From assembly GCA_036497565.1 (NCBI GenBank), contig DASXJE010000208.1:1-57855 (forward strand): a stretch of DNA of 57,855 nucleotides, read 5' to 3'. The notes below the pieces were generated by a model. That model was not told the DNA's origin and ran no database searches. It worked only from the letters and a program-made list of their open reading frames with translations. Of the stretch, positions 1 through 57,855 are shown one piece after another. Numbering within the stretch: the stretch's first letter is position 1; every line of letters starts with the position of its first letter. The position numbers were made by a program, and so were the translations under genes. The DNA comes from Mycobacteriales bacterium. Its GTDB lineage: Bacteria; Actinomycetota; Actinomycetes; Mycobacteriales; QHCD01.

Positions 1-788
1 CCGGTGCGGCGCCCAGCGCGATCCCCCGCTCGTCGATGTCAGGATCCTCATGCCTGACGCCTCGCAGGATCATGCCCTGACCCTGGGAGAAGCGGTGCGA
101 GTCGTTCAGCGGCGGGTCGGCCGGGTCGCGGAACTGCACCAGCCAGGTGGTCCGTGCCTCGTCACTGGTGTTGATGCCGGAGCCGTGCACCGTGAGGTAG
201 GTGAAGAACAGCACGTCACCGGCCTCGGCCTCGAGCGGTATCGCCGAGTCCAGCGGCCACTCGTCGATCGGCAGGTGGTAGCTGCCGGCGGGATCGTGCC
301 GTAGCGGGCCGTTCTTGTGGCTCCCCGGTACGACGCGCACGCAGCCCTTCGTGTCGGGGGCATCGTCGAAGTGGAAGATCGCGGCGGCCATCCGCCCGTA
401 TTTGTGCGGGAAGAACGGATGGTCCTGGTGCATCGGGAAGGGCGAGCCCTTCTCCGGCGGCTTGACGAAGAGCTTGGTGTGGTGCAGCTGCACGTCCTCG
501 GAGCCGAGGACCTGCGCGGCGATGTCGACGAACCGCGGGTCGGTGAGCAGCCGGCTGAAGGCGGCCGAATAGAACTGCGTGTCGTGGAGGTGCTGCAGCG
601 AGGTCTTCACCATCGTGCCCGCAGCCTCGCGGCCGGACGCCCAGGTCGCGTCGGGCTGTTCCTTCCGGCGCTCCAACACGGCGTGCGCCTCGGCCCGCAT
701 TTCGGCGGCCTCGCGCTTGGACAGCAGCCCCTTCACCAGAACGTAGCCGTTCTTGCGGTACGCGCGCTGCTCAGCGGCAGTGAGCATG
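1..788 (-). CDS. Phytanoyl-CoA dioxygenase (PhyH) family protein, partial
   Basis: The gene runs off the left edge of the window; 262 residues are visible, so only the C-terminal end is missing. The fold is that of Fe(II)/2-oxoglutarate dioxygenases. The iron triad is visible as H-Q-D in MHQDHPFF near residue 123 and a distal His in TVHGSG near residue 210. The N-terminus begins MLTAAEQRAYRKNGYVLVKG, typical of actinobacterial PhyH proteins that hydroxylate small molecules. The ATG at 786-788 is chosen because GGAGGATC (795-802, read on the minus strand) lies 6 bases upstream. The substrate cannot be told. It is transcribed away from the MFS gene at 1152, and a 56-base hairpin lies between them. 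Confidence 0.85.
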
Positions 789-950
789 GTCAGATCCTCC
801 AGGCCGAATCTCCGTCGGCGCGATCGCTCGATCGCGGGGTTGTGGACGAGCCTAGAACACGCTCTCCGGACGGGGAACGCGGACTTCCACCGTGGCGCGG
901 TTCACTGAAAGAGCCTCGTCACCGCCAGCCCAGCGCTGCCCCGCCGCCCA

Positions 951-1006
951 CATGATCGTGATCGGATAAAGCCGCGAAACGCCGTGCAAATCCGATCACG
1001 ATCATG
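951..1006 (-). repeat. Palindromic hairpin element E1 (conserved-loop family)
   Basis: Perfect 17-base arms, CATGATCGTGATCGGAT (951-967) and its complement (990-1006), enclose a 22-base loop. Read on the minus strand the loop contains ACGGCGTTTCG. The same loop core occurs in two other hairpins, at 16056-16118 and 24201-24260, whose stems have a different sequence that still pairs perfectly. It sits between divergent genes and has no T-tract, so it is not a simple terminator. Confidence 0.8.
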
Positions 1007-1114
1007 AACCCGGGGGCGCTGCAGCTACTTGGCCCACGCCGGACGACATCGCCCCGAGCCCCGCCGAGAGCGCGCTAGCCGGTGCCGCCCGTCCAGGTGG
1101 TGGCTGGCTGTCGG

Positions 1115-1145
1115 TTGACTTCGACCATGCTCTAAATTTTAGGGT
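1115..1145 (+). promoter_or_regulatory. Leaderless promoter of the DHA2 MFS gene
   Basis: TTGACT at 1115-1120 and TAGGGT at 1140-1145 are separated by 19 bases. The hexamer TAGGGT ends 6 bases before the ATG at 1152, so transcription should start at or next to the start codon. No Shine-Dalgarno is visible, which fits a leaderless mRNA. Confidence 0.5.
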
Positions 1146-1151
1146 CAGACC

Positions 1152-2624
1152 ATGGGACCCAGCCGACGCCGCCGATTCCTGGTCCTCGCCATCTGCTGCG
1201 CCAGCATGCTCGTCGTGGTGATGGACATCTCCATCGTCAACGTCGCGTTGCCCGCGATCCGCGCCGACCTGCACGCCTCGGTGTCGGGCCTGCAGTGGAC
1301 GATCGACGCCTACACCCTGATGCTGGCCAGCTTCCTGCTGCTGGCCGGATCCACCGCCGATCGAGTCGGCCGTCGGCGGATCTTCCAGGTGGGTCTCGCC
1401 CTCTTCGGGGTGGGCTCTCTGGTGTGCAGCCTGGCCCCGAGCATCGGCTGGCTCATCGCGGCGCGTGCGCTGCAGGCCGTCGGTGGGACGATGCTCAACC
1501 CGGTGGCGTTGGCGATCGTCGTCACCACCTTCCCGGACCGGACTGAGCGGGCCCGAGCCATCGGCGTGTTCGGGTCGATATCCGGCCTCGCGCTGGCGCT
1601 GGGTCCGATCCTGGGCGGCGCCCTGGTCGACAGCTTCGGCTGGCGTTCCATCTTCTGGGTCAACGTGCCGATCGCGGCCGCCGCCATCGTGTGCACGGCA
1701 CTGTTCGTGCCCGAATCCCGCGCCGCCCGGGCGCGTCGGTTCGACCCGGTGGGCCAGGCCCTGGTCATCCTGATGCTGGGCAGCGTCGTCTACGCGATCA
1801 TCGAGTCCACCCGGTTGGGCTGGACCTCGCCGGTCATGCTCGGCCTGCTCGCCGTCGCCGTGGCCGCCGGGGTGGGCATCCTCGGCTACGAGCCACGGCG
1901 GGTCGACCCGCTGCTGGAGTTGCGCTTGTTCCGCAGCGTGCCGTTCAGTTCGGCGATCCTGTTGGCGCTGTTCGCCTTCTGCGGGTTCGGCGCGTTCCTG
2001 TTCGTGACCACCCAGTACCTGCAGAACGTACGCGGCTTGTCGGCGATGAGCGCCGGACTGTGCCTGCTCCCGGTCGGGATCCTGATCCTCGTTCTCGCTC
2101 CGCTCGCCGGCCGACTGGTCGGAGCCTGCGGCCCTCGACTGCCGCTGGTGCTCGCCGGAGCCGCACTGGCCCTGGGCGGTGGCGCGTCGCTCTGGCTCGC
2201 ACCGACGACGCCGCTGCCGGCCGTGCTCGCGATCTACGGGCTGTTCGGCATCTTCCTGGGCACGGTCAACGCGCCGATCACCAACTCGGCGGTCTCCGGA
2301 ATGCCCACCTCGATGGCCGGGGTGGCCGGCTCGTTGGCCTCGACCGGACGGCAGACCGGCACCAGTCTGGGCGTCGCGATCTCCGGCACGATCGTGGGCT
2401 CGGCCGTTGTCCGCGGGGGGACGGCGTACACCAGCGCCGAGCACACCGTGTGGTGGCTCCTGCTCGGGCTCGGCGTCGGCATCCTGGTGCTGGGGTTGCT
2501 CAGCACCGGACGATGGGCCCGGGGCACCGCACGGCGGGCGGCGACCCGGTTCGAGGAAGTGGACCCGGGGTCGTCCAACCCCACCTTCCGCGCCGACGAC
2601 CGGACGCCGGCCGGCAACGTCTAA
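1152..2624 (+). CDS. MFS transporter, DHA2 (EmrB/QacA) drug-efflux family
   Basis: This 490-residue integral membrane protein exports drugs or toxic metabolites by proton antiport. The first helix ends in the family motif MDISIVNVALP, followed by a loop with AGSTADRVGRRR (MFS motif A). Length and helix pattern match 14-helix DHA2 proteins. The C-terminus is a short charged tail. The start is the ATG at 1152, six bases after a TAGGGT hexamer. The stop codon TAA (2622-2624) overlaps the stop of the convergent CehA-like gene by 4 bases. The substrate is unknown and no local regulator gene is adjacent. Confidence 0.92.
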   Translation: MGPSRRRRFLVLAICCASMLVVVMDISIVNVALPAIRADLHASVSGLQWTIDAYTLMLASFLLLAGSTADRVGRRRIFQVGLALFGVGSLVCSLAPSIGWLIAARALQAVGGTMLNPVALAIVVTTFPDRTERARAIGVFGSISGLALALGPILGGALVDSFGWRSIFWVNVPIAAAAIVCTALFVPESRAARARRFDPVGQALVILMLGSVVYAIIESTRLGWTSPVMLGLLAVAVAAGVGILGYEPRRVDPLLELRLFRSVPFSSAILLALFAFCGFGAFLFVTTQYLQNVRGLSAMSAGLCLLPVGILILVLAPLAGRLVGACGPRLPLVLAGAALALGGGASLWLAPTTPLPAVLAIYGLFGIFLGTVNAPITNSAVSGMPTSMAGVAGSLASTGRQTGTSLGVAISGTIVGSAVVRGGTAYTSAEHTVWWLLLGLGVGILVLGLLSTGRWARGTARRAATRFEEVDPGSSNPTFRADDRTPAGNV

Positions 2625-5059
2625 CGCAGGTCGCGGGCCCGGGCCGCGAGCGCGTCGAGGGCTTCGCCGAACGGGCGCTCGAGCCAGTCGAGATGGTTGG
2701 CCTCTCCGTGGTGGTGCGTCGTGAGGCGGTCGTCCCGGAGAGGGGCGGTGTGCCGGACGTAGTCACGGGTCCCCTCGACCAGCGTCCGGATGTAGTGCAG
2801 GCCCTGGGGGTCGGCCATTCCCCATTCGCCGCCGCACGCGACGTACACCGGGGAGGTGTGGGCGAACACTCGCCGACCCCACTCGTCGAGATGGTTGTCG
2901 ACGCCGTACGCGCGGCACGCGATCCAGGAGTGCCCGTCGACCCGGACCTGCTCGGAGAGGGACAGGCTCCGGCCGCCGTCGGTCCTGGCCGCGGCGATCA
3001 CCTCGCCGTTGCACACGAGTTCCAGGGAGCGCAGCGGGAAGACGCTGGTGACCGCGGCGTCGACGGTGACTGTGCCCGGCCCGGTCAGCTCGACCGTGTC
3101 ACCGGCTTCCCGTCCGTCGACGGTGAGCGTGAGCAGTGGGCCGCCGGACAGGAAGGTCCGGCCCGCCCGCACCGCGCGACACCAGCCGTCGTAGGACTCG
3201 TCGCCGTCGAGCCGGGCGTAGGTGCGGTAGAGGCCGACCGGGACCTCGCTGGACATCTTGTCGGTGCCGCCGACGAGCGGTAGCCGGTAACCGCAGTTGA
3301 GGTAGCGGTAGTACTCGAGCAGGGCATTGTCGGACTGCGCGAGCATCTCGACCGCATCGGCCCGCCCGGTGGCGACGAGTACGGCGGGTTCACCGTTGGG
3401 GTTGGGGAAGTGCGCGGCGACGACGGTGCCACCCTGCCCGTGCGCACGGTCGGCCCAGTCGCTGAGCGTCGCATCCAGCGCACCGCCGAGCTCTCCCTCG
3501 TCCGGCCCGTCGGTGCACCACGGCATGACGGGCTCCTTCAGACCCCACAGGATGAGGTGCCCGAGGGCGTGCTGGCGGTTCTCCTGGCCGACATAGGTGA
3601 AGTAGCCGCCGCCGTCGACCACGGTCGGGCGTCCGGTGAAGTCCTCGGTATTGGTGAAGAGCGCGCCCCACTGTGACTGGAGGAGGTTCACCACGCGCAG
3701 GTCCTCGCCCAGCTGCTCGAGCTGCGCGCCGGGCGTGGACAGGAAGTGGACGTGGGAGTCGCCCGACCACCAGCCGGCCGCGGCCAGGTCGGTCATCCGG
3801 GCGATCCGCAGCGTCAGCTCCCGCTGACCGGGCTCGATCCGTACGGTCTGCCGGAGCGGTTCGTATTCGAAGCCGCGGGCCACGTCGACGAGAACGTCGC
3901 CTCTCGGCAGCCATCCCTGGCAGGTGCCGTCGATGTAGGCGTAGGTCTGCTGTCCGAGCCGGACGTCGCCGCCGACGTCGTAATGCCAGGTTCCGAGGTT
4001 GGAGGCGACGTGGTTGTGGTGGCCGTGCGGCTGGTAGGGGACGCCGGCGGGGGAGCGGAAGTGCACCCGGCACGGCACCGGGCGGCCGGTCGCGTCGTCG
4101 AGCACGGTGACGTGCACCCAGTTGCGGCCGCTCTCGGCGACCTCGAAGCGCACCCGGCCGTCGTCGATCCGGCCCTCGCGCTGCACCTCTTCCCACTGCG
4201 CCTGCCCGAGCTGCTGTCCTTCCCGGCGTACGACGACCGTGGCGGACGGGACGGCCGCGATGGAGGTGTAGGCGGGACTGGTGCCCGGCTCGCCGACGGC
4301 CGCGCCCCATCCGGGCCGGTCGTCGTCGCCGGGTAGCCGCTGCGGATAGGTCGCGACGCCACGGTCGACGGTGACGTCGAGTGCTCCGCTTTGGTCCGCG
4401 CCCTCCGGATCGGTCACCGTCAGGAGCACCGGACGGCCCGGCGTCCGCACGAACGGATGCTCCTCGAGGTGACCGAGCGTGATGCCCGCGACGAGGAACG
4501 GCGAGCCCTCAGGGATCAGCTCGATGCGCTCGATCGGGATGTCGGGCTCGGGATTCTCCCAGCACCACAGGTAGTACGCCGCCGGCCGGCCCTTGTCGTG
4601 CTCGGTGAGACGAAACCCGGCCTCGCTCCAGCTGCCCTCGAAGCGGGGGGCATTGCTGTCGAGGGTGTCGCTGACGGCGAGGAACGGGTCGCGCCCCCAC
4701 TCCGGGGGGACGACCTGGATCTCGAACCGTTCCCGGATGGGCACGGTCACGACGCGACCGCCGGCAAGGTGGAAGGAGTAGTGGGCCACCGTCTCGCCGA
4801 CCCCGTGACCCGCGGGACCGGCCGGCTCGAGTAGGCGGTGCGCGACGATCACCCGGCGGGCCGACCGACCGACGTCGACCGACACAGGGGAGCGGGGCGC
4901 GACGAAACAGCTGTCCTTCGACGGTTGCTCCGGACCGATCAGGAAGGGCAGACCGCGTAACTCCACCCGACCCAATGCTGGATCGGTGTCGGCGGCGCCG
5001 AGGACATCCAGCCCGGCGTTACAGACTGACGCAATATCGAGCGGCTCATAGCTCGGCAT
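2621..5059 (-). CDS. CehA/McbA family metallohydrolase (PHP domain)
   Basis: An 812-residue protein. The first ~420 residues are beta-rich, including a carboxypeptidase-regulatory-like stretch (GRPVPCRVHFRSPAG). They are followed by a PHP-type metal-dependent hydrolase domain beginning WWSGDSHVHFLS near residue 430. Further metal-ligand candidates are AAHFPNP and GGTDKMS. CehA and McbA hydrolyse carbaryl, but most family members have unknown substrates, so only a hydrolase role is inferred. No signal peptide is evident. A TACGAT hexamer six bases before the ATG suggests a leaderless transcript. A second, partial member of this family starts at 57613. Confidence 0.85.
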   Translation of the reverse strand: MPSYEPLDIASVCNAGLDVLGAADTDPALGRVELRGLPFLIGPEQPSKDSCFVAPRSPVSVDVGRSARRVIVAHRLLEPAGPAGHGVGETVAHYSFHLAGGRVVTVPIRERFEIQVVPPEWGRDPFLAVSDTLDSNAPRFEGSWSEAGFRLTEHDKGRPAAYYLWCWENPEPDIPIERIELIPEGSPFLVAGITLGHLEEHPFVRTPGRPVLLTVTDPEGADQSGALDVTVDRGVATYPQRLPGDDDRPGWGAAVGEPGTSPAYTSIAAVPSATVVVRREGQQLGQAQWEEVQREGRIDDGRVRFEVAESGRNWVHVTVLDDATGRPVPCRVHFRSPAGVPYQPHGHHNHVASNLGTWHYDVGGDVRLGQQTYAYIDGTCQGWLPRGDVLVDVARGFEYEPLRQTVRIEPGQRELTLRIARMTDLAAAGWWSGDSHVHFLSTPGAQLEQLGEDLRVVNLLQSQWGALFTNTEDFTGRPTVVDGGGYFTYVGQENRQHALGHLILWGLKEPVMPWCTDGPDEGELGGALDATLSDWADRAHGQGGTVVAAHFPNPNGEPAVLVATGRADAVEMLAQSDNALLEYYRYLNCGYRLPLVGGTDKMSSEVPVGLYRTYARLDGDESYDGWCRAVRAGRTFLSGGPLLTLTVDGREAGDTVELTGPGTVTVDAAVTSVFPLRSLELVCNGEVIAAARTDGGRSLSLSEQVRVDGHSWIACRAYGVDNHLDEWGRRVFAHTSPVYVACGGEWGMADPQGLHYIRTLVEGTRDYVRHTAPLRDDRLTTHHHGEANHLDWLERPFGEALDALAARARDLR

Positions 5060-5065
5060 CGCCAG

Positions 5066-5071
5066 ATCGTA
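5066..5071 (-). promoter_or_regulatory. Leaderless -10 element of the CehA-like gene
   Basis: On the minus strand TACGAT is followed by 6 bases and then the ATG at 5059. No convincing -35 hexamer and no Shine-Dalgarno are visible. Confidence 0.4.
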
Positions 5072-5122
5072 TTCCCGCCACCGAAGTCTGGCCGACCGAC
5101 TTTCGCCGCGGGCAACCCTTAG

Positions 5123-5920
5123 TCAGCCGTCCAAAGGCACGGGCGGACGATCGAGCACGATCCCGAAGTGGTCGCGGTAGGCCGCCAGCAGTTCCTCGTC
5201 GTCGACCAGCACGGTCTCTTTCCGATCTCCGCCGTCGCTGCTGATCAGGGTGTGGTCGGCCAGCGTGATCAAGCCGAACGTCGTGGTGAGCCGCGAGCAG
5301 ACGGGCGATTTGCGGAAGTGCGACCCGGGTCGAGTCTGCTGCCACCAGCAGGTCGGCCCGAAGTCGGGCAACGTGCGCGGGCGGCTTTCGAGGCGATACT
5401 GCGGGGCGCCGTCGCGCGACACGTCGATGTCGCCACCGGGCAGTGTGTTCACGGTGAATGTGCCGCACGGATCGGGCTGCTCGACGCCCGACTCCAGCCG
5501 AAGCGGGTAGGCGCTGTGGCGGCCGAATCCCACGTCGACGAGCCAGCCGTCCACCAGCAGGGCCAGGTGGTCGAACGGCGGGCCGAGACCGCGTGGTCCG
5601 TACACGCCGCCACCGAGCAGCGTCACCCCGAAGCCGAGGGAGGTCAGTAGCGAGGCGAGCAGGCCGTTGAGCTCGTAACAGAATCCGCCCCGTCGTCCGG
5701 TGACGATCTTGTCGAACAGGTCTCCCACCGAGAGCGAGATCGGCTCGCCGAGATGGATGGTCAGGTTTTCGAACGGCGTGGTCTGCAGGTGGCGACGTTG
5801 CAAGTCCCGGAGCGTGGCTGCGCCATCTTCGGGCAGGTTCGAAGCGCCGATGCGCGCGAGGTAGGCACTGACCTGCGGGTCATCCAGCGGCTCCACCTCG
5901 CTCGTTTCCCGCTCGCTCAC
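5123..5920 (-). CDS. nat: Arylamine N-acetyltransferase
   Basis: A 265-residue cytosolic enzyme that transfers acetyl groups from acetyl-CoA to arylamines or hydrazines. The catalytic triad is readable as Cys81 in RRGGFCYELNG, His118 in PPFDHLALLV and Asp129 in WLVDVGFG. The segment between His and Asp is a few residues shorter than I recall for mycobacterial NATs. The GTG start at 5920 is preceded by GGGAGAGG on the minus strand with 7-base spacing. It is divergent from the methyltransferase at 6024. In mycobacteria NAT lies in a cholesterol-catabolism cluster, but no such genes are present here. Confidence 0.92.
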   Translation of the reverse strand: MSERETSEVEPLDDPQVSAYLARIGASNLPEDGAATLRDLQRRHLQTTPFENLTIHLGEPISLSVGDLFDKIVTGRRGGFCYELNGLLASLLTSLGFGVTLLGGGVYGPRGLGPPFDHLALLVDGWLVDVGFGRHSAYPLRLESGVEQPDPCGTFTVNTLPGGDIDVSRDGAPQYRLESRPRTLPDFGPTCWWQQTRPGSHFRKSPVCSRLTTTFGLITLADHTLISSDGGDRKETVLVDDEELLAAYRDHFGIVLDRPPVPLDG

Positions 5921-6023
5921 CTGCGCACCTCTCCCTGCCCGGCCCCCGGGGACTTTCAGTCATTCTGGTCCGCGGTCGCACCCTTCAGTGATGTGACCGT
6001 GCTTGTGGGGACAAGATCAGTCG

Positions 6024-6608
6024 ATGAACGAGACGCATCTGGCGCTGTGCGCCAGCGCAGAGTGGGCCGACGCGGTGCAGCGCTGGATCATTCCGTGGGC
6101 GCTCGAATCGGTCGATCTCGGCGACGACGTGCTCGAAGTCGGACCGGGGCCCGGGTTGACCACCGACGTCCTGCGCACCCGATTCGCGACGCTGACCGCG
6201 GTGGAGATCGACGCCGACCTTGCTGCGCAGCTTGCCGCTCGACTGGCGGGAACGAACGTGACCGTCGTCCATGCGGACGCGCGTGCGACGGGCTTGCCGG
6301 CCGACCGGTTCAGCGGCGCGACGTGCCTCACCATGCTTCACCACGTGCCGACCGCCGATCGGCAGAACGCTCTGCTCGCCGAGGTGCATCGGGTCCTCCG
6401 TCCGGGCGGGACCCTGGCCGGCACCGACAGCCTCGACAGTCCCGACTTCCGCGATCTGCACGTGGACGACGTATGCCTTCCGGTCGATCCGCAGACCTTC
6501 GGCACTCGACTCGAACAGGCGGGCTACGTCGACGTGCACGTCGATACGAACGAGTACGGCGTCCGCTTCCGAGCGAGAAAGGCCGGGCCGACGCGATCAT
6601 CTGGCTGA
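6024..6608 (+). CDS. Class I SAM-dependent methyltransferase
   Basis: A 194-residue protein with the Rossmann methyltransferase motif I DVLEVGPGPGLTTD, an acidic motif II (TAVEIDADLA) and the post-motif TMLHHVP. The target cannot be predicted. I chose the ATG at 6024 because the MNETHLALCASAEWA beginning matches the usual N-terminus of this actinobacterial group. An upstream in-frame TTG at 6003 would add seven unlikely residues. GGGGACAAG lies about 12 bases upstream, rather far for a Shine-Dalgarno, so a leaderless start with CAAGAT as -10 is also possible. Confidence 0.85.
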   Translation: MNETHLALCASAEWADAVQRWIIPWALESVDLGDDVLEVGPGPGLTTDVLRTRFATLTAVEIDADLAAQLAARLAGTNVTVVHADARATGLPADRFSGATCLTMLHHVPTADRQNALLAEVHRVLRPGGTLAGTDSLDSPDFRDLHVDDVCLPVDPQTFGTRLEQAGYVDVHVDTNEYGVRFRARKAGPTRSSG

Positions 6609-6695
6609 CGTCAGGTCAGCGCCTTGGCTAACCGTTCGACGGTCTGAATAAACCCGGTTGTCGGGGTCGGCCGCGGTCCTCGACGATGAGCCTCG

Positions 6696-7589
6696 ATGGA
6701 AGCAAAGATGCACGCCGACCAGGCCGAAACGGACGACGCACTCGTGCGACGTCTTCTGGCGGGACAGTTCCCGCAGTGGGCCCGGCTGCCGATCGACCGG
6801 GTCGCGTCCTCCGGTACCGATCACGACATCTATCGGTTGGGCGATCATCTTGCGGCCCGATTGCCTCGAATCGAGTCGGCCACCAGGCAGGCGGCCCTGG
6901 AGGCGGAATGGTTGCCGAAGCTCGCCCCACACCTTCCGCTCGCCATCCCCACGCAACTCGCGATGGGACGGCCGGCCGAGGGCTATCCGTTCGACTGGTC
7001 GGTGTACGAGTGGTTGCCGGGCGAGACGACCGTCCGCACGATCGACCCTGAGCAGGCGGCCGTCGACCTTGCCGCATTCGTGATCGCCTTACGTGGGGTC
7101 GATAAGGCCGGCGCGCACCGGCGCCCCCCGTACGGCCGAGGCGGCCCACTCACCGAACGCGACGACCACGTCCGGCGAGCGGTGGCCGAACTCGGCGACC
7201 GAATCGATGGTGACCGCATCCTGGGGCTGTGGCAGGAATCGCTCGACGCCGCGCCGTGGAAGGGTGCGGAGGTCTGGGTGCACGGTGATCTGTTGCCGGG
7301 CAACCTCCTCGTCGTCGACGGCCGGTTGTCAGCGGTCATCGACTTCGGCGGCCTCAATGTTGGCGATCCCGCGTGTGACCTGCAGCCGGCGTGGAACGAC
7401 TTCGACGGTGTCAGTCGTACGACGTTCCGGGCCGAACTCGGGGTCGACGACGCGTCCTGGGTCCGGGGCCGTGGCTGGGCGCTCTTCCAAGCTGTGACGG
7501 GGCTGGCGTACTACTGGGACACCAATCCCGGGATGATCCGCCAGGCGTCATACGCACTCGCGCAGGTCCTCGCCGGCGACTCAGCGTGA
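6696..7589 (+). CDS. Aminoglycoside phosphotransferase (APH) family kinase-like protein
   Basis: A 297-residue protein of the APH/choline-kinase fold. The catalytic loop HGDLLPGNLL lies near residue 199 and the metal-binding IDFGG near residue 215; both are intact, so it is probably an active small-molecule kinase. It may phosphorylate an aminoglycoside, macrolide, sugar or amino alcohol; the sequence does not decide. The start is either ATG 6696 or ATG 6708. GGAAG at 6699-6703 lies close upstream of the second, so the first four residues may not be made. The stop overlaps the end of the convergent molybdenum enzyme gene by 9 bases. Confidence 0.82.
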   Translation: MEAKMHADQAETDDALVRRLLAGQFPQWARLPIDRVASSGTDHDIYRLGDHLAARLPRIESATRQAALEAEWLPKLAPHLPLAIPTQLAMGRPAEGYPFDWSVYEWLPGETTVRTIDPEQAAVDLAAFVIALRGVDKAGAHRRPPYGRGGPLTERDDHVRRAVAELGDRIDGDRILGLWQESLDAAPWKGAEVWVHGDLLPGNLLVVDGRLSAVIDFGGLNVGDPACDLQPAWNDFDGVSRTTFRAELGVDDASWVRGRGWALFQAVTGLAYYWDTNPGMIRQASYALAQVLAGDSA

Positions 7590-10115
7590 GGCGGATGCGT
7601 TGAGGCCCGGAAGCATCGGCAGCTGGCGAATGCGCCGGCCCGTGGCGCGATAGACGGCATTGGCGATTGCGGGTGCGACGGTGATGATCGGGGCCTCACC
7701 GGCGCCGGCGGAGGGCTGGTCCGGACGGTCGACGATGACGACCTCGATCGTCGGCAGGTCGGAAAACCGCGGCACCCGGTAGTCGGCGAGGGACGCGTTC
7801 TGGATCCGCCCGCCCTCGAAATGGATCGCCTCGAACAGAGCACCGCCGAGCCCCATGATGGTGGCGCCGGTGACCTGGTTTCGTAGGCCCTGAGGATCGA
7901 CGACAGCGCCGCAGTCGAAGGCAGTGACGATGCGGAGCACGCGCAGCATGCCGTCGGCGTCGACGACGACCTCCGCGGCTGTGGCGACCCGGCCGTCCTT
8001 CTCGATGCCGCAGGCGATGCCGGTGCCGCACCCGTCCCGGCCCGCCGGCGGCGGCCAGCCGATGCGTTCCGTGACCGCCGTCAACGTGTCCTTGAGGCGG
8101 GTGTCGTGCAGGTGGCGAAGTCGCAGGTCGAGCGGGTCGAGGTCGAGTTCGACGGCGATCTCGTCGAGGTGAGATTCGCGGGCGAAGTTGTTCGCGGTCG
8201 CCGCCAGGGCCCGGTAGGAGCCCTGGGGCAGCGGTGAGTCGGCGGGCTGGAAGCGTTCTCGCCGGTGCCGCACGTCGTACGGCGTGAAGAGTCCGGCCGC
8301 GCCGCTGTTGACGTTTCTGAATTCCCAGCTCTCGAGGCGACCGTCCACGCTGGTGGCGCTGCGTACGTCGATCACGGCCGCCGGCCGGAAATAGGCCCAG
8401 GTGAGCTCTTCCTCGCGGGTCCATGACAGGCGGACCGGTCGCTGGGCGGCCCGGGCGAGGAGCGCGGCTTCGACCGCGACGTCCGCGGTGTGTTTGCCGC
8501 CGAATCCACCGCCGAAATCCGGTACGACGATCCGCACGCTGTCCTCGGGCAGACCGAGAGCGTCGGCAACCGTCTCCCGGACTGCGAACGGGCGTTGGGT
8601 GCCGACCCAGACGGTGGCGTCGCCGGAGTTGACCTGGGCCAGGGCGACGCGCGTCTCCATGGGGACGTGGGCCACGTAGGCGGTGGTGTAGGTCGCCGCG
8701 AGGCGCAGATCGCCGTCGGCGCCGGCCGTGTCGACGTCTCCGACCTCGCGGCATGCGGCGGGCGCGGTGGGCTGCGGCGGATGCGCACGCAGGTAGCTTT
8801 CGAGCTCGCCCTCGTCGGGCTGGTCGGTGAGATCCCACATCGGGCGGAGCACCTGCAGCGCCGCGTCGGCGGCCCTCCGGGTCGGGGCGGCGACCGCGAG
8901 GAAGTTGCCGTCCCGGACGACCACCGCGTCCGGTATCCGCCGTACGCCGGTGGTATCGACGGTCGTCAGCGTCGCGCCGTATGCGGGTGGGCGCAGCACT
9001 CTGCCGTGCAGCATTTCGGGGAGGGTGAGGTCGGAGGGGAACCGCTTCCGCCCGGTCACGGCGGCGATCAGGTTGGTGCGCAGGCTATCCGCGTCGAGGT
9101 CGGTGAGCGCGGGTGTCGCGGTCGGCAACGGATCGTCGTGGCCGACGGTGATCGTCCGCGGGTTGCCGGCGACGATGTCGCCGTAGCCGCTCTTGCGGGA
9201 GCCGTCACCGACAGCGCCATCCTGCGGGGTCACGGCGTCGGGGGCGGTGTGCCACCGCCGCGCCGCCTCCGCGCACAGCTCGTGCCGTGCGGCGGCCGCG
9301 AGCAACCGCAAGGCATGCCCGGCATCCGGTGTGGAGCGGCTGCCGACCGTGCCGCGGTCGAAGGGCGACGATGCGGTGTCCCCCATCGCGATGTGGACCA
9401 TCGACGTGGAGGTGCGCAGTTCGCCGGCCACCATTCGGGCGATCGACGCCCGGTTGCCCTGTCCGGCGTCGACCTTTCCGGTGAATGCGGTGATCCGGCC
9501 CCGGCCGTCGATCACCAGACGCGCGCCGCCCGGTGTGGACCAACCCCAGTCGCGGCCGGCGTCTGCCTCGGTGGTCGGGGGGATTACGAGCGTCCACTGC
9601 GCTTCGTCCGTACCTGCTTCCGACGTACCGCCGGGCGCGGTCACGCCCTGCGCCGAGGCCGCGCCGTCGGCCGCCGACCGGACCGCCTCCAGGACTCGTG
9701 GATAGCCGCCGCACCGGCAGATGTTGCCCTCGAGCGCGCACCGGATCGTGTCGTCGTCCGGCGCCGGATCGCGATCCAGCACGGCGGCCGCCACTAGCAC
9801 CATTCCCGGTGTGCAGTACCCGCATTGGAAGGCTCTCTTCTCGACGAAGGCCGCCTGGATTGGGTGTAGCTCCCCGTCGCGGGACAGTCCCTCGATCGTC
9901 GTAATCGAATCGTCGTCGTCGAGTGCTGCGGGGTCCAGGGTGCAGGCGCGCGTCGCGGCGCCGTTGACGAGCACGGTGCAGGCGCCACACACTCCTTCGC
10001 CGCATCCGTATTTCGCGCCGGTCAGGCGGAGGTCCTCGCGCAGCAGATCGAGCAATGAGTTGCCCGCCTGCATGTCAACGTCGTGGGGGCGGCCATTGAC
10101 GTTGAGCTTCACCAT
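7581..10115 (-). CDS. Single-chain molybdenum hydroxylase: [2Fe-2S] domain fused to Moco large subunit
   Basis: 844 residues. Residues 1-~155 are an IorA/CoxS-type subunit with two [2Fe-2S] motifs: YGCGEGVCGACTV with a downstream Cys, and QCGYCTPG with NICRCGGYP. A short Ala/Gly linker leads to an IorB/aldehyde-oxidase-like molybdopterin domain. This ends with the catalytic-glutamate motif GAGEAPIITVAPAIANAVY. Such enzymes hydroxylate N-heterocycles or aldehydes. Isoquinoline-1-oxidoreductase types use separate small and large chains and no FAD subunit; here both are one chain. No FAD subunit or Moco-insertion chaperone is adjacent. TAGAGT six bases before the ATG at 10115 suggests a leaderless mRNA. 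Confidence 0.88.
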   Translation of the reverse strand: MVKLNVNGRPHDVDMQAGNSLLDLLREDLRLTGAKYGCGEGVCGACTVLVNGAATRACTLDPAALDDDDSITTIEGLSRDGELHPIQAAFVEKRAFQCGYCTPGMVLVAAAVLDRDPAPDDDTIRCALEGNICRCGGYPRVLEAVRSAADGAASAQGVTAPGGTSEAGTDEAQWTLVIPPTTEADAGRDWGWSTPGGARLVIDGRGRITAFTGKVDAGQGNRASIARMVAGELRTSTSMVHIAMGDTASSPFDRGTVGSRSTPDAGHALRLLAAAARHELCAEAARRWHTAPDAVTPQDGAVGDGSRKSGYGDIVAGNPRTITVGHDDPLPTATPALTDLDADSLRTNLIAAVTGRKRFPSDLTLPEMLHGRVLRPPAYGATLTTVDTTGVRRIPDAVVVRDGNFLAVAAPTRRAADAALQVLRPMWDLTDQPDEGELESYLRAHPPQPTAPAACREVGDVDTAGADGDLRLAATYTTAYVAHVPMETRVALAQVNSGDATVWVGTQRPFAVRETVADALGLPEDSVRIVVPDFGGGFGGKHTADVAVEAALLARAAQRPVRLSWTREEELTWAYFRPAAVIDVRSATSVDGRLESWEFRNVNSGAAGLFTPYDVRHRRERFQPADSPLPQGSYRALAATANNFARESHLDEIAVELDLDPLDLRLRHLHDTRLKDTLTAVTERIGWPPPAGRDGCGTGIACGIEKDGRVATAAEVVVDADGMLRVLRIVTAFDCGAVVDPQGLRNQVTGATIMGLGGALFEAIHFEGGRIQNASLADYRVPRFSDLPTIEVVIVDRPDQPSAGAGEAPIITVAPAIANAVYRATGRRIRQLPMLPGLNASASR

Positions 10116-10121
10116 CGGTCC

Positions 10122-10127
10122 ACTCTA
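10122..10127 (-). promoter_or_regulatory. Leaderless -10 element of the molybdenum hydroxylase gene
   Basis: Minus-strand TAGAGT is followed by six bases and the ATG at 10115. There is no Shine-Dalgarno. Confidence 0.45.
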
Positions 10128-10167
10128 GAGAATGGACGAACGCCCGGCGACTTCTCGCCCCAGCGGC

Positions 10168-10614
10168 TCAGATGCTCCGCGAGCTGAGCACATCGACCGC
10201 CTTGGCCACCCGCCGCGCGCGCGTCTCGGGCGTCTTGGCCTGGCCGATCGGGTCGACGAGCTGACGCTTCTTGCTTCTTGAGATGGACTCGAAGTGCTCG
10301 CGCGCGGCCGGGTCGGCGGCCAACGCGGCCGCCAGATCCGCCGGCACCTCCACCTCGCGCGGGGCGGTGTCGAGCTCGACGTCGACGGTGACGACGTCGC
10401 CGGCCGCGACACCGGCCTGCTCCCGGTTCTCCGCGCTGACCCCCAGCATCGACCGACCGCCCATGACCGCGATGGTGCTCCGGTAGCTGTGCCCGTTGAT
10501 CGTCACCGTGACCGGCGGGCGCTTGCCCTGTCCGAGTGCGGTCACCACGTCGGCCGGGACCTCGACACCGGTGGCGGTCTTGCCGCCGAGCTCGACGGTT
10601 GCCTCGAACTTCAT
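10168..10614 (-). CDS. DUF1905 / YdeI-type protein
   Basis: 148 residues. The N-terminal ~90 residues are a DUF1905 beta-barrel-like domain (MKFEATVELGGKTATGVEVP; TVTINGHSYRSTIAVMGG). The C-terminus (SISRSKKRQLVDPIGQAKTPETRARRV) matches the YdeI/OmpD-associated tail, in which a helical arginine-rich segment follows. Related proteins are called bacteriocin-protection proteins, but the role is not established. The gene starts 24 bases after the stop of the ECF sigma gene on the same strand and is probably co-transcribed with it. AAAGGATATGGC precedes the ATG at 10614. Confidence 0.8.
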   Translation of the reverse strand: MKFEATVELGGKTATGVEVPADVVTALGQGKRPPVTVTINGHSYRSTIAVMGGRSMLGVSAENREQAGVAAGDVVTVDVELDTAPREVEVPADLAAALAADPAAREHFESISRSKKRQLVDPIGQAKTPETRARRVAKAVDVLSSRSI

Positions 10615-10638
10615 GCCATATCCTTTCGGGTGGACCGC

Positions 10639-11598
10639 TTAGGTGGCTGTGAGCTTCGCCGGCAGGCCGAAGGCGGTGAGGTCGGCGGAGAGGAATGCGG
10701 TCACCTCGGCCACCCGACCGTCCCGGATCGTGAGGACGTCGAGCCCGCCGGGCAGGTAGGAGTCCGCGTCGTCGTCCCACAGGTAGGTGCCGAACGCGAT
10801 CTGGCCGTTGGCCGTTGTCGGCAGGAACCGCCACCGGGACTGCAACGGGCCATCTGTCAGGAACGCCCGGATGGCGTCCGGACCGTCGTACCACTCGGGC
10901 AGCGGTGGCATCGAGTACCGCGCGTCGTCGGCGAGCATTGTCACGATGGCGTTCACATCGCCGGCGTGCCAGGCGTCCGACCAGCGGGTGACGATCTCGT
11001 CGACACCGTCCGGGCCGAGATCGCGCAGCACGGACTGCTGGCTGACGTCGGGCGCGTCGACGACCTTGCGCGCACGCTGCAGCGCGCTGTTCACCGAGGC
11101 GGTGGAGGTGTCGAGCAGGTCCGCCACCTCGGCTGCGGAAAACCGGAGCACGTCACGCAGGATCAGCGCCGCGCGTTGTCCCGCGGACAGGTGCTGCAGC
11201 GCAGCGACGAACGCGAGCTCGACGCTCTCGCGCTCGAGGTACTGCGCCTCGGGCGACGCGTCGGGGTAGGGCTCGAGCCAGCTGATCTCGGTCGAAGGAG
11301 TCCCCGGAAGGACGTCGACCGGCAGTTCGCGCCGGCCGCGTCGCTCGAGGGCGGTCAGGCAGCGGTTGGTCGCGATCTTGTAGAGCCACGCCCGGACGAA
11401 CCCGCGCTGGTCGAGCCCGCCGAGGCTGCGCCAGGCCCGGACCAACGATTCCTGCACCGCGTCCTCCGCGTCGTGCAGGGATCCCAGCATCCGGTAGCAG
11501 TGCGCCACCAGCTCTGCCCGGTATGGGCCGACGAGCCGCTCGAAGGCGTCGGAATCCCCGGACCTCGCGGCGTCGAGGAGGTCGGCGGGCGGGCTCAT
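10639..11598 (-). CDS. ECF-type RNA polymerase sigma factor with SnoaL-like C-terminal domain
   Basis: 319 residues from the ATG at 11598. Region 2 (FERLVGPYRAELVAHCYRML, then DAEDAVQESLVRAW) and region 4 (LSAGQRAALILRDVLRFSAAEVADLLDTS) are complete. They are followed by a ~115-residue SnoaL/NTF2-like domain (VTRWSDAWHAGDVNAIVTMLADDARYSMPPLPEWY). In this class (TIGR02960-like) the C-terminal domain is thought to control activity in place of an anti-sigma factor, and none is encoded nearby. It is divergent from a free-standing SnoaL-like protein at 11677 and likely shares an operon with the YdeI-like gene. The longer frame upstream of 11598 would run into the divergent gene and is not used. 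Confidence 0.88.
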   Translation of the reverse strand: MSPPADLLDAARSGDSDAFERLVGPYRAELVAHCYRMLGSLHDAEDAVQESLVRAWRSLGGLDQRGFVRAWLYKIATNRCLTALERRGRRELPVDVLPGTPSTEISWLEPYPDASPEAQYLERESVELAFVAALQHLSAGQRAALILRDVLRFSAAEVADLLDTSTASVNSALQRARKVVDAPDVSQQSVLRDLGPDGVDEIVTRWSDAWHAGDVNAIVTMLADDARYSMPPLPEWYDGPDAIRAFLTDGPLQSRWRFLPTTANGQIAFGTYLWDDDADSYLPGGLDVLTIRDGRVAEVTAFLSADLTAFGLPAKLTAT

Positions 11599-11676
11599 CC
11601 GACCATCCTGGCCTCCGCGATGATTTTGCCGGTCGGCGCGGGTTCCATCCATGACACCCCGACATGAGGAGACGAC

Positions 11677-12108
11677 ATGACCGACGAGCAGCAGATCCGG
11701 GACCTGATCGAACGCTGGGCGATCGCCGTCCACGACGGAGACATGGCCACTGTACTGGCCGACCACGACTCCGAGATCGTGATGTTCGACGTGCCGCCCC
11801 CCAACGAGGGTGTGCGGGGGATCGAGGCATACCGGGAGACCTGGCCGGGATTTTTCGAGTGGCAGGCGAGCGGCGCGGTCTTCTCGATCCAGTCCTTGGA
11901 CGTCACGGCCGGCGCCGACGTCGCGTTCGCCTACGCGCTGCTGCGATGCGGAACGCCCACCGACTTCGAGCGTCGACCCGATGAGCGGCTACGACTCACC
12001 CTCGGGCTCCGCAAGGACGGCGACCGCTGGATCGTGGTGCACGAGCACCACTCCTTCCCGGACACCTCCAGCTCGTCCGACGAATCATCGCAATACCACG
12101 ACGCCTAG
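11677..12108 (+). CDS. SnoaL/NTF2-like protein
   Basis: A 143-residue cone-fold protein (IRDLIERWAIAVHDGDMATV at the N-terminus; RKDGDRWIVVHEHHSFPD at the C-terminus), ending in a Ser-rich tail. Such proteins may be small isomerases, hydrolases or non-catalytic ligand-binding domains; no active site can be assigned. GAGGAG at 11666-11671 lies five bases before the ATG. The gene is divergent from a sigma factor whose own C-terminal domain has the same fold. This pairing is suggestive but may be a coincidence. Confidence 0.82.
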   Translation: MTDEQQIRDLIERWAIAVHDGDMATVLADHDSEIVMFDVPPPNEGVRGIEAYRETWPGFFEWQASGAVFSIQSLDVTAGADVAFAYALLRCGTPTDFERRPDERLRLTLGLRKDGDRWIVVHEHHSFPDTSSSSDESSQYHDA

Positions 12109-12153
12109 CGCCGGGCTACGGCTGGCGGGGCGACGGTTCCGCAGGCTTGACCA

Positions 12154-13251
12154 TCAGAGCAGGGTGAGCAGAGCGCCTGCCGCCACTCCGCCGACGGCGA
12201 CCACCCCCGCGGTGGCGATGGTTGCCCGCCAGCCGAACGCCCGCAGCACCATCGTCATCCCCGGCACGCTCACCGCGGGCAGGGTGACGAGCAGGGCGCC
12301 GACGGCGCCCATCGACAGGCCGGCCACCGCGAGCCCCTGGATGATCGGGATCTCACCGGCGGTCGGGATGACGACGAGCGTGCCGACGATGGCTGCCACG
12401 AGGATGACCAGTAGGCCCGAATGCAGCGCGTCGCTCCCGAGAGGGAACAGCCAGCCGCGGAATGCGCCGACCAGCAGCACCATCACGAGGTACTCCGGAA
12501 GCACGGTCACCACGAGCCGCAGGAGTGCGCGGGCGAAGCGGTCCGGCGACTGCGCCCACCAGTCTTGGCCGTCGGGAGCCTCGACGTCCGCGGTCAGTAG
12601 GGCCGCGGCGTCGGCGGACGTGCCGCGATCGGCGATGCGCGCGACGACCGTCGAGCCGACCACGACGAGCAGCGCGCCGATCGCCAGCCGGGTCACTGTC
12701 CACTGCCACGGAGCGACGAAGGCCAGGAAGACGATCACTGCAGGATTCAGCAGCGGGTTGCCGAGCCAGTAGGCGACCGCCGCCGCGGTCGGTACGCCGT
12801 CGCGCCGGAGCGTCGACGCCACCGGAGCGGCGCAGCAGGTGCACATCATCGACGGCGTACTCATCAGGCCGCCGACCACGGCCGCTCCGGTGGGTCGGCG
12901 GCGACCCAGCAGGCGCCGCAGCCAGGTACGCGGGACGAGGGCCTGGATCGCCGCGCTGATGAGCACCGCAGCAACGAGTGCCTTCCAGATCGCGAGCCCG
13001 TATACGCCCAAGAAGCTCGTTGCCGCGTGCCAGCTCGGCGCATCTCCCGGATGAACTCCGCCGGTGGCCAGGATGTCGGTGCCAGACCATTTGTGGCTGG
13101 AGGAAAGGGTCACCGCCTTCGCGAGGTAGGGCGCCCACTTCGCCCAGAGTAGGGCGAGGGAACCAATGACCAGGGCGATCAGCACCCCGACTACGGCGGC
13201 GCTACGGGTGGGCCGGGACCGCGGTCGGTCATCGATAAGGGTGGCGAGCAC
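12154..13251 (-). CDS. Permease of the ArsP/YraQ (DUF318) family
   Basis: 365 residues with about eight to nine hydrophobic helices. The family hallmark is visible as STPSMMCTCCAAPVASTLRRDG followed by GNPLLNPAVIVFLAFVAPW, and it is repeated as EIPIIQGLAVAGLSMGAVGALL in the second half. ArsP relatives export methylated trivalent arsenicals; many other members have unknown cargo. No ars genes or thioredoxin-like partner lie next to it. The GTG at 13251 is preceded by TAAGCT and six bases, indicating a leaderless transcript. Confidence 0.83.
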   Translation of the reverse strand: MLATLIDDRPRSRPTRSAAVVGVLIALVIGSLALLWAKWAPYLAKAVTLSSSHKWSGTDILATGGVHPGDAPSWHAATSFLGVYGLAIWKALVAAVLISAAIQALVPRTWLRRLLGRRRPTGAAVVGGLMSTPSMMCTCCAAPVASTLRRDGVPTAAAVAYWLGNPLLNPAVIVFLAFVAPWQWTVTRLAIGALLVVVGSTVVARIADRGTSADAAALLTADVEAPDGQDWWAQSPDRFARALLRLVVTVLPEYLVMVLLVGAFRGWLFPLGSDALHSGLLVILVAAIVGTLVVIPTAGEIPIIQGLAVAGLSMGAVGALLVTLPAVSVPGMTMVLRAFGWRATIATAGVVAVGGVAAGALLTLL

Positions 13252-13257
13252 CGCGAC

Positions 13258-13263
13258 AGCTTA
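13258..13263 (-). promoter_or_regulatory. Leaderless -10 element of the permease gene
   Basis: Minus-strand TAAGCT, six bases, then the GTG at 13251. Confidence 0.4.
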
Positions 13264-13351
13264 CGAATGCGCCGTCCCGGGGTTCGGCGCGGTTCCGCTC
13301 AGCCGCGTTGGCTGCCGCACCGTGCGGTCAGTGGGACGGGTAAGGCGACGG

Positions 13352-13864
13352 TCAGAACAGCCTGGCCGCCGCCACAGTCGCCGGCTCCTCGAGTTCGAGG
13401 AGGAACTGCTTGCGCGATAGGCCGCCGGCGTAGCCGGTGAGCTTGCCGTCCTTCCCGACGACCCGGTGGCACGGGACGATGATGGACAGCGGATTGTGCC
13501 CGACCGCCTGACCTACAGCCTGCGCCAGCGTCTTGTCGCCGAGCCGCTCGGCAAGCTCGCCATAGGTCGTGGTCGCGCCGAACGGAATCTGTTCGAGCAT
13601 CGCCCAGACCCGCTGTTGGAACTCGTCGCCGTTCGCCGTGGTCGGCAGGTCGAACGAGGTCCGCTCCCCGGCGAGGTACTCGTCGAGCTGGATCCGCGCC
13701 GTGTCGAGCAGGAGGTCGTCGTGGGCGTCGACCCGGGACCCAAAGGCGTCCCGGTCAGGGTTGGTCCAGTGGTGCGCGAAGTAAAGCCCGATGATGGCGT
13801 CGTCGGTCGCGACGAGGGTCAGATCGCCGATCGCGGTGTCGACGATCGCGTGGCGGGTGTTCAT
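13352..13864 (-). CDS. ogt: Methylated-DNA-[protein]-cysteine S-methyltransferase
   Basis: A 170-residue suicide DNA-repair protein that takes the alkyl group from O6-alkylguanine. The acceptor cysteine is in IIVPCHRVVG, followed by GYAGGLSRKQFLLELE. The helix-turn-helix region QAVGQAVGHNPL precedes it. The length fits the Ogt/AGT family. The ATG at 13864 is preferred over an in-frame GTG at 13873 because AGGGAAGG lies eight bases upstream of the ATG. Confidence 0.93.
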   Translation of the reverse strand: MNTRHAIVDTAIGDLTLVATDDAIIGLYFAHHWTNPDRDAFGSRVDAHDDLLLDTARIQLDEYLAGERTSFDLPTTANGDEFQQRVWAMLEQIPFGATTTYGELAERLGDKTLAQAVGQAVGHNPLSIIVPCHRVVGKDGKLTGYAGGLSRKQFLLELEEPATVAAARLF

Positions 13865-13957
13865 GATCTGCACCTTCCCTGGTGTGAGCTGCCGTCACGA
13901 GGAAAACGCATCGGCGCGGCGAAACGTGAGATCAGCCGCGGCGAAACCGCGACACGG

Positions 13958-15337
13958 CTAGGCGGTCCACCGCGACGGCGCCCGGGGGGTCGCGCGGCGC
14001 GACATGCTCGACGCCTCCCGCAGCATCCGTACGACGTCGTCGATCCGGTCGAGCGGCATGGTGAACGGCAGGCGGAACCAGCGGTCCGCCGTACCGTCGA
14101 CGGTGAAACGCGGCCCCGGCGTGAGGCGCAGTCCGGCGTCGAGGGCGCGGGCGGCGAGGCGGGTCGCGCTCGGCTCGGGCAACTCCACCCACAGCACCAT
14201 TCCGGCTCGGGGAATCGCGCAGCGCCAGTCGGGCAGCTCGCGGGCAAGGGACTGCACGAGCGCATCCCGTGACCGACGAAGCAGGGCCCGGCGTGCGGGG
14301 AGGACCTCGTCGGCGCGGCGCAGCAGCTGCGCCGCGACCAGCTGGTCGAGGACCGGGCTGGCCAGATCCTGGCCCGCCCGCGCCTGAGCGAGCCGGCCGA
14401 GCAGCTCGGGCTCCGCCCGTATCCACCCGATCCGCAGTCCGGCCCAGAAGGCCTTGCTGATCGATCCGAGGGTGACGACGCGGCGGTCGAGCGCGCCGAG
14501 CCGGGGCGGCGGCCGGCCGTCCAGGACGAGATCGGCGAACGTCTCGTCCGCCGCCACCACGGCGGATCCGCCGACGTCGGTCAAGAGTCGGCGGCGCTGC
14601 TCCGCATCGGCGAGGAATCCGGTGGGGTTCTGCGCGTCGGGAGTGACGTGCACCAGCCCGGCCGAGGCGGTGGGAGCTTCCCAGCCATGCGCGGTCACCG
14701 GTATCGCCGCCGGACGCAGCCGATGTGCGGACACGGCGTCGAGGACCGCCGGGTAGGTCGGCTGCTCGACCAGCACCCGCGTCCCCGGCCGGGTGAGCAC
14801 CCGCAGCAGGAGGTCCCAGCCGTGCAGGGCACCACCGGTGACCAGCACTTGCTCCGTCCGGGTGGGCAGCCCGCATCCGGACAGGTGGTCGGCTACCGCG
14901 GCACGCAGCTCGGGAACACCGAGCGGATGCAGGCCGTGGCCGGCCAGCAGCGGCCGGAGGGCGACCGCGGCGTCCTGGACGGCGTCCACCAGCAGCGCCG
15001 GCGCCGGGAGCGCGGCGACACTCAGGTCGAGGACGTCCGCGCGGTCCGCGGGGTCGGAGTCCGGTCGCACCGGCACGGCGGCCGGCAGGGCCACCCGGCT
15101 GCCGGCGCCGTGATCGCTGCGCAGATAACCCTCACCGCGCAGGACGTCGTAAGCGGCGCTGACCGTCGTACGGCTCACCGACAACGCGGCCGCGAGCTCC
15201 CGCTCCGACGGCACCCGCGCACCGGCGGGCAGGCGGCCGTCGAGCGCCAGGCCGCGCAGCCCGGCGGCCACGGCGGCGTACGCCGGGCCGCTGTCCAGCC
15301 ACGGGTCGAGTAGCTCGGCGAGCCGGGACACCAGCAT
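13958..15337 (-). CDS. MocR-type regulator (GntR HTH fused to PLP aminotransferase-like domain), YczR-like
   Basis: 459 residues. An N-terminal winged HTH (RVPSERELAAALSVSRTTVSAAYDVLRGEGYL) is joined to a fold-type I PLP domain. The domain shows NPTGF, the DETFADL region and a Schiff-base lysine in SISKAFWAGLRIGWIR. MocR proteins are usually regulators rather than working aminotransferases. The neighbour is a YczE-type membrane protein transcribed in the opposite direction, and MocR proteins paired with yczE are a recognised subgroup (YczR). The ATG at 15337 is used; GACAAT lies six bases upstream. Only 18 bases separate it from the possible TTG start of yczE. Confidence 0.88.
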   Translation of the reverse strand: MLVSRLAELLDPWLDSGPAYAAVAAGLRGLALDGRLPAGARVPSERELAAALSVSRTTVSAAYDVLRGEGYLRSDHGAGSRVALPAAVPVRPDSDPADRADVLDLSVAALPAPALLVDAVQDAAVALRPLLAGHGLHPLGVPELRAAVADHLSGCGLPTRTEQVLVTGGALHGWDLLLRVLTRPGTRVLVEQPTYPAVLDAVSAHRLRPAAIPVTAHGWEAPTASAGLVHVTPDAQNPTGFLADAEQRRRLLTDVGGSAVVAADETFADLVLDGRPPPRLGALDRRVVTLGSISKAFWAGLRIGWIRAEPELLGRLAQARAGQDLASPVLDQLVAAQLLRRADEVLPARRALLRRSRDALVQSLARELPDWRCAIPRAGMVLWVELPEPSATRLAARALDAGLRLTPGPRFTVDGTADRWFRLPFTMPLDRIDDVVRMLREASSMSRRATPRAPSRWTA

Positions 15338-15342
15338 CCGGC

Positions 15343-15349
15343 CATTGTC
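15343..15349. promoter_or_regulatory. Possible symmetrical bidirectional -10 element
   Basis: CATTGT (15343-15348) lies seven bases before the plus-strand TTG at 15356. Its complement GACAAT (15344-15349) lies six bases before the minus-strand ATG at 15337. The two hexamers share the same five bases. The 18-base spacing between starts equals that of the pair at 56954/56973. Confidence 0.35.
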
Positions 15350-15355
15350 TCTCAC

Positions 15356-15379
15356 TTGGCCCTGTTCGCACCAGGCCAA
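15356..15379. promoter_or_regulatory. Inverted repeat, possible MocR operator
   Basis: TTGGCC at 15356-15361 and GGCCAA at 15374-15379 form an inverted repeat with a 12-base spacer, just inside the yczE side of the divergent pair. Position and symmetry fit a site for the adjacent MocR protein. The site is inferred, not matched to a known matrix. Confidence 0.4.
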
Positions 15380-16027
15380 AGCGTGCACGGTGTGGGAGTG
15401 TTGCTGCTCGCCTCAGTCCCCGCGACCCGCCGGCCCACCCGTTTTGCGCTGCTCCTCGGCGGTCTGACCCTCTACGGCGTCAGCGACGGATTGCTCGTGC
15501 TGGCCGGCCTCGGTCTCGACCCGTGGGACGTGTTGCACCAGGGCCTGTCCCGGACCTTCGGTCTGCAGGTCGGCACCTGGGCGATCATCGTGGGCGCGGT
15601 GGTCCTGCTCGGCTGGCTCCCGCTGCGTCAGCGGGTCGGGCTCGGGACGGTCTGCAACGTCGCCGTGATCGGCCTGGTCATCAACGCGACCATGGCGATC
15701 GTGCCGGCGCCGCACACGCTGATCGTGCAGATCGGCACGCTGGTCGGGGCCGTCGTACTCAACGGCATCGCCACCGGCGCATATATCGGTGCCGGGCTCG
15801 GGCCTGGTCCGCGGGACGGGCTGAGCACCGGCATCGCCGCTCGGGGAGTCTCGCTCCGGGTGGTGCGCACGGTAGTCGAGGTGAGCGTGCTGGCGCTCGG
15901 CTGGCTGCTCGGCGGCTCCGTCGGCGTCGGCACCGTCGTCTACGCCCTCGCCATCGGCCCGATCACCCACGTGACGATTCCGGCTCTCCGGCTTCGCTCG
16001 AGGCGGTCTCCTGCGGCGTCACGGTGA
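15356..16027 (+). CDS. YczE/YitT-type integral membrane protein
   Basis: Up to 223 residues with five or so hydrophobic helices. Typical family stretches are GLGLDPWDVLHQGLS near the N-terminus and GAGLGPGPRDGLSTGI in the middle. These two related Asp/Gly-rich loops suggest an internal repeat. The function of YczE proteins is unknown; a transport role linked to PLP-related regulation is often proposed from the MocR neighbour. The start is uncertain: TTG 15356 would be leaderless, while GTG codons at 15383, 15392 or 15398 are in frame and would leave the inverted repeat upstream. No clear Shine-Dalgarno distinguishes them. Confidence 0.8.
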   Translation: MALFAPGQSVHGVGVLLLASVPATRRPTRFALLLGGLTLYGVSDGLLVLAGLGLDPWDVLHQGLSRTFGLQVGTWAIIVGAVVLLGWLPLRQRVGLGTVCNVAVIGLVINATMAIVPAPHTLIVQIGTLVGAVVLNGIATGAYIGAGLGPGPRDGLSTGIAARGVSLRVVRTVVEVSVLALGWLLGGSVGVGTVVYALAIGPITHVTIPALRLRSRRSPAASR

Positions 16028-16055
16028 CGGCCGCCGTCCCCGCCGCCCTCCCCCA

Positions 16056-16118
16056 CCCCGGTGATCAAGAGGGGATTCCTTCGGCGTTTCGTGCTGAAAT
16101 CCCCTCTTGATCACGGGG
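16056..16118 (+). repeat. Palindromic hairpin element E2
   Basis: Arms GTGATCAAGAGGGGATT (16061-16077) and its exact complement (16098-16114) surround a 20-base loop containing TCGGCGTTTCGTG. The stem continues outward with CCCC/GGGG and one unpaired G. It starts 28 bases after the yczE stop and lies before the receptor gene. No T-tract follows. It is nearly identical to E3 at 24201-24260. Confidence 0.85.
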
Positions 16119-16259
16119 TGTGTGGGGCATCGCCGCATGAGAGCCGCGAGATCTCGGTACAGTTACGTTCAGTAGTCAAACGATTACTGGCCGGTGGGCG
16201 GCAGCGCCGCCGGACGTGACGGCGGCCGAAGTTCCCCGCGGCAGCTCAGGAGCGCCGCG

Positions 16260-18161
16260 ATGGGCATCAGCGCCGCAGACCAGAGCAAGGTCGGTACGGA
16301 CGTGCCCTCACCCAGCACCTCGTCGTGGCGCACCTGGCATCGACGCTTCGCCTTCCGGCTGGTGGCGGCGATGCTCCTGGTGTCGTTGCCGTTGATGGTG
16401 GTGCTCGCGGTCCTGCTGACCACATCGGCATCGAACAGCATCACGTCACTGGCGCAGAGCAAAGGCGAAAGCCTCGCCCGGGCGGTCGCACTGCGGACGG
16501 AGGACTGGCTCGCGGAGCGGCGACAGAGCCTGACGGTGCTCGCTGCGGCCGCAGCCGGTCACATGAGCGGCCCGACGACCGAGTCGACGCTGCGCAAGGT
16601 TGACTCCACGTCGGGGGATTACTCGTTGATCGAGATCACCAATCTCGAGGGCAAGGTCCTCTCGTCGAGCCGGCCCGGCGCGAGTGTCGACGTCGCCGGG
16701 GAGGACTGGTTCCATGCCGCGGCCGCGGGTCACGCCGTCGTGACCTCGCCCGTACGGCGCGGGGATTCCATCGAATGGATCATCACCGAGCCCATCATCG
16801 GAAACAACGGCCGTCAACAGGGGGTCGTGATCGGTGACCTCGATCCGACCGTGCTCACCACGCTCCTCAATCCCGAACTCGGCAAGGGAAGCAACGTCGT
16901 CGCCGTCGACCCGCAGCACCGCCTGATCTACAGCACCCGAGACATCGGGAAGGTGAGCGACGACGCCGCCCTGCTCGCGGGCGGATCGCTCAGCACCAAG
17001 GTCAACAACTCGGCGACGCAACAGGCAGCCAGCACCGGGGAGCCGGGAGCCACCCAGTTCACCGACCCCCACGGCAAGGAGGTCATCGGCGGGTTCGACG
17101 TCGTCGACAATCTGCATTGGACGCTCATCGCCGAAGAGCCCGCCAGCCTGCTGCTCGCGCCGGTCGCCACCCAGCGCCAGCATGCGATTTTGATCGTCGT
17201 TCTCGGCGCTGTCCTCATCACGATTGTGTCGATCCTGGTGGCGTGGCGCACGACGCGGCCGATCCTGCGGTTGACCCAGGTCGCGCGCAAGGTGACGGAG
17301 GGCGACCTCAATGCCCGCGTGGACCCGTCGGGTTCCAGCGAAGTCGTGCTGCTGGGCGAGTCCTTCAACTCGATGGTGGCCAACTGTCATCGGCTCATCG
17401 AGCAGGTCTCGAGCGCCGGCGTCGAGGTGAATACGGCGGCCGCGGAGCTGTCGGCCTCCTCGGATGAGTTGGCGGCCACCACGACCGAGCAGAGCGCGAC
17501 GGTGACCCAGGCCACGGCGACCACCGAGGAGTTGGCGCGGTCGTCGGCCACGATCGCGGACACGGTCGACGACGTCGCCCAGCAGACCGGCGAGACCCGC
17601 GACAACCTCGAACGGGCCGAGGCCGACATCTCCCTCTCCAGTGAGCGGACCCTCGCCCTGGCCGGCCGGGTCGACGACATCGACGCCCTGCTGGATCTGA
17701 TCAACGACATCGCCGACCAGACCAACCTGCTCGCTCTCAACGCGGCGATCGAGGCGGCGCGGGCCGGCGAGAACGGTCTCGGCTTCGCGGTCGTGGCCGA
17801 CGAGGTACGCCGGCTGGCCGAGCGCTCCAAGGCCTCTGCCGGCGACATCGCGACGATCGTCGCCGCCATCCAGAACGAATCCAATGCCACGGTCATGGCG
17901 ATGGAGAAGGGTTCGAAGCAGATGCAGCAGGGCCTGCACCTGCTGGAGGCGGTCACCGACGCCAATGCGCAGGTGCGGCTGACCACGCAGCAGCAACGCA
18001 GTGCGACCGCCCAGGTCGTCGAGACCATGGAGCAGCTCACGGATGCCAGCAGGCAGGTGTCCGCGACCGCCCAGCAGATAGCCGCCGCGGCCGGCAACCT
18101 CACCGATCTCGCCGGCAACCTCGAGACGACCGCGACTGCTGCGAGCAACGGACACCGATGA
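16260..18161 (+). CDS. Methyl-accepting chemoreceptor with Cache-like sensor (WspA-position)
   Basis: 633 residues. The first membrane helix is at about 36-58 ([20 protein letters not shown]). An extracytoplasmic domain of ~240 residues has Cache features ([56 protein letters not shown]). Then come a second helix near 305-327, a HAMP domain ([20 protein letters not shown]) and a signalling domain. The conserved hairpin tip is [19 protein letters not shown]. No C-terminal CheR-docking pentapeptide is present. The ATG at 16260 has AGGAG seven bases upstream (16248-16252). It is the first gene of a seven-gene signalling operon. P. aeruginosa WspA has a four-helix-bundle sensor instead, so the signal sensed probably differs. 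Confidence 0.92.
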
Positions 18162-18604
18162 CGGCCGTGCAGGCACTGGTGCTGCCGGTGGGAAGCGACC
18201 TCTATGCCCTGCCCGTCGACTGGGTGCGGGAGGTGGTCGCCACTCCGGCCCTGACCCCGCTGGTCACCGCGCCGGCGCTGGTCCTGGGCCTGTTCAATCT
18301 CCGGGGCCAGATCGTTCCGCTGCTCGACACCGCCGCCCTTCTGGGGATCGGCGTGGTGCAGGCAGCCATGTTCGCCGTCGTCGTCAACTGTCCGCAGGGT
18401 CCGATCGGACTGGCCGTCACCGGCTTCCCGCAGCGTGGCGTGCTCGATACGCCGGTCGGGCCGTCGGAGCTTCCGGGCACGAGCGGCCTCTACCGGCTCG
18501 ATCAGCGGGTGGCGGCACTGCTCGATCCGGCGGTCCTGTTGACGGCCGGACGCATCATGGGACCGGAGCTGCGCACCGACTCGCCGGCCGTCGGAGCGGG
18601 CTGA
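18158..18604 (+). CDS. CheW-like coupling protein (WspB-position)
   Basis: 148 residues. The CheW fold is shown by [19 protein letters not shown] and [20 protein letters not shown], the segments that contact receptor and kinase. It links the receptor to the CheA-like kinase. The ATG overlaps the receptor stop by four bases (ATGA), so translation is coupled. The C-terminus has ~20 extra residues beyond the barrel. Confidence 0.9.
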
Positions 18605-20610
18605 TGGCCGGGATCGATCCGGACATGCTGCGCGCGTTGTTCGTCCAGGAGGCCGAGGGCCGGCTCGCGGAGCTCGGCAGGTTGCTGTTGCAGCTCGAGC
18701 AGGCCGGCGAGGATCCGGACCTGGTGGGGGCAATCTTCCGCGAGATGCACACCCTCAAAGGGTCGTCAGCGGTGGCCGGCCTGGAAGAGGTCACGGGTAT
18801 CGCGCACCGTCTGGAAGATCTGGTCGACGAACTCCGGTCGGATCAGCGGCCGGTTACCCCCGAGGTGATCGACACGCTGCTGCGCGGTGTCGACCAACTC
18901 GGCGCCGCCTTGTCCGCACCGGCCGGCAGCCCACCGCCTCGCAAGCCGGCGCGGGTCGATCGGACCCACACGTCGGTCCGTCCGACTCCGGCACCCGCCG
19001 GACCGGCGGCCGATCCACCCGCACCGGCGATCGACGGCGGCGGTGTCATCATGGTGCCGGTCGAGCGCCTGGAAGAGCTCACCCGACTGGTCGGTGAGAG
19101 CGCCTCCGCGCATCTGCGGATCGGGCGGATGCTCGAAGACCGGTTCAGCATCGACCCTGCCACCTGCCCCGAGTTCAACGAGCTGTCGCGCTCACTCACC
19201 GATCTGCAGGACCGTGCGATGCGCACCCAGATGGTGCCGGTTTCCACCGTGACCGATCAGCTGCAGCGCGCCGTACGCGACCTGGCGCGCACGCATGGCA
19301 AGGATGTCCGCTGGGAGACCGAAGGCATGACGACCGAACTGGACCGCGGCGTCCTGCGGCAGCTGTCGGACTCCCTGATGCATCTGGTACGCAACGCCGT
19401 CGACCACGGGATCGAATCGCCGGACGGGCGGGAGGCCGCCGGAAAGCCACGGCAGGCGACGCTTCGGCTGCACGCGATGCAACTCGGTTCCGAGGTGATC
19501 ATTGCGGTGGCCGACGACGGCCGGGGGATCGACGTCGACGACGTGAGCCGACAAGCGCGTGAGAATGGTGTTGACACAGACGGGCTGACCGACGACGAAC
19601 TGCTCGAGCTGACCTTCGCGCCGGGCTTGTCCACCGCCAAGTTCGTCACGGACGTCTCGGGCCGGGGAGTGGGTCTCGATGCCGTCCGGGCCAGCGTCGA
19701 GGCCGCCCACGGACGCGTCGAGGTGCGGTCCACGCCAGGCGAGGGCACTGAATTCAGAATCGTCGTACCCATCACCGTCGCGGTGTTGCGCTGTCTCCTC
19801 GTCGAGGCGGGCGGGCAGAACTTCGCGCTGCCGTTCCACCGCGTGTTGTTGTCCCAGGCGCACGCGCCGGCCAAGTTGACGCACAACGAGGGGCGACCGG
19901 TGGTGTGGGTCGACGATCAGCCGGTGCCCGTGCAGGGCCTGGCAGAGACGGTCGGGATGGTCAGCGAGGTGACGACCGGACCCGTCGTGGTCCTGGCCGA
20001 CGCGACCAGGGGACACGCTTTCGCCGTCGATCGGCTGATCGGTCAACGCGACGTGGTCATCAAAGCACTGAACCCGCTGCTACCCCACCTGAGGTCGGTG
20101 GCCGGGGCCAGCGTCGAGCCGGACGGTTCGGTGCTCCTCGTACTCGATCCGCCGGGTCTCATCCAACGAGCCCGCCACGCGACCCGACGGAATGGGTTCG
20201 CAGCACCTCCCGAACACCACCCGACGATCGCGCACCGTCACAGCGTCCTGGTCGTCGACGACGCACTCACGATCCGTGAGCTACAACGCAACATCCTCGA
20301 ACGCGCCGGCTTCGACGTACGGGTGGCGACGGACGGAACCCAGGCATTGTCCAGTCTGGCGCAGGCGCCCGCCGATCTGGTGCTCACCGACATCGAAATG
20401 CCGAACATGAACGGCTTCGAGCTGACCGAGGCGATTCGGGCCCGTCCTGCGCTGGCCAATATTCCGGTGCTGATTCTCAGCTCCAGGTCGAGTGACGTCG
20501 ACCGGCAACGGGGACTCGACGTCGGAGCGGACGGATATATCACCAAGAGCGGGTTCGACGAGTCCAGCCTGCTGACGGCCGTAAACCGGCTGCTCGGGAG
20601 TCACCCATGA
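18604..20610 (+). CDS. Hybrid chemotaxis histidine kinase CheA-REC (WspE-like)
   Basis: 668 residues. The Hpt domain carries the phospho-acceptor His49 in MHTLKGSSA. A Pro-rich linker (~105-145) replaces the P2 domain. Dimerisation and ATPase domains follow, with the N box LMHLVRNAVDHGIE, DDGRGID and GRGVGLD. Then come a CheW-like domain (~395-530) and a C-terminal receiver with Asp552/Asp553, phospho-acceptor Asp596 (LTDIEMPNMNG) and ITKSG for the conserved Lys. A fused receiver is typical of WspE and FrzE. The start overlaps the CheW stop by one base. It probably phosphorylates the downstream REC-GGDEF protein and the CheB-like protein. Confidence 0.93.
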   Translation: MAGIDPDMLRALFVQEAEGRLAELGRLLLQLEQAGEDPDLVGAIFREMHTLKGSSAVAGLEEVTGIAHRLEDLVDELRSDQRPVTPEVIDTLLRGVDQLGAALSAPAGSPPPRKPARVDRTHTSVRPTPAPAGPAADPPAPAIDGGGVIMVPVERLEELTRLVGESASAHLRIGRMLEDRFSIDPATCPEFNELSRSLTDLQDRAMRTQMVPVSTVTDQLQRAVRDLARTHGKDVRWETEGMTTELDRGVLRQLSDSLMHLVRNAVDHGIESPDGREAAGKPRQATLRLHAMQLGSEVIIAVADDGRGIDVDDVSRQARENGVDTDGLTDDELLELTFAPGLSTAKFVTDVSGRGVGLDAVRASVEAAHGRVEVRSTPGEGTEFRIVVPITVAVLRCLLVEAGGQNFALPFHRVLLSQAHAPAKLTHNEGRPVVWVDDQPVPVQGLAETVGMVSEVTTGPVVVLADATRGHAFAVDRLIGQRDVVIKALNPLLPHLRSVAGASVEPDGSVLLVLDPPGLIQRARHATRRNGFAAPPEHHPTIAHRHSVLVVDDALTIRELQRNILERAGFDVRVATDGTQALSSLAQAPADLVLTDIEMPNMNGFELTEAIRARPALANIPVLILSSRSSDVDRQRGLDVGADGYITKSGFDESSLLTAVNRLLGSHP

Positions 20611-21647
20611 CCGCCGGAGCGGGTGCGCACACCGTTCGCGCCGTCGTCGTCCAGGATGTACGGGGGCGCCCGAGCCGGCTGGTCGACGCCCTGTGTGGCG
20701 AGGGTGACATCGTCGTCATAGGCCGACCGACGACCTCGGTCGATGCCATCCGGGAAGTGGCGGTGCTCCGTCCCGGTGTCGTCGTCCTCGACCTCCATCT
20801 GCCCGACGGTCAGAGCCAGTACGTCATCGAGCAGATCATGGCCCGTAGTCCGACGCCGATCCTGGTCCTGTCGGCACCTGCCGACGACCACCAGGCTCCA
20901 TCCGCCGTCGATGCCCTGGTCGCCGGCGCTCTGGAGGCCCTTCCCCGCCCGCCCCGGTGGACGCCGGAGCTTGGCGCGGACCTGAGGCGCACGGTACGCA
21001 GGATCAGCCGGGTCACGGTGATCCGCCATCCGCGTGGCAGTCGCGCGATCAGCACACGGCACGACGCCGATCCGTCCGGACGCCGGCCCGTCGTCGCGAT
21101 CGCCGCGTCCACGGGCGGACCCAATGCGCTGGCCGTTCTCCTTGCGGGCCTCGGCGGCCTCCGCGCGCCGGTGCTGGTGGTCCAGCACCTGCATCCCGAC
21201 TTCATCACCGGACTCGTGGAATGGATGTCGCGCGTATGTCCGCTCCCGGTCGAGACTGCCCGTCATCGGCAGAGCACCCGCCCTGGGCGCGTCTACTTCG
21301 CGCCGGGGGAACACCACCTCCACTACTGCGCCAACGGCCGTCTCGAGCTCGCGGCTGCCCCCGCGACGGTGCATCGCCCGTCAGCGGACGAGCTGTTCCG
21401 GGCGGTCGCTGCTGGTGCCGGATCCGCGGGAATCGGTGTCCTGTTGACGGGCATGGGCGAGGACGGTGCTGCTGGTCTGCTGGCCATGCATCGGCAGGGC
21501 GCAGCCACCCTCGCCCAGGATGAGGCGTCGTCGGCCGTGTTCGGAATGCCGCAGGCCGCGAATCGGCTGGGCGCCGTCACCACTCTGCTTCCGCTCGACA
21601 AGCTCGCCGGCGCCATCCAGCAGGCTGTCTGCGAGGTGCTGTCATGA
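20607..21647 (+). CDS. CheB-like receiver-methylesterase (WspF-like)
   Basis: 346 residues. An N-terminal receiver-like domain (~10-115) keeps the phospho-site context VVVLDLHLPDG. Its acidic pair is reduced to QD (VVVQDVRG) instead of DD, and the usual Lys segment is not clear (VAGALEALPRP), so phosphorylation may be altered. The methylesterase domain has Ser in IAASTGGPNA, His in VVQHLHPDF and Asp in LLTGMGEDGA, all intact. It would remove methyl groups from receptor glutamates to adapt signalling. It overlaps CheA by four bases. Confidence 0.9.
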   Translation: MTAGAGAHTVRAVVVQDVRGRPSRLVDALCGEGDIVVIGRPTTSVDAIREVAVLRPGVVVLDLHLPDGQSQYVIEQIMARSPTPILVLSAPADDHQAPSAVDALVAGALEALPRPPRWTPELGADLRRTVRRISRVTVIRHPRGSRAISTRHDADPSGRRPVVAIAASTGGPNALAVLLAGLGGLRAPVLVVQHLHPDFITGLVEWMSRVCPLPVETARHRQSTRPGRVYFAPGEHHLHYCANGRLELAAAPATVHRPSADELFRAVAAGAGSAGIGVLLTGMGEDGAAGLLAMHRQGAATLAQDEASSAVFGMPQAANRLGAVTTLLPLDKLAGAIQQAVCEVLS

Positions 21648-22891
21648 GCCAGGACGGACCGGAGGTCGCCCTCGACCAGGTGGCCGGGCTGCTGGCCGAG
21701 GCGATAGGGCTTCGCCCCGACCCGACACTTCGCGGCCGGCTGGGCCGAGCCGTCCGGGACGAGGTGGCCGCACGCGGCGGGGATCTCACGACGTACGCCG
21801 CGACTCTGATCACCGACCAGGACGCGATGCAAGGTCTGATCAATCGGATCACCGTGCAGGAGTCGGCGTTCTTCCGCCACCCTCGACACTTCCAGGTGCT
21901 TGCCGAGCAGGTCCTCCCGGCGCTCTCGCCACCGGTGACGATCTGGAGCGTGGGTTGCGCCAACGGTCAAGAGGCCTACAGCCTGGCGATGCTGCTCGAG
22001 GAGCAGGGTGTCGACGGCCGGGTCATCGCGACCGACGTCTCGACCGCTGCACTGCAGCGAACGGCGGCCGCGCGCTACACCGGTCGCGAGCTGGCGGGCC
22101 TGTCACCGCAGCGCATCGCCGACCACCTGACGCGATCGGGCGAGGCGTGGAAGATGAGCCCGTCGATCAGGGCGCGGGTCAGCACCCGGCAATACAACCT
22201 TGTCGATCCGCTACCGAGCGAGATCCTCACCTGTCAGGTCGTCTTCTGCCGCAACATCCTCATCTATCTCTCACCCGAACGTGTGTGTGCGTTCCTCGAC
22301 CAGCTCGCCGACAACCTTCCCTCCACGACCTCCCTGTTCGTCGGTGCCGGTGAAACTCTCCTGCAGGTATCGGACCGCTTCGAAGCCGTCCCGTCAGGGG
22401 ATACCTTCGTGTATCGGCCGCCTGTGGCCGACGCCGTATCGGCACCGAACACACCGAGGCGTCGACCTGTAGTGGCGAGTTCGCACCGCGCCCCCGTCCC
22501 GCGCGTCGCCCGGGACAAGCCGACCACCGCGCCGGAGCGGAGGTCATCGACGGCTGACAGCAGTCGATCGGAGGCGCCGGAGCAGACGGGTACGGCGGCC
22601 GCCCTGCTGGCGGCGGCGGGCCAGTCCGCCGTTGCCGCGAACGACTACGACGCGGCCGTCGTGGCATTCCGTAAGTGCGCCTACCTCGAACCGGACGATC
22701 CGATGTCCCAGCTACACCTGGGGTTGGCCCTCGAGGGTGCCGGCGATCCCGGCTCTGCGCGACGCGCCTACGCCTCCTCCCGCCGCCTGCTCGAATCCAA
22801 TCCGTCCCACGATCTCGACGGGATCGAAGGCTATGCGACGGCCGAGCTCCTCCGGCTGCTCGACTTCAAACAGCGGGCGCTCAGCAAATGA
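21644..22891 (+). CDS. CheR-type receptor methyltransferase with TPR-like tail (WspC-like)
   Basis: 415 residues. CheR motifs are QESAFFRHPRHFQVL, the SAM-binding VGCANGQEAYSLAML, and VFCRNILIYLSPE. After a Pro/Arg-rich linker (~265-310) comes a helical TPR-like region (AVAANDYDAAVVAFRKCAYLEPDD). CheR with TPR repeats is the arrangement of WspC and of other chemosensory systems outside flagellar taxis. It adds methyl groups to the receptor at 16260. It overlaps CheB by four bases (ATGA). Confidence 0.92.
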   Translation: MSQDGPEVALDQVAGLLAEAIGLRPDPTLRGRLGRAVRDEVAARGGDLTTYAATLITDQDAMQGLINRITVQESAFFRHPRHFQVLAEQVLPALSPPVTIWSVGCANGQEAYSLAMLLEEQGVDGRVIATDVSTAALQRTAAARYTGRELAGLSPQRIADHLTRSGEAWKMSPSIRARVSTRQYNLVDPLPSEILTCQVVFCRNILIYLSPERVCAFLDQLADNLPSTTSLFVGAGETLLQVSDRFEAVPSGDTFVYRPPVADAVSAPNTPRRRPVVASSHRAPVPRVARDKPTTAPERRSSTADSSRSEAPEQTGTAAALLAAAGQSAVAANDYDAAVVAFRKCAYLEPDDPMSQLHLGLALEGAGDPGSARRAYASSRRLLESNPSHDLDGIEGYATAELLRLLDFKQRALSK

Positions 22892-23268
22892 CGACCATGG
22901 TGTGCTTCGAAGCGGCCGGCGAGGACTACTGCCTGCCGGTGCAGGTGACCCGCGCGGTACGGACTGCCGAGACGGTGATCGCGCTGCCCGATCCGGTTCC
23001 GGACGTCGTCGGCGTCATCGCGGGCGATCCTCCGCTGACCGTGATCTCCGCGTTGCAGTCGAAGGGCATGCAGATCCTCGTCGTTGACACCGGCGAGAAG
23101 ACCTTCGGTCTGCTCGTCGACAAGGTCACCGGCCTGCTGCGCGTCGATGACGATCTGATCCGACCCGCACCGCCCGGACAACAGTCTCCGCTCATCTCCG
23201 GAACTCTCGACGCCGAAGGCCACCCCGTACTCGTGGCAGATCCCATCGCATTGGCAGGACGACTATGA
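22888..23268 (+). CDS. Second CheW-like coupling protein (WspD-position)
   Basis: A 126-residue CheW-fold protein (CFEAAGEDYCLPVQVTRAV; FGLLVDKVTGLLRV). It is shorter and more divergent than the first CheW: the usual LNLRGxIxPV segment is reduced to VVGVIAGDPPLTVISA. It may form a separate coupling interaction in the array. The ATG overlaps the CheR stop by four bases. Confidence 0.85.
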   Translation: MTTMVCFEAAGEDYCLPVQVTRAVRTAETVIALPDPVPDVVGVIAGDPPLTVISALQSKGMQILVVDTGEKTFGLLVDKVTGLLRVDDDLIRPAPPGQQSPLISGTLDAEGHPVLVADPIALAGRL

Positions 23269-24188
23269 CGATCGCACATGTGCTCATCGCCGACGATTCC
23301 CTCGTCATCCGGACGGTGGTCCGGACCCAGCTCGAGGAGAAGGACTATCGCGTCAGCGAAGCCGGCAACGGAATCGCGACGCTCGAGCAGTGCCGCCTCG
23401 ACCCACCGGACGTCGTTCTGCTCGACATCGAGATGCCCGGACTCGACGGATACGAGGTGCTGTCCGAGCTCAAGGCCGACGCCCGGCTGCGGAATATCCC
23501 GGTCGTGTTCCTCACCGGTCGCAGCGACATGCGAGACCTCCTCGCGGGGCTGCGCGGCGGTGCCCACGACTACCTCAAGAAGCCCTTTCACGGCGCCGAA
23601 CTGCTCGCGCGGGTCGGAGCCGCCGCGAACGTCAAGAAACTGCAGGACCAACTCGAGGAACGTAACGCCGATCTCGAACTGATGAGCCGCACCGACGGGC
23701 TGACCGGGCTGTACAACCGCAGACATCTCGACGATGAGCTGGTGCGCCGGCGCAACGACGCGCAACGCCATCAGGAGCCGCTCTGCCTGTTGCTCCTCGA
23801 CATCGACCACTTCAAACACGTCAACGACACGTACGGTCACTCGACCGGCGACCTGGTCCTGCGCGCGTTCGCCGCCCGGCTCCAGGCGGAGCTACGCGCC
23901 GGCGACGTCGCCGGTCGGTGGGGCGGGGACGAGTTTCTGGTGATCCTGCCGCACACCGACCTCGCCGGCGGCCTGGAACTCGCCGAGCGGATCCGCGGCG
24001 CGATGGCGTCCGACAGCATCGAGGCCGCGGGGAAGGACATCAGCGTGACCGTGAGCGGGGGCTGTGCGCTCGGCGCGGTCGGCGACTCCGCGGACGCCGT
24101 ACTCGACCTCGCCGACAACTGCCTCTACGAGGTGAAGGTCGCGGGCCGGAATCAGATCGTGACGGCCAAGCTCCCCGCGCGCACCTGA
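23265..24188 (+). CDS. Response-regulator diguanylate cyclase REC-GGDEF (WspR-like)
   Basis: 307 residues. The receiver domain has DD in LIADDSLVIR, phospho-Asp54 (LLDIEMPGLDG), a Thr in VFLTGRSD and Lys in YLKKPF. A coiled-coil-like linker (KKLQDQLEERNADLELMSR) joins it to a GGDEF domain. The active-site motif GGDEF is at 220-224, and an inhibitory RxxD site (RAGD, 211-214) lies exactly five residues before it. It should make c-di-GMP when phosphorylated and be feedback-inhibited. It is the last gene of the operon and overlaps the second CheW by four bases. It provides the output of the pathway. Confidence 0.94.
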   Translation: MTIAHVLIADDSLVIRTVVRTQLEEKDYRVSEAGNGIATLEQCRLDPPDVVLLDIEMPGLDGYEVLSELKADARLRNIPVVFLTGRSDMRDLLAGLRGGAHDYLKKPFHGAELLARVGAAANVKKLQDQLEERNADLELMSRTDGLTGLYNRRHLDDELVRRRNDAQRHQEPLCLLLLDIDHFKHVNDTYGHSTGDLVLRAFAARLQAELRAGDVAGRWGGDEFLVILPHTDLAGGLELAERIRGAMASDSIEAAGKDISVTVSGGCALGAVGDSADAVLDLADNCLYEVKVAGRNQIVTAKLPART

Positions 24189-24200
24189 TACCCGTCCTCG

Positions 24201-24260
24201 CCCATGATCAAGAGGGGATTCGTACGGCGTTTCGTGTCGAGATCCCCTCTTGATCACGGG
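24201..24260 (+). repeat. Palindromic hairpin element E3
   Basis: GATCAAGAGGGGAT (24206-24219) pairs with its complement at 24242-24255, extended by T-A, one mismatch and CCC/GGG. The 22-base loop contains ACGGCGTTTCGTG. It sits 12 bases after the REC-GGDEF stop, between convergent genes, and encodes the last ~17 codons of the minus-strand phosphatase. There is no T-tract. It is nearly identical to E2. Confidence 0.85.
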
Positions 24261-25896
24261 TGGGGGGTGGGGCGTCGGCGCGGGGGCGACGCAGCGTGAA
24301 GGTCTCGAACGGCTGCAGCTGGCCGTACGGGCCCGTCACGTCGTAGTAGGTGACCGTGATCGAGGTGTGCCCGGAACGGCGGCTCCCGGGGTCGACGGTG
24401 AACGCCGCGAAGCCGTAGGAGTGCGCCGCGTCGCGGACCGCCGACCAGGGCGCGTTCTCGTGCACGTAGACCGGCGGCCGCTTTCCGGTGGTCGGGTCGG
24501 GGTCGCCGACTGCGGTGATCACCCGGCAGGCGGGCGGGGTGAAGAAGAGCTTGTTCGACGGCGCCGACGTACCCCCGCCGCCGAGCACCATGTGCACCGT
24601 GCCCGCGTCGGTGTCGACGACATCGGTACGGCTGGAGACCGGGACCGGGGTGCGGGTGGCGTTCTTCTGCTGACCGAGGATGGGGTGGGATCGCTCGTAG
24701 TGGTGTTCGTGACCGCACACCACCAGGTCGACGCCGTACTTGTCGAAGAGCGGCACCCATTCCTGCCGGATGCCCAGGTCGGCGCCGTTGAACTGGTCCG
24801 CCGTGCTGATCACCACCTGATGCATGCAGACGACGATCCAGTCGATGTCCCGGTCGGCGCGGGTCGTCGCGAGTTCCTGCTCGAGCCAGGCCTTCTGTGC
24901 ACCGTGGGAGTAGCCGCGGACGTAGCTGCTGCCGGCGTCCTGATAACAGACGTCGTCGTTTGCCAGGCTGATGACCCGCACCGATCCGGCCGTGAACGAG
25001 TACCACAGGCCGCGGGTGGTCGCGTCCTGTCCCGGGGTCGGCGGCACCGAGAAGTAGGTCTGGTAGGCGGCGTACCCGATCGGCCCGTTGCCGAGTTCGT
25101 TCTCATGGTTCCCGGCCGCCGGCATCCAGGGCCGGTGCCGCGCGCTGCGGGTGTTGTTCTCCCAGAAGTCCGACCAGGTGCGCACCCGGTCGGTGGCGAG
25201 GTTGGCGTAGCAGAGGTCACCGTTGAAGAGGTGGAAGAGCGGGCCGACCCGCTCCACGCCGGAGGTGACGTCGCCGGCGGCGGGCGAACCGAGGTTGTCG
25301 TTGACGTACGGCGGACTCGGGATCGTCACACCGGCCGGCGGAGTGAAGACCTTGCCGAGGGTGGGCGTTCCTTGGTCGCCGAAGCTGGTGAAGGTGAACG
25401 CGGCCCGTCCGCGAGGGCCGGTGCGGAACGATCCCAGCTCCGGCTCGGCGCCGTCGTGGACGGCGGCGTACATGTAGCCGGTGTCGGCGTGGAGCCCGTC
25501 GATGCGCGCGTGGTGGGCGTAGACGACCTGCGTGGACTGGTCGTCGGTGTACGACGTGGTGTCCGCGCCGACGGTGCGTTCATAGCGGTGCCCGGTCCGC
25601 GCGGTCAGCACCCGGGGGTGGCGCACCGGTTGGAGGGTGTGCCAGGAGACGACGACCTCGCGTGACGCGTCGGCACCGAACTGCGTGTGCAATCCCGAGA
25701 CGCGGGGGTCCGCAACCGGATCCGATGACGACGGGCCGAGGGCCCCGGCCGCCGCGGCAGCCGCCGAACCGCCGCCGAGCAGCGTTCCCGCCGCGATGCC
25801 GGCGCCGCCAACGGCCGCGGCGGCGAGCAGGCTACGTCGGGTCAGGCCGACGTCGGAGTCGGAGTGGTCGTCGGGCGGCGGGCTGATATCGGTCAC
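24208..25896 (-). CDS. Tat-exported purple acid phosphatase-like metallophosphoesterase
   Basis: About 562 residues. A twin-arginine signal (LTRRSLLAAAAVGGAGIAAG) indicates folded export. A fibronectin-like N-terminal domain (~60-170) is followed by a dimetal phosphoesterase domain. Its ligand motifs run in the order SFGDQGT, FNGDLCYAN, AAGNHENE, CMHQVVIS and CGHEHHYERSH. This order fits purple acid phosphatases that release phosphate from organic esters outside the cell. The GTG at 25896 is preferred, with CAGACT seven bases upstream; an in-frame start at 25935 would lengthen the pre-signal region. The last ~17 residues are encoded by hairpin element E3 and are probably not functional sequence. 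Confidence 0.87.
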   Translation of the reverse strand: MTDISPPPDDHSDSDVGLTRRSLLAAAAVGGAGIAAGTLLGGGSAAAAAAGALGPSSSDPVADPRVSGLHTQFGADASREVVVSWHTLQPVRHPRVLTARTGHRYERTVGADTTSYTDDQSTQVVYAHHARIDGLHADTGYMYAAVHDGAEPELGSFRTGPRGRAAFTFTSFGDQGTPTLGKVFTPPAGVTIPSPPYVNDNLGSPAAGDVTSGVERVGPLFHLFNGDLCYANLATDRVRTWSDFWENNTRSARHRPWMPAAGNHENELGNGPIGYAAYQTYFSVPPTPGQDATTRGLWYSFTAGSVRVISLANDDVCYQDAGSSYVRGYSHGAQKAWLEQELATTRADRDIDWIVVCMHQVVISTADQFNGADLGIRQEWVPLFDKYGVDLVVCGHEHHYERSHPILGQQKNATRTPVPVSSRTDVVDTDAGTVHMVLGGGGTSAPSNKLFFTPPACRVITAVGDPDPTTGKRPPVYVHENAPWSAVRDAAHSYGFAAFTVDPGSRRSGHTSITVTYYDVTGPYGQLQPFETFTLRRPRADAPPPTRDQEGISTRNAVRIPS

Positions 25897-25999
25897 GGCA
25901 TGCAGTCTGGCGACGATGCCTTGCCGCCACCACAACGTGATGGTGAACGGCTCGCCAACTCATGAGTTGCGATCGCAGCGCCTCGCTTCGCCGCCGCCG

Positions 26000-26869
26000 T
26001 CAGCCGGCGCCGCGAAGCCGGACCTGCAGCTGGCCCGCGCGGACCCGGGTCTCGAAAGCCGGCTGAGAAGCCGTCGCCGGACCGCGCACCACCCTGCCGT
26101 CGTCGAGCCGGAAGGTGCTCTGGTGCCACGGGCAGACGACGCACGGCGCGCCCCTGATCTCCACGACCGCGCCCTCGTCGAGCGGGCCGGACAGATGGCT
26201 GCACTGCGCCGCCAGCACCCGGGCCTTCCGGCCGGATCGCACGACGACGAGCGGTACGTCGAACAGCGCACGACGTGCCGGCTTGCCCTTCGGGAGGTCG
26301 GCGAACACTCCGACCTTGTGCCAGCCCGGCCGGATGAGATGGGGCACCTGCTCGGCATGGTTTGCGCCGGCAGCCTGACGGAAGGCGAGGTGGCCTCCGA
26401 TGAGTCCGCTGGTCCCGATCGTCGCGAGCCCGGCGAAACCGAGGGCCTTCCCCAGGCCGACGTGACCACGACAACGGGCCAGCAGCGACCCGGCGTAGAG
26501 CCAGATCGAGGCGACGTTTCCGGCCCAGTGCACCACGCCCACCCGCATCTGCTGCTCGTGCAGGTCGGCCCAGTCGACGGCGCCGGCGGCCGCGGCCGGC
26601 AGCGCGCCGGCCAACCCGACCACGATCAGGCCGCGAGCCTGCCGCTCGCCACCGGTGGCGTCGAGCACGCCGGCCGACACGAACGCGCCGATCGGTAGCT
26701 GGACGAGCGCCGGGTGAGCGGGGTGACCGAGCCACACTCCGTGCAGCGCATCCCGGATGGGGCCGGCCGGCACGACGCCGTGGACCACACGCTGGCCGAC
26801 GCGCACGATCCGATCGAGGGTCTCGGCCTTCTCGATCCGCTCAAGCAGACTCGTCGGTCCGATCGGCAT
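26000..26869 (-). CDS. DUF2231 membrane domain fused to Rieske [2Fe-2S] domain
   Basis: 289 residues. The N-terminal ~170 residues form a four-helix DUF2231-type membrane domain (HGVWLGHPAHPALVQLPIGAF with conserved histidines; VVHWAGNVASIWLYAGSLLA). The C-terminal ~100 residues are a Rieske domain with CSH in AAQCSHLSGPL and CVVCPWH as cluster ligands. It is probably a membrane-bound electron-transfer protein with a heme- or quinone-related membrane part; its partner is unknown. The ATG at 26869 has GGAGA five to six bases upstream. It is divergent from the DUF2332 gene. Confidence 0.83.
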   Translation of the reverse strand: MPIGPTSLLERIEKAETLDRIVRVGQRVVHGVVPAGPIRDALHGVWLGHPAHPALVQLPIGAFVSAGVLDATGGERQARGLIVVGLAGALPAAAAGAVDWADLHEQQMRVGVVHWAGNVASIWLYAGSLLARCRGHVGLGKALGFAGLATIGTSGLIGGHLAFRQAAGANHAEQVPHLIRPGWHKVGVFADLPKGKPARRALFDVPLVVVRSGRKARVLAAQCSHLSGPLDEGAVVEIRGAPCVVCPWHQSTFRLDDGRVVRGPATASQPAFETRVRAGQLQVRLRGAG

Positions 26870-26977
26870 GCAGTCTCCATCTCCGCGCCACCTGCGGTTC
26901 TGCGAGTGGTCACTCCCCGGTCTCCAGGGTAGGAAGCCTGCCCGACTCGGGAGCAGAAAACCACGCCGCGAGGCACA

Positions 26978-26983
26978 TAAACT
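26978..26983 (+). promoter_or_regulatory. Leaderless -10 element of the DUF2332 gene
   Basis: TAAACT is followed by seven bases and the GTG at 26991. There is no Shine-Dalgarno. Confidence 0.42.
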
Positions 26984-26990
26984 CGGCCGG

Positions 26991-28052
26991 GTGATCGATC
27001 GCGCGGTGGTACGACGGGCCTTCGACCGTCCGCGCGAGTTCACGTCGTCGCCGCTGTATCGCGCGTTGAGTCGCACGGTGGTCGATGACGAGCGGCTGCT
27101 CGACCTGGCGTCCCGCGGTACGGCGGGGCAATATCCCACCTTCCTGTTCTTCGGCGCGATCCACCTCATGTTGCTGGCCGGCGTCGATCACCCGCTGGCC
27201 CGGTTCTATCCCTCGGTCGTGGCCGGCGCCGCCCCTCCGGACGGCGCCGGTCCGGCGCTTGTCTCGTTCTGTACGGCGTACGAGGAGCGGCTGAGCGAGC
27301 TGATCAGCACGCGGTTGGTGCAGACGAACCACGTGCAGCGTGCCCTCGGTTTGCGGATCGGGCTTGCCGCGATCGCTCGAGACACCAGCACACCACTACA
27401 TCTGATCGAGGTCGGCGCGAGCGCGGGCCTGAACCTGCGGTTCGATCGATATGGCTACCGGATCGCGGGCCGGGCGTTCGGTGACCCGACAAGTGGAGTC
27501 CAGATCGTCGCCGATGCATACGGTCCGACGCCGGTCCCCGACCTCGACGTCCTGCCCGCCGTCGCCTCCAGGTCCGGTGTCGATCTGCATCCGATCGACC
27601 CGCGCAACCCTGATGCTCGCGCCTGGCTGGAGGCACTGATCTGGCCGGAAAATCGGCACCAGCGTGCATTGCTCGCCGCTGCGCTCCGAGTTGTCGACGC
27701 CCATCCGGTCACGATCCATCCGGGCGACGCCATCGACGTCCTTCCCGTGCTGGCCGACTCGCTTCCGGTCGGTGAGCCCCGGATCGTTTTCCACTCCGCC
27801 ACCCGACTGCATGTCCCCGCCGATCGCCGACCCGCATTCGACGACGCGATCCTGGCATGTGGTCGCACCGGGTCGCTGTGGTGGCTGTCCGTCGAGGACG
27901 CGCCGGATTCGACCGTTAATCCGGCGCGTTCTGGAACCGCGTTGAAAGTGCGCGCTCCCGACGGCGACACGACGACCATCGCTGTGCTCGACGGGCATCT
28001 GGGTTGGGTCCAGATGCTTCCTGGATCAGCGCCCGGCGTCACCAGCGGGTAG
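26991..28052 (+). CDS. DUF2332 family protein
   Basis: 353 residues of a conserved actinobacterial family of unknown function. Family signatures are SSPLYRALSRTVVDD, QYPTFLFFGAIHLMLLAG, LIEVGASAGLNLRFDRYGY and LEALIWPENRHQRALL. The glycine-rich segment EVGASAGLN resembles a nucleotide- or SAM-binding loop, but no activity is known. The GTG at 26991 is chosen because the family N-terminus begins there and a leaderless -10 element fits. A longer frame upstream would overlap the divergent gene. Confidence 0.82.
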   Translation: MIDRAVVRRAFDRPREFTSSPLYRALSRTVVDDERLLDLASRGTAGQYPTFLFFGAIHLMLLAGVDHPLARFYPSVVAGAAPPDGAGPALVSFCTAYEERLSELISTRLVQTNHVQRALGLRIGLAAIARDTSTPLHLIEVGASAGLNLRFDRYGYRIAGRAFGDPTSGVQIVADAYGPTPVPDLDVLPAVASRSGVDLHPIDPRNPDARAWLEALIWPENRHQRALLAAALRVVDAHPVTIHPGDAIDVLPVLADSLPVGEPRIVFHSATRLHVPADRRPAFDDAILACGRTGSLWWLSVEDAPDSTVNPARSGTALKVRAPDGDTTTIAVLDGHLGWVQMLPGSAPGVTSG

Positions 28053-28074
28053 TCGTCAGGTCACTAGTCACATC

Positions 28075-28090
28075 ATTGAACGGTTTCAAT
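28075..28090. promoter_or_regulatory. Upstream LacI-like operator candidate
   Basis: ATTGAACGGTTTCAAT has 6-base complementary arms and the TGAA...TTCA pattern common in LacI-family sites. A second copy of TGAACGGTTTCA lies 168 bases downstream, over the transcription start of the MFS gene. Confidence 0.4.
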
Positions 28091-28207
28091 CATGGCGACG
28101 CATTTGGGTGCTGAAGCGCAGCTCACGAGCGCGGTCCAGACCTCTCGATTCTGCAAAAAGCGGTTGATTCTCCGCCTGTTTTTCTCGAATTGGTGCGCGC
28201 CGACGGC

Positions 28208-28237
28208 TTGACCGTGCGGACCGGGCGCTTCTAGGGT
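28208..28237 (+). promoter_or_regulatory. Promoter of the MFS porter gene
   Basis: TTGACC (28208-28213) and TAGGGT (28232-28237) have an 18-base spacer. The expected start at about 28244 coincides with the second palindrome. Confidence 0.5.
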
Positions 28238-28243
28238 TCGCCG

Positions 28244-28257
28244 CTGAACGGTTTCAG
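28244..28257. promoter_or_regulatory. Downstream LacI-like operator candidate
   Basis: CTGAACGGTTTCAG has 5-base complementary arms and the same 12-base core as the site at 28077-28088. It covers the expected +1, where a bound repressor would block transcription. Confidence 0.42.
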
Positions 28258-28343
28258 GAGGCCCGAAGCGGGAACGCCTGGCCACAATGCTGTTTCGCTA
28301 GCCGCGCCTCATGGCGCCCGAGGCGACGGAGACAGGAGAAGAC

Positions 28344-29738
28344 GTGACTGCTCAGCGCGACGTCGAGACCAACGTCGACCAACACGGCCACGCGGTAACG
28401 AAGCAACAGTGGCGCTGGTCCGTTCTTGCCGGGATGGCGTCCTTCCTCGACGCCGGATCGATCGTGGCACTGGGTGCCAGTCTCGCGCTGTGGAAGACCT
28501 ACCTCGGGATGAGTACGTCGTTGGTCGGCACGCTCGCGGCTCTCGGACCGAACGCGATCGGATGTGCGGTCGGCGCGTTGATCGGTGGCCGGCTCGGCGA
28601 CCTGCTGGGGCGCAAGCTCATCTACCAATACGACCTGATGGTCTACGCGTTCGGGGTCATGCTGATCGCCTGCTCGGTGAACATCCCGATGCTCCTGATC
28701 GGCACCATCATCGTCGGCATCGCCGTCGGCGCGGACGTCCCGACATCGCTCGCCCTCGTCGGCGAGTTCTCCCCGGCCAGGGCGCGCGGCAAGCTGCTCG
28801 GCTTCTCGCAGGTGGCATGGAACAGCGGGCCGATCGTCGTGCTGCTGCTCGCATTGGCCACCACCCCGTTCGGCACCTGGGGCGGTCGCATCCTCTTCCT
28901 GATGCTGTTCGTCGTTGCGGTCGTCACCTATCTGCTGCGTCGGGGCATGGTGGAATCTGCGCGGTGGGCCGCTGCGGCCGGAACGATGGAGACCTCGGAC
29001 GCGTCGGCGGAGAGCGAGCAGCCCGAGTCGGCGCCGATCCCGCGCAACGCCTCCTCAGTCAGCAAGGTGGGCCAGCTGTTCCGGGGCAACAACCTGAAGG
29101 CGCTCGTGTGGACGGCGATCATCTACGTCTTCTGGAACATCGCGGCCGGCACGACCGGCATCTTCACGCCGTACATCATCACCACGCTGCACGCCGGGAG
29201 TCAGGCCGCGAGTGTCGCCCTGTCGTGCGCCGGCTTCGTCATCGGCGTCCTGGCGACGATCTTCATCTTCATGCCGCTCAACGACCGGACCCACGGCACC
29301 CGCAAACGGCTGTGGGGCATCGGGGCCATCATGCAGGTGGCCGCGTGGGGCGCGTATCTGGTGCTGCCGTTCAGCATCCCGGTGATCGTCGCCAACATCT
29401 TCCTCTTCGGGGTCGGCGGTGCACTCGCCGGCGAGGCGTTCTACAAGGTCGTGAGCCAGGAACTCTTCCCGACCATGTTGCGCGGCACCGCGCAAGGAGT
29501 CACCTTCGGGACAGCACGGCTGTGTCTCGGGATCTGGAGCTTCTTCGTTCCGGCGCTCGCGTCGGTCGGGATCCGTCCGGTCGCCGCCATTCTTGCGGCG
29601 TTCCTCGCGATCAGTGGTGTCGCGGGCTACTTCTGGATGCCCGACACCTGCGGCAAGTCGTTGGAGGACATCGAGCGGGAACGGGAGATCGGCGAGCACA
29701 GCTCCCAGCCCTCGTCGTCCGCGGTCCGCGCTGCATGA
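28344..29738 (+). CDS. MFS transporter, sugar/metabolite porter-like
   Basis: 464 residues, twelve predicted helices. Motif A is GGRLGDLLGRKLIYQYD in loop 2-3 and a related NDRTHGTRKR lies in loop 8-9; GEFSPARARGKLLG matches sugar-porter loops. A hydrophilic central loop (~215-250) separates the halves. It probably imports a sugar, polyol or organic acid. The GTG at 28344 is preferred because AGGAGAA (28334-28340) precedes it; an ATG at 28311 has no Shine-Dalgarno. The two LacI-like operators upstream suggest carbon-source control, but no LacI gene is adjacent. Confidence 0.86.
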   Translation: MTAQRDVETNVDQHGHAVTKQQWRWSVLAGMASFLDAGSIVALGASLALWKTYLGMSTSLVGTLAALGPNAIGCAVGALIGGRLGDLLGRKLIYQYDLMVYAFGVMLIACSVNIPMLLIGTIIVGIAVGADVPTSLALVGEFSPARARGKLLGFSQVAWNSGPIVVLLLALATTPFGTWGGRILFLMLFVVAVVTYLLRRGMVESARWAAAAGTMETSDASAESEQPESAPIPRNASSVSKVGQLFRGNNLKALVWTAIIYVFWNIAAGTTGIFTPYIITTLHAGSQAASVALSCAGFVIGVLATIFIFMPLNDRTHGTRKRLWGIGAIMQVAAWGAYLVLPFSIPVIVANIFLFGVGGALAGEAFYKVVSQELFPTMLRGTAQGVTFGTARLCLGIWSFFVPALASVGIRPVAAILAAFLAISGVAGYFWMPDTCGKSLEDIEREREIGEHSSQPSSSAVRAA

Positions 29739-29745
29739 TCGGACG

Positions 29746-30087
29746 GTGACCACCGAAACCATCGAGTTCGACGACTTCACCCGCGTCGATCTCCGCATCG
29801 GCACCGTGACCGCAGCCCAACCCAACGCGAATGCACGCAAGCCCGCCTACGTCCTGACGATCGATCTCGGCCCGCTGGGGACCAGGACGTCGAGCGCACA
29901 GATCACCGACCACTACACGGTCGACGACCTGGTCGGCACGCAGGTGCTCTGCGTCTGCAACTTCGCGCCGAAACGGATCGCCGGGATCAAGTCCGAGGTG
30001 CTCGTGGTCGGCGGGCTCGACGCGGAGGACCGGGTCGTCCTCGCCGGCTTCGGCCACCCCGTCCCGGACGGCACACCGCTGCGCTGA
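29746..30087 (+). CDS. CsaA-like tRNA-binding domain protein
   Basis: 113 residues forming a single EMAP/Trbp111-type OB fold (DFTRVDLRIGTVTAAQPN; RKPAYVLTIDLG; SAQITDHYTVDDLVGTQV; NFAPKRIAGIKSEVLVVGG). CsaA dimers bind tRNA and have been described as export-related chaperones in Bacillus. The GTG at 29746 is seven bases after the MFS stop, so it is probably translated from the same message, although a functional link is not obvious. Confidence 0.87.
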   Translation: MTTETIEFDDFTRVDLRIGTVTAAQPNANARKPAYVLTIDLGPLGTRTSSAQITDHYTVDDLVGTQVLCVCNFAPKRIAGIKSEVLVVGGLDAEDRVVLAGFGHPVPDGTPLR

Positions 30088-30104
30088 GGCGGGTACTCCG
30101 ACCC

Positions 30105-30135
30105 TTGACATTGGGCAGGTAAACGCCTGCATAAT
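30105..30135 (+). promoter_or_regulatory. Promoter and likely autorepressor operator of the fused ArsR gene
   Basis: TTGACA (30105-30110) and CATAAT (30130-30135) are 19 bases apart. The inverted repeat GCAGG-TAAACG-CCTGC (30115-30130) fills the spacer. CATAAT ends seven bases before the GTG at 30143, indicating a leaderless transcript controlled by its own product. Confidence 0.5.
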
Positions 30136-30142
30136 GTCCGGC

Positions 30143-30958
30143 GTGGCCGATGAGATGGACCAGGTGTTCCGGGCGCTCGCCGACCCCACCCGTCGGCACG
30201 TGCTCGACCGGTTGCACGAGCGCAACGGGCAGACCTTGGGCGAGCTGTGCGAGGACCTCGACATGGCTCGTCAGTCAGCGACGCAGCACCTGGCCGTTCT
30301 CGAGGCGGCCAACCTCATCAGCACGGTCCGGCAGGGTCGGACAAAGCTGCACTACCTCAACCCGGTTCCCCTCCATCAGATCCAGGACCGATGGATCGAC
30401 AAGTTCGAGCGTCCTCGACTGCGGGCGCTCAACGCCGTGAAGAGACAAGCAGAGGAGCACCTCATGGCCGACAGGCCCACCTTCGTCTACGTGACCTACA
30501 TCCACAGCACGCCAAAGGAGGTCTGGCATGCCCTGACCGACGCGGACCTGACAGCGGAGTACTGGGGGCACAGCAACGTTTCCGACTGGCAGCCCGGATC
30601 CGGGTGGGAGCACCGGCGCACCGACGGCTCCGGGATCGCTGACGTCGTCGGCACCGTCCTCGAGGCCGTTCCGCCCGAGCGACTGGTGATGAGTTTCGGC
30701 GGCCCCGGCGCGCAGCCGGCCGACGGACCGTCCCAGGTCACGTTCGACATCGAGCCCTATGAAGAGATCGTCAAGCTCACCGTCACCCACGAAAACCTCG
30801 CAGACCGGGCCGAATACGACGCAGCATCCGCCGGTTGGCCCGCCGTGCTCGCCAACCTCAAGTCTCTGCTGGAGACCGGACACGTGCTTCCGCAGGCCCC
30901 CTGGGAGATGCATGGCGAACAGCGGGCGGCGAACATGGCGAAGAACGACGCACGGTGA
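30143..30958 (+). CDS. ArsR-type HTH regulator fused to SRPBCC (AHSA1) domain
   Basis: 271 residues from GTG 30143. Residues 1-~95 are a winged helix (FRALADPTRRHVLDRLHERN; LDMARQSATQHLAVLEAANL). Residues ~115-250 are a START-like SRPBCC domain (TPKEVWHALTDADLTAEYWG; LKSLLETG). The SRPBCC part probably binds a hydrophobic ligand that changes DNA binding. An ATG at 30134 is in frame but lies within the -10 region. A split version of the same pair occurs at 43754-44631. Confidence 0.85.
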   Translation: MADEMDQVFRALADPTRRHVLDRLHERNGQTLGELCEDLDMARQSATQHLAVLEAANLISTVRQGRTKLHYLNPVPLHQIQDRWIDKFERPRLRALNAVKRQAEEHLMADRPTFVYVTYIHSTPKEVWHALTDADLTAEYWGHSNVSDWQPGSGWEHRRTDGSGIADVVGTVLEAVPPERLVMSFGGPGAQPADGPSQVTFDIEPYEEIVKLTVTHENLADRAEYDAASAGWPAVLANLKSLLETGHVLPQAPWEMHGEQRAANMAKNDAR

Positions 30959-31002
30959 CCACGGGTGGACCGAAAGGCGCCGTCAAATTCTCCTGAACGT
31001 CA

Positions 31003-31029
31003 TGTCGAAACAGCGCTCCACTGTTCGAC
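31003..31029 (+). promoter_or_regulatory. ECF42-type promoter upstream of the DGPF-sigma operon
   Basis: TGTCGA (31003-31008) and CGAC (31026-31029) are separated by 17 bases. From the literature I recall TGTCGA at -35 and CGA/TC at -10 as the ECF42 motif. It lies 75 bases before the DGPF gene, whose downstream neighbour is an ECF42-type sigma factor, so autoregulation is likely. Confidence 0.55.
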
Positions 31030-31103
31030 GCACTGGTAGAGGTTGGGCTTCACACCCGTCGACAGCGTCGGGGGCCCACTCGGACGGACGAGGAGATACC
31101 GCG

Positions 31104-31517
31104 ATGCGATTCATGATGTTCATCTACCCGGGCATCGAAGACGAGGCGAACTGGAACCCCAGCGCCGAGGATGTCGCCGCGATGACGGCGTACAACGAGA
31201 AGCTGACCCAGGCCGGCGTACTCCTGGCCCTCGACGGGCTGCACCCGTCGGCCGAGGGCGCGCGGGTCACGTACCCCGGCGGCAAGGCCAAGGTGACCGA
31301 CGGGCCCTTCGCCGAGGCGAAGGAGCTGATCGGTGGCTACTGGCTGATCCAGGCGAAGTCCAAGGAAGAGGCCGTGGAGTGGGCGTCGCGCTGTCCCTGC
31401 ACCGAGGGTGCGGTGGTCGAGGTACGCCGCGTCTTTGAGATGTCGGACTTCCCGGCCGACGTCCAGGAGGCGGCCACGTTGTCCTCGACTCCGCCTCAGC
31501 AGACGGCCAGCGCCTAG
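31104..31517 (+). CDS. YCII-related (DGPF) protein
   Basis: 137 residues with a ferredoxin-like YCII domain (MRFMMFIYPGIEDEANWNPS) and the hallmark TDGPFAEAKELIGGYWLIQ. DGPF proteins are the usual partners of ECF42 sigma factors; their biochemical role is unknown. GAGGAGATA precedes the ATG. The stop lies 11 bases before the sigma gene start. Confidence 0.88.
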   Translation: MRFMMFIYPGIEDEANWNPSAEDVAAMTAYNEKLTQAGVLLALDGLHPSAEGARVTYPGGKAKVTDGPFAEAKELIGGYWLIQAKSKEEAVEWASRCPCTEGAVVEVRRVFEMSDFPADVQEAATLSSTPPQQTASA

Positions 31518-31528
31518 TTCGTTCCGGC

Positions 31529-32842
31529 GTGGACGACGTGGGCGACGCATCCGAGGACCGCACGGCGGGCGCAGCAGCCGCCCGCCGTGCGGTGGAGGCC
31601 GTCTGGCGGATCGAATCGGCCCGGGTGATCGCCGGCCTCGCGCGACTGCTGCGCGACGTGGGCCTGGCCGAGGATCTCGCCCAGGACGCACTGGTCGCCG
31701 CGTTGGAGACGTGGCCGAAGACAGGTGTGCCGGACAACCCGGGGGCCTGGCTCATGGCCACCGGGAGGAGGCGTGCGATCGACCTCATCCGCCGGAACCG
31801 GCGGCTGGAGGACAAGCAGCAGGAACTCGCCCGCGACCTCGCGATCCAGCTCGCGATGGGGAGCGCGGATCTCGATGCGGCACTCGACGACGACATCGGC
31901 GACGACCTGCTGAGTCTGATCTTCACCTGCTGCCACCCGGTGCTGTCCACGGAGGCGCGCGTCGCGCTGACGCTGCGCATGCTCGGCGGGCTCACCACGC
32001 CGGAGATCGCCCGGGCCTACCTCGTGCCGGAGTCGACGGTCGCCCAGCGCATCGTCCGGGCGAAGCGGACCCTCGCCGAGGCGCACGTCCCCTTCGAGGC
32101 GCCGACCGGCGCCGACCGCACCGACCGGCTGGGGTCGGTGCTCGAAGTCGTCTACCTCATCTTCAACGAGGGCTATTCGGCGACGGCCGGCGACGACTGG
32201 CTGCGCCCGGGACTGTGTGAGGACGCCCTGCGCTTCGGCCGGATCCTCGCCGGGTTGACGCCGCGCGAGCCGGAGGTCCACGGCCTCGTCGCGTTGATGG
32301 AGATCCAGGCCTCGCGCACCGCGGCGCGGATCGGGCCGTCGGGCGAAGCTGTTTTGCTCCTCGATCAGGACCGCGCGCGATGGGACCAGATGCTCATCCG
32401 GCGTGGCCTCGCGGCGCTGGAGCGTGCCCAGGATCTGGGTGGTGCCTTCGGGCCGTACGCCCTGCAAGCGGCGATTGCGGCCTGTCACGTCCGGGCACGC
32501 ACCGCCGCCGACACGGACTGGGAGCGCCTCGCGGCGCTCTACGACGCCCTGGCCCAGCTCGCTCCCTCGCCGGTCGTGCAACTCAACCGTGCGGTCGCCG
32601 TCTCGATGGCCTTCGGACCGCAGGCCGGTCTCGACCTCGTCGACGTACTGGAGTCCGACGGGACGCTCGACGGCTACCACCTCCTCCCGAGCGTCCGCGG
32701 CGATCTGCTCGCCAAGCTCGGTCGCCTCGACGAGGCCCGAGCGGACTTCGAGCGGGCCGCGGCGCTGACTCGCAACACCCGCGAGCGCGATCTGCTCCAG
32801 CAGCGCGCGGCCGAGTGTGCGCGCGGAGCGGCCGGGCACTGA
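31529..32842 (+). CDS. ECF42-type RNA polymerase sigma factor
   Basis: 437 residues. The N-terminal sigma domains 2 and 4 (VGLAEDLAQDALVAALETWP; GLTTPEIARAYLVPESTVAQRIVRAKRTL) are followed by a ~230-residue C-terminal extension (YLIFNEGYSA; RFGRILAGLTPREPEVHGLV; VQLNRAVAVSM). The extension has helical TPR-like content and ends with NTRERDLLQQRA. This extension and the DGPF neighbour define the ECF42 group, which works without an anti-sigma factor. The GTG at 31529 is used. Confidence 0.9.
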   Translation: MDDVGDASEDRTAGAAAARRAVEAVWRIESARVIAGLARLLRDVGLAEDLAQDALVAALETWPKTGVPDNPGAWLMATGRRRAIDLIRRNRRLEDKQQELARDLAIQLAMGSADLDAALDDDIGDDLLSLIFTCCHPVLSTEARVALTLRMLGGLTTPEIARAYLVPESTVAQRIVRAKRTLAEAHVPFEAPTGADRTDRLGSVLEVVYLIFNEGYSATAGDDWLRPGLCEDALRFGRILAGLTPREPEVHGLVALMEIQASRTAARIGPSGEAVLLLDQDRARWDQMLIRRGLAALERAQDLGGAFGPYALQAAIAACHVRARTAADTDWERLAALYDALAQLAPSPVVQLNRAVAVSMAFGPQAGLDLVDVLESDGTLDGYHLLPSVRGDLLAKLGRLDEARADFERAAALTRNTRERDLLQQRAAECARGAAGH

Positions 32843-32970
32843 GCCCCGCGGTGTGTTAATTCGAGGTATCTGGTGGGCAGCACATCTTGACGCTGCGGGT
32901 CCGGCCGTGTGTTCTGTGACGGCCCGTGATCTCGCACGGGCCGGCTCGAGTCGGCAGGAGGGCCTCGACG

Positions 32971-34329
32971 ATGGCAGATACGGTGCGTAGGTCCGGCGTC
33001 GACGTGGCGCACGAGCCGATCGAGGGCGACCTCGGGATCGGGCGGGACGACTACGCGGTCACCCGGGTGCCGGATGCGCAACGCAAGCACTGGTTCGTCG
33101 TCTTCCTGCAGCGCTACGGCCAGATGTCGGCCCTCTCGCAGTTTCTGCTCGGCGCGACGCTGGGCTTCGGGATGACCTTCTGGCGGGCCTTCCTCGCTCT
33201 CACTCTCGGCGCGGTGATCCTCGAGGTCGTCGCGGTGTTCACCGGCCTCGCCGGACAGCGCGAGGGCCTGAGCACCTCCCTGCTCACCCGCTGGACCGGA
33301 TTCGGACGCTACGGGTCGAGCGTTCTCGGACTGGTCATCACCATCAGCCTGATGGGTTGGTTCGGGGTGCAGAACGCCGTCTTCGCCCAGGGCCTGGTGT
33401 CGTTGCTGCCCCACGCCCTGCCGCTGTGGGCGTGGGAGGTGCTCACCGGAGCGTTGGTGACCGGGATCGTCATCTGGGGCTTCCTGTCGATGACGTGGAC
33501 GGCGTACATCACCGTGCCGGCCTTCGTGCTGCTGTGCTTCTATTCGATCGGCAAGGCGCTGCGTCACGAGTCACTCGGCGCGCTGGTCAACTCGCCGCAC
33601 CCGGGCCCGGCGCTCGGTCTCGGCGCCGGCGCGACACTCGTCGCCGGCGGGTTCATCGTCGGGGCCGTCATCAACCCGGACATGTGCCGGTTCAACCGCA
33701 GTGGCCGGGACGTGGTGGTCAACACCATCCTCGGAATCACCCTCGGCGAATACACCATCGGCCTGATCGGCGTACTGCTCGCGCACTATGCGAAGACCGC
33801 CAACGTCATCGGCATCGTGACGACGACGTCGGGCGCGGTCGGGGTCCTGATCCTGGTCGCGGCGACCACCAAGATCAACGACTGGAACCTCTACAGCGGA
33901 TCCCTGGGGCTGGCGAACTTCGTCGACACCGCATTCGGCCGGCGCATCCACCGCGGCCTGCTGACGCTCGTCGTCGGAGGCATCGGGACGCTGCTGTCCG
34001 CCCTCGGGATCCTCACCCACTTCATCAGCTTTCTGACCATCCTGGGCGTCGCGATTCCGCCAGTCGCCGCGATCATGGTGGTCGACTACTTCATCCTGAA
34101 GACCCACCGCGACGTGCTCGAGGCGACCCGCCGCACGGGGATCCCGGCGCATTGCCCCAATTGGAATATCGCCGGGTGGATCAGCTGGATCGTCGCCGGC
34201 CTGGTCGGCTACTACGTCGACTGGGGCATCGCCAGCGTCAACTCCCTGGTCGTCGCCGCCGTCATCTACTACGGACTCACCAAGGCGTTGGCGGTGACCC
34301 GTCCGGCGACCGCCGGGTCGGCCGCCTGA
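32971..34329 (+). CDS. NCS1 family permease (cytosine/purine/hydantoin type)
   Basis: 452 residues, about twelve membrane helices. The N-terminal region (FLQRYGQMSALSQFLLGATLGFGMTF) and GAVINPDMCRFNRSGRD match CodB-like members of nucleobase-cation-symport-1. It should import a nitrogen heterocycle such as a nucleobase, hydantoin or a related compound. The ATG at 32971 has CAGGAGGG about eight bases upstream. It is the first gene of a seven-gene coupled operon; the next gene begins at its stop codon. Confidence 0.9.
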   Translation: MADTVRRSGVDVAHEPIEGDLGIGRDDYAVTRVPDAQRKHWFVVFLQRYGQMSALSQFLLGATLGFGMTFWRAFLALTLGAVILEVVAVFTGLAGQREGLSTSLLTRWTGFGRYGSSVLGLVITISLMGWFGVQNAVFAQGLVSLLPHALPLWAWEVLTGALVTGIVIWGFLSMTWTAYITVPAFVLLCFYSIGKALRHESLGALVNSPHPGPALGLGAGATLVAGGFIVGAVINPDMCRFNRSGRDVVVNTILGITLGEYTIGLIGVLLAHYAKTANVIGIVTTTSGAVGVLILVAATTKINDWNLYSGSLGLANFVDTAFGRRIHRGLLTLVVGGIGTLLSALGILTHFISFLTILGVAIPPVAAIMVVDYFILKTHRDVLEATRRTGIPAHCPNWNIAGWISWIVAGLVGYYVDWGIASVNSLVVAAVIYYGLTKALAVTRPATAGSAA

Positions 34330-34374
34330 TGCGGATCGGAATCGACGTCGGGGGCACCAACACCGACGCCGTCC
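32971..34374 (+). other. Start of the heterocycle-catabolism operon (32971-40492): coupling summary
   Basis: Genes from 32971 to 40403 are joined by overlaps with no intergenic bases: 1 base (TGATG at 34327-34331), 20 bases (35881-35900), then four-base GTGA overlaps at 36978, 38072, 39463 and 39801. An ATGA overlap at 40400 leads into a 30-codon ORF. This strongly suggests one transcript and coupled translation. A weak TTGACG-N17-TGTTCT promoter candidate lies at 32887-32915. Confidence 0.6.
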
Positions 34375-35900
34375 TGATGGACGGGCGCACCGTCCTCGCC
34401 GAGTTCAAGACGCCGACGACGCCGGAGGTGACGGGCGGAATCGTCGCCGCGCTCGACGGCCTGCAGGCCGGCCGGCCGTTCCCACCGGCCGACGTGACCG
34501 CGGTGATGATCGGGACGACGCACTTCACCAACGCCGTCGTCGAAGCGGAGCGGCTGTCGCGGACCGCCACCGTGCGGCTGGGCCTGCCCGCGACCGCAGG
34601 TCTGCCGCCGATGACCGACTGGCCGGCGCAACTCCGTCGGGCGCTCGGGGAGCACGTTTATCTCTGTCACGGCGGGTACGAGTTCGACGGGCGGCTCATC
34701 TCGGACTTCGACGAGTCGGAGGTGCGGGCGGCCGCGGCCGACATCGCCGCGAAGGGCATTCAATCCGTCGCGGTCTCCTCCGTCTTCTCGCCGGTCAACC
34801 CGGAGATGGAGTTGCGCGCGGCCGACGTACTGCGGGAGGTCATCCCCGGCCTCGCGGTCAGCGTGTCGCACGAGATCGGGCGGGTCGGACTGCTCGAGCG
34901 GGAGAACGCGACCATCCTCAACGCGTGCCTCCGTGAACTCGCCGAGCACATCACCGCCGCGCTCGAGAAGTCGGTGCGGGGCGCGGGCATCGAGGCACCG
35001 GTCTACATCAGCCAGAACGACGGCACGCTGATGAGCGTCGACTACTGCCGGCAGTACCCGGTGGCCACCTTCGCGTCCGGCCCGACGAACTCCATGCGCG
35101 GGGCGGCGTTCCTCTCGGGGCGGAGCGACTGTGTGGTCGTCGACGTCGGCGGTACGACGAGCGACGTCGGCGCCCTCGTGCACGGCTTCCCGAGGGAGGC
35201 GGCGGTCGCCGTCGACATCGGCGGTGTACGGACCAATTTCCGGATGCCCGACGTGCTCTCCGTCGGACTGGGTGGTGGCAGCCTGGTCGCCCGCGCGGAG
35301 GAGGCGGTGACGGTCGGTCCACGCAGCGTCGGCTACGCGATCCGGGACCGGGCGCTGGTCTTCGGCGGCGACACCGTGACCGCGACCGATCTTGTCGTCG
35401 CCGCCGGCATGTGCGTCGTCGGGGATCCGGCCCGGGTCGCCGACCTCGACGCAGACCTCGTCCGGGCCGGTGTGCGGCACATGCAGGAGCGTCTCGCGGA
35501 GCTGGTCGACCGCGTGAAGACCAGCGCCGATCCGCTGCCGGTCGTCGTCGTCGGTGGCGGAAGCATTCTGCTCGAAGATCACCTCGAGGGTGCCTCGGAG
35601 ATCCTCAAGCCCGACCACTTCGCGGTGGCCAACGCAATCGGCGCGGCGATCGCCCAGGTGGGCGCGGAGGTCGACAAGGTCTTCTCGCTCGCCGAGCTGC
35701 CCCGCGAGCAGGCGCTCGACTCGGCCCGCCAGGAGGCCGTCGCCAAGGCGACCGCCGCCGGTGCGCAGGCGTCGACGGTGCAGATCGTCGACGTCGAAGA
35801 GGTTCCGCTGGCCTACCTTCCGAGCAACGCGGTGCGGATCCGGGTGAAGGCCGTCGGCGACCTGCCCCTGGGTGGTGAGGATGTCGCGGCTGGTACATGA
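34329..35900 (+). CDS. Hydantoinase/oxoprolinase (HyuA) family ATPase-like protein
   Basis: 523 residues. It has the acetate/sugar-kinase-type phosphate loop MRIGIDVGGTNTDAVLMDG at the N-terminus, MIGTTHFTNAVVEAERLSR, and a second phosphate motif VVDVGGTTSDVGALV. It ends with VVVVGGGSILLED. HyuA-type subunits couple ATP hydrolysis to opening cyclic amides such as hydantoins or 5-oxoproline. It is shorter than full HyuA chains, and no HyuB is present; two DUF917 proteins follow instead, a known association. The ATG shares its A with the preceding stop. Confidence 0.9.
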   Translation: MRIGIDVGGTNTDAVLMDGRTVLAEFKTPTTPEVTGGIVAALDGLQAGRPFPPADVTAVMIGTTHFTNAVVEAERLSRTATVRLGLPATAGLPPMTDWPAQLRRALGEHVYLCHGGYEFDGRLISDFDESEVRAAAADIAAKGIQSVAVSSVFSPVNPEMELRAADVLREVIPGLAVSVSHEIGRVGLLERENATILNACLRELAEHITAALEKSVRGAGIEAPVYISQNDGTLMSVDYCRQYPVATFASGPTNSMRGAAFLSGRSDCVVVDVGGTTSDVGALVHGFPREAAVAVDIGGVRTNFRMPDVLSVGLGGGSLVARAEEAVTVGPRSVGYAIRDRALVFGGDTVTATDLVVAAGMCVVGDPARVADLDADLVRAGVRHMQERLAELVDRVKTSADPLPVVVVGGGSILLEDHLEGASEILKPDHFAVANAIGAAIAQVGAEVDKVFSLAELPREQALDSARQEAVAKATAAGAQASTVQIVDVEEVPLAYLPSNAVRIRVKAVGDLPLGGEDVAAGT

Positions 35901-36981
35901 GGAGGACCTCGACGACCTCGCCCGGGGCGCGGCCGTCCTCGGGACGGGCGGCGGAGGCAACCCCTACATCGGCAAGCTGATGGCCCAGCAGGCGATCCGC
36001 GAGCATGGTCCGGTGACCCTCGTCGACGCCGCCGAGGTTCCCGACGATGCGGTCGTGGTGCAGGCGGCGATGATGGGCGCGCCGACGGTCATGGTGGAGA
36101 AGTTGCCCCGGGGCGACGAGGCCGCGCAGGCGTTCTCGATGCTCGAGGAGTTCCTCGGCCGGCCCGTGACACATGTGGTGTGCGGTGAGGCCGGGGGAGT
36201 CAACTCCACCATTCCGTTCGTCGTGGCCGCGACGCTCGGGCTTCCGCTCGTCGATGCCGACGGCATGGGCCGCGCCTTTCCCGAGCTGCAGATGGTGATG
36301 CCGGGCCTGCTCGGCGTGTCGGCGACGCCACTGGTCGTGGCCGACGAGAAGGGAAACAGCATTCTGCTGCGCACCGTCGGCAACCGGTGGACGGAGCGGC
36401 TCGCCCGGACGGCGACGATCGAGATGGGCTGCTCGTCGGCTTTCGCGTCCTACGTCATGAGCGGACAGCAACTGCGCGACACGATGGTGCTGGGCACCTT
36501 GAGCCTGTGCCAGGACATCGGCCGGCTCATCGTCCGGGCGCGGGCGCAGCACCGCGATCCGGTGCGCGCGGTCGCCGACCGGCTCGACGGCCGGCCGGTG
36601 TTCACCGGACGGGTGGTCGACATCGAGCGGCGTACCGAGACCGGATTCGCCCGGGGACGCGCGGTGCTGTCCGGGACCGGCGACGACGCCGGCTCCGACC
36701 TGGTGCTCAACTTCCAGAACGAGCACCTGGTCGCGACACGTGACGGATCGGTCGTCGCCTCCGTGCCCGACCTCATCATCGTGCTGGACAGCGACACGGC
36801 GGAGCCGGTCACCACCGAGGAGATCCGTTACGGCTTCCGGGTATCGGTGCTCGTCGCACCCTGCGACCCGCGCTGGCGCACCGAGGCCGGCCTCGAGTTG
36901 GTCGGGCCGCGCTACTTCGGCTACCCGTTCGACTACATCGCCCTCGAGGACCGATTGAGCACCGGGACCGGTACACCGTGA
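35881..36981 (+). CDS. DUF917 family protein, copy 1
   Basis: 366 residues. Family motifs include ARGAAVLGTGGGGNPYIGKLM, MMGAPTVMVEKLP, CGEAGGVNSTIPFVVAATL and DADGMGRAFPELQM. DUF917 proteins accompany or are fused to HyuA-like subunits and may form part of a cyclic-amide-processing complex; no activity is proven. The ATG at 35881 is preferred over GTG 35872. The gene overlaps the HyuA gene by 20 bases. It has a paralogue immediately downstream. Confidence 0.88.
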   Translation: MSRLVHEEDLDDLARGAAVLGTGGGGNPYIGKLMAQQAIREHGPVTLVDAAEVPDDAVVVQAAMMGAPTVMVEKLPRGDEAAQAFSMLEEFLGRPVTHVVCGEAGGVNSTIPFVVAATLGLPLVDADGMGRAFPELQMVMPGLLGVSATPLVVADEKGNSILLRTVGNRWTERLARTATIEMGCSSAFASYVMSGQQLRDTMVLGTLSLCQDIGRLIVRARAQHRDPVRAVADRLDGRPVFTGRVVDIERRTETGFARGRAVLSGTGDDAGSDLVLNFQNEHLVATRDGSVVASVPDLIIVLDSDTAEPVTTEEIRYGFRVSVLVAPCDPRWRTEAGLELVGPRYFGYPFDYIALEDRLSTGTGTP

Positions 36982-38075
36982 GCAGGACGATCGCCCGTCA
37001 GGACCTGGTGGACCTTGCCTACGGTGCGGCGCTGTTGGGCTCCGGCGGCGGTGGAGATCCTTACATCGGCCGGCTGCTGGTGGAGCGGGCGCTCGACCGC
37101 GGGCGCACCGTGACGGTGTGGGATCTCGACGAGGTGCCCGACGACGGGCTGGTCATCTCCACGGCCATGATGGGCGCGCCGACCGTCATGGTGGAAAAGC
37201 TGCCGTCCGGCACGGAGGGTGTCACGGCGCTGCGCGCACTAGAGGAGCAGCTGGGGCAGCAGGCGGTCGCGACGATCCCGATGGAGTGCGGCGGTCTGAA
37301 CTCGACGCTGCCGCTCGTCGTCGCCGCCGAGGCCGGCATCCCGGTCATCGACGCCGACGGCATGGGTCGGGCCTTTCCCGAACTGCAGATGGAGACGTTC
37401 CACGTCTACGGCGTGTCAGGCAGTCCGATGACCATCGCCAACGAGCATGGCGACGTCGTCACCGTCTCGGCCCGGGACAACTGGGCGATGGAGTGGTTGG
37501 CTCGCGGCATCTGCGTCCGCATGGGAGGCGCCGCGATGATCGCCGAGTATTCGATGACGGGTGCGACCGCCAAGCGGGTGTCCATCCCGGGAACGCTCGG
37601 TCTCGGGATCAGCCTTGGTGCAGCGGTACGCCGCGCGCGGGAGCGCCACGACGATCCGTTGGAGCACCTCGCCGAAGCACTGGGCTCGATCTCCTACCTC
37701 GGCCCGCGGCTGATCTTCGAGGGCAAGGTGGAGGACGTGTTCCGGCAGACGACCGGAGGATTCGTCAAGGGCCACGCGCTGATCCGGTCCCACGGCTCTG
37801 ACGAGCAGATGAGAATCGCCTTCCAGAACGAGAACCTGATCGCCGAGGTCGACGGGCAGGTGCTGGCTGTCGTGCCCGACCTCATCTGCATTCTCGCCGC
37901 CGAGACGGCCGAGCCGATCACGACGGAGAGCCTGCGCTACGGCCACCGCGTCAAGGTCGTCTCGATCACGCCGCCGGAGATCATGCGGACGCCCGAGGCG
38001 CTTCAGGTCTTCGGGCCGCAGGCGTTCGGCCTCGATGTCGCCTACGTGCCGTCTTGTGTACGGTCCTTCCGGTGA
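36978..38075 (+). CDS. DUF917 family protein, copy 2
   Basis: 365 residues, clearly paralogous to the preceding gene: YGAALLGSGGGGDPYIGRLL, MMGAPTVMVEKLPSG, and an identical DADGMGRAFPELQM segment. Copy 2 has MECGGLNSTLP where copy 1 has CGEAGGVNSTIP, so the central segment has diverged. The two may form a heteromer. The GTG start overlaps the preceding stop by four bases. Confidence 0.88.
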   Translation: MSRTIARQDLVDLAYGAALLGSGGGGDPYIGRLLVERALDRGRTVTVWDLDEVPDDGLVISTAMMGAPTVMVEKLPSGTEGVTALRALEEQLGQQAVATIPMECGGLNSTLPLVVAAEAGIPVIDADGMGRAFPELQMETFHVYGVSGSPMTIANEHGDVVTVSARDNWAMEWLARGICVRMGGAAMIAEYSMTGATAKRVSIPGTLGLGISLGAAVRRARERHDDPLEHLAEALGSISYLGPRLIFEGKVEDVFRQTTGGFVKGHALIRSHGSDEQMRIAFQNENLIAEVDGQVLAVVPDLICILAAETAEPITTESLRYGHRVKVVSITPPEIMRTPEALQVFGPQAFGLDVAYVPSCVRSFR

Positions 38076-39466
38076 CCTACGACCGCATCATCCGAGGCGG
38101 CACCCTCGCCACCGCCGACAAGGTCTACGACGCCGACATCGGCATCATGGGCGGGCGCATCACTGCCATCGCCGAGGAGCTCTCCGACCCAGACGCCGAC
38201 ATCATCGACGCATCCGGCCTCGTCGTCGCTCCGGGTGGGATCGACGTACACACCCATTTCGACACCGGGATCGGGGAGTCGTCGACCGCGGACGACTACA
38301 CATCCGGATCGCGGGCGGCAGCCGCCGGCGGGATCACCACTTTCGTCAACTTCGCCTTCCAGGAGCCCGGTCGGGGACTGTCGGCCGCACTCGATCGCGA
38401 AGTGGGCAAGGCGGCCGGTCGATCGGTGATCGACTACGGCTTCCACATCGCGATCACGGACCTCTCCCCGCCCGGGGTGCTCGACGAACTGCCGGCGCTG
38501 GTGCAAAACGGCTTCAGCAGCATCAAGGTCTTCACCGCCAACGCCGGGATGGCACTCGGCGACCCGGACGTGCTCCGGGTGCTGCGCGCCGCCGCCGACG
38601 TCGACGTGATGGTGAACGTCCACGCGGAGGACGCGTCGCTCATCGACCACCTCACCGACGAGTTGCTGCGGGCCGGGCACCGTGACGTCGCCCATCTCGT
38701 CGAGGCCCGACCGGCGCAGGCGGAGGCGATCGCCACCGCGCGCGTGGCCGCCTACGCCGCCGCACTCGGTGCGACCGTCTACTTCGTCCACCTCTCGTGC
38801 CGGAGCGCCCTCGACGCGGTGCGGCAGGCGAGGCGCGACGGATCGCGGGTCTACGTCGAGACGCGGCCGGCGTACCTCTACCTGTCCGCCGACCGCTACA
38901 CCCTTCCGGCGAGGGAGGGCAACAAGTACGTGTGCTGGCCGCCGCTGCGTACGGTCGACGACCAGAAAGCCTTGTGGGAAGGGCTGCGGGACGGCGAGAT
39001 CCAGACTTACGCCACCGACCACACGACCTGGCTGGCCGGACAGAAGATGGATCCCGCGTTGTCCTTCGCCGAGATCCCCGGCGGGGTCTCCAACGTGCAG
39101 ACGAGCCTGGGAATGCTCTATGCCGAGGGCGTTGCGACGAAGCGGATATCGATGGCCACCTTCGTGTCGGTGACGTCGACCAACCCAGCGAAGCTGTTCG
39201 GCTTGTGGCCGCGGAAGGGCACGCTCGCGGTCGGCTCGGACGCCGACCTCGTGCTCATCGACCCGGACCGATCGTTCCGGGTCACCGAACCCGTCATGCA
39301 CTCGCGCTCGGACTTCGACCCCTACGAGGGCTATGAGGCGCACGGGTGGCCGGTCCTGACGGTCTCGCGGGGTGAGGTGGTCGCCCGGGACGGCACGATC
39401 ACCGCGACACCCGGGCGGGGCCAGTTGCTGCGGCGCGGCCGTTACCAGGACCCGGAGGACGCGTGA
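38072..39466 (+). CDS. Dihydropyrimidinase/hydantoinase-like amidohydrolase
   Basis: 464 residues of the cyclic-amidohydrolase family. Metal ligands are the HTHFD motif (VAPGGIDVHTHFDTG), a carboxylatable Lys in FSSIKVFTAN, and His in NVHAED and YFVHLSC. The final Asp is in TYATDHTTW. All key residues are present, so it should hydrolyse a cyclic imide or amide ring. The GTG at 38072 overlaps the DUF917 stop. Together with the NCS1 permease and HyuA-like protein it points to breakdown of an imported N-heterocycle. Confidence 0.9.
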   Translation: MTYDRIIRGGTLATADKVYDADIGIMGGRITAIAEELSDPDADIIDASGLVVAPGGIDVHTHFDTGIGESSTADDYTSGSRAAAAGGITTFVNFAFQEPGRGLSAALDREVGKAAGRSVIDYGFHIAITDLSPPGVLDELPALVQNGFSSIKVFTANAGMALGDPDVLRVLRAAADVDVMVNVHAEDASLIDHLTDELLRAGHRDVAHLVEARPAQAEAIATARVAAYAAALGATVYFVHLSCRSALDAVRQARRDGSRVYVETRPAYLYLSADRYTLPAREGNKYVCWPPLRTVDDQKALWEGLRDGEIQTYATDHTTWLAGQKMDPALSFAEIPGGVSNVQTSLGMLYAEGVATKRISMATFVSVTSTNPAKLFGLWPRKGTLAVGSDADLVLIDPDRSFRVTEPVMHSRSDFDPYEGYEAHGWPVLTVSRGEVVARDGTITATPGRGQLLRRGRYQDPEDA

Positions 39467-39804
39467 ACGCGACACCGCCCGAGCCGACCGTCACGATTTC
39501 GCGCCGGCAGGTCTACGAGTTGCTCGCGCACCTGGTCGCGAGCGCCGACCTCTGCGCCGTCGAGCCGAGCTACTACGGCACTTTCCGGCTGCTCGACGCG
39601 GCCGGCAAGCTTGCCGGTGTCGCCGTCGGCTCCGGCCTGGACGACGAATGGCTCGCCGACCTGCGGTCCGACATCGAGCAGAACAAGACGCTGATGATGA
39701 GCGATCGCGCGGCATACTACGAATATCTGCCCCAGGTCACCAAACGGGTGGCGCAGCACCTCATGGATACCGTCCCGGCCGACGACACGACTGCGACGCC
39801 GTGA
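39463..39804 (+). CDS. Small conserved protein, probably DUF6092
   Basis: 113 residues with no membrane helix. Mostly helical: RRQVYELLAHLVASADLCAVEPSYYGTFRLLDAA, SDIEQNKTLMMSDRAAYYEYL. It resembles the DUF6092 group as I recall it, but no function is known. Its place inside the operon, with four-base overlaps on both sides, suggests a subunit or small accessory of the pathway. Confidence 0.7.
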   Translation: MNATPPEPTVTISRRQVYELLAHLVASADLCAVEPSYYGTFRLLDAAGKLAGVAVGSGLDDEWLADLRSDIEQNKTLMMSDRAAYYEYLPQVTKRVAQHLMDTVPADDTTATP

Positions 39805-40403
39805 CGACCGCACCGGCTCGTGGCGACTACGTCGACCCGCACGACCTGCTGGGTCTGATCCGCTCCCGTCGGGTGGTGCGAGATCTCACCCCCGAGCCGG
39901 TGAGTGACGACGACCTGATGATGGTCCTCGAGGCGGGTTTGTGGGCGACCAGCGGGGGAAACAACCGCATCCACCGGTTCCTGGTGGTTCGCGACCCGCG
40001 CACGGTTCGACTCATGGTCGACGTGTCCCCGGGAATCTTCTCGCCGCCCGGTGTCATGATCGTCGTGTGCGCCGACCTCGACGTCGCCGAACGCCTCGAG
40101 CTGGACATGGAACGCTACAAGACCCCGTGGATCGACGTCGGTACGGCGGCGATGAACATGATGATGCAGGCGCATGCGCTCGGCCTCGGCAGTTGCCCGG
40201 CGACGTCGTTCAGCAGATCGGGGATCGAGGCGGTCCTCGAGCTCCCGCCGCAGGCGCTGCCCGCGCTGATCCTGCAGGTCGGACACCGACCCGCGGGCAC
40301 CGGTGCCGCAACCCGGCCGACCGGGGCGTCGTCCCGCCTGGCGCGGTTCGTGTACTGGGAGCGGTACGGGCACACGCGTCCCGAACTCGGGAGGCGAGCA
40401 TGA
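39801..40403 (+). CDS. Nitroreductase family flavoprotein
   Basis: 200 residues of the FMN-dependent nitroreductase fold: LIRSRRVVRDLTPEPVSDDDL, ATSGGNNRIHRFLVVRD, and DVGTAAMNMMMQAHALGLGS. Such enzymes reduce nitro groups, quinones or unsaturated rings using NAD(P)H. In this operon it might reduce a ring double bond before hydrolysis, a role comparable to dihydropyrimidine dehydrogenase; this is inference. The GTG at 39801 overlaps the preceding stop. Confidence 0.87.
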   Translation: MTTAPARGDYVDPHDLLGLIRSRRVVRDLTPEPVSDDDLMMVLEAGLWATSGGNNRIHRFLVVRDPRTVRLMVDVSPGIFSPPGVMIVVCADLDVAERLELDMERYKTPWIDVGTAAMNMMMQAHALGLGSCPATSFSRSGIEAVLELPPQALPALILQVGHRPAGTGAATRPTGASSRLARFVYWERYGHTRPELGRRA

Positions 40404-40492
40404 GTCAACGCTTGTATCGTTTCGTCTCGGACCGCACCGGGCCCCCCACGGATGCGGTTCCGGGAACCCCCGGCTCGTCGTTTCCCCCATAG
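40400..40492 (+). CDS. Possible 30-residue small protein at the operon end
   Basis: An ATG overlapping the nitroreductase stop (ATGA) opens a 30-codon frame beginning MSQRLYRFVSD and ending in a Pro/Gly/Ser-rich tail. A strong Shine-Dalgarno, GGGAGG (40389-40394), lies five bases upstream. No homologue is recognised. It may be a genuine small protein or a chance frame. Confidence 0.35.
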   Translation: MSQRLYRFVSDRTGPPTDAVPGTPGSSFPP

Positions 40493-40531
40493 CGGCGGCC
40501 CGGGGGATTCTCGGACACTCCAGGAGTCACG

Positions 40532-41104
40532 ATGCAGGTGTTCCTCGAGACCGATCGTCTTCTGTTGCGGCGTTTCACCGCAGACGACGGCCACAATCTC
40601 GTTGACCTCGACAGCGATCCCGACGTGATGCACTACGTCACCGGCGGCCGAACCACGCCGCTGGAGGAGGTCACCGACGACCTGCTTCCGACGTATCTCG
40701 ACTACTACCGTCGATTTGACGGTTACGGGTTCTGGGCCGTGATCGAGAAGGCCACGTCGGAGTTCCTGGGCTGGTTCCACTTCCGCCCGGCGCCCGGCGA
40801 CGCCGCGGACGAGGTCGAGCTCGGTTACCGGCTGCGTCGGTTTGCCTGGGGGAAGGGCTACGCGGCCGAGGGATCACGCGCGCTGATCGACAAGGGTTTC
40901 TCGGAGCTGGGGGTACGCCGGGTGCATGCGGAGACCCTCGCCGTACACACTGCATCGCGTCGGGTCATGGAGAAGGCCGGACTGCGTTACGTCCGCACCT
41001 TCCATCAGGACTGGCCGTATGCCATTCCGGGCGACGAGCACGGCGACGTGGAATATGCCCTGACCAGACAGGAATGGGACGGGGGTCGCCGGGCTGGTCA
41101 GTGA
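40532..41104 (+). CDS. GNAT acetyltransferase (RimJ/RimL type)
   Basis: 190 residues. The acetyl-CoA loop is RRFAWGKGYAAEGSRAL, followed by RVHAETLAVHTASRRVMEKAGL. It starts LETDRLLLRRFTADD, typical of RimJ/RimL-like enzymes acting on protein N-termini or small amines; the substrate is unknown. AGGAG lies about six bases before the ATG. Its stop overlaps the end of the convergent GH3 gene by seven bases. Confidence 0.87.
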   Translation: MQVFLETDRLLLRRFTADDGHNLVDLDSDPDVMHYVTGGRTTPLEEVTDDLLPTYLDYYRRFDGYGFWAVIEKATSEFLGWFHFRPAPGDAADEVELGYRLRRFAWGKGYAAEGSRALIDKGFSELGVRRVHAETLAVHTASRRVMEKAGLRYVRTFHQDWPYAIPGDEHGDVEYALTRQEWDGGRRAGQ

Positions 41105-43623
41105 CGACCGGTTGCCGATTTCGCGGGCGCCGTCGCCGTCACACTGACCGACCTGGCCGCCGCACCCGGCGTCAGACCCCGCCACGACGCATGCGCCGTG
41201 AGGACGTAGGTCCCGGGACCGGCACCGGCGGGAGCGCCGATCCGGTAGGACAATTGCGCCGTTGTGTGCGGCGGGACCGACGTCGGGACGCGACCCGTCG
41301 TCGTGGCGGTCCAACCGACCGGAACGCGGAGCGCGAACTGCGGGTCGAGCAGTGGCTGGCCGCCGCTGTTGGTCATCGTCACCGCGAGCGTGCTCGCCCG
41401 CCCACTGACAATGCTGCCCGCCGTCTTAACGCCGATGCCTTGCGCACCGTCGGCATTCCGCACCTGGAACGCCGCGTGCACGGGTAGGTCACGGGAGGAC
41501 GTGCCGGCCCACACGGTGTAGTCGCCGGAGGCGACGTCCCAGTTGTGCGCGCCGCTGTTCCACAAGGAATACGCCTGGCGCGGCACCGTCAAGGTGACGC
41601 GTTTCGACTCGCCCGGCGACAATGGCACCCGCGCGGTCGCCACCAGCCGCCGCGGTGGCTCGCCGGACTTGGCCGGGAAGCCGAGATAGACCTGCGGCGT
41701 GGCGGTGCCGGGCCGGGTGCCCGTGTTGGTGACCTGCACACTCGTTCGGACTGTGTTTCCCAGGTTCGGAAGCGTCGGGGAGACGCTGATGTCGCTCACC
41801 CGGAAGGTCGTGTAGGACAAACCGAAGCCGAACGGGAAGAGCGGCGTCAGATGCTGCGCGTCGTACCACCGGTAGCCGACCTGCAGGCCCTCGGTGTAGG
41901 CGTAGCTGCCGTTCTGCGCGGGATAGCGCGGCGGGGTGTGACAGCAGTCCTGGCTGAGCGCAGTCGGAAATGTCACGGGAAGCCTGCCGGCGGGATCGAC
42001 GTCGCCGAAGAGCAGCGCCGCCAGCGCGTTGCCGTCCTCCTCGCCCGGATACCACATCTCGAGGAGCGCGTGGACCTGGGAGAGCCACGGCATCGTGACG
42101 GCGCTTCCGGTGTTGAGCACGACGACAGTGCGCGGGTTCGCCGCCCGGACCGCGGCGACCAAATGGTTCTGGTTACCTGGGAGATCGATGGTCGGCCGGT
42201 CGGTACCTTCCTGCTCGACGTCGTTGACCACGACGACGGCGACCTGCGCCTGCTTCGCCAGTGCGGCAGCTTTGGCGGGGTCCGCACCGTCGGCGGTCGT
42301 CACCTTGGCCGAAGCGCCGAGACGTTTCGTGATCCCCTGCACCGGACTCACGGCGTAGTAGGGGTCGACCTTGGAACTGCCCTTGCCGCCGGTCATCGCG
42401 GTGTCGGCGTATTGCCCGACGACCGCGACCGACTTCACCGACGACGCGTCGAGGGGCAGGATGCCGGCGTCGTTCTTCAGCAGTACCGAGCCTCGTTCGG
42501 CCACTGAGCGGGAGAATGCGCCGTCGGCTGCGACGTCCACCTTTCCGGTCGAACGCCCGGGATCGAACATGCCGAGCTTGAACATCATCCGCAGGATGCG
42601 ACGTACGTGCGTGTCGATGACGGCCCCGCTCACCTGTCCCTGGCGGACCAGGTCGGGCAGCGCGCTGTACCACTTGCCCCAGTCCAGGCCGGTGAACTCC
42701 TCGTCCAGGCCACCGTTGACCGAGCCGAGCGCACTGTTGGTGGCCGCGTAGTCCGAGCCGACGACGCCACCCCAACCCCACTCACCTGCCAGGATCTGCC
42801 GCAGGAGCAGGGTGTTCTGGCAGTTGTAGACGCCGTTGACCGGGTTGTTCGCGCACATCAGCGAGTCCGCGCCGCCCTGGGTCACCGCTTCCTGGAAGGC
42901 GGGGAGGTAGATCTCGCGCATGGTGCGCTCGTCGGCATCGGATGACGCCGCATGCCGGTCGTTCTCCTGGTTGTTCAGCGCAAAGTGCTTGACCTGTGCG
43001 GCGACAGCTTCGGTCTGCAGTCCGCGTACCCATGCGGTGGCGAGACTTCCGGTCAGATACGGGTCTTCGCTGAAGTACTCGAAGTTCCGCCCGCCCTGCG
43101 GAATGCGGACGATGTTCATCGCCGGTCCGTAGAGGACGTCGACTCCGCGGGCGCGGGATTCGGCGCCGACGATCCGGCCGTAGTCGTGCGCCAAGGTGGG
43201 ATCGAAGCTGGCGGCGAGCGACACGGTCGCGGGAAGGGCGGTCGACGTGCCGAGCTTGCAGTTGTCCGGGAACTGCTCGCCGAAGCAGCTGTCCTTCACC
43301 CCGACCGGGCCGTCGGACAGCAGCAGCGGCGGGACTCCGAGGCGGGGTATGCCGGGGACAAAGCCCACCGAGTGCACGCCGCGCGGCCGGGCCACGCCGT
43401 ACATCAGCCGCACCTTCTCCGCCAGGGTCAACCGGGAGAGAAGCTGCTGGACCCGAGTCTCGATCGGCGTCTTTCGGTCGAGCCACGGACGGTCGACCGC
43501 GGCCGGGCTGCTGTGCCGGGTGGACCCGGCGGTGGCTACCGGCAGCACCAACGCGGCGGCGACCAGTCCCACCGCGACCGCAGCGAGCACCCACGTCGAC
43601 CGACGACCCATCCGTCGCGACAT
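41098..43623 (-). CDS. Secreted GH3 beta-glucosidase with C-terminal beta domains
   Basis: 841 residues. A signal peptide (RRSTWVLAAVAVGLVAAALVLPVATA) precedes the GH3 N-terminal barrel (PLLLSDGPVGV, GPAMNIVRIPQGGRNFEYFS, QVKHFALNNQE). The likely nucleophile Asp is in GVVGSDYAATNS. Then come the alpha/beta sandwich (GSVLLKNDAGILPLD), a fibronectin-III-like domain (GFGLSYTTF) and a final ~110-residue NEW3-like domain. It should release glucose or related sugars from glycosides outside the cell. The ATG at 43623 has GGGGAGG six bases upstream. Confidence 0.92.
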   Translation of the reverse strand: MSRRMGRRSTWVLAAVAVGLVAAALVLPVATAGSTRHSSPAAVDRPWLDRKTPIETRVQQLLSRLTLAEKVRLMYGVARPRGVHSVGFVPGIPRLGVPPLLLSDGPVGVKDSCFGEQFPDNCKLGTSTALPATVSLAASFDPTLAHDYGRIVGAESRARGVDVLYGPAMNIVRIPQGGRNFEYFSEDPYLTGSLATAWVRGLQTEAVAAQVKHFALNNQENDRHAASSDADERTMREIYLPAFQEAVTQGGADSLMCANNPVNGVYNCQNTLLLRQILAGEWGWGGVVGSDYAATNSALGSVNGGLDEEFTGLDWGKWYSALPDLVRQGQVSGAVIDTHVRRILRMMFKLGMFDPGRSTGKVDVAADGAFSRSVAERGSVLLKNDAGILPLDASSVKSVAVVGQYADTAMTGGKGSSKVDPYYAVSPVQGITKRLGASAKVTTADGADPAKAAALAKQAQVAVVVVNDVEQEGTDRPTIDLPGNQNHLVAAVRAANPRTVVVLNTGSAVTMPWLSQVHALLEMWYPGEEDGNALAALLFGDVDPAGRLPVTFPTALSQDCCHTPPRYPAQNGSYAYTEGLQVGYRWYDAQHLTPLFPFGFGLSYTTFRVSDISVSPTLPNLGNTVRTSVQVTNTGTRPGTATPQVYLGFPAKSGEPPRRLVATARVPLSPGESKRVTLTVPRQAYSLWNSGAHNWDVASGDYTVWAGTSSRDLPVHAAFQVRNADGAQGIGVKTAGSIVSGRASTLAVTMTNSGGQPLLDPQFALRVPVGWTATTTGRVPTSVPPHTTAQLSYRIGAPAGAGPGTYVLTAHASWRGLTPGAAARSVSVTATAPAKSATGRH

Positions 43624-43716
43624 CGCAGCCTCCCCAGGGCAGCCGGCTCCCGCGTCGCCCGCGGGTCCGGTGCTGCCACGGTGCTCCAGCATCCTATGAC
43701 CCATGGCGTACATGCC

Positions 43717-43746
43717 TTGACACGTACATACGCTGACTGGCATATT
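43717..43746 (+). promoter_or_regulatory. Leaderless promoter of the split ArsR/SRPBCC operon
   Basis: TTGACA (43717-43722) and CATATT (43741-43746) are 18 bases apart. CATATT ends seven bases before the ATG at 43754. Confidence 0.5.
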
Positions 43747-43753
43747 CGTGGCC

Positions 43754-44092
43754 ATGACGGAGACGATCTGGTCGGCGCTGGTTGATCCGCACCGGCGGGC
43801 GGTACTCGACGAACTGCGCGCGCGGCCGTGTGCGGTGGGTGAACTCGTCGACCGGCTCGGATTCAGCCAGCCGATGACGTCGAAGCACCTGCGGGTGCTT
43901 CGCGACGCCGGCCTCGTGCAGGTGCGCAAGCAGGCGCAGCAGCGGATCTACACCATCGACCCGGCGCCGATCGCCGGACTCGACGCCTGGCTGGCGCCGT
44001 ACCGACGTCTGTGGAACGACAGCCTCGATGCCCTCGGTCGGCATCTCGACGACGACATTCCGAACGGCAGCTCACACGAGAGGAAGATCTGA
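43754..44092 (+). CDS. ArsR-family HTH regulator
   Basis: 112 residues from ATG 43754. Winged helix: WSALVDPHRRAVLDELRARP and LGFSQPMTSKHLRVLRDAGLVQVRKQ. No cysteine metal site is present, so it belongs to the non-metal ArsR group paired with SRPBCC proteins. The next gene starts at its stop codon and is such a partner. A GTG at 43748 is in frame but too close to the -10 element. Confidence 0.87.
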   Translation: MTETIWSALVDPHRRAVLDELRARPCAVGELVDRLGFSQPMTSKHLRVLRDAGLVQVRKQAQQRIYTIDPAPIAGLDAWLAPYRRLWNDSLDALGRHLDDDIPNGSSHERKI

Positions 44093-44631
44093 TGGACCGC
44101 GGAACCTATCTCGAGTACGACGGCCGCCCGGCGGTGCGCTTCCGGCGCAGCTATCCGTACCCGCTTCAGCGGTTGTGGGCCGCCGTCACGGAGCCGGATG
44201 ACCTCAAGCACTGGTTCCCGTTCCGCGTGAGCATGCAGCCACGCGTCGGAGGGAGCATCGAGTTCTCCGACGATTCGGGCAACCCGCCGACGTCCGGCAC
44301 GATCCTGGCCTACGACCCACCGCGGCGGTTGGCCTACACCTGGGGCGGCAGCGAACTTCACTTCGAGCTCGAACCGACCGGCGCGGACGGCTGCACGCTC
44401 ACGCTGGTCAATGTGCTCGAGGCATCCGACGAGGCGTCCCGCAACGCCGCCGGCTGGAGTGTCTGCCTCGCGGAGCTCGACAAGCTGATCACGGGCGCTC
44501 GGGCCGGGGGACCGCACAGCGACACCGCCGAGGACTGGGCGTCGTTCTTCGACGCCTACCGGGCCGAGGGCATGCCCTCAGGTGCAGCCATCCCCGGCGC
44601 GGCGGAACAGCACGATAGTCAGACGAGCTAG
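44092..44631 (+). CDS. SRPBCC (AHSA1-like) protein
   Basis: 179 residues with a START-like fold (FRRSYPYPLQRLWAAVTEPDDLKHWF; GTILAYDPPRRLAYTWGG; CTLTLVNVL). It probably binds a hydrophobic ligand and may work with the ArsR protein encoded one base upstream. Its stop overlaps that of the convergent DUF1707 gene by four bases within CTAG. Confidence 0.87.
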   Translation: MDRGTYLEYDGRPAVRFRRSYPYPLQRLWAAVTEPDDLKHWFPFRVSMQPRVGGSIEFSDDSGNPPTSGTILAYDPPRRLAYTWGGSELHFELEPTGADGCTLTLVNVLEASDEASRNAAGWSVCLAELDKLITGARAGGPHSDTAEDWASFFDAYRAEGMPSGAAIPGAAEQHDSQTS

Positions 44632-45170
44632 TCGCGGGCCCGGCGCACCTTCACCCGCCCGAACGCCGTCTCACCGCGCAGGGAGAGGATCGGTCCGCTG
44701 TCGGACGGCCCGGTCGATTCGGGGAGCTTCGTGCGATTGGGGCGCACCGACTCGACGTCGATGCCGACGTTATGAGGAACGATCAGGAGCACCGTCGAAT
44801 GGGCGGTGGTGAGATCGATGGTGACGATCGGGTGGGCGAAGCGTGCGTCCCGGAAGTCCAGTGTCACCGTGGTGTGTCGGGCCTCGATCACGATGCGTGA
44901 GGGCACGGTCCAGCGGCCACGGCGCCGTATCTTGCTGCCCACGGTGGAGATCCGCAGCGGTTCCTCGGCGAGCGCTGTGTGGGTGACGACGTCGGGCAGA
45001 TCGGCGACGACCGCGGCGAGTTCGACGGTGCTCGCCGCGGCCAGCACCCGATCGGTGCGGACGCTGAACTCGTCGAGCGTGATCAGGCCTCGGCCGACCG
45101 CGGCCTGCAGCGCCCCGATCGTGCGCTCCTGCGCTGCAGGGGTGACATCGGGTCGGGGGACCGGATCCAT
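44628..45170 (-). CDS. DUF1707 (SHOCT-like) protein
   Basis: 180 residues. The N-terminal DUF1707 motif is AAQERTIGALQAAVGRGLITLDEFSVRTDRVLAA. It is followed by a beta-rich domain (IVIEARHTTVTLDFRDARF; VLLIVPHNVGIDVES) resembling the cell-wall-active-antibiotics-response fold. No membrane helix is visible. The function is unknown. The ATG has GGGAGA upstream. Confidence 0.83.
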   Translation of the reverse strand: MDPVPRPDVTPAAQERTIGALQAAVGRGLITLDEFSVRTDRVLAAASTVELAAVVADLPDVVTHTALAEEPLRISTVGSKIRRRGRWTVPSRIVIEARHTTVTLDFRDARFAHPIVTIDLTTAHSTVLLIVPHNVGIDVESVRPNRTKLPESTGPSDSGPILSLRGETAFGRVKVRRARD

Positions 45171-45184
45171 GACATCTCCCGTCG

Positions 45185-45733
45185 TCAGGCGTCGAGCATG
45201 GCCAGCAGCTTCGTCACCGTCGCCCAGTTGCGCGCGGTTCCGCCGACCTTCGTCCGGGAGAGCTGGGCGGCCAGCTCACTACGACCCAGTCCGTCGGGCG
45301 TATGCATGAACAGCGTCCGCCCGACGATGACGGCCTCGCCCGGGTCACCCTTCGCCTTAGCGCGTTGCTCGGCGGTCGCGACGGCGGCGCGGGTGTCCGG
45401 CCCGGCCGCCTCTGCTCGGAAGACGGCGTGCAGTGCCTTCGGGTTGGTCTCGTCCGGATACGGGTTGTCGGCGACGACCTTGGCGAATTCCGCGTGGGAT
45501 AGCACGACGACACTGATCGGTACGCCGAAGCGCTTCTTGACCGCTCGTTCGAGCGCCGCGCCGAGCGCGTCCGAGTCGGTCTTCTTGCTGGTGAAGACGA
45601 CGTTGCCGCTCTGGATGTAGGTCGCTACCTCCGTATGTCCGACGGAGGTCACGACGTCACGGAGGTCGGCCATGGCCACTTTGTTGCGTCCACCGACATT
45701 GATACCGCGAAGCAGAGCGACGTGAGTGGGCAC
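45185..45733 (-). CDS. DUF1697 family protein
   Basis: 182 residues. Family features: THVALLRGINVGGRNKVAMADLR near the N-terminus, YIQSGNVVFTS, and RNWATVTKLLAML at the end. The function is unknown. The GTG at 45733 fits the family start. It lies 14 bases upstream of the DUF1707 gene on the same strand and may share its transcript. Confidence 0.88.
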   Translation of the reverse strand: MPTHVALLRGINVGGRNKVAMADLRDVVTSVGHTEVATYIQSGNVVFTSKKTDSDALGAALERAVKKRFGVPISVVVLSHAEFAKVVADNPYPDETNPKALHAVFRAEAAGPDTRAAVATAEQRAKAKGDPGEAVIVGRTLFMHTPDGLGRSELAAQLSRTKVGGTARNWATVTKLLAMLDA

Positions 45734-45782
45734 GACAGCATGCTGCCAGGGCCCGCAGGCCGCGGCAACGCATCGCGACGAC

Positions 45783-46709
45783 TTAGTGGGGCCGGGCCAT
45801 GAGAGCGGGGTCGTCCTCGAGGGCGGCGCGATCCCAGCGTCCGAGATCGGCCGCGGCGGCGTAGGTGCTGTGCAGGAAGCCGAGGAGGGTGCCGTCCGGG
45901 TCGTCGGCCGTGCGGACCGTCTCGTAGGGCAGCAGGAAGAGCCCGGCGTCCTTGTTGTAGGACGCGGCGTCCGGTGTGACGGCGTAGTCGGGGAAGCCGT
46001 CGGGCTCGGGGTAGGCGTAGGCGTAGAACCCACCCTCTTCGCCGCCGCCCGCCCAGAATCCGCAGCTGGACAGCTCGTGCGAGTAGCCCTCCACCATCAC
46101 CCAGTCGCCGCAGTTGGGCGCACCGCCCGGATGGACGGGGGCGGGCCGCCCCGAAAACCTGGTGCAGGCGAGGTCAAGGCCGCCCCAGAACAGATGGACC
46201 GGGCTCACCTTGCCGATGAAGTAGGAGCGGAACTCGGTGAAGATCCGGTTGGCCTGCACGAGCTGCCCCCAGAACAGCTGCACGGCGTCGCCGTCGTAGG
46301 AGGCGTGCACGGTGTCTTCGGGGAACGGGATCGCCAGCTCGACCTCCGACGGGATCGGCCGGATGTTTACGGCCAGGTCGAGGTCGCGCAGCGCCGCCAT
46401 GGTCTCGGCGTAGAAGTCCGCCACAGACTTCGGTTCCAGCGCCACGGCGCGACTGGCGCCTTCTCCGGACCGGATGCGCAGCTGGTGATCGAAGAAGTCG
46501 AACTCGATGTCGAAGACGCGTCGGCCGTAGGGGATCGTCGAGGTGGTCAGACCGCGAGGAGTCACGTACAGAGTCGTCTGCCACCAGTGGTTGACCATCG
46601 GCGCATTGGCGAGGCGGATCTTGCCGACGATCTGCGTCCACATGTGCAGCGTGTCGCGGGTGTCGGTCCAGTCCTGCACCCGGAGCGCCGGCCACGGCTC
46701 TGTCGTCAC
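45783..46709 (-). CDS. DUF5996 family protein
   Basis: 308 residues of a conserved family of unknown function. Recognisable stretches are WTDTRDTLHMWTQIVGKIRL, NHWWQTTLYVTPRGLTT and EFDFFDHQL; HLFWGGLDLACTRFSG lies in the second half. No membrane helix or catalytic motif is evident. The GTG at 46709 is chosen because TACCGT (46717-46722 on the minus strand) lies seven bases before it. An in-frame GTG at 46718 would overlap that hexamer. Confidence 0.82.
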   Translation of the reverse strand: MTTEPWPALRVQDWTDTRDTLHMWTQIVGKIRLANAPMVNHWWQTTLYVTPRGLTTSTIPYGRRVFDIEFDFFDHQLRIRSGEGASRAVALEPKSVADFYAETMAALRDLDLAVNIRPIPSEVELAIPFPEDTVHASYDGDAVQLFWGQLVQANRIFTEFRSYFIGKVSPVHLFWGGLDLACTRFSGRPAPVHPGGAPNCGDWVMVEGYSHELSSCGFWAGGGEEGGFYAYAYPEPDGFPDYAVTPDAASYNKDAGLFLLPYETVRTADDPDGTLLGFLHSTYAAAADLGRWDRAALEDDPALMARPH

Positions 46710-46716
46710 GCCATCC

Positions 46717-46722
46717 ACGGTA
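46717..46722 (-). promoter_or_regulatory. Leaderless -10 element of the DUF5996 gene
   Basis: Minus-strand TACCGT, seven bases, then the GTG at 46709. Confidence 0.4.
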
Positions 46723-46738
46723 GACGCGCGGAGGCCGG

Positions 46739-46765
46739 GCTACCCTGCGATTTCGTCCGCCACCT
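46739..46765 (+). repeat. 27-base direct repeat, copy 1
   Basis: This 27-base stretch beginning GCTACCCTGCGATTTCG recurs at 47594-47620 with one mismatch. It lies between the DUF5996 start and the SDR stop. Similarity continues weakly beyond the repeat. The two copies bracket the SDR gene. Confidence 0.75.
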
Positions 46766-46824
46766 TGTGATCCACTTCCGGTCGGGACCGTCTATGCGCT
46801 CACAAGGAGCGGAGACGCCGGGTA

Positions 46825-47547
46825 CTACCACGGAGCGACTGTGCCGTCCCAGGAGAAGAGCTGGCCGGTGGGTCCATCGTCTGGTAGCAGTGCGAGCCGT
46901 ACTGCGCCCGCTGCTGCTTCGGCTGGGTCGCCGCCGGCGGCTCCGGCGCGTGCGTTCAGGTTGGTGGCCCGTAGACCGGGCGCGAGTGCGTTGACCTTGA
47001 TGCCGTCGCCGTCGAGCGCCTGCGCGTAGAAGACGGTCAAGGCGTTGAGCGCCGATTTTGAGGACCGGTACGCGGCGCCGGATCCGGTGGCAACCGCCTG
47101 GTAGTCAAACTGTGGATTCGGCGCCGTGCTCCAGGTCAGCGACCCCGTGCCGCTGGAGACGTTGACGATCCGCGGATGAGCCGAGCGCCGCAGCGCCGGC
47201 ACGAAGGCGTTGGTTACGGCGGCGACGCCGAACACGTTCGTCTCGTACGTGCGGCGGAACACCTCGACGCCGGTCTCGGTGACCGGTGCTCCGGTGTCCA
47301 AGGAGATGCCCGCGTTGTTGACCAGAACGTCGAGCTCAGAGACGGCAGCGACCGCAGCAGCGATCGTGTCCGCGTCGGTGACGTCGAGCGACAACGGGCG
47401 GCCGCCCACCTGGGCGGCAACCTCCGTGCCGCGATCGGCGTCGCGTGCGCCGACAAGCACCGTCCAGCCCTGCTCGGCAAGTTGGCGGGCGATGTGTGTG
47501 CCGATGCCGCTGGTGGCACCGGTGACCAGTGCGGTGGGAGCGTTCAC
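46825..47547 (-). CDS. Short-chain dehydrogenase/reductase
   Basis: 240 residues. Cofactor motif TGATSGIGTHIARQLAEQG, NNAGIS, catalytic Ser in NVSSGTGSL and Tyr/Lys in YRSSKSALN. It reduces or oxidises a carbonyl/alcohol with NAD(P)H; VGARDADRG after beta-strand 2 suggests NADP(H). The GTG at 47547 has CATCGT six bases upstream. A 27-base direct repeat flanks the gene on both sides. Confidence 0.9.
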   Translation of the reverse strand: MNAPTALVTGATSGIGTHIARQLAEQGWTVLVGARDADRGTEVAAQVGGRPLSLDVTDADTIAAAVAAVSELDVLVNNAGISLDTGAPVTETGVEVFRRTYETNVFGVAAVTNAFVPALRRSAHPRIVNVSSGTGSLTWSTAPNPQFDYQAVATGSGAAYRSSKSALNALTVFYAQALDGDGIKVNALAPGLRATNLNARAGAAGGDPAEAAAGAVRLALLPDDGPTGQLFSWDGTVAPW

Positions 47548-47593
47548 CCGTCCACGATGCCATCCGGGTCCTCGCGCGGTCTCGAGACCCAGA

Positions 47594-47620
47594 GCTACCC
47601 TGCGATTTCGACCGCCACCT
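47594..47620 (+). repeat. 27-base direct repeat, copy 2
   Basis: It matches 46739-46765 at 26 of 27 positions, and lies between the SDR start and the TIGR03086 gene. The following TAGAGT (47620-47625) could serve as a -10 element for the plus-strand gene. Confidence 0.75.
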
Positions 47621-47650
47621 AGAGTCGGCTCCGGACCCGAGGAGGGCTAC

Positions 47651-48205
47651 GTGAGCGACGTCGACGTACTCGAGAGCGTGCTGGCCAAGGACGGAGCGTT
47701 GATCGCCGCCGTCGGGCCGGACCAGCTGAGCGCGCCGACTCCATGCCCCGAGTACGCCGTCCACGATCTGGTGAACCACCTCGTGCGGTGGGTGAAGCTC
47801 TTCGACGCCAGCGCCAACGGGCGGTCGTTCGACATCGAGGCGGCACCGGTCGAGAGCGATGATCCGGCCACCGACTTCCAGAGGTCGGCGACCAGCCTCA
47901 TCAGCGGCTGGCGTAGTGGTGGCGTCGACCGCACCGTGCCGATGACCGGTGGCGACCTGCCGGCGCAGATGGTCCTGTCGATGACGTTGATGGAATACCT
48001 CGCGCACGGATGTGACCTCGCGATGGCCACCGGCCAGCCGGTGCCGTTCAGCGACACGGAACTCGCCATCGGGCTCGACCGGGCGCAGGGCACGCTGCCC
48101 GAGCAGTACCGCGGCGAGGGCCAGCCCTTCGGCCTGATCATCGACGTCCCGGATGCCGCGCCGGTGCTGCACCGCTTTCTCGGATTCATGGGCCGCGCCG
48201 CCTGA
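47651..48205 (+). CDS. TIGR03086-type DinB/mycothiol-dependent fold protein
   Basis: 184 residues. The N-terminal helices have APTPCPEYAVHDLVNHLVRWV with the first metal-ligand His, and later EYLAHGCDLAMATGQP with the HxxxD pair. These are typical of the mycothiol-dependent maleylpyruvate isomerase/DinB superfamily. The substrate is unknown. The GTG at 47651 is preceded by GAGGAGGG. Its presence supports a mycothiol-using host. Confidence 0.87.
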   Translation: MSDVDVLESVLAKDGALIAAVGPDQLSAPTPCPEYAVHDLVNHLVRWVKLFDASANGRSFDIEAAPVESDDPATDFQRSATSLISGWRSGGVDRTVPMTGGDLPAQMVLSMTLMEYLAHGCDLAMATGQPVPFSDTELAIGLDRAQGTLPEQYRGEGQPFGLIIDVPDAAPVLHRFLGFMGRAA

Positions 48206-48235
48206 GTGTCCGCCACACCGCGCCATGATGTGTGC

Positions 48236-48787
48236 ATGACGGTGCCCACCATCCGACCGGCGACCGCCGAGGACGCCGACGGACTCCGGCGGATCTACGC
48301 CGCCGTCGTCGCGGACACCGCGATCTCGTTCGAGGAATCGCCGCCCGACGCCGACGAGATGCGGCGACGGATGGCGACCGAGCCCCGACTGCCGTGGCTG
48401 GTCGCCGACCGGGGCGATCAGGTCGCCGGCTACGCCTATGCCGCCCTCCATCGCCAGCGGCCGGCGTACCGGTGGTCGGCGGAGTGCTCGGTGTACGTCG
48501 ACGCGGCGCACCGCTCGCAGGGCGTCGGCCGGCTGCTCTATGAGCGCTTGATCGAGGAGGTCCGCGGGCTGGGCTACGTGTCGCTGTTCGCCGGGATCGC
48601 CCTCCCGAATCCGAGCAGCGTCGCCCTGCACGAGGCCGTGGGTTTCCGGTCCATCGGCATCTTCCCGGACGTCGGCTACAAGCACGGCCGCTGGCATGAC
48701 GTCGGATGGTGGCGCAAGACGCTGGTCGACCCACCGGTCCGCCCCGCCGAACCGCGCACCTGGAAACCGGAGGCCCGCGAACGATGA
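48236..48787 (+). CDS. GNAT acetyltransferase, phosphinothricin-acetyltransferase-like
   Basis: 183 residues. It begins TIRPATAEDADGLRRIYAAVV, has TAISFEESPPDADEMRRRM, the acetyl-CoA loop AHRSQGVGRLLYERL and VGFRSIGIFPDVGYKHGRW. These are features of the PAT/MddA group that acetylates amino-acid analogues such as phosphinothricin or methionine sulfone. The ATG at 48236 is used; CATGAT lies six bases upstream. The stop overlaps the next gene by four bases. Confidence 0.88.
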   Translation: MTVPTIRPATAEDADGLRRIYAAVVADTAISFEESPPDADEMRRRMATEPRLPWLVADRGDQVAGYAYAALHRQRPAYRWSAECSVYVDAAHRSQGVGRLLYERLIEEVRGLGYVSLFAGIALPNPSSVALHEAVGFRSIGIFPDVGYKHGRWHDVGWWRKTLVDPPVRPAEPRTWKPEARER

Positions 48788-49152
48788 AGCACTACCTGCT
48801 CAGCATCCAACAGCCCGACGGAGGGCCGCCGTCCCCCGAGTCCCTGGAACCGATCGTGCGCGATCTCGAGGCCCTCAACCAGGAGCTCCGCGCCGCCGGA
48901 GCCTGGGTCTTCGCCGGCGGCCTCGAGCTCATCCGACCGGGCGCGGCGACCGTGGTCAAGCTTCAGGACGGCCAGCCGCTCACCACCGACGGCCCTTACG
49001 CCGAGGGCAAGGAGCATGTCGGCGGACTGTCGATCATCACGGCGCCGGACCTCGAATCGGCGCTGGAGTGGGGCCGCAAGCTGGCGCGGGCGATCACCCT
49101 TCCGGTCGAGGTGCGCGCGTTTCAGGGCGCACTCGACGACCATCTGCCCTAG
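48784..49152 (+). CDS. YCII-related (DGPF-like) protein
   Basis: 122 residues with the YCII fold and a TTDGPYAEGKEHVGGLSII motif, a DGPY variant. It is a relative of the protein at 31104, but no sigma factor lies beside it. The start overlaps the acetyltransferase stop (ATGA). The role is unknown. Confidence 0.86.
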   Translation: MKHYLLSIQQPDGGPPSPESLEPIVRDLEALNQELRAAGAWVFAGGLELIRPGAATVVKLQDGQPLTTDGPYAEGKEHVGGLSIITAPDLESALEWGRKLARAITLPVEVRAFQGALDDHLP

Positions 49153-49222
49153 GCACCGCCGTCTCTGGCGGACCGTCGCACCTCGGTAGTCTGCCCTGGA
49201 TCGACGTACTGAAGGGATGGAC

Positions 49223-49594
49223 ATGGCTGCTGCCGAGGACGTGGCTACCTTCGCGTTGCGGTTCGCCGAAGTCACCGAGGAGCAGCCGTTCGGACCGGGG
49301 ACCGACGTCTACAAGGTCGCCGGGAAGGTCTTCGTGATCCTCTCACCGGAGGGCACGCCGCCGACCGTCGCGCTGAAGTGCGAGCCCGGCCTCGCGATTC
49401 ACCTGCGCGAGCAGTACGCCGCGGTCAGCAGCGGCTATCACCTGAACAAGAAGCACTGGAACACCGTGACGCTCGACGGAAGCCTCCCCTTCGAGGAGAT
49501 CGAGGAGATGATCACGCACTCCTACGAGCGGGTCGTCGCCGGGCTTCCCAAGAGTGTGCGGCAACGACTCACGGACGCAGGGAGCGGCAGTTGA
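49223..49594 (+). CDS. MmcQ/YjbR family protein
   Basis: 123 residues. MmcQ/YjbR signatures are EEQPFGPGTDVYKVAGKVFVIL, TVALKCEPGLAIHLREQY, and GYHLNKKHWNTVTLDG. The fold resembles the CyaY-like double-wing DNA-binding type, but DNA binding is unproven. The ATG at 49223 is preferred over 49217 because GAAGGG lies six bases upstream of it. The stop overlaps the kdgD TTG start. Confidence 0.85.
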   Translation: MAAAEDVATFALRFAEVTEEQPFGPGTDVYKVAGKVFVILSPEGTPPTVALKCEPGLAIHLREQYAAVSSGYHLNKKHWNTVTLDGSLPFEEIEEMITHSYERVVAGLPKSVRQRLTDAGSGS

Positions 49595-50520
49595 TTTCGC
49601 TCGACGGTGTGCTGTTCTTCCCGGTGACGCCATTCGACGACAAGCTGGCGGTGGACGTCGGCTCCCTCGCCGCGCACGTCGAGCGCGGCGTCGCCGCGGG
49701 TCCGGGAGCGGTCTTCGCCGCCGGCGGCACCGGCGAATTCCATGCGCTCGCGCCGGACGAGCACCGGACGGTCGTCGCCACTGCGGTCGATGCCACTGCC
49801 GGTCGGGTGCCGGTGTTCGCCGGCGCCGGCGGGCCGCTTCCGGTGGCCGTCGAGCAGGTCCGGGCGGCGTCGGACGTCGGCGCGGACGGCGTCCTGCTTC
49901 TTCCGCCGTACCTCGTCGAGGCGCCGGGTGCCGGTCTGGTCGCCTACTGCGCGGCCGTCACCGAAGCCACCGACCTCCCGGTCATCGTCTACCACCGGGC
50001 GAATGCGGTCTTCGACCCCGTCTCGGCGGCTGCGCTCGCCGACCTCCCCACCGTGATCGGCCTCAAGGACGGGTTGGGCGACCTCGACCTGCTCACCCGC
50101 ATCATGGCGGCGATCCGCGCCCGGCTCGGCCCGTCCGGGCGCACCTTCCAGTTCTTCAACGGCCTGCCGACCGCGGAGCTCACCGCACCGGCCTACGCGG
50201 GGCTCGGGGTCCGGCTGTACTCGTCCGCCGTCTTCTGCTTCGCCCCGCAGATCTCGCACGCCTTCGCCCGCGCGCTGGCGACGGATGACACCGAGGCGGT
50301 ACGAGGATTGCTCGACGATTTCTTCGTTCCGCTCGTGGCGCTGCGTCGACAGGTCCCCGGCTACGCCGTGTCGTTGGTCAAGGCGGCGACGCGGTTGCAG
50401 GGCCAGCCCGTGGGCGGCGTACGACCACCGCTGGTCGATCCGTCGGCAGAACATCTCGACGAGCTGCGGCGGATCATCGACGCTGGAACGGCGCTCACCG
50501 AGTCGCTCGCCCGCCGATGA
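49591..50520 (+). CDS. kdgD: 5-dehydro-4-deoxyglucarate dehydratase (DHDPS family)
   Basis: 309 residues, class I aldolase barrel. FFPVTPFDD and GGTGEFHALAPDEH are N-terminal family motifs, Tyr is in VIVYHRANAVF and the Schiff-base Lys in GLKDGLGDLDL. It converts 5-dehydro-4-deoxy-D-glucarate to 2-oxoglutarate semialdehyde and CO2. The start is TTG at 49591 with GGGAG six bases upstream. The next gene, glucarate dehydratase, makes its substrate, which supports the assignment. The dehydrogenase for the semialdehyde is not in the window. Confidence 0.88.
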   Translation: MISLDGVLFFPVTPFDDKLAVDVGSLAAHVERGVAAGPGAVFAAGGTGEFHALAPDEHRTVVATAVDATAGRVPVFAGAGGPLPVAVEQVRAASDVGADGVLLLPPYLVEAPGAGLVAYCAAVTEATDLPVIVYHRANAVFDPVSAAALADLPTVIGLKDGLGDLDLLTRIMAAIRARLGPSGRTFQFFNGLPTAELTAPAYAGLGVRLYSSAVFCFAPQISHAFARALATDDTEAVRGLLDDFFVPLVALRRQVPGYAVSLVKAATRLQGQPVGGVRPPLVDPSAEHLDELRRIIDAGTALTESLARR

Positions 50521-51788
50521 GCGCGCTCGCCGTCACGGAGATCGTGGTCACGCCGGTCGCCTTCCACGATCCGCCGCTGCTGAACGCAGTCGGCGTACAC
50601 GAGCCGTTCGCGCTGCGTGCCGTCGTCGAGGTGCGCACCGACGCCGGCATCAGCGGACTCGGCGAGACCTACGGAGACGCCGAACACCTCGCCCTGCTCG
50701 AGGCGGTCGTCCCCGAGGTGATCGGTCTCGACGTCTTCGCGCTCAATCAGCTGAGGCAGCGGATCGGCACCGCGCTCGGTGGGTCGGCCCGCGCCGACCG
50801 GCACGGGACCACCGGGCAGGTCACGGCGACCGGCACCGTCGACCGGGTCTTCTCCGCCCTCGAGGTCGCGTGCCTGGATGCGCAGGGCAAGGCGGTCGGC
50901 CGATCGGTGAGCGACCTGCTCGGCGGCGCGGTTCGTCGCGCCGTCCCCTACAGCGCGTACCTCTTCTACAAGTGGGCCGCGCATCCCGGTGACGATCCGG
51001 ACCGGTTCGGAGCGGCGGTCGATCCGGCCGGCATCGTCGAGCAGGCGCGTCGCATGGTGGCCGACTTCGGGTTCTCGGCCATCAAGCTCAAGGGCGGCGT
51101 GTTCGCTCCCGACGAGGAGGTGCAGGCCATCCTCGCGCTGCACGAAGCCTTCCCCGACCTGCCGCTGCGGCTGGATCCGAACGCAGCCTGGACGGTCCCG
51201 ACCTCGATCAAGGTGGGCCGGGCGCTGGAGGGTGCGCTCGAGTATCTCGAGGACCCCACGCCCGGCATCCCCGGAATGGCGGAGGTCGCCCGCTCGGTGC
51301 CGATGCCGCTCGCAACGAACATGTGCGTGGTGTCCTTCGACCAGTTCCCCGAGGCGGTCGCCGAGTCGCCGGTGCAGATCGTGCTCTCCGATCACCACTT
51401 CTGGGGCGGGCTCACCCGCTCGCGCCTGCTGGCCGGGCTGTGCGACACCTTCGGACTGGGGCTGTCCATGCACTCCAACTCGCACCTCGGCATCAGCCTC
51501 GCCGCCATGACCCATGTCGGCGCCGCAACCCCCAACCTCACCTACGCCTGCGACACCCATTGGCCCTGGAAGGACCCGGCCGAGGACGTGATCGTGCCTG
51601 GAGCGCTGGGGTTCGCCGCCGGCTCGGTCGCAGTGCCGACCGGTCCCGGGCTCGGTGTCGACCTCGACCGCGACGCGTTAGCTCGGCTGCACGAGCAGTA
51701 CCTCGGGTGCGGCGTACGGACCCGGGACGACACCGCCTACCGGCGTCGGTTCGACCCGGACTTCGCGCCAGCTGCGGCCCGCTGGTAA
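50517..51788 (+). CDS. gudD: Glucarate dehydratase (enolase superfamily)
   Basis: 423 residues. The active-site motifs of the mandelate-racemase/glucarate-dehydratase group are visible: GFSAIKLKGG (KxK), LRLDPNAAW, YLEDPTPG (acidic metal ligands) and MHSNSHLGIS with the catalytic His. It dehydrates D-glucarate to 5-dehydro-4-deoxyglucarate. It overlaps kdgD by four bases, forming a two-step glucarate breakdown module. Confidence 0.93.
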   Translation: MSALAVTEIVVTPVAFHDPPLLNAVGVHEPFALRAVVEVRTDAGISGLGETYGDAEHLALLEAVVPEVIGLDVFALNQLRQRIGTALGGSARADRHGTTGQVTATGTVDRVFSALEVACLDAQGKAVGRSVSDLLGGAVRRAVPYSAYLFYKWAAHPGDDPDRFGAAVDPAGIVEQARRMVADFGFSAIKLKGGVFAPDEEVQAILALHEAFPDLPLRLDPNAAWTVPTSIKVGRALEGALEYLEDPTPGIPGMAEVARSVPMPLATNMCVVSFDQFPEAVAESPVQIVLSDHHFWGGLTRSRLLAGLCDTFGLGLSMHSNSHLGISLAAMTHVGAATPNLTYACDTHWPWKDPAEDVIVPGALGFAAGSVAVPTGPGLGVDLDRDALARLHEQYLGCGVRTRDDTAYRRRFDPDFAPAAARW

Positions 51789-51831
51789 CCCGACCCCCGC
51801 TACCGCGGTTCCGCGCCGCCCCCATTCCGCG

Positions 51832-51846
51832 TCAACGTGACGTTGA
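51832..51846. promoter_or_regulatory. Palindromic operator candidate 1
   Basis: TCAACGT-G-ACGTTGA: perfect 7-base arms around a central G. It shares the core AACGTGACGTT with the palindrome centred 30 bases downstream. Confidence 0.5.
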
Positions 51847-51859
51847 TGCGGCTAGAGCG

Positions 51860-51878
51860 CTTGAACGTGACGTTCAAG
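51860..51878. promoter_or_regulatory. Palindromic operator candidate 2
   Basis: CTTGAACGT-G-ACGTTCAAG: perfect 9-base arms. Its centre is 30 bases (about three helical turns) from that of candidate 1, so two dimers would sit on the same DNA face. Confidence 0.55.
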
Positions 51879-51928
51879 CCGAACGGGGAGCACAGCAACC
51901 GAGCGTTGCCAGCGTCAGGCAACTTTGT

Positions 51929-51966
51929 GCAACCGGTTGCCAGTGGATTCTGCAGCGTGGTACTCA
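51929..51966 (+). promoter_or_regulatory. Possible promoter with LacI-like palindrome
   Basis: GCAACCGGTTGC (51929-51940) is a perfect 12-base palindrome of LacI-operator style. It overlaps a possible -35 TTGCCA (51937-51942), with TACTCA at 51961-51966 after 18 bases. A leader of about 65 bases would precede the binding-protein gene. Confidence 0.38.
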
Positions 51967-52036
51967 TACGGTCCGCACCGGCCGGGAGCAGTCCCCGCGG
52001 GTCGGACACACCGCCATACGGAGAAAGGGCTCGACG

Positions 52037-54175
52037 ATGCTGGACGGTTCCAGGCAGGTATCCCGGCGGGGCTTTCTCTATGGCTCGGCCACCCTCGCGG
52101 GCTCGGCCACGCTCGCCGCGTGCACGAGCGGCGGCGGCAGCAGCACCGGATCCACCGGATCCTCGGGCGGTGCGGCCGGTAGCGCCAAGAAGGGCTCGGC
52201 GAGCAAGCCGCTGGCGACGCCGAAGAAGTTCTCCGAGGCGACCTCGCTGAAGAACAAGGGCCTGCCGCCCGTCGAGCAGCGACTGCCGGAGAACCCCTAC
52301 GTCGTACCCCACAACTGGGTCGAACGCGGAAGGTACGGCGGGAAGATCAACATGATCGTCTTCTCGAGCCAGGGTGCTGTGAAGGCCGATTCCAACCGCG
52401 AGTTCTTCTACGGGCACTCGTTGCTGCGCTGGCTCAACGACGGCCTCGACGTCGGCCCGGGACTGGTCGAGAAGTGGTCGTCCAATGCGGACGCCTCCGA
52501 ATGGATCCTGCACTTCCGCAAGGGAATGAAGTGGTCCGACGGCCATCCGTTCACCACCGAGGATGTGCTCTTCTGGTGGGAGGACATCGTCCTTCCCGGA
52601 CATGACGCGCAGTCGCCTCCGGACGACTGCCGCTCCGGGACGGGCAGCCTGGTGAAGATGAGCGCGATCGACGACACCACGATGCGGATGCGCTTCGACG
52701 CCCCGGCACCGCTGTTCGCCGACCGGCTCGCCACCTACGTCAACGGCGGGATCGGCGCCAATGGCGCGATCTGGGTGCTGCCGAAGCACTACTGCAAGCA
52801 GTTCCACCCCAAGTACAACAAGAAGGTTCCGAAGAACTGGGACACCGTCGGTGGCCTGTGGGAGTCGAAGACCGACTGGGCGCGCAACCCGGACTGCCCG
52901 ACCATGACCGGCTTCAGGACGAAGTCCTTCGACAACAACAAGGGCGTCGTCCTCGAACGCAACCCTTACTACTGGGCGGTCACCAAGGACGGCGATCAGC
53001 TGCCTTACCTCGACGAGATCGCCATCGACGTCATCCAGGACGCGCAGGTCGGAAAGCTGCGGGTGCAGCAGGGCAACGTCGACTTCTGCATGGGTTACTT
53101 CAACCAGATCAGCGTCTCGGACGTCTCCGCGCTGATGCAGAACCGTGAGCGGGCGCACACCGACGTACTGCTGTGGGACAGCGGGTCAGGCACCGGGCCG
53201 TGCTTCTTCCTCAACTACGACTACCCGGACCCGCAGCTGCGCAAGCTGTTCCGTGAGCCGAAGTTCCGGCAGGCGATCTCGCATGCCTTCGACCGGAAGA
53301 CCGCGCGCAAGAGCCTATGGTTCCAGACCGGCGAGCTGACCACCGGCACCCTGAGCCCGAAGGCGAAGGAGTACCACTCCAGCAGCGTCGGCAAGTCGAT
53401 GTACAAGCAGTGGCGCGACGCCTACGTGAAGCACGACCCGGCGAAGGCCAAGCAGTTGCTGGCCGAACTCGGTCTGAAGGACGCCGACGGAGACGGTTAC
53501 GTCGAGCTGCCGGGCGGCAAGAAGCTGACGATCCGGATCGACTACTCGGCCGACATGGACCAGACCTACAGCGCCAACGACGACCAGATGGTGCGGGACT
53601 GCAAGGAGATCGGCCTCAAGGTCACCCGCAACCCGGTGTCGCCGCAGTCATACGGCGACCTGTGGTCGGCCGGAAAGCTCATGGCCCATACCAACTGGGA
53701 GTGCAGCGACGCGGCGAACCATCTGGTGCGCGCGCCGTGGCTGGTGCCCCTGGAGTCCTCGCGGTGGGCGCCGCTGGAGGGGGCGATGTACAGCGTGAAG
53801 GGCACGCCGGACGAGCACTCCCAGCAGGACGTCGACCCGTGGAAGCGCACGCCGCCGCGACTCGAGCCCGAGGCGGGTGGCCCGATCGCCAAGCTGTGGA
53901 AGCTCTACAGCCAGGCCCAACTCGAGCCGGATGAGCTGAAGCGCACCAAGCTCGTCTTCGAGATGGTCAAGGTGCACATCACCGACGGGCCGTTCTTCAT
54001 GGGCACGGTGGCCAACTTCCCGGAGGTCATCGTCACCAAGACCGACCTGGGCAACGTGCCGCGCAGGGAGAACCTCGCCCAGGGTGGCTTCGTGAACCCG
54101 TGGAACCACCCGACCCCGGCGGTCTACGACCCGGAGACCTTCTTCTGGTCCGACCCGGTCGCGCACAACGCCTGA
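52037..54175 (+). CDS. ABC transporter solute-binding lipoprotein (SBP_bac_5, Dpp/Opp type)
   Basis: 712 residues. A Tat-like RRGFLYG is followed by a lipobox-type LAAC with the acylated Cys near residue 28 and a Gly/Ser-rich tether, so it is exported and membrane-anchored. The SBP_5 domain shows GLVEKWSSNADASEWILHFR, KGMKWSDGHPFTTEDVLFWW and FRQAISHAFDRK. It would capture a peptide, oligosaccharide or similar solute. No permease or ATPase genes follow, so it is an orphan in this window. Its position after gudD suggests a sugar-acid-related ligand, but this is inference. GAGAAAGGG lies before the ATG. Confidence 0.9.
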   Translation: MLDGSRQVSRRGFLYGSATLAGSATLAACTSGGGSSTGSTGSSGGAAGSAKKGSASKPLATPKKFSEATSLKNKGLPPVEQRLPENPYVVPHNWVERGRYGGKINMIVFSSQGAVKADSNREFFYGHSLLRWLNDGLDVGPGLVEKWSSNADASEWILHFRKGMKWSDGHPFTTEDVLFWWEDIVLPGHDAQSPPDDCRSGTGSLVKMSAIDDTTMRMRFDAPAPLFADRLATYVNGGIGANGAIWVLPKHYCKQFHPKYNKKVPKNWDTVGGLWESKTDWARNPDCPTMTGFRTKSFDNNKGVVLERNPYYWAVTKDGDQLPYLDEIAIDVIQDAQVGKLRVQQGNVDFCMGYFNQISVSDVSALMQNRERAHTDVLLWDSGSGTGPCFFLNYDYPDPQLRKLFREPKFRQAISHAFDRKTARKSLWFQTGELTTGTLSPKAKEYHSSSVGKSMYKQWRDAYVKHDPAKAKQLLAELGLKDADGDGYVELPGGKKLTIRIDYSADMDQTYSANDDQMVRDCKEIGLKVTRNPVSPQSYGDLWSAGKLMAHTNWECSDAANHLVRAPWLVPLESSRWAPLEGAMYSVKGTPDEHSQQDVDPWKRTPPRLEPEAGGPIAKLWKLYSQAQLEPDELKRTKLVFEMVKVHITDGPFFMGTVANFPEVIVTKTDLGNVPRRENLAQGGFVNPWNHPTPAVYDPETFFWSDPVAHNA

Positions 54176-54182
54176 GCGGTCG

Positions 54183-56057
54183 TCACTGCCCGGCGCCGGG
54201 TGCCTCACTGGGCACCGGCGCGCCGCTCTGCCGGCCACCGGAGCGGTCAGGTTCCGACGGTGCGGATGAGCGGGTGTCGGCCGGCGTACCGGCGTCGGTC
54301 GCGTCGACAGCAACCGATGCCGGCGCCACGCGACGCAGCTCGGCGCCCTCGACGTAGTGGTACTTGCCGCCTCGCAGGTACGACGCGACCGCGGCGACCA
54401 AGCAGGCGACGATGGCGAACAGGAAGGCGACGCGCAGCCCGTCCTGGAACGGCGCCGAGATCAGGTGCGGGAAGAAGCCGCGCCCGGTCAAGAACTCCGC
54501 CTTGCCCGGTGGCAGGTTGGCGAGGACGTGCGGGCCGAGCAGGGTCCGGATCGGGTTGTAGCCCAGCAAGGCGGCGAACAGCGTGCTCACCGGCGGCAGC
54601 CCGGATAGTTGGTGCGCCGTGGCGGCCGGTACGCCCTGGGCGGTCAGCCCGTTGTAGAGCTGCGACGGCAGGTGCTGCGAGAGCCCCAGGATGATCAGCG
54701 AGAAGAACACGCCGATCGACAACACGGTCGCGGAGTTCTGGAAGGTCGCCGTCATCCCGGCGCCCGCGCCGCGCTGGTTGGGCGGCAGGCTGTTCATGAT
54801 GCCGGCCCGGTTCGGTGAGGCGAACAGACCCATCCCCAGACCGTTGAGCAGCAGGATCAGCGCGAACCAGAGGTAGGAGAAGTTGACCGGCAGGAAGTTC
54901 AACAGCCCGAAGCTGGCCGCCGCGACGATCATCCCGCCGGTGGCGAACGGGCGCGCGCCGAACCGGTCGGAGAGGATGCCGGAGATCGGCGCCGCCAGCA
55001 GGAAACCCGCGGTCAATGGAAGCATGTAGATGCCGGCCCACAGCGGCGTCCGTTCGAAGCTGTACCCGTGTTCGGGCAGCCAGATGCCCTGCAGCCAGAT
55101 GATCAGGATGAACTGCAGCCCGCCGCGACCCAGAGCCGAGAGCAGGCTGGCGATGTTGCCGGCGGTGAAGGCCCGGATCCGGAACAGCGGCAATCGGAAC
55201 ATCGGATGCTCGACCCGGGTCTCGATGATCCCGAAGATCACGAGTACGACGACACCGCCGATGATCTCGGTCAGCACGGTGGGGTTGGTCCAGCCCATGT
55301 TGTGCCCCTGGTAGGGCTGGATGCCGTAGGTGATCCCGACGAGTACGGCGATCAGGCCGACGGCGAAGGTGATGTTGCCCCACCAGTCGATCCTGGCGGG
55401 TTGTCGGATGCCGGTGTCGCGGAGCTTGAGGTAGGCCCACACGGTGCCGAAGAGTCCGAACGGCACCGAGACGACGAAGACCAGGTGCCAGTTGACCGGG
55501 CCGAGCAGTCCGCCGAGCACCAGTCCGATGAAGGACCCGGCGATCGCGGCGACGGCGTTGATGCCCAGCGCGAGGCCGCGCTCGTTCTCCGGGAAGGCGT
55601 CGGTGAGGATCGCCGAGGAGTTGGCGAAGAGGAAGGCCCCGCCCACGCCCTGCAGGATCCGCATGATGATCAGCCACCAGGCGGCCGCCGTACCGTGCAT
55701 CCAGGTGACCGAGAGCAGGATCGAGAAGACGGTGAAGACCAGGAAACCGAAGTTGTACATCTTCACCCGGCCGAACATGTCGCCGACCCGGCCGAGGCTC
55801 ACCACGAGGACCGCGGTGGTCACCAGGAAGCCGAGGATGAGCCACAGCAGGTAGCTCACGTTGCTCGGCAGCAGCGGGTTGAGCGCGATGCCGTCGAAGA
55901 TGTTCGGCAGCGCGATGAGCATGATCGACGCGTTGATGGTGGCCATCAGCACGCCGAGGGTGGTGTTGGACAGCGCGATCCACTTGTAGTGCGGATCATG
56001 CTGCTGGGCGGTACGACGAGCGGCTCCGTCGCCTTGAGTGGTGACGTCGGCTGCCAC
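54183..56057 (-). CDS. MFS transporter, DHA2 (EmrB/QacA) family
   Basis: 624 residues, fourteen predicted helices. It has LMATINASIMLIALPNIFDG in helix 1, LGRVGDMFGRVKMYN (motif A) and a helix-5 antiporter-like segment (GINAVAAIAGSFIGLVLGG). It is longer than the first DHA2 protein because of an extracytoplasmic loop before helix 14 and a Ser/Pro-rich C-terminal tail of ~45 residues. It probably exports drugs or metabolites. The GTG at 56057 has GGGAG six bases upstream. Confidence 0.9.
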   Translation of the reverse strand: MAADVTTQGDGAARRTAQQHDPHYKWIALSNTTLGVLMATINASIMLIALPNIFDGIALNPLLPSNVSYLLWLILGFLVTTAVLVVSLGRVGDMFGRVKMYNFGFLVFTVFSILLSVTWMHGTAAAWWLIIMRILQGVGGAFLFANSSAILTDAFPENERGLALGINAVAAIAGSFIGLVLGGLLGPVNWHLVFVVSVPFGLFGTVWAYLKLRDTGIRQPARIDWWGNITFAVGLIAVLVGITYGIQPYQGHNMGWTNPTVLTEIIGGVVVLVIFGIIETRVEHPMFRLPLFRIRAFTAGNIASLLSALGRGGLQFILIIWLQGIWLPEHGYSFERTPLWAGIYMLPLTAGFLLAAPISGILSDRFGARPFATGGMIVAAASFGLLNFLPVNFSYLWFALILLLNGLGMGLFASPNRAGIMNSLPPNQRGAGAGMTATFQNSATVLSIGVFFSLIILGLSQHLPSQLYNGLTAQGVPAATAHQLSGLPPVSTLFAALLGYNPIRTLLGPHVLANLPPGKAEFLTGRGFFPHLISAPFQDGLRVAFLFAIVACLVAAVASYLRGGKYHYVEGAELRRVAPASVAVDATDAGTPADTRSSAPSEPDRSGGRQSGAPVPSEAPGAGQ

Positions 56058-56082
56058 GGGCGGCTCCCGGATGAGCAGGGTA

Positions 56083-56102
56083 GTTACTTGACCTATGCTA
56101 AC
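56083..56102. promoter_or_regulatory. Imperfect palindrome upstream of the DHA2 gene
   Basis: GTTACTTGACCTATGCTAAC has matching GTTA/TAAC ends, and resembles MarR- or TetR-type sites found before efflux genes. It is 26 bases from the GTG start at 56057. Confidence 0.3.
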
Positions 56103-56138
56103 AACCTGCCGGTCGCTGATTTGTTCCCGTCCCGAGAT

Positions 56139-56954
56139 TCAGCTCGGTCCGACCGCCGAGATCGTCAGCGGGTCGGATGCGGCGACGCCCAGTCGGGCGG
56201 CCGCGTCCCCGCCGTTGACGGCGATGGCGAGCCGGCCGGCGGAGTCCAGGAAGCACAGCGGCGCCCCGGCGGCGACCTCGCCGAAGGCGCCGGCGAAGGG
56301 CATCCGGTGTCGGCCGGATGGAGTACCGACCAGCACGTCGTCGCCCTGGGCGAGACCGGCGACGGCGACGTCGTCGGTCCGCCCGCTGGTCTGGACGTTG
56401 CCGAAGCGGTCGACGGTGAGGACCTCGCAGTCCAGCCGCCCCGGGACGGCCCGCCGGCGTGGCTCGGGGAGAAGCACCAGGTCGCGCGGGTCGAGCGGAG
56501 TTCCGACTGCGGCGAAATCTGCGCCCGCGGCGAGGTGCGCCGCCACCGGGGCGAAGACGTCCCGGCCGTCGAACGTCGAGGCCGCGCTCGGCAGGTGGTA
56601 CGCGGGATCGGTGAGGGTGACCGCCGCGGTGATCCCGCCCAGCGCCTCGGCCGCCCAGCCGAGCAGGCCGTTGTCCGGCCCGACGAGGACCCCGCCCGGC
56701 GTACGAAGCGCGATCGCCCGGCGTGCCGTCCCGACGCCGGGATCGACGACAGCGACGTGCACCGCCGGCGGGAGGGCCGGCACGGTCTGGGCCAGGACGA
56801 CTGCGCCCCGGCGGATGTCGCCGGGCGGCACCTCGTGGGTGATGTCGATCACCCGCACGGCCGGGGCGATCTGGGCGATCGCACCGTGGCAGGCGGCCAC
56901 GAAGCCGTCGGCGGTGCCGTAGTCGGTCAGCAGCGAGACCCAGTCGTAGGCCAC
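56139..56954 (-). CDS. SAM hydroxide adenosyltransferase (DUF62, chlorinase/fluorinase superfamily)
   Basis: 271 residues. N-terminal LLTDYGTADGFVAACHGAI, DITHEVPPGD, VVDPGVGTARRAIAL and STFDGRDVFAPVAAHLAAG are the standard motifs of the family that splits SAM with water to adenosine and methionine. The C-terminal beta domain carries DRFGNVQTS. The halogenating members have extra loop features that I do not see, so the hydroxide enzyme is the better call. The GTG at 56954 is leaderless and shares its -10 element with the divergent PAP2 gene. Confidence 0.9.
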   Translation of the reverse strand: MAYDWVSLLTDYGTADGFVAACHGAIAQIAPAVRVIDITHEVPPGDIRRGAVVLAQTVPALPPAVHVAVVDPGVGTARRAIALRTPGGVLVGPDNGLLGWAAEALGGITAAVTLTDPAYHLPSAASTFDGRDVFAPVAAHLAAGADFAAVGTPLDPRDLVLLPEPRRRAVPGRLDCEVLTVDRFGNVQTSGRTDDVAVAGLAQGDDVLVGTPSGRHRMPFAGAFGEVAAGAPLCFLDSAGRLAIAVNGGDAAARLGVAASDPLTISAVGPS

Positions 56955-56960
56955 GGGCCC

Positions 56961-56967
56961 TACGGTA
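56961..56967. promoter_or_regulatory. Symmetrical bidirectional -10 element
   Basis: TACGGTA contains TACGGT for the plus strand (six bases before ATG 56973) and TACCGT for the minus strand (seven bases before GTG 56954). Both transcripts would be leaderless. Only 18 bases separate the two start codons. Confidence 0.6.
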
Positions 56968-56972
56968 TTGGG

Positions 56973-57620
56973 ATGGTCGAATTGCACCCGCGGGCGGTGT
57001 GGGTCGCGGGGATCTGTGGGCTCGCCTTCCTCGTGTTGAGCCTGTTGGTCGGCCTCGGCCTCGCCGGGGTGGGGCACGTCGACGTCACCGAGGCGCGGGC
57101 GCTGACGGACGAGACGGCGGGGCATCCGGGCTACGTGAGCGCCTTGCGGTTTCTCACCAACGCGCTCTCCCCGACCACGTTCCGCGTGCTCGGGCTGGTC
57201 GTCGCTGTGGCGCTCCTCGTCATCGGCGAGCGTCGCCTCGCGGTGTGGGTGGTGGTCGCGATGGTGGTCGGTGGTGCGCTCGGGATCGGGATCAAGGACG
57301 CGATCGCCCGGCATCGGCCGACGCCGGAGCATCCGATCGGGCACTTCGGTGGTTTCAGCTATCCCTCTGGGCACGCCCTCAACGCCGCGCTCGGCTGCGG
57401 GGTGCTGCTCATCGTCGTGCTGCCGATGCTGTCGCACGCCTGGCGGCGGGTCGCATGGGTGGTGGCGGTCGTCCTCGTCACCCTGACCGGCTGGACCCGG
57501 CTCGCGCTGGGCGCCCATTACCTCAGCGATGTGGTCGGAGGATGGCTGCTCGGGGTGTGTGTGATCGCCACGACGCTCGTTCTCCTGCGGGTGACTCCGC
57601 TACGTTGGCCGCGTGCCTGA
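56973..57620 (+). CDS. PAP2-type membrane phosphatase
   Basis: 215 residues, about six helices. The three lipid-phosphatase motifs are complete: KDAIARHRPTP (motif 1), SYPSGHALN (motif 2) and TRLALGAHYLSDVVGG (motif 3). It probably dephosphorylates a lipid such as undecaprenyl pyrophosphate or phosphatidate on the outer face. The ATG at 56973 fits a leaderless start. The end overlaps the following gene by eight bases. Confidence 0.9.
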   Translation: MVELHPRAVWVAGICGLAFLVLSLLVGLGLAGVGHVDVTEARALTDETAGHPGYVSALRFLTNALSPTTFRVLGLVVAVALLVIGERRLAVWVVVAMVVGGALGIGIKDAIARHRPTPEHPIGHFGGFSYPSGHALNAALGCGVLLIVVLPMLSHAWRRVAWVVAVVLVTLTGWTRLALGAHYLSDVVGGWLLGVCVIATTLVLLRVTPLRWPRA

Positions 57621-57855
57621 CCAAGTCGTCCACAGTGGACGGTTCACCCGCGACGACCGCGCGGCGTCGATCCAGCACTACCTGCCGGTCGACGTACCCG
57701 CAGACGTCGACGGGCTCGAGGTCACCCTGAGCTACGACCGGGACGCCGGCGTGCTCGACCTCGGCTGCCTCGACCCGACCGGCTTCCGCGGAACGTCCGG
57801 CGGCGCCCGCGACCGGTTCGTCATCGGTACGACGGCCGCGACACCGGGCTACCTG
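57613..57855 (+). CDS. CehA/McbA family metallohydrolase, N-terminal fragment
   Basis: The first 81 residues are visible before the window ends. VHSGRFTRDDRAASIQHYLP, LEVTLSYDRDAGVLDLGCLD and TGFRGTSGGARDRFVIG match the N-terminal beta domain of the shorter actinobacterial CehA/McbA-like proteins. The PHP domain would lie beyond the edge. The GTG at 57613 overlaps the PAP2 stop by eight bases. Confidence 0.75.
   Translation, partial: MPDQVVHSGRFTRDDRAASIQHYLPVDVPADVDGLEVTLSYDRDAGVLDLGCLDPTGFRGTSGGARDRFVIGTTAATPGYL

Follow-up and report, generated by a model that had tools for sequence, protein, structure and literature searches.

The locus described here raises the question of whether an actinobacterium possesses the Wsp chemosensory pathway or a different system that works in the same way. 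The window, i.e. the whole stretch of DNA that was analysed, is a single contig of 57,855 bases from a draft genome of 4.8 Mb (316 contigs, 97.8% complete). It also encodes DUF1707 and mycothiol maleylpyruvate isomerase N-terminal domains, which we take to fit an actinobacterial host. Positions 16260-24188 of the + strand hold seven intact open reading frames, each running from ATG to TGA, and the domains of all seven proteins were assigned by Pfam profiles, that is, from sequence:

16260-18161, + strand, gene A: methyl-accepting transmembrane receptor, dCache_1 - HAMP - MCPsignal (Pfam)
18158-18604, + strand, gene B: CheW, canonical coupling protein with the NLRG motif
18604-20610, + strand, gene E: CheA with Hpt (His49), P3 (H-kinase_dim), HATPase, CheW-like P5 and a C-terminal REC
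20607-21647, + strand, gene F: CheB methylesterase with a degenerate REC domain
21644-22891, + strand, gene C: CheR methyltransferase with a TPR-like C-terminal region (weak TPR in Pfam)
22888-23268, + strand, gene D: second CheW, divergent, without the RG motif
23265-24188, + strand, gene R: REC-GGDEF diguanylate cyclase with Asp54, GGDEF, the I-site RAGD and a 29-residue linker

From A to R, consecutive frames overlap by 4, 1, 4, 4, 4 and 4 bases, which points to translational coupling; an alternative in-frame GTG start of gene A is located at 16194. A sequence-only reading had described seven overlapping genes for a receptor, CheW, CheA-REC, CheB, CheR-TPR, CheW and REC-GGDEF, and the reading frames and Pfam assignments confirm this inventory. 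His49 of CheA and Asp54, GGDEF and RxxD of R, which it had called intact, are all present, and the order A-B-E-F-C-D-R, which it had set against the Wsp order A-B-C-D-E-F-R, was found in the window as well as in a second genome (L125). The DNA composition of the operon resembles that of its flanks, and a scan for promoters and terminators found none. Adjoining the operon at 13958-16027 is an ordinary divergent pair encoding a YczR-like MocR regulator and a YczE membrane protein.

Profile searches with Flagellin_N and FHIPEP, which give matches in flagellated control genomes, detected neither flagellin nor FlhA in the 97.8% complete host genome. For phylogenetic placement, a CheA tree was calculated from the P3-P5 regions of 69 sequences including six Wsp CheAs. 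The actinobacterial operon forms a clade of its own (100/100), the six Wsp CheAs form another, and the flagellar CheAs are a supported group that contains neither of the two. In AU tests with CheA alone, a union with the actinobacterial F5 class was rejected (p = 0.02) and a union with all flagellar CheAs was not (p = 0.17). Concatenation of CheA, CheB and CheR led to rejection of both the flagellar union (p = 0.009) and the union with actinobacterial F5 (p = 9e-6), and the separate CheB and CheR trees split flagellar from non-flagellar systems with the operon of the window on the non-flagellar side. A flagellar placement, named beforehand as the result that would speak against a Wsp-like pathway, is thus contradicted by the combined test and by the failure to find flagellar genes; gene content and the AU tests on the three proteins together rule out a flagellar chemotaxis operon. 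The F5 class has the CheA, CheW, CheB, CheR and MCP families in common with the operon, but F5 CheA carries an extra CheW domain, has no C-terminal receiver and is associated with flagella, whereas E has a receiver and a common clade is rejected. Neither a grouping with flagellar CheA, by which the F5 and F9 classes are recognised, nor the extra CheW domain of F5 was found. The assignment to the ACF class rests on three results: neither flagellin nor FlhA was found, the CheB and CheR trees give a non-flagellar position, and the flagellar union is rejected. Recent acquisition from Proteobacteria was also considered and rejected: the best proteobacterial matches reach only 31-40% identity, and the composition is like that of the flanks.

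How widely the operon occurs was determined by searches for its CheA. Among 200 genomes of the order, three besides the host encode a CheA of 65-71% identity, 148 genomes of the class contributed one more (65%, from another order, L164), and no such CheA occurs in the only further genome of the family. The complete order A-B-E-F-C-D-R is present in L125 (CheA 65% identical). In L126 the contig ends inside B and E-F-C-D-R are present, in L124 the contig ends within E, and L164 has A-B-E-F-C-R without D. The search for the seven-gene order that the sequence-only reading had called for thus returned one complete match, the others being cut by contig ends or lacking D. Orthologues are 48-65% identical per protein, and a conserved order at this level of identity is far beyond chance. 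As the order is kept in other genomes while the flanking genes differ between them, we regard the operon as a conserved, self-contained module.

More distant relatives share the core of this module. The host itself has a second chemosensory operon (L014, 6186-12513, on its contig C43) that encodes MCP, CheW, CheA:REC, CheB, CheR(TPR) and a CheY-like REC; it follows the same A-B-E-F-C order and contains no GGDEF protein. In the wider phylum, the single-contig genome G448 (locus L220, CheA 47% identical) has A-B-E-F-C-D followed by an ABC transporter with no REC-GGDEF nearby, and G348 has A-B-E on a short contig. Either the A-B-E-F-C core is older than its link to the cyclase or the cyclase was lost or moved in L220. 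A tree with more actinobacterial systems placed L220 as sister (100/100) and the C43 operon of the host next (87/87). Other arrangements were also observed. L222 (about 5076-14011) is an actinobacterial chemosensory operon with REC-GAF-GGDEF between CheB and CheR. L135 (about 5178-14686) is another, with REC-PAS-GGDEF-EAL; in the trees, its CheA, CheB and CheR cluster with those of a system on a Sinorhizobium plasmid. Clusters of the type CheW-MCP-CheA:REC-[REC] without CheB or CheR nearby (L127, L166-L182) are widespread in many families of the class and constitute a large actinobacterial chemosensory family; the final REC was accompanied by GAF in the one case that was checked.

The cyclase R is a predicted diguanylate cyclase, as judged by its GGDEF signature, its phosphorylatable receiver Asp and its I-site. 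The RxxD motif is RAGD, in a register before GGDEF identical to that of PleD, and RxxD and GG[DE]EF are kept in four of four R orthologues. In the PDB, R matches the full-length REC-GGDEF enzymes DgcR and WspR and also PleD, and among NCBIfam models it matches PleD and DgcR. DgcR is activated through pseudo-phosphorylation, and work on this enzyme has described how receiver phosphorylation activates a short-linker REC-GGDEF dimer, with linker lengths that are discrete and change in steps of seven (PMC8041772). Of the eight GGDEF proteins found in the host genome, R is the only one in which the profiles used detected a receiver. Its membership in the operon rests on the gene overlap and on conservation in three orthologous operons (L125, L126 and L164); against it counts that the A-B-E-F-C core occurs with another output in two relatives (C43 and G448). 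There is good support for a chemosensory pathway of non-flagellar type whose output is a predicted diguanylate cyclase. The earlier expectation of a complete pathway of this kind, ending in a phosphorylation-activated R with an I-site, agrees as a prediction with the sites, the domains and the conserved order.

The receptor orthologues in L125 and L164 likewise have a dCache_1 domain. By alignment, the signalling hairpin of A is 14 residues shorter per arm than that of WspA. A WspA homologue of P. syringae has been placed in the 40H class (PMC11253619); if WspA is 40H, the hairpin of A would be of 36H-like length. Candidate methylation stretches with E/Q pairs lie on both sides of the signalling tip. 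The second CheW, D, has no N-[LV]-R-G motif and is missing from L164, in which there is no room for it between C and R. The receiver of F matches REC below the Pfam cut-off, its acidic pair is Q-D (the first acidic residue being Gln), and the conserved Lys is absent. In four orthologues the pair reads QD, QA, ED and ED, with Lys in none, and proteobacterial WspF has ND, likewise without Lys. Since these conserved residues are missing from the receiver of F, phosphorylation probably does not gate demethylation as it usually does.

By analogy to established chemosensory logic, a ligand or an envelope signal at the extracytoplasmic dCache domain of A would alter the activity of the kinase E, to which A would be coupled via the CheW proteins B and D. 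E would autophosphorylate at His49 and then transfer the phosphate to Asp54 of R, and a dimer of the phosphorylated receiver would enable the GGDEF domains to make c-di-GMP. Synthesis would be limited by product bound at the RxxD I-site. Adaptation presumably depends on methylation of the receptor by C and demethylation by F, and the C-terminal receiver of E, which by eye has a complete active site, may act as a phosphate sink or a brake.

We consider it probable that the operon is a self-contained, non-flagellar (ACF-class) chemosensory operon with c-di-GMP output, like Wsp in its working and a separate actinobacterial ACF lineage. The contents of Wsp (MCP, two CheW, CheR-TPR, CheA-REC, CheB and REC-GGDEF in one operon) are all present, but the wspA-wspF gene order by which Wsp systems have been recognised (PMC8552884) is absent from both the window and L125. 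The reference Wsp operons came from Burkholderia, Cupriavidus, Variovorax, Azoarcus, Mesorhizobium and Novosphingobium replicons, the Pseudomonas operon lying outside the set. Identity to Wsp proteins is 33-39% for E, 34-37% for F, 32-34% for A (signalling part only) and 28-30% for C, while B shows either 33-38% over 55-60 amino acids or no match; the identity of at least 30% used for WspA-F homologues (PMC8552884) is not reached across the set. R is not a WspR-type cyclase and A is not a WspA-type receptor. The operon is built like Wsp but differs from it in most of the parts compared, so that it is either a very old relative of Wsp or the product of a second, independent origin of this circuit.

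Descent from Wsp itself, or from a shared Wsp-like ancestor with a REC-GGDEF output, would require that genes were reordered and that receptor and cyclase were remodelled, and we regard it as doubtful. The identical seven-gene domain inventory is what one would expect of such a history; the CheB receivers share the lack of Lys and the motif GAL[DE]A, the signalling part of A as well as E, F and R are 31-39% identical to Wsp proteins, and the AU test does not reject a common clade (p = 0.46 for E alone, 0.31 for E+F+C and 0.13 for E+F+C with L220 added). However, no tree has a supported branch that joins E, F or C to Wsp, and the nearest relatives, L220 and C43, are actinobacterial and have the same gene order with other outputs. 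A single clade of R and WspR is borderline rejected (AU p = 0.057) and the linkers differ in length (29 residues versus 46-48). For D, BLAST gave no match among the Wsp proteins, and the weak best match of B in Mesorhizobium is WspD, not WspB. That a Wsp-like circuit arose independently in Actinobacteria, where an actinobacterial A-B-E-F-C core that elsewhere has other outputs acquired a PleD/DgcR-type cyclase, i.e. by convergent evolution, has in our judgement an even chance of being correct. The identification with Wsp made at the outset is not supported, since order, receptor class, B and D and cyclase subfamily differ and the trees yield no supported union. The data likewise do not support Wsp as the family name, and the operon is filed as an ACF-class variant that works like Wsp. 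Equally unsupported is the role in surface sensing and biofilm formation, which had been carried over from Pseudomonas by analogy. As the periplasmic domain of Pseudomonas WspA is replaceable (PMC8846402), the dCache domain alone argues neither for nor against surface sensing.

Two further explanations concern what the pathway controls. Its role could lie in another form of motility or in development (type IV pili, gliding, spores), c-di-GMP being a side branch, which appears improbable to us. Pili are often under c-di-GMP control. Zoospore formers such as Actinoplanes are among the Actinobacteria that have ACF systems (PMC10746217), but flagellin and FlhA were not found in the host, and in the genomes read neither the operon nor its neighbourhood showed a recognisable gene for a pilus, a stand-alone CheY or motility. 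It is more improbable still that the pairing of kinase and cyclase is non-exclusive, so that E would pass phosphate mainly to the receiver that it carries itself or to the CheY-like protein encoded on C43, and R would be driven by other kinases. The intact receiver on E and the cyclase-free second operon in the same genome would fit such an arrangement, and the CheA of contig C43 could cross-talk with R. On the other hand, R overlaps D by 4 bases and directly follows the core in L125, L126 and L164.

A palindromic dispersed repeat is found on both sides of the operon:

16061-16114, no strand assigned: copy 1, intergenic, upstream of A
24204-24257, no strand assigned: copy 2, directly downstream of R, a possible terminator or REP-like element

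The repeat consists of arms TGATCAAGAGGGGAT and a conserved loop TCGTACGGCGTTTCGTGTCGGA, and it resembles either an element of the REP type or a terminator that recurs. Nine copies were counted in 412 kb of the host genome (about one per 46 kb), with local clusters elsewhere, and it was not found in 2.5 Mb of other loci. Its occurrence in the window and on contigs C6, C34, C105 and C113 of the host, together with this absence from other loci, indicates that the contig of the window belongs to this genome. The pair was rejected as a signal of mobility, since its density and the local clusters make flanking by chance plausible.

Wsp has been called exclusive to beta- and gammaproteobacteria on the basis of a synteny-based search (PMC8552884); an operon with its genes in another order would be missed by such a search. 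The same restriction in the sequence-only reading proved too narrow: exact wspABCDEFR operons are present on alphaproteobacterial replicons, namely a Mesorhizobium ciceri plasmid (L144, 3145-11545) and Novosphingobium humi (L185, 5831-14200), the WspE proteins of which are about 50-56% identical to betaproteobacterial WspE. Chemosensory systems that modulate c-di-GMP are said to belong to the ACF and TFP classes (PMC8846402). The accessible part of the actinobacterial survey lists the classes F1, F5, F7, F9 and ACF, reports ACF in six species, assigns no output to these ACF systems and does not mention Wsp (PMC10746217). A search confined to the open literature brought up no description of an actinobacterial chemosensory operon whose output is a cyclase. 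A conserved operon that links a chemosensory array to a cyclase, in a genome in which flagellar genes were not found, offers a concrete and testable function for actinobacterial ACF systems. The recurring features, i.e. the second CheW, the degenerate CheB receiver and the CheA receiver, allow one to ask which of them matter in Wsp.

Compared with Wsp of Pseudomonas and Burkholderiales, the operon has seven matching domain architectures in one operon, including CheA-REC, CheR-TPR and two CheW proteins, and both are non-flagellar and of ACF type. In contrast to the dCache_1 receptor A with its shorter hairpin, WspA is a 4HB_MCP_1 receptor with a long hairpin of the 40H type. The RG motif is distributed in reverse, being present in B and absent from D but present in reference WspD and mostly absent from WspB, and D lacks the Cys-rich N-terminal extension of WspD. 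The receiver signature of WspR (QDLVMP...LVKLP) and its long linker are absent from R, the receiver of which is of the PleD/DgcR type. R resembles DgcR of Leptospira and PleD-type cyclases in the sequences of its receiver and GGDEF domain, in having a short coiled-coil linker and in its I-site; DgcR, however, has been described as a two-component output outside chemosensory operons, whereas R lies inside one. The other actinobacterial ACF systems (C43, L220, L222 and L135) are operons of non-flagellar type as well, and the A-B-E-F-C order recurs in two of them, L220 and C43. Around one core, a series of exchanged outputs becomes apparent, REC-GGDEF here, a CheY-like REC in C43 and none adjacent in L220, while L222 has REC-GAF-GGDEF and L135 REC-PAS-GGDEF-EAL.
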